A stretch of DNA of 44,223 nt, taken from contig CANFVU010000009.1 in the NCBI GenBank assembly GCA_947450545.1, positions 1-44,223 of the forward strand, given 5' to 3'. Each line of letters begins with the position of its first letter. The stretch's first letter is position 1. The position numbers and the translations under genes are program-made. The notes beneath the pieces are model-generated. The model was not told the origin of the DNA. It saw only the letters and a list, made by a program, of their open reading frames with translations, and did not search any database. This DNA is from Actinomycetota bacterium (lineage in GTDB: Bacteria > Actinomycetota > Actinomycetes > Nanopelagicales > Nanopelagicaceae). This document shows, one piece after another, positions 1-44,223 of the stretch.

Positions 1-60
1 AAGGGTGAGTGCAACAGCAGCAACAGCGGCAATGCGCTTAATGCTTGTCTTTGTAGACAT
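1..60 (-). CDS. Secreted or envelope protein, N-terminal fragment
   Basis: The gene reads leftward and runs off the window, so only the first 20 codons are visible. They start MSTKTSIKRIAAVAAVA and have the basic N-region and Ala-rich hydrophobic core of a signal peptide. A good Shine-Dalgarno sequence, GAAAGGA (minus strand), lies about 6 nt before the ATG at 58-60. This marks a gene translated from a leadered mRNA, unlike many others in this window. The mature protein is not visible, so no function can be given. Confidence 0.6.
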   Translation of the reverse strand, partial: MSTKTSIKRIAAVAAVALTL

Positions 61-89
61 TAGTTTCCTTTCAAAAGAAACAGTCGAAC

Positions 90-104
90 CTGAGACGTTC
101 TCAG
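90..104. promoter_or_regulatory. Inverted repeat upstream of leftward gene
   Basis: Perfect 6-bp arms CTGAGA and TCTCAG are separated by 3 bp. The site lies about 30 bp upstream of the leftward start codon at 60, in a divergent intergenic region. It could be an operator or a small mRNA hairpin; the sequence alone does not decide. Confidence 0.3.
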
Positions 105-123
105 ATCCGGCTTGGCCAGAAAT

Positions 124-155
124 GACGCTCTCATAAGTAATGAGAGGGTCTTTTT
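124..155 (+). terminator. Hairpin plus T-run, intrinsic-terminator-like
   Basis: An 11-bp stem (124-134 with 140-150, one mismatch) has a 5-nt loop and is followed directly by TTTTT. It has the form of a rho-independent terminator for rightward transcription, yet it lies between two divergent genes, upstream of the predicted promoter at 181. It may insulate the polysaccharide operon from upstream or antisense transcription. Confidence 0.45.
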
Positions 156-180
156 GAGGGCCAGGAATGGTCAGGCTCGG

Positions 181-186
181 TAACCT
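181..186 (+). promoter_or_regulatory. -10 box TAACCT, leaderless start
   Basis: TAACCT lies exactly 6 nt before the ATG at 193, the spacing expected if transcription starts at the first base of the start codon. No Shine-Dalgarno sequence is correctly placed for this start. Confidence 0.55.
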
Positions 187-192
187 TGGGGA

Positions 193-2034
193 ATGGCAAC
201 GGGAATGAAGAGCTCAAGGGCTCAAGCGATGAATTGGTTGTTGGTGGGTGGGTCGTTGGTGACTCTCTTTATCTGGTCGAATTTGGCCGATCCATTTAAT
301 GCGCCCAAGAGTTGGGTGATGGCAATCGCGGGTGCCTATTTGGCGGGATGGACTGGTTTTCAGGTTCGTGAAGCGCTAAAGGATTCAGTATTGAGGTTGG
401 CTGTCTATCTATCGGGCGCTTATGTACTCGTTTTGTTGGTGGCGTTTCTGTTTACGGATGAGAAGTACGTTGGGTTCTTTGGTGAGAACGCTAGACGGAC
501 TGGGTTCCTTACTTACTTTTGTTTGACCGTTTTCTTTTTATCTGCATCGTTAATGTTTCGGGTGTCGAATATTTCGAAGTTTGATTTGGTCACTTTGATT
601 GTCGGTCCGCTGGTTGGTCTTTATGGGCTTTTGCAGCATTTCAAGTTCGATGCCATTAAGTGGAATAACCCTTATAACTCAGTATTAAGTACATTAGGAA
701 ATCCAGACTTTGCATCTGCTGTGATGGGTATTTTTCTAGTTCTATGTGTGGGAGTGGTTCTTAATAAGAGCCATACCGTTTTGATCCGCGTGTATGCGCT
801 GGCATCCATCGCGCTCTTGGCGCTTACTATTTTCTTCTCTCAAGCTCGTCAAGGTTTGCTCGCAGCATTGATCGGTGTGGGAATTATTGTGATTGTTTAT
901 GTGGGGCAGAAGAGCAAAGCTGCTGGTTATGGAGTGGCAGGGGTCGGAGTACTTGGACTCGTTATTGGTGTGCTGGGAATGCTCAATGATGGGCCGCTAG
1001 CGAAGTATTTATATAAGATTTCTGTGACATATCGTGGTGATTATTGGCGCGCAGGCATCAATATGTTCAAGCACCATTTCTTATTTGGTGTGGGATTGGA
1101 TAGATATGGCGCTTATTTCCGCCAATATCGCGATGCCACACAATCACTTCGCCGTGGTCCGGACACCTTGTCGAACGCCGCTCACAATGTGCCAATTCAG
1201 CTTGCTGCTACCGGTGGAGTTTTTGTTCTTTTGGTTTTCGTTTTGCTATTTGTCTTTGTTGTTTGGCGTGGAGTTGTGGCAATTCGAAAGACTTCAGGAC
1301 TTACCCAACTTGTGGTCACATCTTTCGTAGGTGCATGGGCAACATATGAAGCGCAATCATTTATCTCTATCGACAACGTGGGTATTGCAATTTGGGGATG
1401 GATCCTTGGGGGAGTAATTGTCGGACTAAGCATTGCCGAACTTCCTTCTGAAGCCGTAGCTGTGCCTGTTTATGTGAAGAAAAAAGTTGTGACTAAGCGA
1501 TCCTCTGAGAGCATCGCCCAACCTTTGGTATCGGGAATTGCTGCAACTTTGATGTTGGCTTTAGTGATTCCTTTATTCTTGGCTGATGCTGCGGCACGTA
1601 TGTCTCGCGCGTACGCAAAACCAACAAATGAACAGATGAGCGCATATGCAGATGCGGTGAAGAAGCCATTGGGTTATGGATTTGTGGATCCGCATAACAA
1701 AATTATGGTTGGCATTCTTCTTGCTGAAGCAGGGCGAGTGGATGATGGATTGAAATTGCTCAAAGAAGTAGCTGCTTCGGATGCTCGTAGTTATGATGCG
1801 TTAAATCCACTGGCTTCTATTTATGAGCAGACGAATAGGGTTGCGGAAGCGATTCCTTTGCGCCGAAAGATGGCGGCACTCGATCCGTTTAATCAGAAGA
1901 ATCTGCTGAAGTTGGGTCAAGATTTGAAATTGACGGGGGATATTGCAGGCGCGAAGGCAATGATTCCGTTGATTGATGCATTTGCGGCAAGTACGCCTGA
2001 GGCTGCTCAGGCGAAGAGTGAGTTCGGCGCGTAA
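193..2034 (+). CDS. O-antigen ligase/polymerase (Wzy/WaaL-like) membrane protein with TPR tail
   Basis: A 613-residue polytopic membrane protein. About ten to twelve hydrophobic segments fill residues 15-440. The O-antigen ligase core is visible: an RQGLLA motif near residue 220, then a GVGLDRYG...AAHN segment around residues 300-335 in the large outward loop, where this family carries its essential His. Residues 480-610 form helical TPR-like repeats. Family members join or polymerise lipid-linked glycans on the outer face of the membrane. It opens a block with a sugar dehydrogenase, epimerase, ABC exporter and glycosyltransferase, which supports a role in surface polysaccharide assembly. ATG 193 was chosen because of the -10 box 6 nt upstream; ATG 205 is possible. 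Polymerase and ligase cannot be told apart from sequence. Confidence 0.85.
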   Translation: MATGMKSSRAQAMNWLLVGGSLVTLFIWSNLADPFNAPKSWVMAIAGAYLAGWTGFQVREALKDSVLRLAVYLSGAYVLVLLVAFLFTDEKYVGFFGENARRTGFLTYFCLTVFFLSASLMFRVSNISKFDLVTLIVGPLVGLYGLLQHFKFDAIKWNNPYNSVLSTLGNPDFASAVMGIFLVLCVGVVLNKSHTVLIRVYALASIALLALTIFFSQARQGLLAALIGVGIIVIVYVGQKSKAAGYGVAGVGVLGLVIGVLGMLNDGPLAKYLYKISVTYRGDYWRAGINMFKHHFLFGVGLDRYGAYFRQYRDATQSLRRGPDTLSNAAHNVPIQLAATGGVFVLLVFVLLFVFVVWRGVVAIRKTSGLTQLVVTSFVGAWATYEAQSFISIDNVGIAIWGWILGGVIVGLSIAELPSEAVAVPVYVKKKVVTKRSSESIAQPLVSGIAATLMLALVIPLFLADAAARMSRAYAKPTNEQMSAYADAVKKPLGYGFVDPHNKIMVGILLAEAGRVDDGLKLLKEVAASDARSYDALNPLASIYEQTNRVAEAIPLRRKMAALDPFNQKNLLKLGQDLKLTGDIAGAKAMIPLIDAFAASTPEAAQAKSEFGA

Positions 2035-2042
2035 GTAGCCGA

Positions 2043-2048
2043 TAACCT
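2043..2048 (+). promoter_or_regulatory. -10 box TAACCT, leaderless start
   Basis: The hexamer is identical to the one before the gene at 193 and is again 6 nt from the ATG (2055). It sits in the 20-bp gap after the upstream stop. The gene may also be transcribed by read-through. Confidence 0.5.
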
Positions 2049-2054
2049 TTCCCT

Positions 2055-3239
2055 ATGCGCGTTGCAATCGTTGGTCAGGGGTATGTAGGCCTGCCATTGG
2101 CTGTTGCTGCGGCGCAAGCGGGACATACTGTTATTGGCACTGATACCGATGCTGCTCGAGTCGGTTTGTTAAATCACGGCACATCACCGGTGGCAGATGT
2201 TTCTGGATCTGCTTTGACAGGTGTGATTGCTTCGGGGAATTACCAAGCATCGGATTCATTTGCCGCAGTCTCGACTGCTGATGTCATTTGTGTTTGTGTA
2301 CCAACGCCTTTGGATTCATCAGGCGCTCCGGACTTGTCGCTGTTTACTGCGGCGATGGAAGCAGTCGGTGCCAATCTTGGTGCATCTGCATTGGTGATTA
2401 TTGAATCGACGATTTCACCGGGGACAACTCGTGGTTTGGCATCTTCGATTCTTTCCTCTGTGTCACGCCATTCAGATTATGAATTGGTCTATTCACCAGA
2501 GCGAATTGATCCTGCAAATACCAAGTGGAATGTGAAGAACACTCCAAAGTTGGTGGCTGGGTTAAGTGCGGAGGGATCTGCGCGAGCTGAGCGTTTCTAC
2601 TCTTCTTTTGTGGAGAGAGTGACAGTTGGGTCTTCTGTTGAGGTTATCGAGACGGCGAAGTTGTTAGAGAATTCATTTAGGTTAGTAAATATTTCTTTTG
2701 TGAATGAGCTCGCAGTATTTTGCTCGAAGATGGGGATTGATGTTCGCGAAGTGATTGATGCGGCATCTACGAAACCATATGGATTTATGCCGTTCTATCC
2801 AGGAGCTGGTGTGGGCGGACATTGCATTCCAGTGGATCCTTCGTATTTGGTAGCGAAAGCGCGAGAAATTGGTGCACCGATGCGCTTCATTGATTTAGCG
2901 AATGAAGTAAATATGTCGATGCCATCATTCTTTGTGGGTAAAGCAGAGGGAATTCTTGGATCGCTGTCAGGAAAGAAGATTTTGGTGGTGGGTGTTGCGT
3001 ACAAGCCTGATGTATCAGATGTGCGAGAAACACCGGCTTCAGCGTTGATTGCTTTGCTCCGTAAGAGCGGTGCGGTTGTTTCGTGGCATGACCATTTGGT
3101 GCTTGAGTGGAATGGCGAGAGCTCAGTGCCTTTGGCTTCGGATTATGACTTGGTGGTGTTGGTGAATCCTCATTCGTCGGTGGACTTGTCTGTGCTGGAT
3201 GGAGTTCCTGTTTTGAATACTCGCGGTGGTGCATCATGA
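2055..3239 (+). CDS. Nucleotide-sugar 6-dehydrogenase (UDP-ManNAc/UDP-GlcNAc dehydrogenase type)
   Basis: At 394 residues this is somewhat shorter than typical members of the UDP-glucose/GDP-mannose dehydrogenase family. It oxidises the C6 hydroxyl of a UDP-sugar to a carboxylate with two NAD+. The N-terminal Rossmann motif GQGYVGLP is at residues 7-14. The catalytic Cys is C257 in GVGGHCIPVDP. The central substrate-binding helix and the C-terminal NAD-like domain (VGVAYKPDVSDVRETPA) are intact. The pattern is closer to WecC/WbpA-type enzymes than to UDP-glucose dehydrogenase, but the substrate is not certain. Its stop overlaps the next start by ATGA, so the two are translationally coupled. 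The product would be an acidic sugar for the polysaccharide made by this block. Confidence 0.88.
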   Translation: MRVAIVGQGYVGLPLAVAAAQAGHTVIGTDTDAARVGLLNHGTSPVADVSGSALTGVIASGNYQASDSFAAVSTADVICVCVPTPLDSSGAPDLSLFTAAMEAVGANLGASALVIIESTISPGTTRGLASSILSSVSRHSDYELVYSPERIDPANTKWNVKNTPKLVAGLSAEGSARAERFYSSFVERVTVGSSVEVIETAKLLENSFRLVNISFVNELAVFCSKMGIDVREVIDAASTKPYGFMPFYPGAGVGGHCIPVDPSYLVAKAREIGAPMRFIDLANEVNMSMPSFFVGKAEGILGSLSGKKILVVGVAYKPDVSDVRETPASALIALLRKSGAVVSWHDHLVLEWNGESSVPLASDYDLVVLVNPHSSVDLSVLDGVPVLNTRGGAS

Positions 3240-4201
3240 AGTATTTAGTGACTGGTGGCGCTGGGTTTATTGGGTCGCATGTCTGTGATGCTTTGGTAGC
3301 GCGCGGGGATAGCGTTGTTGTTCTGGATAATTTATCGACTGGTGTTTCACATAATCTCGATGGATTAGTGGGCAACCCTTCATTTGATTTTATTTCTGGA
3401 TCTATTTTGGATGCGGCACTGGTTGATTCACTCGTGGAGCAGGTTGATCAAGTTTTACATTTTGCTGCAGCAGTCGGAGTTTTTCTCATCGTCGATAAGC
3501 CATTGGAATCTCTACTGACAAATCTTCGTGGTACAGAAAATATTTTGGAAGCTGCATCAAAGTATGGCAAGCCGATGCTGCTCGCATCCACATCTGAGAT
3601 TTATGGCAAGAACGGGGACGGGCCATTAAATGAGGAGAGCGATCGAGTTCTGGGATCACCTCTAAAGAGTCGCTGGAGTTATAGCGAAGCCAAAGCTATT
3701 GATGAATCGATGGCAATTTTTTATCATCACGAAAAGGGTTTGCCAGTTCGATTGGTGCGCTTCTTTAATACTGTGGGACCTCGCCAAGTGGGGCACTACG
3801 GAATGGTTGTTCCGCGATTTGTGGAAGCTGCGTTACATGGAAAACCGCTTGCTGTCTATGGGACTGGTAATCAATCGCGTTGTTTCTGCCATGTGTATGA
3901 CGCAGTAGCGGCGGTTCTGGCTTTGATCGATAGCGAAAAAGCTGTGGGGCAAGTATTTAACGTGGGAAATAACGTTGAAATCTCAGTAAACGAATTAGCA
4001 AAGAAAGTTGTGCATCAACTCGGCTCGAAGTCTGCCATCGAGATGATCCCTTACGAGGATGCGTATGGCGCTGGTTTTGAAGATATGCAGCGCAGAGTCC
4101 CAGATATTTCAAAGATTAAATCAGTAATTGGATGGGCGCCAAAGTTGGGGCTTGATTCGATTATTACTGATATCGCTGGGTTCCTTAATTCACAGCACTA
4201 A
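3236..4201 (+). CDS. NAD-dependent nucleotide-sugar epimerase/dehydratase
   Basis: A 321-residue extended short-chain dehydrogenase. The NAD-binding TGGAGFIGSH motif is at residues 6-15. The catalytic residues are in STSEIYG and in YSEAK, with Y149 and K153. The VRFFNTVGPRQ segment and the C-terminal substrate-binding region are typical of UDP-glucose 4-epimerase and UDP-glucuronate decarboxylase relatives. It overlaps the upstream dehydrogenase by 4 bp, and the pair probably converts one UDP-sugar in two steps. If the dehydrogenase makes a uronic acid, this enzyme could epimerise or decarboxylate it. The exact reaction cannot be set from sequence. Confidence 0.85.
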   Translation: MKYLVTGGAGFIGSHVCDALVARGDSVVVLDNLSTGVSHNLDGLVGNPSFDFISGSILDAALVDSLVEQVDQVLHFAAAVGVFLIVDKPLESLLTNLRGTENILEAASKYGKPMLLASTSEIYGKNGDGPLNEESDRVLGSPLKSRWSYSEAKAIDESMAIFYHHEKGLPVRLVRFFNTVGPRQVGHYGMVVPRFVEAALHGKPLAVYGTGNQSRCFCHVYDAVAAVLALIDSEKAVGQVFNVGNNVEISVNELAKKVVHQLGSKSAIEMIPYEDAYGAGFEDMQRRVPDISKIKSVIGWAPKLGLDSIITDIAGFLNSQH

Positions 4202-4239
4202 GTGCGGGGTGTATCCCAAGAGTTAAGTACTTGGTGGCT

Positions 4240-4245
4240 CATAAT
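4240..4245 (+). promoter_or_regulatory. -10-like box CATAAT, leaderless start
   Basis: CATAAT lies 6 nt before the ATG at 4252. It supports that ATG over an in-frame TTG at 4231, which would put seven polar residues ahead of an otherwise standard signal peptide. Confidence 0.45.
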
Positions 4246-4251
4246 TGGAGC

Positions 4252-6108
4252 ATGAGAACAAAGAATATTTCTCGCGTTATCGCGGCTGGGCTATTGGTGC
4301 TCGGTATCGCACCTGTGCAAGCGACACAGACGATTGTTGGATCTTTTCGCGTCCCAGATCAGACCATGACAGCGGGATCATTTGATATCACCCCACCGAC
4401 TTCTAACTCACCCGGCAAGTGGACATTCGTGGCCGAGAACCCGTTGGTCGCAACAATCGTCGGCACAAAAGTCACTTTGTTAAGTTCTGGATTTACTCGC
4501 ATTACTGCAACCCAAGCAGCGAGCGGTGCTTTTAACTCTGTTACGCGCGTAACGCAGTTGTTGGTGAGAAAAGGTGATCCAACCGTAGAAACATGGGCAC
4601 CGATGACTGTTCCTTACTCTGCTGGAAAATTCACAATCACGCCGCCAAAATCAAATAGCGATGGCGCATGGAGTTATGTGATCAATGGAGCTGGAGTTGT
4701 TACGCAAGCTGGAAATGTTTTGACTTTGCTCGATGGTGGAACTGTGTATATCAATGCGCGCCAAGCATCGACAGCTGGATGGAATTCCACGACTGCATCA
4801 ACAACGTTGACAGTGACTTTGATTAATCCAACGATTGGCACATTTGGCGATGTCACATTTAATCGCTCGAGCATTTCAAACTTCACTTTGGTAGCACCAA
4901 CCTCTAACTCGTCAGGTGCATGGAGCTTCACTTCGTCAGATCCAAAGGTTGCGACAATTAGCGGCACAGTGGTGACACCTGTTTCTATTGGTAAAACAAC
5001 AATTACTGCAACCCAAGCAAAAGCAAAGCCATATGGCTCTGCGACAGCAACCATGGTTTTGACTGTGGTGGGTACTGCTCCGACTGCTGGTGGCTTTAGC
5101 GATATCACCGCTTCCTATGTTGCGGGAGGTGCAAATAAGTACCAGCTCGTTGCACCTACTTCATCATCACCAGGTGCGTGGACATTTACATCATCCGATA
5201 ATTCAATTGCCACAATCGCTGGATCAGTTGTGACATTTGTGAAGCCAGGAATTGTGACACTGACTGCAAATCAAGCAGCAACAGGTACATATAACGCGGT
5301 CGGACCTTTGACTGCCAAACTGACTATTACTCAAGCTCCAACAGTCGGAACCGTATCTTCAATCACCAAAGTAGTGGGCGACCCTGATTTCACATTGCCA
5401 ACTCCTTCGACGAATAGTTCTGCAGCATTTGCATTCACATCATCGGATACTTCGGTGATTGCAATTACTGGTGCAAGTGCAAAAGTTGTTGGTGCGGGTA
5501 GCGCAACAATTACTGCAACGCTGCCAGCGAAGGATTATTGGTTGGGCGGATCCACAACATTTGCAATCCAAGTTTTGGGATCACTTCCAACCCTCGGAGC
5601 ATTTTCTCCAATAAAGATTTCAACATCGGATAAGAACATTGCGATTGTTGCACCGACTTCTAATTCAAAAGGTACGTGGGTCTTTACTTCCTCTAACCCT
5701 GCCGTTGCTTCTGTGACTGGTGGAACGATTACTGGTGTGGCTACAGGAACCGCAACCATTACCGCAGTCCAACATCCAGCTGGTTTGTATGGACAATCCA
5801 ATACTGTGCAGACAACTGTGACAGTAGGTGCTCCAGTGGCAGCACCAACACCAACAGTTTCTGCAACCCCAACGCCAACACCAACACCAACACCAACAGC
5901 CGCACCAGTAACTGGCACGCAGCCGACGGTAAAAGTTGTCTTAGGGGCGAAGATGATCACGATCTCCAGCACATCTAAATCAATCAAGATTTACATTGAT
6001 GGACGCCTCGGAATCATTGGTAAGAACGTGGTGAAAGCTGGACAGCACGTAGTCCAGATTCAAAACGGCGCAGTTCTGCTGTACAGCAAACTTGTGACCG
6101 TTAAATAA
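4252..6108 (+). CDS. Secreted protein with six Ig-like (Big-type) repeats and a Pro-Thr linker
   Basis: A 618-residue exported protein. It has a signal peptide (MRTKNISRVIAAG...VQA), then six repeats of about 80-87 residues. Each holds a core like APTSNSSGAWSFTSSDPKVATI followed by ITATQA, which resembles bacterial Ig-like group 2 folds. A PTPTPTPTPT linker follows, then a C-terminal domain of about 60 residues with an IYIDGRLG...AGQHVVQI pattern reminiscent of PEGA domains. The mature protein has no Cys, unlike the giant repeat protein at 21.8 kb. No LPXTG motif or C-terminal membrane anchor is seen. It sits inside the polysaccharide cluster, so binding to or organising the surface glycan is possible but is inference. 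Confidence 0.8.
   Translation: MRTKNISRVIAAGLLVLGIAPVQATQTIVGSFRVPDQTMTAGSFDITPPTSNSPGKWTFVAENPLVATIVGTKVTLLSSGFTRITATQAASGAFNSVTRVTQLLVRKGDPTVETWAPMTVPYSAGKFTITPPKSNSDGAWSYVINGAGVVTQAGNVLTLLDGGTVYINARQASTAGWNSTTASTTLTVTLINPTIGTFGDVTFNRSSISNFTLVAPTSNSSGAWSFTSSDPKVATISGTVVTPVSIGKTTITATQAKAKPYGSATATMVLTVVGTAPTAGGFSDITASYVAGGANKYQLVAPTSSSPGAWTFTSSDNSIATIAGSVVTFVKPGIVTLTANQAATGTYNAVGPLTAKLTITQAPTVGTVSSITKVVGDPDFTLPTPSTNSSAAFAFTSSDTSVIAITGASAKVVGAGSATITATLPAKDYWLGGSTTFAIQVLGSLPTLGAFSPIKISTSDKNIAIVAPTSNSKGTWVFTSSNPAVASVTGGTITGVATGTATITAVQHPAGLYGQSNTVQTTVTVGAPVAAPTPTVSATPTPTPTPTPTAAPVTGTQPTVKVVLGAKMITISSTSKSIKIYIDGRLGIIGKNVVKAGQHVVQIQNGAVLLYSKLVTVK
5854..5900 (+). repeat. CCAACA microsatellite coding the Pro-Thr linker
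   Basis: A run of CCAACA/CCAACG hexamers encodes alternating Pro and Thr between the last Ig-like repeat and the C-terminal domain. Such runs can change length by slippage in steps of two codons without breaking the frame. Confidence 0.6.
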
Positions 6109-6128
6109 GCGTTCGGCTTTCATTCACT

Positions 6129-6165
6129 CGCCTGGTCGGGGATACTTCATCTATGCAACCAGGCG
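6129..6165. promoter_or_regulatory. Inverted repeat spanning the exporter start codon
   Basis: Perfect 8-bp arms, CGCCTGGT (6129-6136) and ACCAGGCG (6158-6165), enclose 21 bp. That spacer holds the -10-like GATACT (6141-6146) and the ATG at 6153. It could be an operator flanking the promoter. In longer read-through mRNA it could fold into a hairpin that hides the start codon. Confidence 0.35.
6141..6146 (+). promoter_or_regulatory. -10-like box GATACT, possible leaderless start
   Basis: GATACT ends 6 nt before the ATG at 6153. It keeps the A at position 2 and T at position 6, the most conserved bases of the -10 element, but lacks the first T. No Shine-Dalgarno sequence is visible. Confidence 0.35.
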
Positions 6166-6986
6166 TGCCGGTCTACGACAGCGATGTCAAGCAGACTCCG
6201 ATTATTTCTCAGGTGCAAGGAGTCTGGGAGAAGCGTGGTCTTCTTAAGCTGCTCGTCTCCCGCGACCTCACCGTTCGATACAAGCGATCTGTTATTGGTA
6301 TTTGGTGGTCGCTGCTCAATCCACTTTTCACTACTGCAGTGATGTTCTGGGTTTTCAACACAGTCTTCAAAGCACGTATGCCAGACGGAACATCGTTCTT
6401 GCCATACCTTCTTTCTGGCGTACTAGTTATGACTTTGTTTAATCAAGGCTTAACAATGGCTGCTGATGCGATTGCCTCTGGCGCCGGAGTCCTTACCAAG
6501 GTTTATGTGCGTCCTGAAATCTTTGCATTCTCTGCAACGCTTTCATCTGCCATTAACTTTTTCTTTGGATTGATGCCGCTGACATTGGTACTAGCAATTT
6601 CACATAAGTGGCCTGGATGGGGTTTCCCACTCACAATTATTGTGGTCGGCTGCATGACACTCTTTACAACAGGTCTTGGGTTGATGCTTGCAATCGCTTA
6701 CGTCAACTTTGATGATTCACGCAGCTTGATTCAAATCTTTTTGTTGGCTCTGCAATATATGACACCTGTTTTCTATCCCATCTCAGTATTGGGACCACAT
6801 ACTCGCACTGTGATTGAATGGAATCCACTTACTTCGTACTTGGCTGTATTCCGTGATGTATTTGGAAATAACTACACAGCATCGTTCGGAAACTGGTTGA
6901 TGATGGGGCTCTCATCACTCATTATGTTCTGCCTTGGTTTCTATGTCTTCCAACGTAAGTGGGCGAGTGTGGTGGCAAAGATATGA
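6153..6986 (+). CDS. ABC-2 type polysaccharide exporter permease (Wzm/TagG-like)
   Basis: A 277-residue membrane protein of the ABC-2 family, the usual length for Wzm/TagG/RfbA permeases. An amphipathic N-terminal region (LLKLLVSRDLTVRYKRSVIGIWWSL) precedes the membrane domain; this SRDLxVRYKxSxLGxxWS pattern is diagnostic of polysaccharide and teichoic-acid exporters. About six transmembrane helices follow, and the PVFYPIS motif is near residue 210. It forms the channel for a lipid-linked glycan with the ATPase encoded next, whose ATG overlaps its stop (ATGA). Its presence beside a Wzy/WaaL-like protein suggests a product exported whole and then ligated at the surface. Confidence 0.9.
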   Translation: MQPGVPVYDSDVKQTPIISQVQGVWEKRGLLKLLVSRDLTVRYKRSVIGIWWSLLNPLFTTAVMFWVFNTVFKARMPDGTSFLPYLLSGVLVMTLFNQGLTMAADAIASGAGVLTKVYVRPEIFAFSATLSSAINFFFGLMPLTLVLAISHKWPGWGFPLTIIVVGCMTLFTTGLGLMLAIAYVNFDDSRSLIQIFLLALQYMTPVFYPISVLGPHTRTVIEWNPLTSYLAVFRDVFGNNYTASFGNWLMMGLSSLIMFCLGFYVFQRKWASVVAKI

Positions 6987-7723
6987 GCGAATTAATTGTT
7001 GATGTGAGGGATGCATCCCTCGCTTACCGTCGCACGCGTCACCGTGTTTCTTCGTTGAAGCAGACAGCAATCGACACAATTAAGAAACGCATGGCATACG
7101 AAGAGTTCTATGCGCTTAATGGTGTTTCGATGCAGATCAACCGCGGTGAAACTGTTGCAGTTATTGGCCGTAACGGTGCTGGTAAATCAACGCTGCTTAA
7201 AGTTGTGGCACGAGTATTGCCTCCTACCAAAGGCCGCGTGATTGTGCGTGGAGCGGTCGCTCCCATGATCGAGCTTGGCGCAGGTTTTAACCCTGAACTT
7301 ACAGGCGCTGAAAATATGGTTTTGTACGGAACCCTTATGGGACGCACACCAAAAGAGATGCGCGGCCGCATCGAAGCAATTGCTGAATGGGCTGATTTAA
7401 CTGAGCATTTAGATATCCCAGTCCGCGCATATTCATCGGGCATGGTTGCGCGTTTGGCATTTGCCACAGCAACCGATGCAACTCCAGATTTATTGTTGAT
7501 TGATGAAGTTTTATCTGTCGGCGATGAAGATTTCCAAGAACGTTCGAAAGCGCGCACATCGGCAATGATGAATAGCGGATGCGCTGTTTTGCTAGTGACG
7601 CATGATTTGAACGCTGTGCGCACAATGGCGACTCGTGCGATTTATTTGGATCACGGAGTTCCAAAGGCAAATGGCAAGCCTGAGGATGTCATCGAGCAAT
7701 ATTTAGCTGACCTTCACAAGTAA
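6983..7723 (+). CDS. ABC polysaccharide exporter ATPase (Wzt/TagH-like)
   Basis: A 246-residue nucleotide-binding subunit. Walker A is GRNGAGKST at residues 62-70, the signature is YSSGMVARLAFA near 150-160, and Walker B with the catalytic Glu is LLLIDEVLSVGDEDF near 170-184. The YSSGM signature and the N-terminal VSLAYRRTRHRVSSLKQ-type region match exporters of O-antigen and teichoic acid. It lacks the extra C-terminal carbohydrate-binding domain of some Wzt proteins, so substrate recognition probably lies elsewhere. ATG 6983 was chosen because it overlaps the permease stop by ATGA; an in-frame GTG at 6959 would lie inside the permease gene. It is separated by only 6 bp from the following glycosyltransferase. 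Confidence 0.9.
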   Translation: MSELIVDVRDASLAYRRTRHRVSSLKQTAIDTIKKRMAYEEFYALNGVSMQINRGETVAVIGRNGAGKSTLLKVVARVLPPTKGRVIVRGAVAPMIELGAGFNPELTGAENMVLYGTLMGRTPKEMRGRIEAIAEWADLTEHLDIPVRAYSSGMVARLAFATATDATPDLLLIDEVLSVGDEDFQERSKARTSAMMNSGCAVLLVTHDLNAVRTMATRAIYLDHGVPKANGKPEDVIEQYLADLHK

Positions 7724-7729
7724 CTAGTT

Positions 7730-8803
7730 ATGAAAGTTCTCCATGTAATTGCCCGCATGAATGTCGGCGGGACTGCGCGATATGTCGGACGGTTGGTGGA
7801 AAGTGATCCATCCGCTGTTTTAGCAACGGGATTTGTGCAAGGTGCGGAAGTAGAAGATCCCTGTGTAGAGAATCTGCCGGTGAAGCGTGTAGAGAATTTA
7901 GGAAGAGCCTTTAATCCGACTTTAGATTTTTTCGCTTATCTCTCACTTCGTAAAATCATTCGCCAAGTGAAGCCAGATATTGTGCATTCACACACATTCA
8001 AAGCAGGGTTACTTGCGCGATTGATTAGCGGCAAGTTTAAACATGTGCATACATTTCATGGACATCTCTTTGATGATGCATCTTTTAGCGGATTGCAAAA
8101 GAAAGTAATTGCATTCTTTGAAAGTTATTTAGCTACTAAGACTGATGTTTTGATTTCTGTGGGAAAGAAAGTTGGAGCTGAACTTCGTTCGGCGGGGATA
8201 GGCCCATTAAGTCCGTGGGTTTCGATTCCGCCTGGAGTAGATGCACTCCCACGTGTTGAGCGTGCGATTGCGCGTAAAGCGCTCGGTATTAACGATGATC
8301 GCGTCGTGGTCGGTTGGATGGCTCGCGTGACATCAGTAAAGAATCCAGCGTTGATGATTGAAGTAGCTAGAAAGTTGCCTGACGTTTCATTCCTTATGGC
8401 TGGCGGCGGAGATTTGTTGGAGGAAGTGAAAGCAGCTGCGCCATCTAATCTTTCGGTTATTGGTTGGACAGATGCGCCTACGTTCTGGAGCGCTGTCGAT
8501 ATCGCAATCTCAACGTCAGATAATGAGGGAATGCCGGTCGCGCTGATCGAAGCTCAACTTGCTGGTGTCCCTGTTATTTGCACCGATGTGGGTTCGAATA
8601 GCGAAGTGATTGAATCGGGATCAACGGGATTGGTCGTTAATAAAGAGATCGGTGCTTTAGTTGGGGCAGTTGAAAAGTTGGTCGCATCTCAAGAGTTGCG
8701 CACTTCTTATGGAAAAGCTGCCGTAGCGCGCGCATCAGTCGAATTTGGAGTGGCAGCGATGATTGAAAAACATACTTCTCTCTATAAAGGCCTTCTTAAA
8801 TAG
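7730..8803 (+). CDS. GT4-family glycosyltransferase
   Basis: A 357-residue GT-B fold retaining glycosyltransferase. The N-terminal MKVLHVIARMNVGGTARYV segment is the usual acceptor-side glycine loop. HTFHGHLF near residue 105 and VGWMARVTSVKNP near residue 195 are typical. The E-x7-E donor-binding motif is EGMPVALIE, with E266 and E274, followed by AGVPVICTD. It adds a sugar from a nucleotide donor to a lipid-linked intermediate on the cytoplasmic side. It follows the exporter ATPase by 6 bp and closes the polysaccharide block. Donor and acceptor cannot be predicted. Confidence 0.87.
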   Translation: MKVLHVIARMNVGGTARYVGRLVESDPSAVLATGFVQGAEVEDPCVENLPVKRVENLGRAFNPTLDFFAYLSLRKIIRQVKPDIVHSHTFKAGLLARLISGKFKHVHTFHGHLFDDASFSGLQKKVIAFFESYLATKTDVLISVGKKVGAELRSAGIGPLSPWVSIPPGVDALPRVERAIARKALGINDDRVVVGWMARVTSVKNPALMIEVARKLPDVSFLMAGGGDLLEEVKAAAPSNLSVIGWTDAPTFWSAVDIAISTSDNEGMPVALIEAQLAGVPVICTDVGSNSEVIESGSTGLVVNKEIGALVGAVEKLVASQELRTSYGKAAVARASVEFGVAAMIEKHTSLYKGLLK

Positions 8804-8853
8804 CCCAGCCGTGGGATGATTCAGACCTAGCATCCGGCTAGTTCACACGAGGC

Positions 8854-8870
8854 TCTCAGGTTCGGAAGGT
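8854..8870 (+). promoter_or_regulatory. Leader segment with shared motif and weak SD
   Basis: TCTCAGGTTCG (8854-8864) also occurs, in the same sense relative to the gene, upstream of the leftward gene at 1-60 (complement at 85-95). It is followed by GGAAGG (8865-8870), a Shine-Dalgarno-like stretch 11 nt from the ATG at 8882. A possible -10 box, TAGCAT, is at 8828-8833. Meaning unknown. Confidence 0.3.
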
Positions 8871-8881
8871 TTCATACACGC

Positions 8882-10210
8882 ATGTCACTGGGTAAGCGTT
8901 ATAACGCCGACTGGGCCTCCATTCTCTTGGGGCTCGGCCTAGGGATAACTGCAGCTGTCTATATTGAATCCACGTCGACCTCAGATTGGTCTTCTGTTTA
9001 TTCGATCATCAACTCACTCGCGCGTATTGCTGCGATGCTTGGTGCATATTTCGCTCTTGTTGGATTAGTTCTGGTTTCTCGTATTCCGTGGGTTGAACGT
9101 TCCGTGGGCCACGATCGATTGGTTATTTGGCATCGCAAACTCGGTCCATGGTCGATGTATTTAATTACTTTGCACGTCGTATTGGTTTTGATTGGTTATG
9201 CAGGATTCGATCGCATCAAATTAGGTGTTGAGCTCTGGCGCATGATTCGCCGCTACCCATGGATGCTTCCAGCGTTTGTTGGCTTTATTTTCTTCGTTGT
9301 CGCAGGAATTACGTCATATAAGAAAGCTCGCGCCAAGATGTCCTATGAGACATGGTGGACGATTCATCTTTATACATATTTAGCAATCGCACTTTCATTC
9401 ATGCACCAAGTGCTTACTGGTCCGATGTTTATCGGGCACCCACTTGCCACCTGGTATTGGAAAGGCTTGTACGCCTTTGCCGCATTTGCAATCATCGTGT
9501 GGCGCGCAGGTATTCCGACAATGAATTCCTTTAAACATAATCTGCATATCGAATCCGTTGTGCAAGAAGGTCCTGGCGTTTACTCGGTCATCATGAAAGG
9601 CCGCAACCTCGACAAACTTAAAGCACAAGGCGGACAATTCTTTAGCTGGCGTTTCATGACTCGAGGACATTGGTGGATGTCACATCCATATTCACTCTCT
9701 GCAGCGCCAACTGCTAATTACATACGCGTGACAATTAAAGAACTTGGTGATCACTCTCGCGATGTACGAAATATCAAGCCAGGTACTCGTGTCTTCTTCG
9801 AAGGCCCATATGGAACATTTGTTGCCAATACGTCTACGCGCGGACATGTTGTTTTGATTGGTGGAGGAGTCGGTATCACACCACTTCGAGCGCTGATGGA
9901 AGAGCTTGATCCAACAAAAGTTGTCGATGTTATTTTTCGCGCATCTCGCGATGAAGATTTAGTTCTGCGCAAAGAGCTCGATGCTCTTGCTGATGCTCGC
10001 GGAGCGCGCGTGCATTACCTCGTGGGATCTCGCAAAGAACATCCAATGACTGCCAAATACATCATGAAATATGTCCCAGCTTTTAGAGATTCTGATGTCT
10101 ATGTCTGCGGCCCAACTCCATTGGTGGATGCCGTTCACGAAGCAGCAGTCTCGTGCGGAATTCCTAAAGACCGTATTCACGATGAAGCATTTGAGTTCCA
10201 TAATGTTTAA
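8882..10210 (+). CDS. Membrane flavocytochrome, ferric-reductase-like, NAD(P)H:acceptor oxidoreductase
   Basis: A 442-residue protein with two halves. Residues 10-215 hold about six transmembrane helices with paired His candidates for haem b (HRKLGPW, TLHVV, TIHLY, SFMHQ), as in ferric reductase/NOX-type transmembrane domains. Residues 220-442 form a ferredoxin-reductase-like module: HPYSLSAA near 268 for FAD, GGGVGITPLRAL near 325 for NAD(P)H, and VYVCGPTPLVD near 400. Electrons would pass from cytoplasmic NAD(P)H through FAD and haem to the outer face. The next two genes supply an exported FMN-binding domain and the enzyme that attaches FMN, so the likely acceptor is that flavoprotein. Terminal acceptor unknown. 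Confidence 0.87.
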   Translation: MSLGKRYNADWASILLGLGLGITAAVYIESTSTSDWSSVYSIINSLARIAAMLGAYFALVGLVLVSRIPWVERSVGHDRLVIWHRKLGPWSMYLITLHVVLVLIGYAGFDRIKLGVELWRMIRRYPWMLPAFVGFIFFVVAGITSYKKARAKMSYETWWTIHLYTYLAIALSFMHQVLTGPMFIGHPLATWYWKGLYAFAAFAIIVWRAGIPTMNSFKHNLHIESVVQEGPGVYSVIMKGRNLDKLKAQGGQFFSWRFMTRGHWWMSHPYSLSAAPTANYIRVTIKELGDHSRDVRNIKPGTRVFFEGPYGTFVANTSTRGHVVLIGGGVGITPLRALMEELDPTKVVDVIFRASRDEDLVLRKELDALADARGARVHYLVGSRKEHPMTAKYIMKYVPAFRDSDVYVCGPTPLVDAVHEAAVSCGIPKDRIHDEAFEFHNV

Positions 10211-10226
10211 AAAGGAGAGTAGTTAA

Positions 10227-10763
10227 ATGAAGCGCGCATTACTGATTGCTGGCGGCACCGTCGGCGGGCTGGGAGCAGTCCTCTCTATTACTCCTCCTAA
10301 CTTCGGGCACTCAACAGGTATCGCAGGCGGCATTAATACTTCGACAGCAACCCCAACTCCTGCTGCAGCAACCCCAACTCCTGCTGCAGCAACCCCAACT
10401 CCTGCAGCAACAAAGACAAAAGCGACTGCGACGAAGAAAGCAACTCCCAAAGCCACTCCAACGAAAGCTGCAGCAACGGGAGCAACAGGAACATTTACAG
10501 GAAACGTTGCGAGTACTCAATTTGGAAATGTCCAAGTTCAAATTACAGTGTCGAATGGAAAGATCACTGCAGCGAAAGCTTTGCAATATCCCAATCGTGA
10601 TGGTCGTTCACAAGAAATTTCTCGCCAAGCAATTCCATATCTGGTGGAAGAGACACTTGCTGCGAATAGTTCAAATATTCAAGGAGTCGGTGGAGCTTCA
10701 TATACATCTCAAGGTTGGTATGACTCACTCGTCTCTGCTCTCGCTAAGGCCGGAATGAAATAA
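10227..10763 (+). CDS. Exported FMN-binding domain protein (covalent flavoprotein)
   Basis: A 178-residue protein. An N-terminal hydrophobic segment (residues 3-22) is a signal anchor or signal peptide. Residues 35-90 are a low-complexity Ala/Thr/Pro/Lys spacer. Residues 92-178 are an FMN_bind domain like those of RnfG and NqrC. In that family FMN is bound through phosphate to a Thr/Ser in an (S/T)GA(T/S) motif. Here the motif reads GGAS, making S158 the likely acceptor instead of the usual Thr. A strong Shine-Dalgarno (AAAGGAGAG) precedes the ATG. It lies between a membrane flavocytochrome and ApbE, which together suggest a surface electron carrier. Confidence 0.87.
   Translation: MKRALLIAGGTVGGLGAVLSITPPNFGHSTGIAGGINTSTATPTPAAATPTPAAATPTPAATKTKATATKKATPKATPTKAAATGATGTFTGNVASTQFGNVQVQITVSNGKITAAKALQYPNRDGRSQEISRQAIPYLVEETLAANSSNIQGVGGASYTSQGWYDSLVSALAKAGMK
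10351..10412 (+). repeat. Three ~21-bp tandem repeats coding the flexible linker
   Basis: Units of the form CCAACTCCTGCTGCAGCAAC are repeated three times, the third slightly shortened, and encode TPAAA-type steps in the linker between membrane anchor and FMN domain. The copies are nearly identical, suggesting recent duplication and likely length variation between strains. Confidence 0.7.
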
Positions 10764-11518
10764 TGGAACGAGCTCGTGTTCGGGCCGAAATTGAAACGTG
10801 GGGCACAATACTTTTTATTGATGTTGCTTCTACGCAAGTAAGCGAAGAAGAGTTGAACGCTGGCATCGAAGAATGCCGTAAGTATTTCTATTTTGTGGAC
10901 GATGTTTTTAGTACCTACAAGCCAGAGTCAGAAGTATCACGATTGCGCGCTGGAAAGCTTAAGCTCTCTGATTGCCACGATGATGTAAAGGAAGTATGGG
11001 CAGCGTGTGAATATGCGCGCGAAGTAAGCGATGGATATTTCGATCCTTGGTGCGTTGAAGGTGGTTTTGATCCATCAGGATATGTAAAAGGATGGGCAGC
11101 AGATAAAGGTATTGCGATTTTGAAATCTCACGGCGCTGAAAATATTCAAATAAATTGCGCAGGGGATCTCTCACTTGCAGGTGGATTGGAAAACGGAGCT
11201 CCGTGGAATATCGGAATTCGCCATCCCGAAGAAGCTCATACGATTGTAAAAGTCTTTGACATCATGGATGGTGCGATTGCTACATCAGGCACGTACGAGC
11301 GCGGAGCACACATTCGCGATCCACATACGGGGCTCATTGCATTAGGTGCACGCTCGGCAACGGTGATCGGTCCCGATGGTGGGCTCGCTGATGCTCTTGC
11401 AACCGCGATGGTTGTCGCAGGCCGTGAAGGCGCATATCTATTTATGAAACCAGAACTTGAGGCATATAACTGTTGGGTCATTGACCGCCACGGCGACATG
11501 GCGTGGTCACCGAAATAA
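10763..11518 (+). CDS. apbE: FAD:protein FMN transferase (ApbE)
   Basis: A 251-residue protein, shorter than Gram-negative ApbE (about 330) and without a signal peptide or lipobox. Family motifs are present: a DDVFSTYKPESEVSRL region near 47-62, DPSGYVKGWAADKG near 107-120, a NCAGDLSLAGG core near 131-141, and TSGTYERGAHIRDPHTG near 174-190 for Mg2+ and FAD. Family enzymes move FMN from FAD onto a Thr/Ser of target domains, and the target is most likely the FMN-binding protein encoded just upstream, with which it shares a TAATG stop/start overlap. Lack of an export signal suggests flavinylation occurs before or during export, unlike lipoprotein ApbE; this is inference. Confidence 0.88.
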   Translation: MERARVRAEIETWGTILFIDVASTQVSEEELNAGIEECRKYFYFVDDVFSTYKPESEVSRLRAGKLKLSDCHDDVKEVWAACEYAREVSDGYFDPWCVEGGFDPSGYVKGWAADKGIAILKSHGAENIQINCAGDLSLAGGLENGAPWNIGIRHPEEAHTIVKVFDIMDGAIATSGTYERGAHIRDPHTGLIALGARSATVIGPDGGLADALATAMVVAGREGAYLFMKPELEAYNCWVIDRHGDMAWSPK

Positions 11519-11568
11519 GTCTCAGGAACTCCCCAGCAAAAAATCTCACATTTAGCTCACGGCAGCCT

Positions 11569-11574
11569 TAGCGT
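11569..11574 (+). promoter_or_regulatory. -10 box TAGCGT, leaderless start
   Basis: TAGCGT is exactly 6 nt before the ATG at 11581, at the end of a 62-bp intergenic gap. No Shine-Dalgarno sequence is present. It starts the four-gene export operon. Confidence 0.5.
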
Positions 11575-11580
11575 TAATCC

Positions 11581-13275
11581 ATGCGAAAAATCCCAAGCCG
11601 CGTTGTGGCGATTAATTCCGTTTTAGTCCTTGCGATTGTAGGAGGAGGTTTCTGGGGTTATTCAACTCTTCATCCCAAAGCTGCACCCGTGACGCTTCAA
11701 ACTGCGACTGTCACGCGAGGTGATGTTGAATCAACCGTCTCGGCTTCTGGCAAAGTGATTAGTCCGGGGGACATTGGATTGGCACCACTAGTAGCTGGAA
11801 CTCTCAAGAGTTTGAATGTAAAAGTCGGAGATCACGTGAGTGCTGGTGATGAGTTAGCTCAACTTGATACAACCTCACTCAAAACCGCACAGGCCCAATC
11901 GCTTGCTGCTCTTATCGCAGCGAAAGCATCTGTTGCTTCGGCAGCAACCCAACTAACGCAAGCGCAAACCACGCTCGATACTGCTAATCAAAATCTAGCT
12001 AATCAACAAACAACAATCTCTCAGAACGCTGAAAATTATCAGGCCGCAGTAACGGCTGCAAAGAAATCCGTTGATGACACAACAGCCAATCAAGCATTTA
12101 GCGCTAAAACATACCAACAGGCAATCGACACAGCAAAGAATTCGCTCGCAGCTGCCCAATTGAGTTATGACAATTATCTTGGATTGTATGGACCAGCTGG
12201 GATTACTGTGCCTTGGTGTACATCTATCCAGACAATTAATGCCAACTGTTCTCAATTGATGACGTATTACCAAGCTCTTACAAATGCAAAAATTGCAGTC
12301 GAAACTGCGATTCAAAATCAATCAGCTTCATTATTGAAAGATCAACAATCGCTCGCATTGCTACAAACTTCGTACAACACGGCTGTTACAAACCAAAAGA
12401 TTAATTTGGCTAAAGACCAAGATTCACTCACGTCGTTCAAACTTGCGGTTACAAACGCCCAAGCAGCACTTGATAATTTGAAAGTATCGCAAAATATAGG
12501 CTCGACAGACCCAACCACTGCTCAACTCCAACTTCAAATTGCGCAAGCTAATTATGATGTTGCTACGAAGAATCTTGCCGGGGCGACTATCACAGCGCCA
12601 GTCTCTGGTGACGTAGCTTCCATATCTACCGCAGTGGGCGGAAGCGTCGACACAAAGTTTACGCAGGCAACAAATACCACTACCGCAACGGGATTTATCG
12701 TTTTAACCAACACCACATCTCTTCGCGTAACTGCAAGCTTCTCGGAAGCTGATGCAGCAAAGATTGTTGCTGGACAAGATGCATCGTTCACTTTTGATGC
12801 TCTGTCCAGCGTTACTGCCACAGGAAAAGTTCTACAAGTTGATCTCCTTCCAACAACATCTGGCGGCGTAACATCATACGGAGCAACATTCTCTGTAGAT
12901 GGCAAGGTCCCAGGTCTTAAAGTTGGAATGACAGCAACAGCAACCGTGAGTACAGGTTTTGCTGCTGGAGTCATTCAAGTCTCTGCTCAAGCCGTCACAA
13001 CTCGAGGTGGCTTAAGTTTCGTCAATGTTGTAACCACGAAAAATGGTAAGCAAGTGATTACGCCAACACCTGTCGTTGTTGGACTTAAAGGCGATAGCGC
13101 TGATGAAATTCAATCTGGTCTTAAAGAAGGTGAAAAAGTTTCACTTCCTTCTGTTAAAGCAACGACCTCAAGCAACGGATTTGCAATAGGCGGAATTCCT
13201 GGAGGAACAAGTGCATTTGCAGGTGTTGGAGCTGGCGGCGGAATCGGCGGCGGACAAGGTCGCGGTAACGGTTAA
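11581..13275 (+). CDS. Membrane fusion protein (MacA/HlyD-like) of an ABC exporter
   Basis: A 564-residue adaptor. One N-terminal transmembrane segment (about residues 8-28) is followed by a lipoyl-like half-motif (SASGKVISPGDIGLAPLVAGTLKSLNVKVGDHVSAGDELAQLD), then a very long Ala/Gln/Thr-rich helical hairpin (about 95-330) with a Cys pair near its middle (VPWCTSIQTINANC). The second lipoyl half (ATITAPVSGDVASI), a beta-barrel and a C-terminal domain follow. The tail is Gly-rich (GGGIGGGQGRGNG). In monoderms such proteins work with MacB-type transporters without an outer-membrane channel. It joins the ATPase gene by TAATG. Substrate unknown. Confidence 0.85.
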   Translation: MRKIPSRVVAINSVLVLAIVGGGFWGYSTLHPKAAPVTLQTATVTRGDVESTVSASGKVISPGDIGLAPLVAGTLKSLNVKVGDHVSAGDELAQLDTTSLKTAQAQSLAALIAAKASVASAATQLTQAQTTLDTANQNLANQQTTISQNAENYQAAVTAAKKSVDDTTANQAFSAKTYQQAIDTAKNSLAAAQLSYDNYLGLYGPAGITVPWCTSIQTINANCSQLMTYYQALTNAKIAVETAIQNQSASLLKDQQSLALLQTSYNTAVTNQKINLAKDQDSLTSFKLAVTNAQAALDNLKVSQNIGSTDPTTAQLQLQIAQANYDVATKNLAGATITAPVSGDVASISTAVGGSVDTKFTQATNTTTATGFIVLTNTTSLRVTASFSEADAAKIVAGQDASFTFDALSSVTATGKVLQVDLLPTTSGGVTSYGATFSVDGKVPGLKVGMTATATVSTGFAAGVIQVSAQAVTTRGGLSFVNVVTTKNGKQVITPTPVVVGLKGDSADEIQSGLKEGEKVSLPSVKATTSSNGFAIGGIPGGTSAFAGVGAGGGIGGGQGRGNG

Positions 13276-13988
13276 TGCAACAACTACTCGATGCTCCCAT
13301 TATTGATGTGAGGGGAGCAGTTAAACAATACGGTGCAGGCGATGCTTCGATATTCGCTTTGGACGGTGTTGACTTACAAGTTCATCGTGGTGAATACGTA
13401 GCAATTATGGGTCCATCCGGTTCGGGTAAATCGACGCTCATGAACATTATTGGCGCTCTCGATAATATGACCACAGGAAAGTATTTCCTCGATGGTATTG
13501 AAATTGATACTCTTGATGAAAATGCTCTCGCGCTCGTCCGCGGTCGAAAAATTGGGTTTATCTTTCAATCATTTAATTTGATTCCACGCACTACCGCGCT
13601 TGCCAATGTTGAACTCCCTCTGGCATATCAAGGCATTAAGGGGAAAGAACGTCGCGAACGCGCTCTTGCTGCCCTCAACGTTGTGGGATTAGGCGATCGC
13701 ATAAGCCATGAACCCACAGAGCTTTCCGGCGGGCAACAACAACGCGTTGCGGTCGCTCGCGCTCTTTCTACTCGACCTGCGCTCCTATTAGCTGACGAAC
13801 CAACCGGCGCTCTTGATTCAAAATCGACACATGATTTGTTAGACCTGTTCGATCAGATAAATGCAGCAGGCCGCACCGTCGTCGTGATTACGCACGAAGA
13901 TGACGTAGCAGCTCGTGCGAAGCGTATTGTGCGTATGAGAGATGGAAAAATTATTTCAGATACTTCACACAAGAAGGTGAGCGCATGA
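13275..13988 (+). CDS. MacB/LolD-type ABC transporter ATPase
   Basis: A 237-residue ATPase of the MacB/LolD/FtsE clade. Walker A is GPSGSGKST from residue 46, the Q-loop is in [23 protein letters not shown], the signature is [15 protein letters not shown] near 150, and Walker B is [15 protein letters not shown]. The ADEPTGALD string is typical of this clade. Unlike E. coli MacB, the ATPase is a separate chain. It overlaps the following permease by ATGA, so stoichiometric synthesis is likely. Confidence 0.92.
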
Positions 13989-15211
13989 GTATCTTTGAAA
14001 TCATTCGCTTTGCGCTTCGTGGGTTGAATTCCAATAAATTGCGAACATCTTTGACGACTCTTGGAATTGCCATCGGAGTCTCTTCTGTCATCATCTTGCT
14101 CGCTTTCGGAAATGGATCAAGTAAAGCGGTCCAAGCCGGAATCGAGAAGCTCGGGACGAATACGATCACCATCCAATCCAATCGAGGGGGATTCGGTGGT
14201 GGACGTGCCTCGGCTTCGCGAGCTGCTTCATCTAAACCATTAACAGTTGCAGATGCCGTCGCTCTTTCTAGTCCAATCAACGCTCCTGATGTTAAGCAAG
14301 CAGCACCTGTTGCAGGAGCCAACGTCACATGTTCCGCGGGAACAAATTCGTCCACACCCGGAACATTCAATGGCACATGGCCTTCATGGTTTGAAGCATC
14401 AAATACATCAGTCACAAAGGGCTCGTACTTCACAAATGAAGATGTGACGCAAGGTCGTCGCGTTGCAGTAATCGGGCAGACTGTCGCAACTGAATTGTTT
14501 CCTACAGGCACACCAATCGGTCAAGTAATGCGATGCAGCGGAATTCCGTTCACCATTATTGGTGTCACGGAGAAAAAAGGATCGAATGGTTTCCAAGATG
14601 GAGATTCACTTGTAGTTGCACCGTTGACTGCAGTGCAGCGTTCTATTACTGGTTATAACAACTTACAATCTATTGTTGTCGAAGCGAAGTCAGCTAAAGT
14701 TCAAGATCTCGCTCAAACTGAAATAAATACGATTATGGACGCCCAACATAAAATCAAGAACACAAATAATCGTGATTACCGCACATTGAATCAAGCCTCT
14801 TTGCTGCAGACAACTTCTTCTAGTAACTCTGTTTTTACTGCGTTACTTGGAATGGTCGCTGGAATTTCATTGCTTGTCGGAGGAATCGGCATTACAAATA
14901 TCATGCTTGTGACAGTTGTCGAGCGCACACGTGAAATTGGTATCCGTAAAGCGATTGGCGCACCGAAACGCGCCATCATGACCCAGTTCTTGATTGAAGC
15001 AACGATATTGAGCTTAGTTGGTGGTCTCATTGGAGTAGTAGGTGGATTTATAGGAAGCCATTTCAAAATCTATGGGGTCCAGCCCATCATTATTCCTGGT
15101 TCAGTTTTCTTAGCATTCGGAGTCAGTATATTAATTGGTATTTTCTTCGGAGGTTATCCAGCTTCACGCGCAGCATCCCTACGACCAATAGAGGCACTTC
15201 GTTATGAGTAA
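13985..15211 (+). CDS. MacB-type ABC transporter permease
   Basis: A 408-residue permease with one transmembrane helix near residues 18-42, a large external domain (about 45-275) and three C-terminal helices (about 280-305, 335-360, 370-395). The FtsX-like hallmark ERTREIGIRKAIGA is near residue 320. Two Cys in the external domain (VTCSAG and MRCSG) could form a disulfide. Family members act as mechanotransmission pumps that expel peptides, macrolides or lipids with a MacA adaptor. The next gene begins 8 bp inside this one. Confidence 0.9.
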   Translation: MSIFEIIRFALRGLNSNKLRTSLTTLGIAIGVSSVIILLAFGNGSSKAVQAGIEKLGTNTITIQSNRGGFGGGRASASRAASSKPLTVADAVALSSPINAPDVKQAAPVAGANVTCSAGTNSSTPGTFNGTWPSWFEASNTSVTKGSYFTNEDVTQGRRVAVIGQTVATELFPTGTPIGQVMRCSGIPFTIIGVTEKKGSNGFQDGDSLVVAPLTAVQRSITGYNNLQSIVVEAKSAKVQDLAQTEINTIMDAQHKIKNTNNRDYRTLNQASLLQTTSSSNSVFTALLGMVAGISLLVGGIGITNIMLVTVVERTREIGIRKAIGAPKRAIMTQFLIEATILSLVGGLIGVVGGFIGSHFKIYGVQPIIIPGSVFLAFGVSILIGIFFGGYPASRAASLRPIEALRYE

Positions 15212-16022
15212 TACATGGGTTCCAAATGATGAGAGTGAAAAGAACAATAATAATTTTGATCTCTTTGCTCCGGCGGGCGATGATAATTTGCAAGAAGTCC
15301 TCGCAAGGGGAAGTTATAAGTGGACAAATAAGTACACAGCTATCTTCGCAGTTGCTCTTCTTATTGTCGTAAGTACTTCTGCCGGTATTTGGTATGGACA
15401 CCGTTCCGCTTCGACATCATCAGGAATTTCACTCCCTTCTCTCAATGGAAGTGGCTTTACTCGAAGTGGGTTTACTCGCAACGGAGTCGCGCGTAATTCA
15501 GGAGCAGCATCCGCCACAACTGCAGTTGGATTTGCAGGCGGAGGTTTTGGCGGCGGAAGAGGAACTCCTGGTGTAGTTGATTCAATAAAGGGTAAAACAA
15601 TCACAGTCACTCTGACTTCTGACCCCTCAACTCCGATTAAATCGGGAGACACAGTTTCAGTTCGCCCAAGCAATGGTGGACAGGTGGCTGCGCCACCATC
15701 AGCACCAACATCAACTCGACAAAACACAGGAGGCACGAAGACATCCACAACGTCAGGTGCAACTCCTGCACCGAGTGTTTCTGGAGCACCACAAGCAGGC
15801 AATGGTGGTGGCGGTGGTGGTCGTGGTTTTGCGAATAATCCAGAGCTCGTAGCCTGTTTGGAAAAAGCTGGCGTAACTTTAGTTCCAGGACAACAGTTAG
15901 ACCGAACTGATCCAAAAGTTGCTGCAGCAATGCAAACGTGTTTTGCATCAGTTCGCGGTGGATTTCCCGGCGGCAACCGTCCAAGCGGCGCTCCTGCTGG
16001 CGGTACTCCTACCAATCCTTAG
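15204..16022 (+). CDS. Gly-rich single-pass membrane protein of the export operon
   Basis: A 272-residue protein I cannot assign to a named family with confidence. Residues 1-34 are polar and cytoplasmic, 37-58 form one transmembrane helix, and the rest would lie outside. A short beta-rich segment (GVVDSIKGKTITVTLTSD, about 124-141) recalls DUF5666-type OB folds. It is flanked by Gly/Ser/Thr-rich spacers. A C-terminal element with two Cys (LVACLEKAGVTL...DRTDPKVAAAMQTCF) is a recurring actinobacterial exported motif. It overlaps the permease gene by 8 bp, so it is probably an accessory part or cargo of the exporter. Confidence 0.7.
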   Translation: MSNTWVPNDESEKNNNNFDLFAPAGDDNLQEVLARGSYKWTNKYTAIFAVALLIVVSTSAGIWYGHRSASTSSGISLPSLNGSGFTRSGFTRNGVARNSGAASATTAVGFAGGGFGGGRGTPGVVDSIKGKTITVTLTSDPSTPIKSGDTVSVRPSNGGQVAAPPSAPTSTRQNTGGTKTSTTSGATPAPSVSGAPQAGNGGGGGGRGFANNPELVACLEKAGVTLVPGQQLDRTDPKVAAAMQTCFASVRGGFPGGNRPSGAPAGGTPTNP

Positions 16023-16026
16023 TTAG

Positions 16027-16032
16027 TAGAGT
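16027..16032 (+). promoter_or_regulatory. -10 box TAGAGT, leaderless start
   Basis: TAGAGT lies 6 nt before the ATG at 16039 in a 16-bp gap, with no Shine-Dalgarno sequence. Confidence 0.5.
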
Positions 16033-16038
16033 TGTCGC

Positions 16039-16527
16039 ATGACAACGACCGGGGGATTTTCAAGCGAGCAATTAGCTCTCGAAGAATCTATCTTGGTATT
16101 TCCTCGTTTTGATTTACTCGAAGCGGTTGAGCTTGGGGAAATTGCGATGGATATGGCGTTGGATCGTTCGCTGCCAATCACTATCGAAATTCGCATGGGT
16201 GAGCGCATTGTTTTTCACGCATCACTTCCTGGTTCCAAAGTCGATCAAGACTCATGGATTGCGCGCAAAGCTCGCGTTGTATTAGCAACAGGTCGTTCGA
16301 CAATGTACGAACGCGTGAAAGCGGAAGAAGACGGTATCGATTGGTATGCGCACTACAACCGACCTGAAGAGACGCATGCGATTCATGGCGGCGCACTTCC
16401 TATCAACGTTGCAGGTGATGGCATGCAAGGGATGTTGCTTATCAGTGGTTTGCCACAAGTAGAAGATCATTTGCTCGGCGTGGAGATAATGACAGAGTTC
16501 TTAGCGCGTAAAGGTGAAACCGAATGA
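16039..16527 (+). CDS. UPF0303/HbpS-like domain protein
   Basis: A 162-residue soluble protein resembling the UPF0303 (DUF336-related) family, whose members adopt a GlcG/HbpS-like fold. The visible pattern is a helical start, a beta segment (PITIEIRMGERIVFHASLPGS), the conserved WIARKARVV stretch near residues 74-82, and a final Gly-rich part (HGGALPINVAGDGMQGMLLISGL). Some relatives bind haem, but no function is firmly established for this subgroup. It overlaps the PfkB kinase gene by ATGA, which links it to sugar metabolism. Confidence 0.75.
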   Translation: MTTTGGFSSEQLALEESILVFPRFDLLEAVELGEIAMDMALDRSLPITIEIRMGERIVFHASLPGSKVDQDSWIARKARVVLATGRSTMYERVKAEEDGIDWYAHYNRPEETHAIHGGALPINVAGDGMQGMLLISGLPQVEDHLLGVEIMTEFLARKGETE

Positions 16528-17429
16528 GTTCTATTTGGACAGTGGGTGAAGTACTTATTGATTTAATTCCAACATCTGCTGGAGGCGATCGCACTCCTGT
16601 CGTGGGTGGTGGTCCAGCGAACACTGCAAAAGCACTTGCACGACTTGGTTTTGAGTCGTACTTCGTTGATGGAATTTCTAGCGATGATTATGGACAGATG
16701 TGCCGCACAGAATTATTGAACGATGGTGTGAAACTCGACCATGCTCCAACAATCGCAAAACCCACAGCTCTCGCAATTGTTTCTCTCAACGATGCTGGAA
16801 GCGCTTCATATCAATTTAAACTCGATGAGACCGCAACATTTGATTTCTCGCGTGATTGGTTACCAGATCCAAGTAACCCACCTTCGGTATTACATGTGGG
16901 AACTCTCGGTACTTTGATTGAGCCAGGCGCATCGATTCTCTTTGATTGGGCTCAAGAAGTAAGCGCTCCAATTGTTTACGATCCAAATATCCGCACATCA
17001 ATCCTCAGCGACCGCGACAAGTATTTATCTTCTGTTGTGAAATGGTCTGCACTGGCAAAAGTTGTAAAGATGTCTGATGATGATGCGCAGTGGCTATTTC
17101 CTGGAAAGGATTTTGCAACGATTGCTCAAACTTTTATTTCGATGGGCGTTGAGCTTGTTGTTATTACGCTTGGCGCTGATGGAATTGTGGGATTCACATC
17201 TCGCGGTGAAGTGAAAGTACCTGGAGTAAAAGTCACAGTTGCTGACACCGTAGGAGCTGGTGACACAGTCGGCGCAATCCTTGTCGAAGCAATTGTTGCT
17301 TATGGAATTCACAACTTACATGGCGAACAATTGGAATCTACTCTTAAGCGTGCTGCACAAGCAGCAGCGATAACCTGCAGTCGCGCAGGGGCTAAACCTC
17401 CAACGAAAGCAGAACTCGGCGAATGCTAA
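16524..17429 (+). CDS. PfkB-family sugar kinase (fructokinase-like)
   Basis: A 301-residue ribokinase/PfkB kinase. The N-terminal sugar-binding motif is VGGGPANTAKALARLG at about residues 31-46. The C-terminal signature DTVGAGD is at residues 241-247, with catalytic base D247; the next residues are TV instead of the common TF. Family members phosphorylate fructose, ribose or related sugars with ATP. The neighbouring aldose 1-epimerase gene overlaps by 7 bp and fits a small sugar-uptake pathway. Exact substrate unknown. Confidence 0.87.
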   Translation: MSSIWTVGEVLIDLIPTSAGGDRTPVVGGGPANTAKALARLGFESYFVDGISSDDYGQMCRTELLNDGVKLDHAPTIAKPTALAIVSLNDAGSASYQFKLDETATFDFSRDWLPDPSNPPSVLHVGTLGTLIEPGASILFDWAQEVSAPIVYDPNIRTSILSDRDKYLSSVVKWSALAKVVKMSDDDAQWLFPGKDFATIAQTFISMGVELVVITLGADGIVGFTSRGEVKVPGVKVTVADTVGAGDTVGAILVEAIVAYGIHNLHGEQLESTLKRAAQAAAITCSRAGAKPPTKAELGEC

Positions 17430-18193
17430 GTATCGATGGTCAAGAAATCTCAATCGCAATCGATTTAGATCAAGGTGGTCGTTTAGTTTCTTTGCAATGG
17501 CGCGATCTTGAATTTGTTCTGCCTCATCGTGGGACAGCAATTAACTGGGGTTGGTATGCGATGGCTCCGTGGGCTGGACGAATTGCAGACGGCACATTGA
17601 TTGATAACGATGGCAACGAACATATCTTGCCCACGAATATCACTCCACCTCATGCAATTCACGGTTTAGGTTTAATGGGATCGTGGGCAGAAATTGGTAA
17701 AGGTCGTGCACGATTAGAACTTCCTGCTCCTTATAACGGCGCATACGTTGATCAACACTTTGAAATTCTCGATGATGCCGTGCGTTGGACACTCGAATAC
17801 GAAGCAAATGGCTGCGACCTTCCTGCGTGGATTGGGATGCATCCGTGGTTCCCACGCGAATTGGGCCGCGGGGGAGATGCAGAACTTAACTTCAGCGCAG
17901 GCAAAATGTTTAAGCGCGATGAAGATGGAATTCCTACAGGGGAATTAATTACACCTCTGAGTGAGAATTGGGATGATTGTTTCACCGATATTCGTGGAGT
18001 TCCTGAAATCGTGTGGCCTGGTGCTGCACGCGTATCAATTGAAAGCGATGCGCCGTATTGGGTCGTGTACAACGAAGATACTGAGGGAATCGCAATCGAG
18101 CCTCAAACAGCGCCACCTGATGCAGCGAACCTTGGAATTAAGGGCGAGCACTACATCGAAGCGCTCTTTACCTTCAGCGAAGACTTCGGTTAA
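17423..18193 (+). CDS. Aldose 1-epimerase family protein
   Basis: A 256-residue beta-rich protein of the galactose mutarotase fold. Family residues are visible: WAGRI near 48-52, a THxxHG-equivalent PHAIHGLG near 75-82 with the catalytic His, MHPWF near 138-142, and the late Glu-containing segment IAIEPQTAPPDA near 226-237. It interconverts alpha and beta anomers of a free or phosphorylated aldose. It is translationally coupled to the PfkB kinase by an ATGCTAA overlap, so it probably prepares the anomer for that pathway. Confidence 0.85.
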   Translation: MLSIDGQEISIAIDLDQGGRLVSLQWRDLEFVLPHRGTAINWGWYAMAPWAGRIADGTLIDNDGNEHILPTNITPPHAIHGLGLMGSWAEIGKGRARLELPAPYNGAYVDQHFEILDDAVRWTLEYEANGCDLPAWIGMHPWFPRELGRGGDAELNFSAGKMFKRDEDGIPTGELITPLSENWDDCFTDIRGVPEIVWPGAARVSIESDAPYWVVYNEDTEGIAIEPQTAPPDAANLGIKGEHYIEALFTFSEDFG

Positions 18194-18199
18194 ATCTGC

Positions 18200-18205
18200 A
18201 ATAAT
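18200..18205 (+). promoter_or_regulatory. -10-like box AATAAT, leaderless start
   Basis: AATAAT ends 6 nt before the ATG at 18212. It keeps A at position 2 and T at position 6. The gap between genes is only 18 bp. Confidence 0.45.
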
Positions 18206-18211
18206 CGCGAA

Positions 18212-19567
18212 ATGGAAATAAATCGCGATCACCTAAAGAAGTTAATGGCGAAAGAAGAAGAACGTTTTCTCGTTTTGCATCCAAAATCTGGACATCTCTT
18301 TAAGCAAGCTCAAGATGTAATGCCCGGTGGCGTTCCAATGTCATGGATGGCGAAATGGCCCGGGGCATACCCACTCTTTGTTGATAGCGCGCAAGGTGCA
18401 CACTTCAACGATGTCGACGGACATGAATATATTGATTTTTGTTTAGGCGACACAGGTTCTATGACAGGACACTCACCTAAAGCAACAACAGATGCTGTGA
18501 CTGCACAAATGAAACGTGGAATTACTGCAATGCTTCCAACGGAGAATGCAGTTATCGTTTCGCAAGATCTCACTAAGCGATTTGGTTTACCGCTATGGCA
18601 GTTCACTGTTTCAGCAACGGATGCTAATCGCCATTCCATTCGTTACGCACGTTTGATTACTGGCAAATCTAAAATTATTGTGATTGACAAGTGTTATCAC
18701 GGCAGCGTGGACGAAACTTTTGCAACTCTCGATGGCGCTGGCAACACAGTGATGCGTCCCGGAAATCTTGGTGCACCAGTCGCACTCGAAGCCACAACTC
18801 GCGTCGTTGAATTTAATGATCTTGCAGGAATGGAAGCAGCGCTAGCTCAAGGCGATGTCGCTGCAATTTTGATGGAACCAGCAATGACAAATATTGGAAT
18901 TGTTCTTCCAGAAGACGGGTACCTGCAGGCAGTCGGTGAACTTGCGAATAAGTACGGTGCTATCTGGATTATCGATGAGACTCATACAATTTCAGCAGGT
19001 GCTGGAGGAATGACTCATCAACTAGGGCTAAAGCCAGACATGCTGACGATTGGTAAATCCATCGGCGGGGGAATCCCGACAGGAACATTCGGTATGACGA
19101 AAGATGTTGCTGATCGGATCAAAGCAAAGGTAATTCGCGAAATCATCGACACCGGTGGAATCGGTTCGACACTTGCAGGAAACGCTCTTTCATTTGCAGC
19201 GATGCGCGCAACGTTGTCAGAAGTTCTCAATGAAAAGAATTTTGCTCACATGATTTCACTGGGCGATCGCTGGTCGGACGGTGTGGATGCTGCTATTAAG
19301 GAATATAACCTTCCTTGGCATTGCTCACGTCTAGGTGCACGCGGAGAATATTTGTTCCAATCAACAGCACCGAAGACAGGCAAAGAAGCATCGGATGCCG
19401 GAGACTTTGAACTCGAGCAATACGTTCACTTGCGTCTGCTCAACGATGGTTTCCTCATCACACCGTTCCACAACATGGCGTTGATGTCTCCTGATACAAC
19501 AATTGATGATGTCGACAAGCACACAACAGCATTCCGTGCGATGTGCGCCGATTTAGTGAATGGTTAA
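18212..19567 (+). CDS. Class III PLP aminotransferase (glutamate-1-semialdehyde aminomutase-like)
   Basis: A 451-residue PLP enzyme. The catalytic Lys is K282 in TIGKSIGGGIP, and the cofactor-binding Asp is in IIDETHT near residue 253. An N-terminal stretch (PGGVPMSWM) and GDTGSMTGHSP are typical of aspartate aminotransferase-superfamily class III proteins related to HemL. The sequence departs from canonical HemL (the active site reads FTVSATDANRHSIRYAR), so a haem-synthesis role is unlikely and amino-acid or amino-sugar transamination is more plausible. It stands alone with its own promoter and abuts the glnR stop codon. Confidence 0.8.
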   Translation: MEINRDHLKKLMAKEEERFLVLHPKSGHLFKQAQDVMPGGVPMSWMAKWPGAYPLFVDSAQGAHFNDVDGHEYIDFCLGDTGSMTGHSPKATTDAVTAQMKRGITAMLPTENAVIVSQDLTKRFGLPLWQFTVSATDANRHSIRYARLITGKSKIIVIDKCYHGSVDETFATLDGAGNTVMRPGNLGAPVALEATTRVVEFNDLAGMEAALAQGDVAAILMEPAMTNIGIVLPEDGYLQAVGELANKYGAIWIIDETHTISAGAGGMTHQLGLKPDMLTIGKSIGGGIPTGTFGMTKDVADRIKAKVIREIIDTGGIGSTLAGNALSFAAMRATLSEVLNEKNFAHMISLGDRWSDGVDAAIKEYNLPWHCSRLGARGEYLFQSTAPKTGKEASDAGDFELEQYVHLRLLNDGFLITPFHNMALMSPDTTIDDVDKHTTAFRAMCADLVNG

Positions 19568-20275
19568 TTAAGCATCAATAAATTGATCTTTACCAGAATT
19601 CGGTAAAGAGAAACGGTAACCGACGTTACGTACGGTTCCGATGATTGCTTCAAACTCAGGACCTAACTTGGCGCGCAAACGTCGGATGTGAACATCCACT
19701 GTGCGAGTACCGCCGAAGTAGTCATAACCCCAGATCTCATGCAACAACTGTGCGCGAGTAAAGACGCGACCAGGATGTTGGGCAAGATACTTGAGGAGTT
19801 CAAACTCTTTAAATGTCAGGTCAAGTGAACGACCTTTAATCTTTGCAGTGTATGAATGCTCATCGATAACGACATCACCTGTGCGAATTTCACGCGCAGA
19901 AGGGTCCGATGCAACAAGTTCATTCATCACTTTGCTGATTGCGATACGGATACGCGCATCAACTTCGGCAGGCCCAGCTGTATCGAGGATGACATCGCTG
20001 ACTCCCCAATCACTGTTGATTGCAGAAAGTCCGCCTTCAGTTGTGATCGCAATTATTGGGCAATCAATTCCGGTTGCAACAATCACGCGTGTGAGGGCTT
20101 TTGCAGCAGGAAGATCGCGACGTGCATCAATAAAGAGGCATTCAATTTCAGGGATATCGATCAAGATTGATGCTTCAGCGGGAAGAATCTTGACCTGATG
20201 TTGGAGTAGTCCAAGGCTGGGCAGAACTTCAGCGCTCGCACCGAGCGTGTTCGTTAAGAGGAGGACTCTTGCCAT
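19568..20275 (-). CDS. glnR: Orphan OmpR-type nitrogen regulator GlnR
   Basis: At 235 residues it closely resembles actinobacterial GlnR. The receiver domain starts [19 protein letters not shown] and has N9-T10 where typical receivers have an acidic pair. D50 is kept (FIDARRDLP), as in GlnR, where it works without a kinase. The C-terminal winged helix has the near-invariant [22 protein letters not shown] and [20 protein letters not shown] strings. It should control ammonium and nitrogen assimilation genes. It is divergent from a Nur-like gene, with 11-bp direct repeats between them. The start has a leaderless -10 box. Confidence 0.92.
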
Positions 20276-20281
20276 TTCTTA

Positions 20282-20287
20282 AGCCTA
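20282..20287 (-). promoter_or_regulatory. -10 box TAGGCT for glnR, leaderless start
   Basis: On the minus strand TAGGCT is 6 nt before the ATG (20273-20275). The same hexamer serves the 40-aa gene at 36814. It abuts the last of three 11-bp repeats, so repressor or activator binding there would affect this promoter. Confidence 0.55.
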
Positions 20288-20313
20288 CTACCGCTCTGTT
20301 ACCGCTTCATTAC
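20287..20313 (-). promoter_or_regulatory. Three 11-bp direct repeats, candidate GlnR boxes
   Basis: On the minus strand GTAAT, GTAAC and GTAGT start at 20313, 20302 and 20291, each separated by exactly 6 nt. This matches the gTnAc-n6-spaced layout reported for GlnR sites. They adjoin the glnR -10 box and lie about 40-66 bp upstream of the predicted start of the divergent Fur-family gene. Confidence 0.5.
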
Positions 20314-20340
20314 GCGTAAGTTCCTCGCCAGTAACTGCAA

Positions 20341-20346
20341 TAAGAT
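20341..20346 (+). promoter_or_regulatory. -10 box TAAGAT, leaderless start
   Basis: TAAGAT is 6 nt before the ATG at 20353. The same hexamer precedes senX3. Confidence 0.6.
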
Positions 20347-20352
20347 TGGAAC

Positions 20353-20766
20353 ATGGCTGAACAACATGAATTACGCGAAAAGGGCCTTCGCCTGACCCCA
20401 CAACGCGAGCTTGTGCTTCAAGCAGTGCGCGATTTGGGCCATGCAACCCCTGAAGAAGTTGCTGAAAAGGTGCGCGAGACGCATCCAGGAATCAACCTTT
20501 CTACCGTGTATCGGAACCTCGAAACCCTAGAAAATGTTGGCCTCGTTCAGCACGCTCACTTAGGCCATGGCGGGGTTACCTATCACGCTGCTGAAGAAGA
20601 GATTCACGCTCACCTCAAGTGCGAAAAGTGCGGTGTTTTGATCGAAGTTCCTATCGAAGCGACAGCACATTTCACACAATCTCTGATTGATGATTATGGA
20701 TTCCACACAGATCTCTCGCACCTTGCAATCGCAGGTCGTTGCGAAGCATGTTTTAATCAAGCGTAA
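20353..20766 (+). CDS. Fur-family metalloregulator, Nur-like
   Basis: A 137-residue Fur-superfamily repressor. Residues 1-80 form the winged helix (LRLTPQRELVLQAVRDLGHATPEEVAEKV; STVYRNLETLENVGL). The dimerisation domain has CEKCG and GRCEAC Cys pairs for structural zinc. The HAHLGHGGVTYH segment is strongly like the nickel-site region of Streptomyces Nur, and the late His in SHLAIAGRC is also kept. In the second-site region Nur has a His cluster, whereas here the first His is Glu (EEEIHAH). Nickel (Nur) is my best guess, but iron or zinc sensing is not excluded. It is 12 bp upstream of a YgfZ-type gene. Confidence 0.82.
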   Translation: MAEQHELREKGLRLTPQRELVLQAVRDLGHATPEEVAEKVRETHPGINLSTVYRNLETLENVGLVQHAHLGHGGVTYHAAEEEIHAHLKCEKCGVLIEVPIEATAHFTQSLIDDYGFHTDLSHLAIAGRCEACFNQA

Positions 20767-20778
20767 AGAGAAATCATC

Positions 20779-21666
20779 ATGACCGCAGTCTTCGTTGAAG
20801 AAGGTCCCGACAAGGGAGCGGTGTGGCATTTCGGTGAACCAAATAAAGAACAACGCGAATTAGCAAACGGTAACGCATGGGCAGATCTCGGTCACAAATC
20901 AGTCATTACCGTTTCTGGTGAAGATCGTTTGAAATGGCTCAATGATTTAACAACGCAAGAGCTTGTCATTTGGGAAACTAACACGTGGACAACCGCTCTC
21001 ATTCTTAACGCGCAAGGTCACATAGCTCACCAACTCTTTCTGGTTGATGATGGAACAACCACGTGGATCTTTACTGAACAGGATAAGGAAGAAGAGCTCA
21101 TCGCTTTTCTCAACAAAATGCTTTTTATGTTACGAGTGGAACCAAAAGTCGTAACGAGCGAATACAAAGTTATTAAAACTTTAGGAAAGACTGATTCCAT
21201 CGGTGGACCGTATAAAATTATTAAACGCAACGAAGATCCCGCAGAAAACGGAATCCAAGTTGGAACATGGGCGCTAGAAGCTGAACGTGTTGCACAAGGA
21301 CGCGCGCGAATTCTTTTTGAAACCGATCACAAATCAATTCCAAACGAATTGAACTTTCTCAATAGCGCTGTGCATATGCGCAAAGGGTGTTACCCAGGTC
21401 AAGAAACTGTTGCAAAAGTTTTTAATCTTGGACAACCTCCTCGCAGACTTACGATGGTGCATTTAGATGGCACCGAAGTAAATCTTCCAAAGACTGGTGA
21501 AAAAGTTTTTCTCGCCGATGACACCGATGAAAATAAAAAAGAGATTGGTTACATCGGAACAGCTGCGCGTCATTACGAACTTGGTCCGATCGCGCTGGCT
21601 GTCGTAAAACGAAACACCCCCGCCGACGCCACTCTCATCACCGCCGGAATCCTCGCTTCTCAGTAA
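20779..21666 (+). CDS. ygfZ: YgfZ/GcvT-like folate-binding protein
   Basis: A 295-residue member of the YgfZ family (COG0354), which helps maintain some Fe-S enzymes through a folate-dependent step. The signature K-G-C-Y-x-G-Q-E is intact as KGCYPGQE from residue 202, with C204 the conserved Cys. The N-terminal ADLGHKSVITVSGEDRLKWLNDLTTQEL region matches the GcvT-like folate domain. It follows the Fur-family gene by 12 bp and is probably co-transcribed with it. Actinobacterial genomes often keep this gene next to a Fur-type regulator. Confidence 0.88.
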   Translation: MTAVFVEEGPDKGAVWHFGEPNKEQRELANGNAWADLGHKSVITVSGEDRLKWLNDLTTQELVIWETNTWTTALILNAQGHIAHQLFLVDDGTTTWIFTEQDKEEELIAFLNKMLFMLRVEPKVVTSEYKVIKTLGKTDSIGGPYKIIKRNEDPAENGIQVGTWALEAERVAQGRARILFETDHKSIPNELNFLNSAVHMRKGCYPGQETVAKVFNLGQPPRRLTMVHLDGTEVNLPKTGEKVFLADDTDENKKEIGYIGTAARHYELGPIALAVVKRNTPADATLITAGILASQ

Positions 21667-21683
21667 TTCCTCACCTTCTGAAC

Positions 21684-21712
21684 GGGGGGCTAGCACTCAC
21701 CCCTCTCTTTTT
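21684..21712 (+). terminator. Weak hairpin and T-rich tract after ygfZ
   Basis: GGGG (21686-21689) can pair with CCCC (21700-21703) around a 10-nt loop, followed by TCTCTTTTT. The stem is short, so termination would be partial. It separates ygfZ from the giant surface-protein gene. Confidence 0.35.
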
Positions 21713-21740
21713 CTGCGAAGCGCACACCGCCCTTCACTGC

Positions 21741-21746
21741 TAAAAT
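21741..21746 (+). promoter_or_regulatory. Candidate -10 box TAAAAT for giant gene
   Basis: TAAAAT is the best -10 hexamer in the 134-bp gap. It would give a leader of about 45-50 nt ending in GGGGAG (21789-21794), a Shine-Dalgarno 6 nt before the TTG start at 21801. No good -35 is seen. Confidence 0.35.
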
Positions 21747-21800
21747 TTGAGTCTAGTTTCGAGCGCACTGGCGCACTTACTCACAGTCGGGGAGTCATAG

Positions 21801-24800
21801 TTGATCACTTCGTTTCGTGGGGCTCATTCCCCGCGCCTTCGTAAGTGGATCAGCGTTTCACTTTTACTTCCGCTTTTTACCTTCATCGCACCGAACGTTG
21901 CGAACGCAGCTACGTCGACATGCATGTATCGAATGTCGTATTTGAGTTCGTCTTCCACTAGTAGCAGTGCGACAGCTGTAACAACTAAAACCGCTGGCTC
22001 GACGATCTGGGCACGCGTGAGAGTGCGTGATGTAGCTACAAGTTGTTCAAATGGTACCAGCGTTACAAAAGGAACGGTGGTTTTCACAAACCTAACTTCA
22101 GGCACGGAACTGTGCCGAACAAGCAGCGTTACATCGGGATATTTCAATTGTTCCTTCACGGTGCCCGCAACAGGTCCGATCCCATTAAAAGCTTCGTATT
22201 CGGATTCAACTGGCACATATAAATCCATAGACAGTCAAACCAATGGTGATGGAGCTCTCTCGGCATCTCTTGCGGTGACTGCAGCTGTGGGTGCGGCAAC
22301 AAAATTGAGCATCACGCAATCTCCGACCGGTGGCTCAAGTGGTGGCCTGCTTACTCAGCAACCATGGATTGCCATTCAAGACGCAACGAGTACGACTGTG
22401 ACAAGTAGTTCAGCCTCAGTCACAGTATCAATCGCGAGTGGTTCGGGCGGAACCCTTGGTGGTACTACGACAGTTTCGGCATCATCTGGAATTGCAAAAT
22501 TTACAGATCTCACTTTTGCAGGAACGGTTGGCACAACTTACACATTAACTTTTACTTCGACCCCTCTCTCACCGGTGACGTCATCAACGATCACGGTGAC
22601 TTTTGGAACTGCTTCGAAAGTTGCGATCTCAACAGCGCCAGTGTTGGGAAGTTCTAGTTCGGTTATGGCGACCCAACCAGTCATAACTATTCAGGATGCA
22701 CAAGGCAATACTGTTACAAATAGTTCTGCATCAGTGACAGTTTCAATTGCATCTGGAGCAGGCGGAACTTTGAGCGGAACCGAGTCCTCCGGAGGCAAGG
22801 CTGCATCCAGCGGTATGGCCACTTTCTCGAATCTGGCCTTTTCAGGTACTGCCAATACCAACTACACCTTTACTTTCGCCTCGAGCGGGTTAACCTCGGC
22901 AACCACGGCGAACCTCCAGGTTTCGGGATCATCTTCAAAAATTGGCTTCAATACCCTCCCAATTTTGGGTTCTTCGGGATCCTCGCTTGCTCAAAACCCC
23001 GTTATCGCCATCCAGGACGTCAACGGAAATACGGTTACCTCCGATAACTCGACCTCGGTGACAGTCTCGATCGCATCGGGAGCCGGCGGATCTTTTGGGG
23101 TGCTCAATACCCTCACACGCACGGCGGTAAATGGGTTTGCCACTTTTTCAGGCCTTACCTTCACGGGTTCAGGCACATATACCCTGACATTTACGGCCAC
23201 TATCGGCGGATCATCCAAGACGGCCACGACGGGCTCCCTCTCCCTATCCGGGTCAGCGAATAAATTGACCGTTTCCACCCAGCCAGTAGGGTCGACAAGC
23301 GGCGGTACGCTCACAACTCAACCCGTTGTTCGCGTGGAAGATTCAAATGGCCAGTTGGTCACTTCGAGCACGCTCCTGGTAACTGCTTCAGCTCTCGGAA
23401 CTGGCGGATACATATTTAATAGCAGCTCAGTGACGGCCACCGCTGTCGGCGGCATCGCCACTTTTTCTGGGCTGAAGTTCAATGGCGTAGTTGGTACCTC
23501 ATATCAACTCAGCTTTGCGGGCTCGAGTGTTACATCTGGAACATCTGGACCACTGTTCGTTGCCCCCGGTTCTGCCTCTAAATTGACGATTTTGACTCAA
23601 CCCGCCGGCGGAGCGAGCGGGGATCTTCTTTCACCTCAACCGGTAGTCCGTATCGAGGACGTTGACGGGAACCTAGTTTCGGGAAGCTCCGCGACTGTAA
23701 CCGTTTCTATTTACTCGGGAGCCAGTGGGGTTTTAGCTGGTGGGGAAGCTTCATCGGGCGTGAATGCCAGTGCTGGTCGAGCTACTTTTAATAATTTAAC
23801 TCTCGCAGGATTGAGTAGTGAAAGCTACGTTTTGAGATTTGCCTCCGCAGGTCTTACTTCAGCCCAATCTGATCCCTTTAAGGTAACAGAGGGTGCGATT
23901 TCTTTAGCCAATGCCCTTATTTCCGCCAGCTCAACCACACTTGTTGCGGATGGTTCAACGACTACGACAATCACAATTCAATCTCGTGATGCCCAGGGAA
24001 ACCCTGTATCGACAGATGGAGGTGTGCTTGCACTGTCAGCCTCTGGTGGGGGCACAATCGGCCCCGTTACTAATAACGTTGATGGAACTTACACGGCGAC
24101 GTACACCGCAGGAGCCAGTGCCGGAACTGCAATCATCTCGGGAACATACACGGACCCAAGCCCGGATGTGGCCATCACTAATTCACTCAGCATCTCTTTA
24201 GTCTCGAATAATGCAAACCTATCTGCGCTCGCTCTCACGACTGCAACACTCGACTCTTCTTTCTCATCTGGCACAACTAGCTATACCGCAACGGTGCCAA
24301 ACACCACGACTTCGATAACGGTCACGCCTACGGTCAGCGAATCGCATGCGACCGTGACAGTGAATGGCACAGCGGTCACAACGGCTTCAGCGTCTGGCTC
24401 AATCAGCCTGACGGCAGGGGCAGCTACCACAATTACTGTTGTTGTCACTGCTCAAAATGCGACGACGAAGACATACACGGTTTCGGTGACACGTACTGCA
24501 GCTGAAACGACTTCAACGCTCAGTGGACTTTCCCTCTCCGTCGGAACTTTGAGCCCAACCTTCTCTTCCTCAACGCTTTCATACACAGCTTCTTCTCTCT
24601 CGGGAACAACCGCAATAACCGTAACTCCAACAGCATCTGGATCATTCTCAACGATTCAAGTCAAAGTTGGCTCAGGATCTTATGCATCCGTATCTTCTGG
24701 AAGCGCATCCTCGAGTCTTTCTCTCGCTTATGGAAATAACACAGTCACGATTCTCGTAACGGCTCAAGATTTAACGACATCCACCTACTCAGTTGTCATT

Positions 24801-27800
24801 AATCGACCACTTATTTCTCGAACAATTTCCTTCACTTCGCCACCAACGTCACTTACTTATGGCTCGACAGCGACACTTTCGGCTTCACCTTCAGCAGGTC
24901 CCTCTGAAGGATCGGTCTCTTACAGCGTAGGAGCGTCAACAGGATGTTCGCTCACAGGAGCGGTGCTTTCGGTGACGGATGCGACAGGCACCTGTTCAAT
25001 CAGCTCGACTGTTACATCAGGTGCGACCTATGCATCTGCAACCACTTCTGCTTCGGTTACCCTGAACAAGGCGACCCAGACGACTTTGAATCTCTCTTCT
25101 TTGGGCACTTCTTCCAAGACATACCCATTCTCACAAGCGCTATCTGCATCAACGACTGGCGGATCGGGCAGTGGGTCGGTTACTTATGCAGTAACGAGTG
25201 GAACGGCAAGCGGATGTGCGCTCAGCAATACGACCTCAACTGCGACTATTTCGGCGACAAGTTCTGGAACATGTTTAGTCACTGCTACAAAGGCTGGCGG
25301 ATCCAATTACAACGATGCGACCTCATCAGCCTCGACTTTCACATTTAATAAGGCGACCCAGTCTGCGCTCTCAATTTCTTCACTTGGAACTTCCTCAAAG
25401 AGCTATCCATATTCACAAGCTCTTAGTGCAACAACTTCAGGAGGTTCAAGCTCAGGATCTGTGACATACGCAGTTGCAAATGGAACTTCGACTGATTGTG
25501 CACTGAGTTCAACCGCTGCTAATGCAACAATCACAGCCTCCACAATTGGAACCTGTCTTATTACTGCAACCATGGCTGGCGGCACCAACTACAACGACGT
25601 CTCGTCGAGCTCTTCTACTTTCACATTTAGCAAGGCAACCCCTTCGATCTCGATCTCACTCCCTGCTGGCGCAACCACAGCCTCATACGGAACGGCTGTG
25701 ACAATCACAGCGACTTCTGGAGCTGCGGGAACTCTTAATTTCAAAGTTGGCGGAACCACAATCTCAGGTTGTGGCACTGTGGCCACGTCGGACGGAATAT
25801 GCTCATGGACGCCTGGAGCTGTTGGAGCTTCGACACTTTTAACCGCCGTTCTTACTCCAACTTCGACTGCAAATTACAACTCCAATACTTCTTCAACGCT
25901 CACGATTAACGTCGGAGCGGCTGCTCAAACAATCTCGTTTGGAGCTCTTTCAGATAAGTCCTACGGAGATGCGAACTTCACAGTTTCTGCAACCGCAAGC
26001 TCAGGCTTAACGGTTGCTTTTGCTTCCACAACGACCTCTGTTTGTACAGTTTCAACGACCACAGTTCACATCGTCAAAGCCGGTGATTGCACGATCAAAG
26101 CTTCTCAAGCAGGAAACGCGTCTTATGGTGCGGCTGCGGATGTCAATCAAACATTCACGATTTCAAAGGTGACTCTTCATGTGACCGCGTCCTCACCTTC
26201 GGTCGTATATGGCGCAGCAATCCCAACAATCACTCCGTCATATACATCTGGAGATTTTGTTAATAGCGAAAATGCTTCCTCCTCAAGCTTCACAACTGGC
26301 TTAACTGCACCAACATGTACGACGACATACACAACGACTTCTAATGCAGGAACAACGCCATCAACTTCATGTTCGGGTGGATCTGCTACAAATTACACAT
26401 TCAGCTTTACATCTGGATCTGTAACAATCGGACAAGCTACGCCTGCGATCCACTGGGCGACCCCAGCTCCGATTCGCGACAATATTCCGCTATCGAGCAC
26501 CCAGTTAAATGCGACTGCAAATGTGAGCGGTTCATGGTCTTACACGCCTTCAAGTGGAATGCTTTCGGCCGGCACACAAGTCCTTTCGGTTACATTTACC
26601 CCAACCGATTCAACAAATTACACAACAGCGTCCTCTAGCGTGAACCTTTTTGTTACCGGAGCGACTGCGCCGAACGCACCAAACGCACCATCCATCACGA
26701 ACGTTGGAGTTACAACATCTTCCTCTCTTGCAATTACATGGACGCCAGTAACCGATGCAAATAATGGCGGATCCACAATCACGAAATATCAGTTCCGATT
26801 CTCCGCAGCCATTGGTTCGCCATCTTTTAGTGACTGGGCTGATTTGCAGGGAACCTCAGGAACATCAGAGTCGATTACAGTCACCTCAACTTCTAAGTCA
26901 TACATCGTTCAAGTCCGTGCATGTAACATCATTGGTTGTAGCGGTACTTCAAGTAGTTCTTCTGCAGCAACCTCGACAGGTGTCATTGTCACAGCACCAG
27001 CAAGCGCACCATCAGCAAGTGCTTCTCTTAACTCTTCTTCTGGCGCCGTCACTGTCACATATGCGGCGGTTTCTGGCGCAGTTTCATATCAATATTCCAC
27101 CGACGATGGTGCAACGTGGAAGACTGCAGGCTCGAGCGGATTTACTTTCACTGCAACAAAGGGCACAGAACATAAAGTTAAAGTCCGCGCAATTAACAGC
27201 GCCGGCAATGGTCCAGGCTCTTCAGCATCAACGGTTAAGTGGCAGACCAAGCCAGGTAAACCTACATCTGCAGCTGGTTCACTGGTAGGAACTTCGGGAA
27301 CTCAAGTTTCGATTAGCTTCACTCTCTCGGATAACGGTGGCGGAACGACTCGCTACGAATACCGAAGCGGTAGCGATTCAGATGATGAAGAAGTTGGGCA
27401 CTCAACCTGGCAATTCGCATCTGCAGCAACCAATCCATTTACAGTAAATGTTGGTAGCAACGATCGTTATTACCGGTTCCAAATCCGTGCATGTAATGGC
27501 GATGACGAAAACGCTAACTGTGGCGAGCCATCTGAATCTTTCCGTGTCAATGCCAACCGAGCTCGCATCACAACTCAACCTTCATCAACGTCACTGACCA
27601 CAGGTCAAAGTGCGTCTTACGACTTATCTGTCACAGCTGTACCTGCAGCAAGTGAGTCTTTGACCTATACCTGGTATCGCAATAGCGTTGAAATCAGCGG
27701 CGCTACATCTTCAACTTATCGTTTGAGTTCAATTACTTCTGCAAAAGCCGGTACTTATAAGGTAGTTGTCCATGCCGGCGCAATCGACCTTGAATCTAAT

Positions 27801-30800
27801 GAAGCTGTAGTAACAGTTAACTCCGCGCCAACTTTGAGCACCACAACATTTGCTGGTGCAACTGTCGGATTGAGTTATTCATACAATCTTCCTGGTGCAA
27901 ACGGAACACCAAATTACAAATACACAGTTGGCACTTTGCCATCAGGCCTCTCGTATTCATCCGAATACAAGCGCATTACAGGAACAGTCTCCCGAACGGT
28001 TAGCGCTGGCGCAAAGACATTCACTGTTGTCGTCACAGATTCCAAGGACGTTTCAAGCTCTTCGTACACTGTCACAATTAACGTATCTACGCCAATAACT
28101 ATAACTACAACAACTCTTGGCGCAGCATCGAAGGGCTCGATTTACACAACTGCTTTGGCAGTATCCGGTGGAAGTGCACCATATACGTGGACTCTAGATT
28201 CTGGATCAGATCCCCTACCAACTGGATTTAGCCTTGATGCTTCAACCGGCGTTCTCTCATCGGGAGGCGTCAATGTTCCGGACAACGCAGCATCATCGTC
28301 ATTCGATGTACTTGTTACTGATGGGAATGGCGCAACTGATACTCAGAAACTGACGCTAAGCATTCTCGCTGGAATTCCAAATGCACCTCGTACTCCTGCA
28401 GCATCTCCAGCAAGCAAAGAAATTACTTTGACGTGGACAGATCCTGAAGCAAAATCTGGCGTATCAATTTCGAATTTCATTATTTCCTATGTAAAACCTA
28501 AGGGTGAACACAGTGAAGATGGTGGCAATGATGACGAAGAGCGTGGCTCAATTTCAGTTGATGGAAGCGCCCATTCATATACAGTCACAGGTCTTACAAA
28601 TGGATTGCCTTACACATTCACCATTTCTGCGAAGAGCAGTGGTGGAACCGGAGCACCTTCAAGCCAAGTAACTGCAACACCACTCGGCCGTGCATCCGCT
28701 CCTCAATCTGTAACAGCGGCGCTTGGGCGTAACGGAATTTCAGTTCGTTGGAAGAAGCCAAATGAATCTGGTGGCGGCTCAATCAACACATGGGTTATTG
28801 CTTGTTCAGCATCCGGTGGCGAAACCATCACCAAAACCTTCAGTGAGGGCGATGGCGATGAAGAGCACAGTGAAGATGGTCAAAACCGTTACTCCGTTTA
28901 TAGCGACGACGATAATGATGCATCACACCATTTAATTGCAGGTCATGCATACACATGTACTGTCGCAGCGAAGACCACAAAGGGATCCACCACAACTGTT
29001 GGAACTCCAAGCTCACCAAGTTCGAGCGTAACTTTTGCATCAGTCCCATCAGCACCTAGCACTCTCAGCGGCACATACAACGCTGGCGCACGCAAAATCA
29101 CAGTCACCTGGACCGCATCTGCATCAAACGGTGGAAGCACCATCAAGAAATATATTGCGTGGATCAAACAAGGCGATAGCGAAGAAGGCAAGCGCCAATG
29201 CTTTACGGATATCAATGGAATTACCTGTGATATTTCAAATCTTCCAAGTAAGGGTCACTTCACGCTTCGCGCTGTGGCTGTAAACGATATCGGTCAATCG
29301 GACGAAGCAACTGTCGATGTTGAAATCACGGGACGAGATCAGACACTCACTTTGCCAACGATTTCTGATAAAACAATCGGGGATGCTGACTTTAACGTTG
29401 GAGCTTCCTCATCTGCTGGGTTGAATCTTAAATATTCGAAGCATTCTGATAGCGGATCCAACTGCTCCGTCACTGAAAAGGGCACAGTTAAGGTCCTTCG
29501 AGTCGGAATTTGTAAATTGACTATCGAGCAAAATGGACACAAGTCTGATGAGCACGGCGATGATTCCAACGAGGAATCCGAATATCGCTCGGTTTCAGGA
29601 ACAATCACCTTCAACATTGTGGATCGTCTTCCTTCAGCACCGACTGTTACAACAGTTGCTTCTGGAAATACCCAACTCACCATCAATTGGAGTGCTCCAA
29701 GTTCAGCGGGCGGAACACCGACTGGATACCAAGTCGCCGTTGTAAAGGTTGCAGATTGTGGCGTTCAGAGCACATGTACTTGGAATGAATCGTCGACTGT
29801 CTCAACATCTCCACTCAACCTTCCAGTTGGTTCACTCCTTAACGGCACTCCTTATTATGTAAAAGTACGAGCAATCAATGGCGCTGGTGGTTCAGCATGG
29901 GCATACGGATCAAGCTCATATATTCCTTACAAAGTGCCCGACGCCCCATCAATCACAGGAATCACAACATTCTCCGAGACATCCACTGCAACTATTGCTT
30001 GGTCTGCTCCTGCCAATAATGGAAATGCAATTAACTCCTACACAGTTACAGCAACCCCAGGTGGAGCAACCTGCACCACTGGTGGAACTCGCTCATGTTC
30101 AATTTCTGGTTTAACAAATGGCACCACATATTCATTTAAGGTTTACGCTCACAACGCTGCTGGTAATGGCCCAGAATCTGGAGCAAGCACCGCAACTATC
30201 GATCAAGTAGCTCAAACCGTTGCGTTTACTGAATCTAAATCGATGTATGGATATGCAGTTGGGGATCCAAACGTTGAATTCAAGGCAGCTGCTACAAGCG
30301 GATTGCCGGTCCAATGGTCTACATCTGATGCAACAGTATGTACCGTCACATCAGGCGGATCTGTTCGAATTATTTCTTCTGGTACGTGTGAAGTTATCAT
30401 CGCCCAAAATGGTCGCGATGCTGGTGGCGCTCGTACGCGATATGCAGGTGCAACGTACACAGCAAACACAGCAACAATCGTTATTGATCCGGCAACACCT
30501 TCGGCCCCAACACTTATTTCTGTAACGAATACTCAAGCTGGACTTGTTCTGGTTTGGACGGCACCTGCCCGTGCTGGCGGAACAATCACATATGCCATTA
30601 CTGGAGTAAACGGCTCAAATACTGCGAACTGCACGGTTGTCAGCCTGCTTACTTGCACCATTCAACCAAGCAATAAGGGTATGTCTTACGGATTTACCGT
30701 TGTTGCACAAAATGCGGCAGGAAATAGCCCAGCTTCAAATACTAAGTATGGAACATGGATCGTTAAACCTTCAGCTCCACGTACCGATGGTTCACATGCA

Positions 30801-33800
30801 TCGGCAGCAAGCTCTTCAGACGGAAAAGCAATTGATCTTCATTGGTTATTAAGTGCTGATGATGGGGGAGAGTCCATTACTCGTTATGTTGCAACGGCAA
30901 CAGAGGGTGCTAACTCAACAACATGTTCAGTAACACGAACAGATTTGCTCGATACAAATGGTTACGGTTGCTCAATCACTGGACTCAAAGCACGAGTCAC
31001 GTACGCCGTCACCGTCTTAGCCACAAACTCAGCAGGTAACAGTTTTAATCTTTCAATTGGAAATATCACCCCTGGCCTAGCTCAGACCATCACGTTGAAT
31101 TCTCCAACATCTTCTGCGATGACTAAGTACTTCAATTCAGCAGATTTCAACCTCAGCGCATCGGCCTCATCCGGTAAAGCTTTGTCATACTCCACATCGG
31201 ATTCATCGTGTGAAGTTGGACCTTCAACTGGGTTGGTACACGTATTAACAATCGGTACCTGTGTTGTTGCGATTTCTCAAGCAGGTGCAACGAATGCTGA
31301 TCCTTCACAATATCTTGCAACATCCACCAACGTAACAATCACTATCTTGCCTGTTCTTCCTGGCGCTGCAGTTATTACGAAGGTAACACCTGGCGATAAG
31401 ACCCTTACTGTTACGTGGACCAGTGCAACGTTTACTGGCGGAGATACGACATCTGAATCAGTTACTGCGACTGCAGCCTCTGGTGGAGCCGTCACCAATT
31501 GCACTATCTCAGGACATAGCGCTGAATGTACTTTCGCATCGAATGGCGGAACATATTCAATCGTTGTAAACACAACCAACTCCGTTGGAACAACACCTAG
31601 CGCTCCAGCATCGGCAATTCCGTTCTACAACGCACTTGCGCCAATGCCTCTAACGGCTACTGGGGATGTTCGTAAAGTCATTCTTACATGGAGTGCTCCA
31701 GCTCAAATCGCGACTGGAAAGACTCATACGGGATATCGCATTTACATGAAGTACGGCGGAACGATCCAGTTCTTGCGCGATTTCAATGACACATCGACTG
31801 TGACAACTGAAGTTACCGTCGACAAGATGTCTGCTTCACTGTTGAACTCCACCACTTATGAGTTCGTTGCTTCAGCTCTTGTAACGGACGATACAACTCA
31901 CGTCGAAAGTGCTGGAGAACAAACTGGTGTTGTGTCGGCAAAGACTCTTAGTTTGCCAAGCAAGCCTCAATCAGTCGTTGCAACAACTTCTGGATCCAGT
32001 GTCATCTTTACTTGGCAAGAACCAGCAAGCGACGGCGGAAGCTCAATTATTGGATACACGGTTTACAAACTTTCGGGTGGAACCACCACAAGTTACACAG
32101 CAGGCGGCTCGAGCACTCGCTCTTACACCTTTACCGGCTTAACACCAGGTGCAAACTACACATTCTCTGTTCGTGCTAACAACGGAGTTGGTCAAGGCGA
32201 ACTTGAAAGCGTTTCACTGACCGCTGAAAGTGCTCCAACTGCACCGGTCATTACTGCAGTCACACAACACGACCCAAGTGGATCTGCAACCATCGAATGG
32301 TCTGCAGCGACATCTTCTTCACCAATTTCTAGCTACACAGTTGTTGCCTACACTGCGAGCGGGGCTACTTCGTTGACATGTTCAGTTCCTGGAACAACCG
32401 TTCCTCTTACTTGCGACATCACCGGCCTTTCTTACAAGGTCGCTTACACATTCAAAGTCTATGCAACGAACGCTGTTGGAAACGGTGCAAACTCAGATCC
32501 ATCAACTCCAAGCATCACGCTTCATAAGACCCAAACAATCACCTTTGCAGCGCTGGCAAATAAGAGCTTTAGCGTTGGATCTGTAGCACTTACGGCCACA
32601 GCTTCATCTGGTCTTGCCGTGACATATACATCTTCTACTCTGCTCATTTGCTCAACCACTGCCGGTTCTTCCACCCTCACCTTTGTGAAGGCTGGTACAT
32701 GTACGGTTGTTGCTTCGCAGCGCGGTGCTTCATCTGATTACGATGCAGCAGAGAGCGTTACCCGCACCTTCTCAATAACAGCTGAAACTCCAAGCGCACT
32801 AGTTCTTACCACTGTTGATCCAGGTGCATCTAAACTTTATGCAACATGGGTTGATGCTGTTGATCTTGGCGGATCAACACTTGATTACTACGTACTCTCA
32901 TGGGCTCAGAACGCCGACTTCAGCGATGAAGATCAGACCACAGTCTTGGCTGCTAATTCAGATATCAATGGTCTTCTTGCAGAGCACACCTACCGAGTTC
33001 GAGTTCAAGTTGTTGCTAAATCTGGACTTGTGAGTGAGTGGTCAAACGTTTTGACTGGTACAACATACGGATTGCCATCAAAGCCTCGTTCGGTAACGGC
33101 ATCGCAAATCGGAACTGGAATCGTTAAAGTTTCTTGGTTGAGTTCGCTGACTAATGGTGGAACACCAATTATTGGTTACACAGCTACTGCTTACAATGCC
33201 ACAACTGGTGTCGCAACTTCCTTTACTTGTTCCGCAGCGAGCGGTGATTGCACAATCACAGGTCTTGCTGGATCAGTCACGTATTACTTCGTTGTAACAG
33301 CAATTAATGCAGTTGGTGGAACAGATTCAGATCCAACAACAAACATTCAACCTGGCGCTGCTCAATCCATCACCGTTGGAAATTACATCGTTGACCACAC
33401 AGCTGCTCCTTTCGCGGACGCTGCGACAGCTGATTCCGGTCTTACACTTTCATACTCTGTTATCTCTGAAGTTGTTACCGGTGTGGCTCCAGCACACGAG
33501 CCAACATGGGGTGCAGGACGTCACGTCTGTACCGTCTCTTCAACCGGCTTAATAACAGTTGATTTAGCGGGTATTTGTACGATTCAAGTAAGCCAGAACG
33601 GCACGATGGACGGAACTTCCGGTGGAACGCCTTCATCGTTCTTGCCAGCGACTTCTGTAACTCAAACCGTTACAGTGAATGCAACTGCGCCTAACCCAAC
33701 AACAGGGCTCTTGCTCACACCTGCTGATTCATTGTTTGATGCCACATGGGTAGCACCAACTGATGATGGTGGAATGCCGATCGTGAAGTACACACTCAAC

Positions 33801-34034
33801 TGGTATCTCAAGTCTCTAGCAAGTCGTCCAACTGATTCCGAATTTACAACTTCTCGTTTGGCAAGCAACCCAACACCTGATCAATATGGACTTATCTGGA
33901 ATCTTCCAGTGACCTCCGCAGGAGTAACAACGCTTTCTCGTCGCGCTAACCAATTGCAGCTCATCAACGGTGAGACATATGTTGTTGAAGTTACAGCAGT
34001 TAACTCTGCCGGATTGATCGGTCCTCTGCTTTAA
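21801..34034 (+). CDS. Giant secreted multi-domain repeat protein (Ig-like/cadherin-like/FnIII)
   Basis: 4077 residues, start TTG with SD GGGGAG. The signal peptide (about residues 12-36) ends in ANA. Order: N-terminal beta domain; five ~105-residue repeats (about 165-695; cores TQPV...QDANGNTVTSSSASVTVSIASG); a Big_1/invasin-like domain (about 700-800); two cadherin-like beta-sandwich domains (about 803-1003); several MBG-like domains (to about 1627); then some 17 FnIII modules (motif AxNxAGxGxxS) with an Ig domain (about 1921-2007), two He_PIG-like domains (to about 2190) and five Cys-paired Big-like domains. Asp/Glu/His-rich loops occur between residues 1855 and 2600. There is no LPXTG, membrane anchor or enzyme domain. 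The stop overlaps the next start (TAATG). Likely a surface adhesin or matrix protein. Confidence 0.85.
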   Translation: MITSFRGAHSPRLRKWISVSLLLPLFTFIAPNVANAATSTCMYRMSYLSSSSTSSSATAVTTKTAGSTIWARVRVRDVATSCSNGTSVTKGTVVFTNLTSGTELCRTSSVTSGYFNCSFTVPATGPIPLKASYSDSTGTYKSIDSQTNGDGALSASLAVTAAVGAATKLSITQSPTGGSSGGLLTQQPWIAIQDATSTTVTSSSASVTVSIASGSGGTLGGTTTVSASSGIAKFTDLTFAGTVGTTYTLTFTSTPLSPVTSSTITVTFGTASKVAISTAPVLGSSSSVMATQPVITIQDAQGNTVTNSSASVTVSIASGAGGTLSGTESSGGKAASSGMATFSNLAFSGTANTNYTFTFASSGLTSATTANLQVSGSSSKIGFNTLPILGSSGSSLAQNPVIAIQDVNGNTVTSDNSTSVTVSIASGAGGSFGVLNTLTRTAVNGFATFSGLTFTGSGTYTLTFTATIGGSSKTATTGSLSLSGSANKLTVSTQPVGSTSGGTLTTQPVVRVEDSNGQLVTSSTLLVTASALGTGGYIFNSSSVTATAVGGIATFSGLKFNGVVGTSYQLSFAGSSVTSGTSGPLFVAPGSASKLTILTQPAGGASGDLLSPQPVVRIEDVDGNLVSGSSATVTVSIYSGASGVLAGGEASSGVNASAGRATFNNLTLAGLSSESYVLRFASAGLTSAQSDPFKVTEGAISLANALISASSTTLVADGSTTTTITIQSRDAQGNPVSTDGGVLALSASGGGTIGPVTNNVDGTYTATYTAGASAGTAIISGTYTDPSPDVAITNSLSISLVSNNANLSALALTTATLDSSFSSGTTSYTATVPNTTTSITVTPTVSESHATVTVNGTAVTTASASGSISLTAGAATTITVVVTAQNATTKTYTVSVTRTAAETTSTLSGLSLSVGTLSPTFSSSTLSYTASSLSGTTAITVTPTASGSFSTIQVKVGSGSYASVSSGSASSSLSLAYGNNTVTILVTAQDLTTSTYSVVINRPLISRTISFTSPPTSLTYGSTATLSASPSAGPSEGSVSYSVGASTGCSLTGAVLSVTDATGTCSISSTVTSGATYASATTSASVTLNKATQTTLNLSSLGTSSKTYPFSQALSASTTGGSGSGSVTYAVTSGTASGCALSNTTSTATISATSSGTCLVTATKAGGSNYNDATSSASTFTFNKATQSALSISSLGTSSKSYPYSQALSATTSGGSSSGSVTYAVANGTSTDCALSSTAANATITASTIGTCLITATMAGGTNYNDVSSSSSTFTFSKATPSISISLPAGATTASYGTAVTITATSGAAGTLNFKVGGTTISGCGTVATSDGICSWTPGAVGASTLLTAVLTPTSTANYNSNTSSTLTINVGAAAQTISFGALSDKSYGDANFTVSATASSGLTVAFASTTTSVCTVSTTTVHIVKAGDCTIKASQAGNASYGAAADVNQTFTISKVTLHVTASSPSVVYGAAIPTITPSYTSGDFVNSENASSSSFTTGLTAPTCTTTYTTTSNAGTTPSTSCSGGSATNYTFSFTSGSVTIGQATPAIHWATPAPIRDNIPLSSTQLNATANVSGSWSYTPSSGMLSAGTQVLSVTFTPTDSTNYTTASSSVNLFVTGATAPNAPNAPSITNVGVTTSSSLAITWTPVTDANNGGSTITKYQFRFSAAIGSPSFSDWADLQGTSGTSESITVTSTSKSYIVQVRACNIIGCSGTSSSSSAATSTGVIVTAPASAPSASASLNSSSGAVTVTYAAVSGAVSYQYSTDDGATWKTAGSSGFTFTATKGTEHKVKVRAINSAGNGPGSSASTVKWQTKPGKPTSAAGSLVGTSGTQVSISFTLSDNGGGTTRYEYRSGSDSDDEEVGHSTWQFASAATNPFTVNVGSNDRYYRFQIRACNGDDENANCGEPSESFRVNANRARITTQPSSTSLTTGQSASYDLSVTAVPAASESLTYTWYRNSVEISGATSSTYRLSSITSAKAGTYKVVVHAGAIDLESNEAVVTVNSAPTLSTTTFAGATVGLSYSYNLPGANGTPNYKYTVGTLPSGLSYSSEYKRITGTVSRTVSAGAKTFTVVVTDSKDVSSSSYTVTINVSTPITITTTTLGAASKGSIYTTALAVSGGSAPYTWTLDSGSDPLPTGFSLDASTGVLSSGGVNVPDNAASSSFDVLVTDGNGATDTQKLTLSILAGIPNAPRTPAASPASKEITLTWTDPEAKSGVSISNFIISYVKPKGEHSEDGGNDDEERGSISVDGSAHSYTVTGLTNGLPYTFTISAKSSGGTGAPSSQVTATPLGRASAPQSVTAALGRNGISVRWKKPNESGGGSINTWVIACSASGGETITKTFSEGDGDEEHSEDGQNRYSVYSDDDNDASHHLIAGHAYTCTVAAKTTKGSTTTVGTPSSPSSSVTFASVPSAPSTLSGTYNAGARKITVTWTASASNGGSTIKKYIAWIKQGDSEEGKRQCFTDINGITCDISNLPSKGHFTLRAVAVNDIGQSDEATVDVEITGRDQTLTLPTISDKTIGDADFNVGASSSAGLNLKYSKHSDSGSNCSVTEKGTVKVLRVGICKLTIEQNGHKSDEHGDDSNEESEYRSVSGTITFNIVDRLPSAPTVTTVASGNTQLTINWSAPSSAGGTPTGYQVAVVKVADCGVQSTCTWNESSTVSTSPLNLPVGSLLNGTPYYVKVRAINGAGGSAWAYGSSSYIPYKVPDAPSITGITTFSETSTATIAWSAPANNGNAINSYTVTATPGGATCTTGGTRSCSISGLTNGTTYSFKVYAHNAAGNGPESGASTATIDQVAQTVAFTESKSMYGYAVGDPNVEFKAAATSGLPVQWSTSDATVCTVTSGGSVRIISSGTCEVIIAQNGRDAGGARTRYAGATYTANTATIVIDPATPSAPTLISVTNTQAGLVLVWTAPARAGGTITYAITGVNGSNTANCTVVSLLTCTIQPSNKGMSYGFTVVAQNAAGNSPASNTKYGTWIVKPSAPRTDGSHASAASSSDGKAIDLHWLLSADDGGESITRYVATATEGANSTTCSVTRTDLLDTNGYGCSITGLKARVTYAVTVLATNSAGNSFNLSIGNITPGLAQTITLNSPTSSAMTKYFNSADFNLSASASSGKALSYSTSDSSCEVGPSTGLVHVLTIGTCVVAISQAGATNADPSQYLATSTNVTITILPVLPGAAVITKVTPGDKTLTVTWTSATFTGGDTTSESVTATAASGGAVTNCTISGHSAECTFASNGGTYSIVVNTTNSVGTTPSAPASAIPFYNALAPMPLTATGDVRKVILTWSAPAQIATGKTHTGYRIYMKYGGTIQFLRDFNDTSTVTTEVTVDKMSASLLNSTTYEFVASALVTDDTTHVESAGEQTGVVSAKTLSLPSKPQSVVATTSGSSVIFTWQEPASDGGSSIIGYTVYKLSGGTTTSYTAGGSSTRSYTFTGLTPGANYTFSVRANNGVGQGELESVSLTAESAPTAPVITAVTQHDPSGSATIEWSAATSSSPISSYTVVAYTASGATSLTCSVPGTTVPLTCDITGLSYKVAYTFKVYATNAVGNGANSDPSTPSITLHKTQTITFAALANKSFSVGSVALTATASSGLAVTYTSSTLLICSTTAGSSTLTFVKAGTCTVVASQRGASSDYDAAESVTRTFSITAETPSALVLTTVDPGASKLYATWVDAVDLGGSTLDYYVLSWAQNADFSDEDQTTVLAANSDINGLLAEHTYRVRVQVVAKSGLVSEWSNVLTGTTYGLPSKPRSVTASQIGTGIVKVSWLSSLTNGGTPIIGYTATAYNATTGVATSFTCSAASGDCTITGLAGSVTYYFVVTAINAVGGTDSDPTTNIQPGAAQSITVGNYIVDHTAAPFADAATADSGLTLSYSVISEVVTGVAPAHEPTWGAGRHVCTVSSTGLITVDLAGICTIQVSQNGTMDGTSGGTPSSFLPATSVTQTVTVNATAPNPTTGLLLTPADSLFDATWVAPTDDGGMPIVKYTLNWYLKSLASRPTDSEFTTSRLASNPTPDQYGLIWNLPVTSAGVTTLSRRANQLQLINGETYVVEVTAVNSAGLIGPLL
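22293..23890 (+). repeat. Five protein-level ~105-residue repeats
   Basis: Five copies begin near 22293, 22609, 22929, 23256 and 23571. Each encodes K-L/V-x-I/V-x-T-x-P then Q-P-V/W-x-x-I-x-D and later A-T-F-S-x-L-x-F-x-G. The copies are diverged in DNA, so expansion is old. This part also looks richer in GC-ending codons than the rest of the gene. Confidence 0.75.
28509..28880 (+). repeat. Direct repeat of 15 bp within acidic loops
   Basis: CACAGTGAAGATGGT occurs at 28509-28523 and 28866-28880, both in frame, encoding the word HSEDG in two separate acidic loops of adjacent FnIII modules. It suggests duplication of this loop. Confidence 0.7.
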
Positions 34035-36796
34035 TGAAAAAACTTATTTCACTTTTTGCGATAGCTCTTGTCTTGCTGCCTAGCGTTGCACGCGCCGACA
34101 TCCAACAGGTGACTCCGGCAGGTGGTCCGGTCTGGAGTTCAGGTTTCCACCCAGACGCTTATGGAGACTTTTCAGGCGGTACTCAAACCGATGTCGTAGT
34201 TACATGGACAATCCCTGCGGCTGGTGGAAGTCCAATCACTGGTTTTCAGGTAATTCCGTTTGCAACTGATGCTGCTGGAAATTCTCCAGTTCGCTCTGGA
34301 GTTTCATGTTCGACAAATGGATCAGGTACATCGTGTACCGTTAAAGGACTTGCTTGGGCAACGTATTACACATTCGTTGTGCTTGCGACTAACTCCATTG
34401 CAACATCGAGCTCGGCATCAAGTACCAATAAACAAGCGTCAGGGGATACTTCAACAGTTCCCGCAATCCTGACTCCTGGCCTCGCCCAAACAATCACGTT
34501 GTCAGACCCACCAAGCCCATACACATTTGGAAGCGCCGATTTTCAGCTCACAGCAACGGCTTCCTCAGGCTTGCCAATTACATGGACATCAAGCCCAGCA
34601 ACCACCTGCACAGTCGATGCCACAGGTGTTGTGCACTTCCTAAAGGCTCAACTTTCATGCGCAATTACCGCTACACAATATGGGTCGTCCGCGGGCTACG
34701 TGACTGTTTCAGCATCTAAGAACGCTACTGCTCAAATCTCGCTATCAGCCACAGCAAACGATGCTTCTGCGGTACAGGGAACAGCGGCAACTCTCAATGG
34801 CGTCTTCCCATATCCCGGAGCAGATGTCACACCTTCTTTCTGTGTAGTTGATAGTAATCCGGGTGCAACCGCCCCAACGTCGTGTCCAACATCTTTAGGA
34901 ATATTGGGCACACTTTCAACGACGCTGATTGATGCAACATCAAGTTCTACAAGCTCTGCGATTGTTAGCAACTTAACGAACAATCATCAATATTGGTATT
35001 GGGCTATTGCAACATCCGGTGCGAGCCATGCAGAATCAAATGTTAAAACATTTACAACTTTACAAGGCGTCACACTCACTCCATCTGGTTCACTCAACGG
35101 TGTCGTCGGAACTCCAATGTCCGTAACTTTCACTGCAACTGGTGGCAGTGGTGCATACGCTGCATGGGATAAAGGTGGATTGCCTGCTGGTTTAACCATT
35201 AGTTATGGCGCAATTACTGCTGTTGTTTCAGGAACACCAACAACTGCAGGATCAACTTTGACATTCGTATATGTTGAAGATTCCGGTGGTTTAAATACAA
35301 ACCTTCCAGTCACCTTTGTTATTACGGCATCTGCCCCACCACCATCCGGCGGCGGAACATCTCTTCTCCCACAAACAATCACAATCAATAACCCACCGAC
35401 CAATCTCAATATCGGTGGAGGTACAACGAAGCTCAACGCAACAGCCTCTTCGGGTCTTCCAGTTACATGGATTTCTAATTCACCAACTGTTTGTGCTGTG
35501 ACTCCCGATGGAACGCTCACCATTGTTGGTCCTGGCGTTTGTTTGTTAACAGTTTCGCAAGCTGGCAATACGACCTATAGCCCAGCAACGGCAAATCTCT
35601 CTATTCAAGTCGGTCCAGCACTCCAAATCACCTTAAATGAGCCTACAAATGTGCAATCTTCCTCCTTAGAACTCAACGCCACAGCAAGGTGGATTGGCAC
35701 AGATGGAACTCCTCAATTCTGCATTTCACTGACTGATAGCAATGCAACGTGTACTGAGCTTCCAGGAACCACGATTGCTGCGCCAAAACCAGCGCTGGTG
35801 ACTTCAACATCGGGCTCTGCCATCACGACTCTGATCTCTGGTCTATCTCCACGCACTATTTATTATGTGTGGGCACAACTTTCGAATGGCTCATTGGTTG
35901 TGAAGACTCCAACTCGCATGATTCATACATCCTCGGGCCCTACTCTTACCTATTCAGGTGAGACTCGTCGAAGCGTTGGTTCGTTGGTTAAATTAGTTGT
36001 GAAAGCTTCCGGAGGATTAGCTCCGTATAAGAATTGGTCAGTTAAGGGTCTCCCTGCTGGCATCACCGCATCGTCTTCAGGTGTGACATCACTTATTAGT
36101 GGAACTACCAACTTGGTTGGCGCATATGCAATCGAAGTTTCAGTTGTCGATACAAATGGGCGAACTGGCCTCGTCACGATTCCACTAACGATTTACGACG
36201 ATTCGCAACCAGTTATTGAATTAACGGGAGCAACTTCTCAACTCATTGGACCTTCGACTGTCCAAGTGAAATGGGAACCGCGTTCTCCATTTGTGAATTA
36301 CCAAGTTTTCTTAGCGAAGAAATTGGTCTGTGAGAGTACATCCAATAGTTGCAAGATTGAAAAGTTGCTTGGTCCACGCGCGGCTTTGGAAGTGTATGGA
36401 AAGACAGCCACAGGTACTCTTTCAGCTCCAGTGCACCCAACATATATTCCTCCAGTAAAGCCAATTCAAATTAATTTAGTTCACTTTGCATTCAATTCGT
36501 CGGCGCTCAGCGTTGTAGATAAGAAAGCTGTTGCATCTCTTGCTAAACAGATGCGTGGACAAGGATTCACGGCGCTCATGGTTGTGGGCCACACCGATGC
36601 GATCGGTAGCGCAGAATTGAACACAGTCCTATCGGGCAAGCGCGCAAAGACAACTTTTGGCTATCTCAACTCTTTGCTCACCAATGACCCAGTCTCTGTA
36701 AAGCTCGTAGGAAAGGGCTTTACGGTCCCTGTCAGCGATAACGCCACTGCTAAGGGCCGTGCAGCGAACCGACGGGCGGCAATCCTCGTTTATTAA
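34034..36796 (+). CDS. Secreted Ig-like/FnIII protein with C-terminal OmpA-like domain
   Basis: 920 residues. It starts with a clear signal peptide (MKKLISLFAIALVLLPSVARA), then an FnIII module with a Cys pair (SCSTNGSGTSC), a Cys-paired Big-like domain, an extended beta region, a He_PIG-like domain (near 335-430), a second Big-like domain, more beta modules, and an OmpA-like domain at about 815-920. The last keeps GHTD, LSGKRA and GRAANRRA, including the Asp and Arg that in OmpA proteins bind diaminopimelate of peptidoglycan. The TAATG overlap couples it to the giant gene, and its domain types match, so it probably fixes the giant protein to the wall. Confidence 0.85.
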   Translation: MKKLISLFAIALVLLPSVARADIQQVTPAGGPVWSSGFHPDAYGDFSGGTQTDVVVTWTIPAAGGSPITGFQVIPFATDAAGNSPVRSGVSCSTNGSGTSCTVKGLAWATYYTFVVLATNSIATSSSASSTNKQASGDTSTVPAILTPGLAQTITLSDPPSPYTFGSADFQLTATASSGLPITWTSSPATTCTVDATGVVHFLKAQLSCAITATQYGSSAGYVTVSASKNATAQISLSATANDASAVQGTAATLNGVFPYPGADVTPSFCVVDSNPGATAPTSCPTSLGILGTLSTTLIDATSSSTSSAIVSNLTNNHQYWYWAIATSGASHAESNVKTFTTLQGVTLTPSGSLNGVVGTPMSVTFTATGGSGAYAAWDKGGLPAGLTISYGAITAVVSGTPTTAGSTLTFVYVEDSGGLNTNLPVTFVITASAPPPSGGGTSLLPQTITINNPPTNLNIGGGTTKLNATASSGLPVTWISNSPTVCAVTPDGTLTIVGPGVCLLTVSQAGNTTYSPATANLSIQVGPALQITLNEPTNVQSSSLELNATARWIGTDGTPQFCISLTDSNATCTELPGTTIAAPKPALVTSTSGSAITTLISGLSPRTIYYVWAQLSNGSLVVKTPTRMIHTSSGPTLTYSGETRRSVGSLVKLVVKASGGLAPYKNWSVKGLPAGITASSSGVTSLISGTTNLVGAYAIEVSVVDTNGRTGLVTIPLTIYDDSQPVIELTGATSQLIGPSTVQVKWEPRSPFVNYQVFLAKKLVCESTSNSCKIEKLLGPRAALEVYGKTATGTLSAPVHPTYIPPVKPIQINLVHFAFNSSALSVVDKKAVASLAKQMRGQGFTALMVVGHTDAIGSAELNTVLSGKRAKTTFGYLNSLLTNDPVSVKLVGKGFTVPVSDNATAKGRAANRRAAILVY

Positions 36797-36801
36797 CCCG
36801 T

Positions 36802-36807
36802 TAGGCT
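36802..36807 (+). promoter_or_regulatory. -10 box TAGGCT, leaderless start
   Basis: TAGGCT is 6 nt before the ATG at 36814. It is identical to the glnR -10 box and sits just after the stop of the OmpA-domain gene. Confidence 0.5.
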
Positions 36808-36813
36808 TCTCTA

Positions 36814-36936
36814 ATGGCAACTCTCACCAGCGCAGCGCTCATCGTTGCTAGCGCAGCTCTCGGGTTCTATCTCATCCGTTGGGGCTTTCGTGGGGTTCAA
36901 AAAGTTCGTGCAGATGTGAAGGAGATTCAGAAGTAA
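36814..36936 (+). CDS. 40-residue single-pass membrane protein
   Basis: A short gene of 40 codons plus stop. The product starts MATLTSAALIVASAALGFYL; residues 5-25 form a hydrophobic helix and 26-40 a charged, probably helical cytoplasmic tail (KVRADVKEIQK). Support for a real gene is the -10 box 6 nt before the ATG and a stop codon that directly abuts the next ATG at 36937, as seen between other operon genes here. No family recognised. It heads the operon with the nitrobindin-like protein, asparaginase and mshA. Confidence 0.65.
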   Translation: MATLTSAALIVASAALGFYLIRWGFRGVQKVRADVKEIQK

Positions 36937-37437
36937 ATGGCATTCGTACTCCCTGAAAACCTTCACGAAGATCTCTATCCATTGGCGTGGATGATTGGAA
37001 CGTGGGCTGGAACTGGCCGCTGCGAATATCCAGGAATCGACCCTTTTGATTTTGCACAAGAAGTTTCATTCAACCACGACGGTCGTAATTTTCTTAATTA
37101 CTACTCCCGTACGTGGAAGATTGATGAGAACAAAGACATCATCGAACCATTTGAATTCGAAAGTGGATTCTGGTCTTTGCGCGATAAGAAAATTCTCGAA
37201 GTTGTAATTGCTCAAAATATTGGAATCAACCAAGGTTGGGTTGGAATTGTCGATGGAGCAAAGATTCAACTAGCTCTTGATCGTGCCTATTCGACACAAT
37301 CCGCAAGCATTGTTGATTCAGGTCAACGTCTTTATGGAAACGTCGAAGGCGAACTTTTCTTTGCGTATGACATGGGAATGAATGGCCACGATATGCAGGC
37401 ATATATGTGGTCCTCACTTGCACGTAAGGCTGACTAA
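36937..37437 (+). CDS. Nitrobindin-like (FABP-type) beta-barrel protein
   Basis: A 166-residue protein of the nitrobindin/DUF1794 family, a ten-stranded barrel that in characterised members binds ferric haem and handles NO or peroxynitrite. Family motifs are visible: MIGTWAGTG near residues 14-22, FESGFW near 70-75, GWVGIVDGAKIQLALD near 94-109, and RLYGNVEGELFFAYDMG near 129-147. In the family the last strand carries the haem-ligand His about 11 residues after DM; here that position aligns with Y156, with H151 nearby. Whether haem is bound is therefore open. Start and stop abut both neighbours. Confidence 0.82.
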   Translation: MAFVLPENLHEDLYPLAWMIGTWAGTGRCEYPGIDPFDFAQEVSFNHDGRNFLNYYSRTWKIDENKDIIEPFEFESGFWSLRDKKILEVVIAQNIGINQGWVGIVDGAKIQLALDRAYSTQSASIVDSGQRLYGNVEGELFFAYDMGMNGHDMQAYMWSSLARKAD

Positions 37438-38370
37438 ATGGATTCCTCAGTCTTTCGCGGCGAAACAATTGCTGAAGTAGTTCGTGCCGGACTCGTTGAA
37501 TCTGTTCATTCAGGTCACCTTGTCGAACTTGATGCCACGGGAGCAATCGTTAAATCATTAGGCGCAATTCACGCGCCGATCTATCCACGTTCTTCTGTTA
37601 AATCGTTACAAGCATCAGCAATGGTCCGCGCTGGTTTGAAGTTAAAGCCTGAACAACTTGCCGTGGTTTGTGCTTCTCACAGCGGGTCTGAAGAACACTT
37701 CCGAGTAATTCGGTCCATTCTCTCCGACCACGGCCTAGATGAGAGCGCTTTTCGCAACGCAGTTGATACGCCTCTTGGAGAGCCTGAACGCAGAGCGTGG
37801 GGCGATAAGCCCAAGAGCCAATTAGCCCAGAATTGCAGCGGCAAACACGCTGGAATGCTCGCTACATGCGTTGTGAACGGCTGGGATACAAATAATTACA
37901 CCGATCCCGAGCACCCGCTTCAAAAGCTCATCATCACCGAATTTGAAACTCTTGCTCGTGAGAAGGTCCAATATCTCACCGCTGATGGCTGCGGAGCTCC
38001 ACTCTTTGCTCTGACGTTAGCTGGACTTGCTCAAGCGATCTACACAATCACAACATCTACCGATCCAGTGCACCAAGAAGTTGTGGCTGCATGTCGCGCT
38101 AATCCATTGATGATTGCTGGTGAAGGCCGACTCACAACTCGTTTAATGAAGGCCGTACCAGGTTTATTTATGAAGGAAGGCGCTGAAGGTGTTGAAGTTC
38201 TTTCAATGCCTGATGGACGCACTCTTGTCATTAAATGCGCTGATGGATCGTGGCGTCCAATGGGACCCATCATCACTGCAACATTCAAACGTTGGGGAGT
38301 AGAAGCACCCGACGAGAATGTTTATATTTATGGTGGCGGTAAAGTCGTTGGGCAGATAGAAGCAAAATAA
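37438..38370 (+). CDS. L-asparaginase II family protein
   Basis: A 310-residue member of the bacterial L-asparaginase II family (PF06089), which hydrolyses asparagine to aspartate and ammonia. Recognisable blocks are YPRSSVKSLQA near 49-59, CASHSGSEEHFRVI near 78-91, and NCSGKHAGMLATC near 132-144, which includes the Ser-Gly-Lys-His active-site region. No signal peptide, so it acts in the cytosol. It starts directly after the nitrobindin stop and overlaps mshA by TAATG. With GlnR encoded in the same window, nitrogen control is plausible, but no GlnR box is seen at this operon's promoter. Confidence 0.88.
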   Translation: MDSSVFRGETIAEVVRAGLVESVHSGHLVELDATGAIVKSLGAIHAPIYPRSSVKSLQASAMVRAGLKLKPEQLAVVCASHSGSEEHFRVIRSILSDHGLDESAFRNAVDTPLGEPERRAWGDKPKSQLAQNCSGKHAGMLATCVVNGWDTNNYTDPEHPLQKLIITEFETLAREKVQYLTADGCGAPLFALTLAGLAQAIYTITTSTDPVHQEVVAACRANPLMIAGEGRLTTRLMKAVPGLFMKEGAEGVEVLSMPDGRTLVIKCADGSWRPMGPIITATFKRWGVEAPDENVYIYGGGKVVGQIEAK

Positions 38371-39641
38371 TGGAGAAGAATTCGCGCATCGCTACATTCA
38401 TGATGCATACATCTCCATTGGAGCAAGCGGGCACTGGAGATGCTGGCGGAATGAATATTTATGTTGTTGAGAGCGCCCAGAAAATTGCAGCGCATGGCGT
38501 TGGGGTCGATATCTTTACACGTCGCACTGACCCGCATCAGCACGATCAACCGATTTCAGATGGCGTAAACGTCAAGTACTTGGATGCCGGTCCTGCAACC
38601 CCTGTCACCAAAGAAGAATTACCAACCCAAATTAGCGCGCTCACTCATGCTTTTATGCGTCAATACACCGACCTTGGTACAGATTATTACAAGCTCATTC
38701 ACTCGCATTATTGGATTAGCGGACAAGTCGGATGGAACGTTCGTTCTGCAGCGAACCTGCCATTGGTGCACACCATGCACACGATGGCTCTTGTAAAAAA
38801 TCAATCACTTGCTGAGGGCGAAAAACCTGAACCAGATGTTCGCGCATATGGTGAAGAGCAGATTGTGCGTCACGCCGATGCAATGATCGCGAATACCGAT
38901 GCTGAAGCTGCTCAATTAGTCTCGCTGTACAACGCTTGCCCAGACAAAGTATTTACTGTCGCTCCAGGCGTTGATTTGCAGCGCTTTACACCTGGAAATG
39001 GAAAAGCAGCATCACGCGCCAAACTCAATATCGCTCCCGATGCTTTGATGTTTACTTTCGTGGGACGTATCCAGCCACATAAGGGTCCAGAAGTCCTAGT
39101 CCGCGCAGCTGCCGAGATGTTGATCCATTCACCTCATCTTCGCTCCAAACTTGCTGTCGTAATTATGGGTGGACCTTCTGGAAATGGATCCCAAGAACCA
39201 GAACGTTTAGCAGCTCTCGCAAAATTCCTTGGCGTAGAAAACGTCATTCACTTCTTGCCACCATGCAAACGTGACGATCTCGCTGACTGGTATCGCGCAT
39301 CAGATTTAGTTTGCGTACCAAGCTATACAGAAAGTTTTGGTCTCGTTGCACTTGAAGCACAAGCATGTGGAACTCCAGTAGTAGCTACTGCCGTTGGTGG
39401 ATTGCGCACCGCTGTGGCAGATGGAATATCTGGCGCACTTGTCGATGGACACGATCCTCGCGCGTGGTCTGCTGTTATTTCACGCCTCTTATCTGAACCT
39501 GCTCATCGCGTTGGATTATCTGTAGGTGCTGTCGAACATGCATCCCACTTTGGTTGGGAGAGCACAGCTCGCAAAACTCTTGATGTATACGACTGGGTAT
39601 TATCAAATCCAGAAGAGAAATCGCTTCGGATTGTTCAATGA
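38370..39641 (+). CDS. mshA: D-inositol-3-phosphate glycosyltransferase MshA
   Basis: A 423-residue GT4 enzyme, the usual length for MshA. It transfers GlcNAc from UDP-GlcNAc to 1L-myo-inositol 1-phosphate, the first step of mycothiol synthesis. The opening MMHTSPLEQAGTGDAGGMNIYV is diagnostic. The donor site has VGRIQPHKGPEVLVRA and the E-x7-E motif ESFGLVALE, followed by AQACGTPVVA. The order mshA, YbjN-like gene, gpm, phoU, senX3-regX3 is commonly conserved in Actinobacteria. It overlaps the asparaginase stop (TAATG) and the next start (ATGA). Confidence 0.95.
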   Translation: MEKNSRIATFMMHTSPLEQAGTGDAGGMNIYVVESAQKIAAHGVGVDIFTRRTDPHQHDQPISDGVNVKYLDAGPATPVTKEELPTQISALTHAFMRQYTDLGTDYYKLIHSHYWISGQVGWNVRSAANLPLVHTMHTMALVKNQSLAEGEKPEPDVRAYGEEQIVRHADAMIANTDAEAAQLVSLYNACPDKVFTVAPGVDLQRFTPGNGKAASRAKLNIAPDALMFTFVGRIQPHKGPEVLVRAAAEMLIHSPHLRSKLAVVIMGGPSGNGSQEPERLAALAKFLGVENVIHFLPPCKRDDLADWYRASDLVCVPSYTESFGLVALEAQACGTPVVATAVGGLRTAVADGISGALVDGHDPRAWSAVISRLLSEPAHRVGLSVGAVEHASHFGWESTARKTLDVYDWVLSNPEEKSLRIVQ

Positions 39642-40114
39642 TTGCTCGCGAAGTTATTGAAGAGTTTCTCTCTTCCCATGATTTAGATTTTGAACGCCAC
39701 AATGAAAACTCATTCTTTATAACTCTGCCAGGGGAGCAGAAACTTGAAACTCATTGCGCACTCATTGTTGGCGATCACTCACTGACCATTAGCGCTTTCG
39801 TTATTCGCAAACCCGATGAAAACACGTCGTCCGTCCACGAATGGTTGCTCACGAAGAACTCTTCAATGTATTCCGTCGCATTTGCTATCAACGAATTGGG
39901 CGATATTTTCCTTGTAGGACGTCTGCCATTGACTGCAGTCACCGAGCAAGAGATTGATCGCGTTTTGGGCGCTGTACTTCAATATTCAGATAGCTCATTT
40001 AATATTCTTCTCGAACTTGGCTTTGCAGATTCCATTCGTCGCGAATGGGCTTGGCGAGTATCTCGTGGTGAATCACTAGCGAATCTCAAGGCTTTTGAGC
40101 ATTTGATTTCGTAG
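39638..40114 (+). CDS. YbjN-domain protein
   Basis: A 158-residue protein of the YbjN/putative sensory transduction regulator family (PF10722). The fold is related to type III secretion chaperones and the molecular role is not settled. It carries the usual N-terminal [13 protein letters not shown], the middle [32 protein letters not shown] and a C-terminal helix. In many Actinobacteria it lies between mshA and gpm, as here. It overlaps mshA by ATGA. Confidence 0.82.
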
Positions 40115-40116
40115 TT

Positions 40117-40122
40117 TATGAT
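40117..40122 (+). promoter_or_regulatory. Promoter of gpmA: TATGAT, leaderless start
   Basis: TATGAT is 6 nt before the ATG at 40129. A -35-like TTGAGC at 40095-40100 is 16 bp upstream, making this one of the better full promoters in the window. Confidence 0.6.
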
Positions 40123-40128
40123 TCGTGC

Positions 40129-40875
40129 ATGACAACAAATCTCATCCTCCTCCGCCACGGTGAAAGTGAATGGAATGCCAAGAATCTTTTTACTGGATGG
40201 GTTGATGTTCGCCTCTCCGTAAAAGGCGAAGCCGAAGCTAAGCGTGGTGGCGAGCTTCTCGCAGCTCGCAATTTGTTGCCTAACATTGTTCACACCTCAC
40301 TCTTGCGCCGCGCGATCCATACATCCCAGCTCGCACTTGATGCTGCAGATCGTCATTGGATTCCAGTTCGACGCTCTTGGCGCCTTAATGAGCGCCATTA
40401 CGGTGCTTTGCAAGGCAAAGATAAGAAGCAGACTCTTGAGGCATATGGCGAAGAGCAATTCCAATTGTGGCGCCGCTCATTTGATGTTCCGCCTCCACCG
40501 ATTGACGATAACGATGAATTTAGCCAGAAAAGGGATCCTCGCTACGCGGATTTAGGTGCAGCTCTTCCGAAAACAGAATGTCTGAAGGATGTTATCGAGC
40601 GCATGATTCCTTACTGGACTGAATCAATTATTCCTGACTTGAAAGCCCACAAAACTGTCCTTGTCACAGCACATGGAAATTCACTTCGCGCATTGGTCAA
40701 ACACTTGGATGGCATCAGCGATACAGATATTGCTGGACTTAATATCCCAACAGGTATTCCATTGCTCTACGAACTCAATGACTCATTTATGCCAGTTAAA
40801 ACCGGCGGAGAATACTTAGATCCTGAAGCAGCAAAAGAAGCTATTCAAGCTGTTGCAAATCAGGGCAAGAAGTAA
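40129..40875 (+). CDS. gpmA: 2,3-bisphosphoglycerate-dependent phosphoglycerate mutase
   Basis: At 248 residues, the standard length for the dPGM family, it interconverts 3- and 2-phosphoglycerate in glycolysis. The phosphohistidine is H10 in [10 protein letters not shown]. The second catalytic region, [10 protein letters not shown], is near residues 86-95, and the second His is in [11 protein letters not shown] near 180. It has its own leaderless promoter, so it can be expressed apart from mshA. Its TAA directly abuts the TAA of convergent phoU. Confidence 0.96.
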
Positions 40876-41529
40876 TTAACGCTCGCCGTTAGCGTATTCG
40901 CCAGTCACCAAGAAGTAGACGCGGTGGCTGATGGAAACAGCATGGTCGGCAAAACGTTCGAAGTAACGTCCAAGCAGAGTCATGTCGATTGCTGTTTCGA
41001 TTCCATGAGTCCACTCATCACCAAGTAGAGTTGAAATCAATAAGCGGTGGAGCTTGTCCATCTCATCATCATCTTGTTCAATTTCAAGTGCACGAGTGAG
41101 ATCTCGGTATTGAAGAACCGTGACCATCTTTTCCATGATGCGAGCGCTGGCGCTACTCATGTTCTTGATTGTGGTTTCTAGCAATTCTGGAACAGCATTG
41201 TTTGGGTAACGCATACGTGCAAGCTTTGCAATGTGGTGAGCAAGATCGCCCATGCGTTCTAAGTCAGCGCTAATACGAAGTGCAGTAACAAGAGCACGCA
41301 AATCTGAAGCAACAGGTTGTTGGCGAGCCATCAAATTAATGATGCGAGCGTCAAGATCATGTTGAGTGTGATCAATTGTGTCATCGGCTGCGATAACGCG
41401 TTCGGCGATAGCAAGGTCAGCAGTCGTCAGAGCAATGCAAGATTGGTCAAGAGCCTCTTTTACAAGAGCTGCCATTCCGAGCAAGCTCGTATTGATACCT
41501 TCGAGTTCTTCATGAAACATATCGCGCAT
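40876..41529 (-). CDS. phoU: Phosphate signalling protein PhoU
   Basis: A 217-residue protein made of two PhoU three-helix repeats, the normal size. It starts MRDMFHEELEGINTSLLGMAALVKEALDQS. Acidic metal-binding motifs of the E/DxxxD type are visible (RMGDLAHHIAKLA near 92-104 and RYFERFADHAVSISHRV near 188-204). PhoU links the phosphate transporter to the sensor kinase and damps the Pho response. It is divergent from senX3-regX3, as in Mycobacterium-like clusters, and has a leaderless -10 box plus upstream 11-bp repeats. Confidence 0.95.
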   Translation of the reverse strand: MRDMFHEELEGINTSLLGMAALVKEALDQSCIALTTADLAIAERVIAADDTIDHTQHDLDARIINLMARQQPVASDLRALVTALRISADLERMGDLAHHIAKLARMRYPNNAVPELLETTIKNMSSASARIMEKMVTVLQYRDLTRALEIEQDDDEMDKLHRLLISTLLGDEWTHGIETAIDMTLLGRYFERFADHAVSISHRVYFLVTGEYANGER

Positions 41530-41535
41530 TGGGCA

Positions 41536-41541
41536 AGAATA
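41536..41541 (-). promoter_or_regulatory. -10 box TATTCT for phoU, leaderless start
   Basis: On the minus strand TATTCT is 6 nt before the phoU ATG. No clear -35 is present, which fits an activator-dependent promoter. Confidence 0.5.
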
Positions 41542-41567
41542 CCTTTGAGAGCACTCGGTAGGGCTCC

Positions 41568-41589
41568 ATATTGTTAACGGAGTCTGAAC
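41568..41589 (-). promoter_or_regulatory. 11-bp direct repeats, candidate RegX3/PHO boxes
   Basis: On the minus strand GTTCAG starts at 41589 and GTTAAC at 41578, 11 bp apart. They resemble the GTTCA core of actinobacterial PHO boxes. The pair ends just upstream of where a phoU -35 would lie, the usual place for an OmpR-type activator. A weaker third unit occurs at 41595-41600. Confidence 0.4.
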
Positions 41590-41642
41590 GAAGCTTTAAA
41601 TTTTGGTGCGCAGTCCGGGCTACGCTCACAAGGAGGGTCGAG

Positions 41643-41684
41643 ATGGTCAATTCTGCGCTGCAACTAACTAAGATTATGGCGTGA
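41643..41684 (+). CDS. Possible 13-residue leader peptide upstream of senX3
   Basis: An ATG at 41643 is preceded by a strong Shine-Dalgarno, AGGAGG (41631-41636), at 6-nt spacing. The frame reads MVNSALQLTKIMA and stops at TGA 41682-41684. That stop overlaps both the GTG (41681) and the ATG (41684) of senX3. It may couple translation of senX3 to this peptide on a longer mRNA. It competes with a leaderless-start explanation for senX3, and both may be used. Confidence 0.4.
   Translation: MVNSALQLTKIMA
41669..41674 (+). promoter_or_regulatory. -10 box TAAGAT for senX3, leaderless GTG start
   Basis: TAAGAT is 6 nt before the GTG at 41681 and is identical to the Fur-family gene's -10 box. Its first three bases form an in-frame TAA, which excludes any upstream extension of senX3. 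Confidence 0.5.
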
Positions 41685-42781
41685 TGTGGAATCGTAAGCG
41701 GGACTCAAATGCAGGCCCGTTTTCTGCCCTTCTTGAGGCTAACCCGATACCAGCTGAATTAATCGATATTCTCGATTCGATTGATGCTGAATACATATTG
41801 CTGGATCAATCAGAACGAGTCATTCAATCATCAATCGGTATCGCCACATTTAACATCACCCGTGAAAGCTCACTCTTAAACGAACAACTTTCTCGTCTCG
41901 TTCGTGCGACTCGTCGTTCAAGCCAACCACAAGAAGCAACGATGGAGTTGCCTCGTGGGCCAATCGGCGGGGGAATGCACACGCTCTTTGTAAAAGTCGT
42001 TGCCCTTGGCGATGCTGGCCTTATTGCAATTCTCATTTTTGATGATTCTGAGATGCGTCGCCTCGATTCGATTCGCCGAGATTTCGTCGCAAATATTTCT
42101 CATGAATTGAAAACTCCGATCGGCGCACTTTCAATTTTGAGTGAAGCTGTTCTCGGAGCTGCCGATGACCCGGATGCCATTACGCGATTTGCTGGGCGTA
42201 TGCAGATTGAAGCAAAACGATTGTCAGAATTAGTTCAAGAGATTATCGATCTCTCCCGGTTGCAAGATGATGATCCATTGAAAAATGGAAAAATCTTTAA
42301 TATGAGCGAGGCAATCAAGGAAGCAATCGAGCAATCTCGAATGACTTCCCAAGCCAAGAGAATAGATGTGACTTTTTCACCCATCGATCAAGCGCAAGTT
42401 CTTGGTGATAGAGAACAAGTCATCATGGCAATTCACAATCTCGTTGAAAATGCTGTGAACTACAGCCCTGATGCAACTCGAGTAGCTGTCACATTAAAGA
42501 GCAGCGAAGGCCTCGCTGAAGTTTCTATTTCAGATCAAGGAATTGGTATCCCTGAAAAAGATCTCGAACGCATCTTTGAACGTTTCTATCGGGTCGATGC
42601 AGCCCGCAGCCGCGAAACTGGCGGCACTGGCTTAGGACTTTCCATCGTGAAACATGTTGCCACCAACCATGGTGGAGATGTTTCAGTATGGAGCGTTGAA
42701 GGTGCAGGAAGTACCTTCACAATTCGCTTCCCTCAGGCGAATACACAAGAACGACCACACAACGGAGGGGCAATCGCATGA
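41681..42781 (+). CDS. senX3: Phosphate-responsive sensor histidine kinase SenX3, without membrane segments
   Basis: A 366-residue kinase. A PAS-like domain occupies about residues 28-128 (IDILDSIDAEYILLDQSERVI). The HisKA box FVANISHELKTP has phospho-acceptor H141. The ATPase domain has N (NLVENAVNYSP), G1 (DQGIGIP), F (IFERFYR) and G2 (GGTGLGLSIVKH) motifs. Typical SenX3 proteins, about 400 residues, start with one or two transmembrane helices. None is present here, and an in-frame stop at 41669 rules out a longer form, so the protein should be cytosolic. It overlaps regX3 by ATGA. GTG 41681 and ATG 41684 are adjacent start choices. Confidence 0.9.
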   Translation: MMWNRKRDSNAGPFSALLEANPIPAELIDILDSIDAEYILLDQSERVIQSSIGIATFNITRESSLLNEQLSRLVRATRRSSQPQEATMELPRGPIGGGMHTLFVKVVALGDAGLIAILIFDDSEMRRLDSIRRDFVANISHELKTPIGALSILSEAVLGAADDPDAITRFAGRMQIEAKRLSELVQEIIDLSRLQDDDPLKNGKIFNMSEAIKEAIEQSRMTSQAKRIDVTFSPIDQAQVLGDREQVIMAIHNLVENAVNYSPDATRVAVTLKSSEGLAEVSISDQGIGIPEKDLERIFERFYRVDAARSRETGGTGLGLSIVKHVATNHGGDVSVWSVEGAGSTFTIRFPQANTQERPHNGGAIA

Positions 42782-43464
42782 GCAAAATTCTTCTCGTCGA
42801 GGATGAAGCTTCACTTTCAGAGCCACTGGCTTATTTGCTGGGTAAAGAGGGCTTTGAAGTAACTGTCGCAGAAACTGGCACAGCCGCAGTTGAAATATTC
42901 ACCAAGAACGGCGCAGACCTCATACTTTTGGACCTCATGCTCCCAGGTCTATCTGGCACAGAGGTATGCCGCCAGATTCGTGCAACCTCTGCGGTGCCAA
43001 TCATCATGCTCACTGCGAAAGATACAGAAGTAGATAAAGTTGTTGGCTTAGAACTTGGTGCTGACGATTACGTAACAAAGCCATATTCAGCCCGTGAACT
43101 CGTCGCTCGTATTCGTGCAGTATTGCGGCGCCAAGGTGGGGTGGATGAAAATTATGGTGACGATACTCAACTCGTCGCTGGTCCAGTCAAAATGGATATT
43201 GACCGACACATTGTTACGGTGAATGGCGTCAACACACCGCTTCCACTCAAAGAATTTGAATTGCTTGAATTCTTAGTCCGCAATTCAGGCCGCGTACTCA
43301 CACGAGTGCAGTTAATTGATCGTGTGTGGGGAAGTGATTACTTCGGAGATACCAAGACTCTCGATGTTCACATCAAGCGCTTGCGTGCAAAGATTGAAGA
43401 AGATCCAGCCAACCCTGTTTACATTCAGACCGTGCGTGGTTTGGGTTATAAATTCGAGGCTTAA
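42778..43464 (+). CDS. regX3: Phosphate response regulator RegX3
   Basis: A 228-residue OmpR/PhoB-type regulator, the usual length. The acidic pocket is E8-D9-E10, the phospho-acceptor is D52 in LILLDLMLPG, and the conserved Lys is in VTKPYSARELVARI. The C-terminal winged helix has LPLKEFELLEFLVRNSGRVLTR and WGSDYFGDTKTLDVHIKRLRAKIE. It is coupled to senX3 by a 4-bp overlap. It should bind 11-bp direct repeats such as those between phoU and senX3. Its TAA abuts the convergent lipoprotein stop. Confidence 0.95.
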   Translation: MSKILLVEDEASLSEPLAYLLGKEGFEVTVAETGTAAVEIFTKNGADLILLDLMLPGLSGTEVCRQIRATSAVPIIMLTAKDTEVDKVVGLELGADDYVTKPYSARELVARIRAVLRRQGGVDENYGDDTQLVAGPVKMDIDRHIVTVNGVNTPLPLKEFELLEFLVRNSGRVLTRVQLIDRVWGSDYFGDTKTLDVHIKRLRAKIEEDPANPVYIQTVRGLGYKFEA

Positions 43465-43935
43465 TTAAGCAACGTTTGCAAAGACTTCAGCTTTTTCGCG
43501 AACGAGAACGCTGAACTTCACTGACTCTGCTTTTCCAAATGCAACGGAAACATCTGCGCGTTGACCTGGTGTGAGGTTGAGAGCAGGGAATGCAGCATGT
43601 GCATTAGCGCTATCTCCAGAGAAAATAATGGGAGTGTTTTGAGCGAGCGCAACTTCGCCCGTCAATTTTCCTGCAGTGCCATTAGCTGAAATTGATACAA
43701 GTGAATCACTCGATGCGTCTTGATTGACGATGGTGCCTACAAGAACTGCTGATCCATCAGGTTGTGCAACGAGAACGAAATCGCGAAGTTTGATTGCGCC
43801 GCTATCTTTCTCAACTCCATCAGTCACTTGGCGGATCTTGGAGGTTGGGGCATCTTTACCTGCTGCGGTGCAGCCAGTGAGGAGGCCGAGAGAGAGAAGG
43901 GCAGCAGTTGCGCTCAAAAGCTTGCGTGAAATCAT
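43465..43935 (-). CDS. LpqE-like lipoprotein
   Basis: A 156-residue exported lipoprotein. The lipobox LLTGC puts the lipid-modified Cys at C22. The mature part is a single beta-rich domain (LRDFVLVAQPDGSAVLVGTIVNQ...PGQRADVSVAFGKAESVKFSVLVRE). This pattern, together with its place beside carD, matches actinobacterial LpqE/PCu(A)C-related lipoproteins. The Met/His copper motif of PCu(A)C is not evident, so a copper role is uncertain. It is divergent from carD and has a -10 box TACGAT 7 nt before its ATG. Confidence 0.72.
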   Translation of the reverse strand: MISRKLLSATAALLSLGLLTGCTAAGKDAPTSKIRQVTDGVEKDSGAIKLRDFVLVAQPDGSAVLVGTIVNQDASSDSLVSISANGTAGKLTGEVALAQNTPIIFSGDSANAHAAFPALNLTPGQRADVSVAFGKAESVKFSVLVREKAEVFANVA

Positions 43936-43942
43936 GAGGCGA

Positions 43943-43948
43943 ATCGTA
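43943..43948 (-). promoter_or_regulatory. -10 box TACGAT, near-leaderless start
   Basis: On the minus strand TACGAT ends 7 nt before the lipoprotein ATG at 43935, one base more than the dominant spacing in this window. Confidence 0.45.
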
Positions 43949-44038
43949 CCGAGAAGAGAGCGCTGGGCCTGAATGAACCCTCAAGGTGGGCTGGAGAGAT
44001 GGCCCATATTGCTGGTAGACTTGCCCTCTTGTTGAAGC

Positions 44039-44223
<185 letters not shown>

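Follow-up and report, generated by a model that had tools for sequence, protein, structure and literature searches.

A probable three-gene cassette for transmembrane electron export

Three adjacent genes at positions 8882 to 11518 of the window probably (at roughly 80%) form a transmembrane electron-export cassette of the MsrQ-like flavinylation type. The window, the whole 44,223-nucleotide stretch of DNA that was analyzed, is the entire contig C9 of a 1.31-Mb genome that is 88% complete. Open reading frame (ORF) coordinates, the shared strand, and Pfam matches confirmed the three-gene array described in an initial annotation of this DNA (Table 1). The reductase and FMN_bind ORFs are separated by 16 bases, and the FMN_bind and apbE ORFs overlap at base 10763.

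Table 1. Features of the cassette and of the genes around it
Feature	Coordinates	Strand	Length and basis
Glycosyltransferase gene, upstream of the cassette	7730-8803		Pfam
NAD(P)H/FAD-linked transmembrane b-type cytochrome, MsrQ-like/NOX-like	8882-10210	+	442 aa; PF01794, PF08022, PF00175
FMN_bind protein, N-anchored	10227-10763	+	178 aa; PF04205 and match to 8p2a by sequence and fold. Layout: MKR, hydrophobic helix (about 4-22), Thr/Ala/Pro/Lys-rich linker, FMN domain (88-178), likely acceptor S158
ApbE FAD:protein FMN transferase, without export signal	10763-11518	+	251 aa; PF02424, 133.4 bits
HlyD-type membrane-fusion protein	11581-13275	+	Pfam; 62 bp past apbE
ABC ATPase	13275-13988	+	Pfam
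MacB-type permease	13985-15211	+	Pfam

In the route that we favor, the cytosolic FAD domain of the 8882 protein would take hydride from NAD(P)H, and single electrons would cross the membrane to its outer face via two bis-histidine hemes, as the conserved residues and the fold suggest. The N-terminal helix of the 10227 protein would serve as its anchor, and a flexible linker that spans the wall would carry the FMN domain on the outside. The 10763 ApbE would link FMN to S158 by a phosphoester, and this FMN would receive the electrons and pass them to an external acceptor. The order NAD(P)H to FAD to heme to external FMN, in which ApbE acts as flavin transferase, had been proposed initially. It remains the best reading, and the heme histidines are present, but the features that had been called special are found class-wide.

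The locus belongs to a described class

MsrQ-like flavinylation clusters have been cataloged before (Meheust et al. 2021, eLife; PMC8238504): 1797 were reported, mainly and broadly conserved in Actinobacteria, and 1437 of them have a NAD-binding domain. The clusters usually include apbE and a gene for an FMN_bind protein. NAD(P)H was suggested there as the donor, and iron reduction was suggested for the 153 clusters that carry VIT1. The locus studied here shares with these clusters the PF01794 cytochrome, the often C-terminal NAD-binding domain, apbE, and FMN_bind; it differs in having no adjoining VIT1 and in reading GGAS where the strict motif is [S/T]GA[S/T] (PMC8238504). The PF01794 reductase gene adjoins PF04205 and PF02424 genes, the arrangement by which an MsrQ-like system is recognized. 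Judged by its sequence, the locus is a member of this type, neither new nor a reduced chain.

A sample of named genomes points the same way. Among the best 80 named genome loci found by the reductase, the full set of three genes is present in 58, the reductase is accompanied by FMN_bind alone in 15, and the sequence stops less than 500 bp from the reductase in 7. Of the named loci in which 2.5 kb or more is available downstream, 67/67 have FMN_bind beside the reductase, and 54 have ApbE. RefSeq annotates these three products, identically ordered, in a Streptomyces plasmid record, and no ORF that fuses FMN_bind to ApbE or to the reductase was found in 121 loci. The earlier description of a chain reduced to a minimum is thus rejected, as the three-gene set is the usual form both in this sample and in the published clusters (PMC8238504), and "compact" describes the class rather than the locus.

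The order of the cassette genes is syntenic across the phylum. Strong reductase matches (E ≤ 1e-130) were found in 24 of the 31 same-genus genomes, a count that includes paralogue-only genomes, and the other 7 gave weak matches or none. This conservation argues that the cassette is not a chance arrangement. Freshwater actinobacterial metagenome-assembled genomes (MAGs) and strain IMCC26103 are the closest among the named loci compared, so it is reasonable to suppose, as suggested initially, that the source is a small planktonic cell. Searches of the source genome, at its 88% completeness, yielded a single PF01794 protein and a single ApbE, together with two FMN_bind proteins, making the 8882 protein and the 10763 ApbE the only representatives of their families found there.

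The reductase retains two predicted heme sites

The reductase matches PF01794 with 61.3 bits, PF08022 with 29.7, and PF00175 with 38.8. H84, H98, H162, and H175 are its predicted heme ligands and would form two heme sites. Loss of such histidines from the membrane part had been named as a finding that would speak against the route. All four are instead kept wherever the column is present: H84 in 61 of 65 alignment rows (the other 4 are gaps), and H98, H162, and H175 in 65/65 each.

An AlphaFold model of the reductase (pLDDT 81) finds SpNOX of Streptococcus pneumoniae as its best fold match in the PDB (8qt6, E = 2.6e-17; 8qq7, TM = 0.70/0.76). SpNOX is also its best sequence match, at an identity of about 20%, and the two share a heme membrane domain and an FAD/NAD domain. 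This likeness raises the question of whether the reductase is itself a bacterial NADPH oxidase that makes superoxide or peroxide, with the FMN protein as a side sink or an oxygen-reactive relay. SpNOX is not known to have an FMN_bind or ApbE partner. NOX and MsrQ-like proteins have a common fold, and therefore the SpNOX match does not discriminate between them. Moreover, the invariable adjacency of FMN_bind in the named loci with enough downstream sequence makes the flavin protein look like a dedicated partner of the reductase. Thus, even though reduced SaFMN3, a homolog of the FMN domain, can pass electrons to dioxygen according to the abstract of its description (PMC10339131), we consider an oxidase function quite unlikely.

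In several genomes of the genus, we also observed a second reductase/FMN_bind pair without a nearby apbE; its reductase is 61 to 68% identical.

The FMN_bind protein is predicted to face outward

The PF04205 match of the 10227 protein (23.7 bits against a cut-off of 22) is weak by itself. The family assignment is strengthened by a phmmer match to PDB entry 8p2a, which is domain 2 of SaFMN3, at 3e-19, and by the AlphaFold model of the FMN domain, whose first match is again 8p2a (E = 6.3e-8; TM-score on target, 0.87). Within the FMN domain, pLDDT is mostly 75 to 94 and falls to 59 in a block at the acceptor loop. Most of the first 40 residues have pLDDT below 50, and the N-terminal helix is absent from the model. 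SaFMN3 of Streptomyces azureus is thus alike in fold and sequence, and its gene is flanked by one for a putative flavin transferase, as is the FMN_bind gene here (PMC10339131). It has three tandem domains and a Thr acceptor, whereas the 10227 protein has one domain and Ser; covalent FMN on threonine was shown by crystallography for SaFMN3-D2 (PMC10339131).

FMN_bind proteins of these loci begin with a short basic stretch followed by a conserved helix, with the consensus MKRxxIVxxGTVAGLxxVLSF, and R3 hardly varies in an alignment of 24 of them. In 101 of 115 distinct proteins, positive charge is greater on the N flank of the helix than in the 15 residues past it; 13 are tied, and 1 shows the reverse. 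By the positive-inside rule, this charge bias predicts an N-in/C-out orientation, which would place the FMN domain of the 10227 protein outside, a topology drawn from flanking charges only. The linker that follows is rich in Thr, Ala, Ser, Pro, and Gly and has a median length of 71.5 residues. Long linkers of this composition are typical of extracytoplasmic linkers. The linker of the 10227 protein also contains many lysines. Neither a cleavage site nor a lipobox was evident when its N terminus was inspected by eye. The other FMN_bind protein of the source genome is encoded on contig C40 and carries a signal that is Sec-like, although that genome yielded no further ApbE.

S158 is a likely FMN acceptor

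S158 lies in GVGGAS, within the longer motif QGVGGAS, and is predicted from these residues to be the likely FMN acceptor of the 10227 protein. The strict form D-x-x-[S/T]-G-A-[S/T] is departed from at two positions, with Q152 in place of D and G155 in place of S/T, which lowers the claim of covalent flavinylation and leaves the FMN_bind homology unaffected. To place these substitutions, acceptor counts were taken from the columns of an alignment of 126 FMN domains (119 distinct); reading by regular expression mis-assigns some motifs, e.g., QSARINGASGAS.

Of the 119 distinct domains, 62 have Ser and 57 have Thr in the acceptor column, so that every one has a hydroxyl residue, and every one also has Ala at position -1. 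This invariance indicates that the hydroxyl acceptor is under strong selection. Asp at position -6 occurs in 23/119 distinct domains, and position -3 is S/T in 95 and Gly in 22. Within the genus, Q..GGAS is fixed in 13/13 distinct domains. The conservation of S158 in orthologues, which the initial annotation had proposed as a check, is borne out within the genus, as is the presence of Ser instead of Thr; the idea that this choice is unusual is rejected, given its frequency among the distinct domains. The loss of Asp at -6 and Gly at -3 appear to be less usual than Ser. Serine is an accepted target in the ApbE literature, and it was a poorer acceptor than Thr where tested, as quoted in a review. 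An Asp-to-Ala change in the flavinylation motif had a minor effect in one tested case.

The fixed drift at Q152, G155, and S158 could instead mean that recognition by ApbE has relaxed in this lineage, that FMN on the FMN domain is non-covalent or absent, and that the ApbE serves another substrate. FMN_bind matches without an ApbE match in three genomes of the genus, G001 (90% complete), G020 (95%), and G022 (94%, with 6% contamination), would fit such a loss. Gaps in MAGs may account for the absent apbE, however, and apbE is directly next in most clusters. Together with the selection evident at the acceptor column and the small effect of replacing the Asp, these considerations make loss of covalent flavinylation improbable.

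The ApbE proteins of the class have no export signal

In an alignment of 81 ApbE rows, S175 is conserved in 79, H183 in 74 (with 3 Q and 2 E), D210 in 79, and K109 in 79, with 2 gaps in each column. From the motif and the order of the residues, we infer that S175, H183, and D210 correspond to the Ser-His-Asp triad by equivalence to Vibrio cholerae; Ser-His-Asp catalytic residues are named in a review of ApbE. The stop-to-stop frame of the 10763 ORF opens just 5 codons upstream of its ATG and thus hides no upstream signal sequence, and neither a signal nor a lipobox, the marks of an exported, periplasmic-type ApbE, was found in the protein.

We scored ApbE proteins for an export signal by a mean Kyte-Doolittle hydropathy of at least 1.6 across 17 residues preceding the domain. 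No N-terminal hydrophobic segment was found in 81 of the 82 ApbEs of cassette loci (79 of 80 distinct). In the sole exception, L206, a GC-rich open frame extends 217 residues upstream and seems to be an artifact. The best-scoring ApbEs encoded elsewhere in related genomes also had no such segment (0 of 11; loci L105 to L115), and the missing signal therefore seems to be an actinobacterial trait that extends beyond the cluster. Under the same test, 4 of 5 non-actinobacterial controls scored at least 1.9 (E. coli, 1.97; Ruegeria, 2.03; Eleftheria, 1.93; Acetoanaerobium, 2.40), and Vibrio scored 0.42. The absence of an export signal noted initially thus holds for the 10763 ApbE, but it does not set this protein apart.

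A signal-less ApbE and an exported FMN domain are not obviously able to meet, which counts against the electron-export route. Cytosolic ApbEs with cytosolic targets are known, as for the fumarate reductase of Klebsiella. An N-out/C-in anchor that left the FMN domain in the cytosol would bring the two into one compartment, with no electron export, and would suit both the contrast with the control ApbEs and the lysine-rich linker, but it runs against the flank charges of nearly all the FMN_bind proteins and against their long, T/A/S/P/G-rich linkers, and we regard it as very improbable.

Flavin attachment may precede export

The missing export signal leaves another option within the electron-export reading, namely, that FMN is attached before export, in the cytosol. 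Under this proposal, the internal ApbE would flavinylate the FMN domain before it leaves the cytosol, in which FAD is abundant, and the folded holo-protein would then be exported, anchored by its helix, via a Tat-type route that takes Lys-Arg or Arg-Arg, both in Actinobacteria and in Chloroflexi that share the cassette. We consider this possible, with the odds leaning against it. The pattern suggests that pre-export attachment would be general to the cluster type and not special to the locus.

The FMN_bind N termini provide part of the case. Among 100 FMN_bind proteins with a callable start and helix (17 of 117 were dropped for lack of one), the basic pair before the helix is KR in 53, RR in 19, KK in 7, and RK in 3, and 18 have none; 72 thus begin with [K/R]-R. 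Such a pair directly precedes the helix in 82/100 FMN_bind proteins versus 56/237 of the remaining N-anchored proteins encoded in these loci, an excess for which p = 1e-23 is overstated because the sequences are homologous. The preference for R in the second position gives p = 0.015. Others have emphasized the second arginine, both in a recent structural study of Tat and in the title of an earlier screen. Some FMN_bind orthologues in the genus read TRRFFL or SRRFFL, close to a Tat motif quoted in PMC13323110, and TatC was found in the source genome and in 56 of the 60 genomes searched.

A canonical Tat signal is not accepted. The 10227 protein has Lys-Arg in place of the twin-arginine motif, and KR outnumbers RR among the tallied proteins. 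Paralogues in the genus with the same helix have Lys only (e.g., MGATKATLIV), and the Sec-like signal of the contig C40 protein is further evidence to the contrary.

Neither Tat nor twin-arginine occurs in the main text of PMC8238504, and our literature search found no published statement of ApbE attaching FMN before Tat export. If the proposal is true, the accepted order, in which export comes first and flavinylation follows outside, would be inverted, and export of FAD would be needless. It would explain the outside flavoproteins of Gram-positive Actinobacteria with neither exported FAD nor an exported ApbE, and the Tat pathway would gain a new kind of cofactor-loaded cargo. Taken alone, the locus is one more member of a described class; the class-wide puzzle of the ApbE compartment is the part worth keeping.

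Electron acceptor and neighboring genes

Ferric iron, reduced for assimilation, is tentatively the likeliest acceptor of the exported electrons; quinones, oxygen, and an oxidised protein are the alternatives. No iron-uptake gene adjoins the cassette, VIT1 was not seen among the Pfam-scanned neighbors, and we found no literature on ferric reductases of Nanopelagicales. The promoter and terminator scans gave no signal clearly above shuffles.

The HlyD-type, ABC ATPase, and MacB-type genes that follow apbE may be co-transcribed with the cassette here. The membrane-fusion protein and ABC genes adjoin the cassette in the same order in 9 loci of the genus (L056, L057, L058, L061, and L064 to L068) and were not found next to it in genus loci L059, L062, and L063 or in loci L069 and L073 from other genera of the family; these absences indicate that the set falls outside the cassette as defined. 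The sifABCDE iron-uptake genes of Bifidobacterium likewise combine FtsX-type permeases and an ATPase with a protein that has an FMN-binding domain (PMC5449479). They are a different gene set, in which no PF01794 gene is named in the passages that describe them, and their likeness to the macAB-type neighbors seen here is loose. On the other side of the cassette, the glycosyltransferase gene is preceded by what appear, by eye, to be polysaccharide-export transporter genes.

FMN_bind proteins apart from ApbE

We found a second FMN_bind protein of 254 aa in the same genome, on contig C40, where its gene is flanked by truA and rplM (neighbors named by eye). It begins with a Sec-like signal ending in ...TFAAA, carries the motif GVSGAS, and has a linker at its C-terminal side. 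No second ApbE was found in this genome, which is 88% complete. FMN_bind matches were likewise present in three same-genus genomes (G001, G020, and G022; 90 to 95% complete) in which an ApbE match was absent; this absence could reflect assembly gaps or FMN_bind proteins that hold FMN non-covalently.

Paralogous clusters of a reductase and an FMN_bind protein, with no adjoining apbE, were found at loci L036 to L045, L070 to L072, L139, L150, and L155, and some of these clusters contain an additional FMN_bind protein of 370 to 430 aa. Among their neighbors are small secreted proteins and one that is esterase-like, as well as a protein that by eye looks YceI-like.

Genomic surroundings of the cassette

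At L175, L179, and L180, a family 25 protein is encoded near the cassette. It is small, membrane-bound, and contains several histidines; judged by eye, it resembles the DUF4405-type cytochromes discussed in PMC11334425.

Features of the window and of contig C40
Feature	Location	Remark
Gly-rich protein	window 15204-16022	matches ExtJ (selenite/tellurite operon) weakly, under the cut-off
HbpS-like heme-degrading protein	window 16039-16527	next after Gly-rich protein gene
Fur-family regulator	window 20353-20766	PF01475, 86.5 bits
4077-aa protein and 920-aa FN3/OmpA protein	window 21801-36796	
Second FMN_bind protein	L001:1378-2142 (own genome, contig C40)	254 aa

The Fur-family regulator gene lies about 9 kb from the cassette. 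The 4077-aa protein contains many fibronectin type III domains; both it and the 920-aa protein are of surface type and very large for a 1.3-Mb genome.
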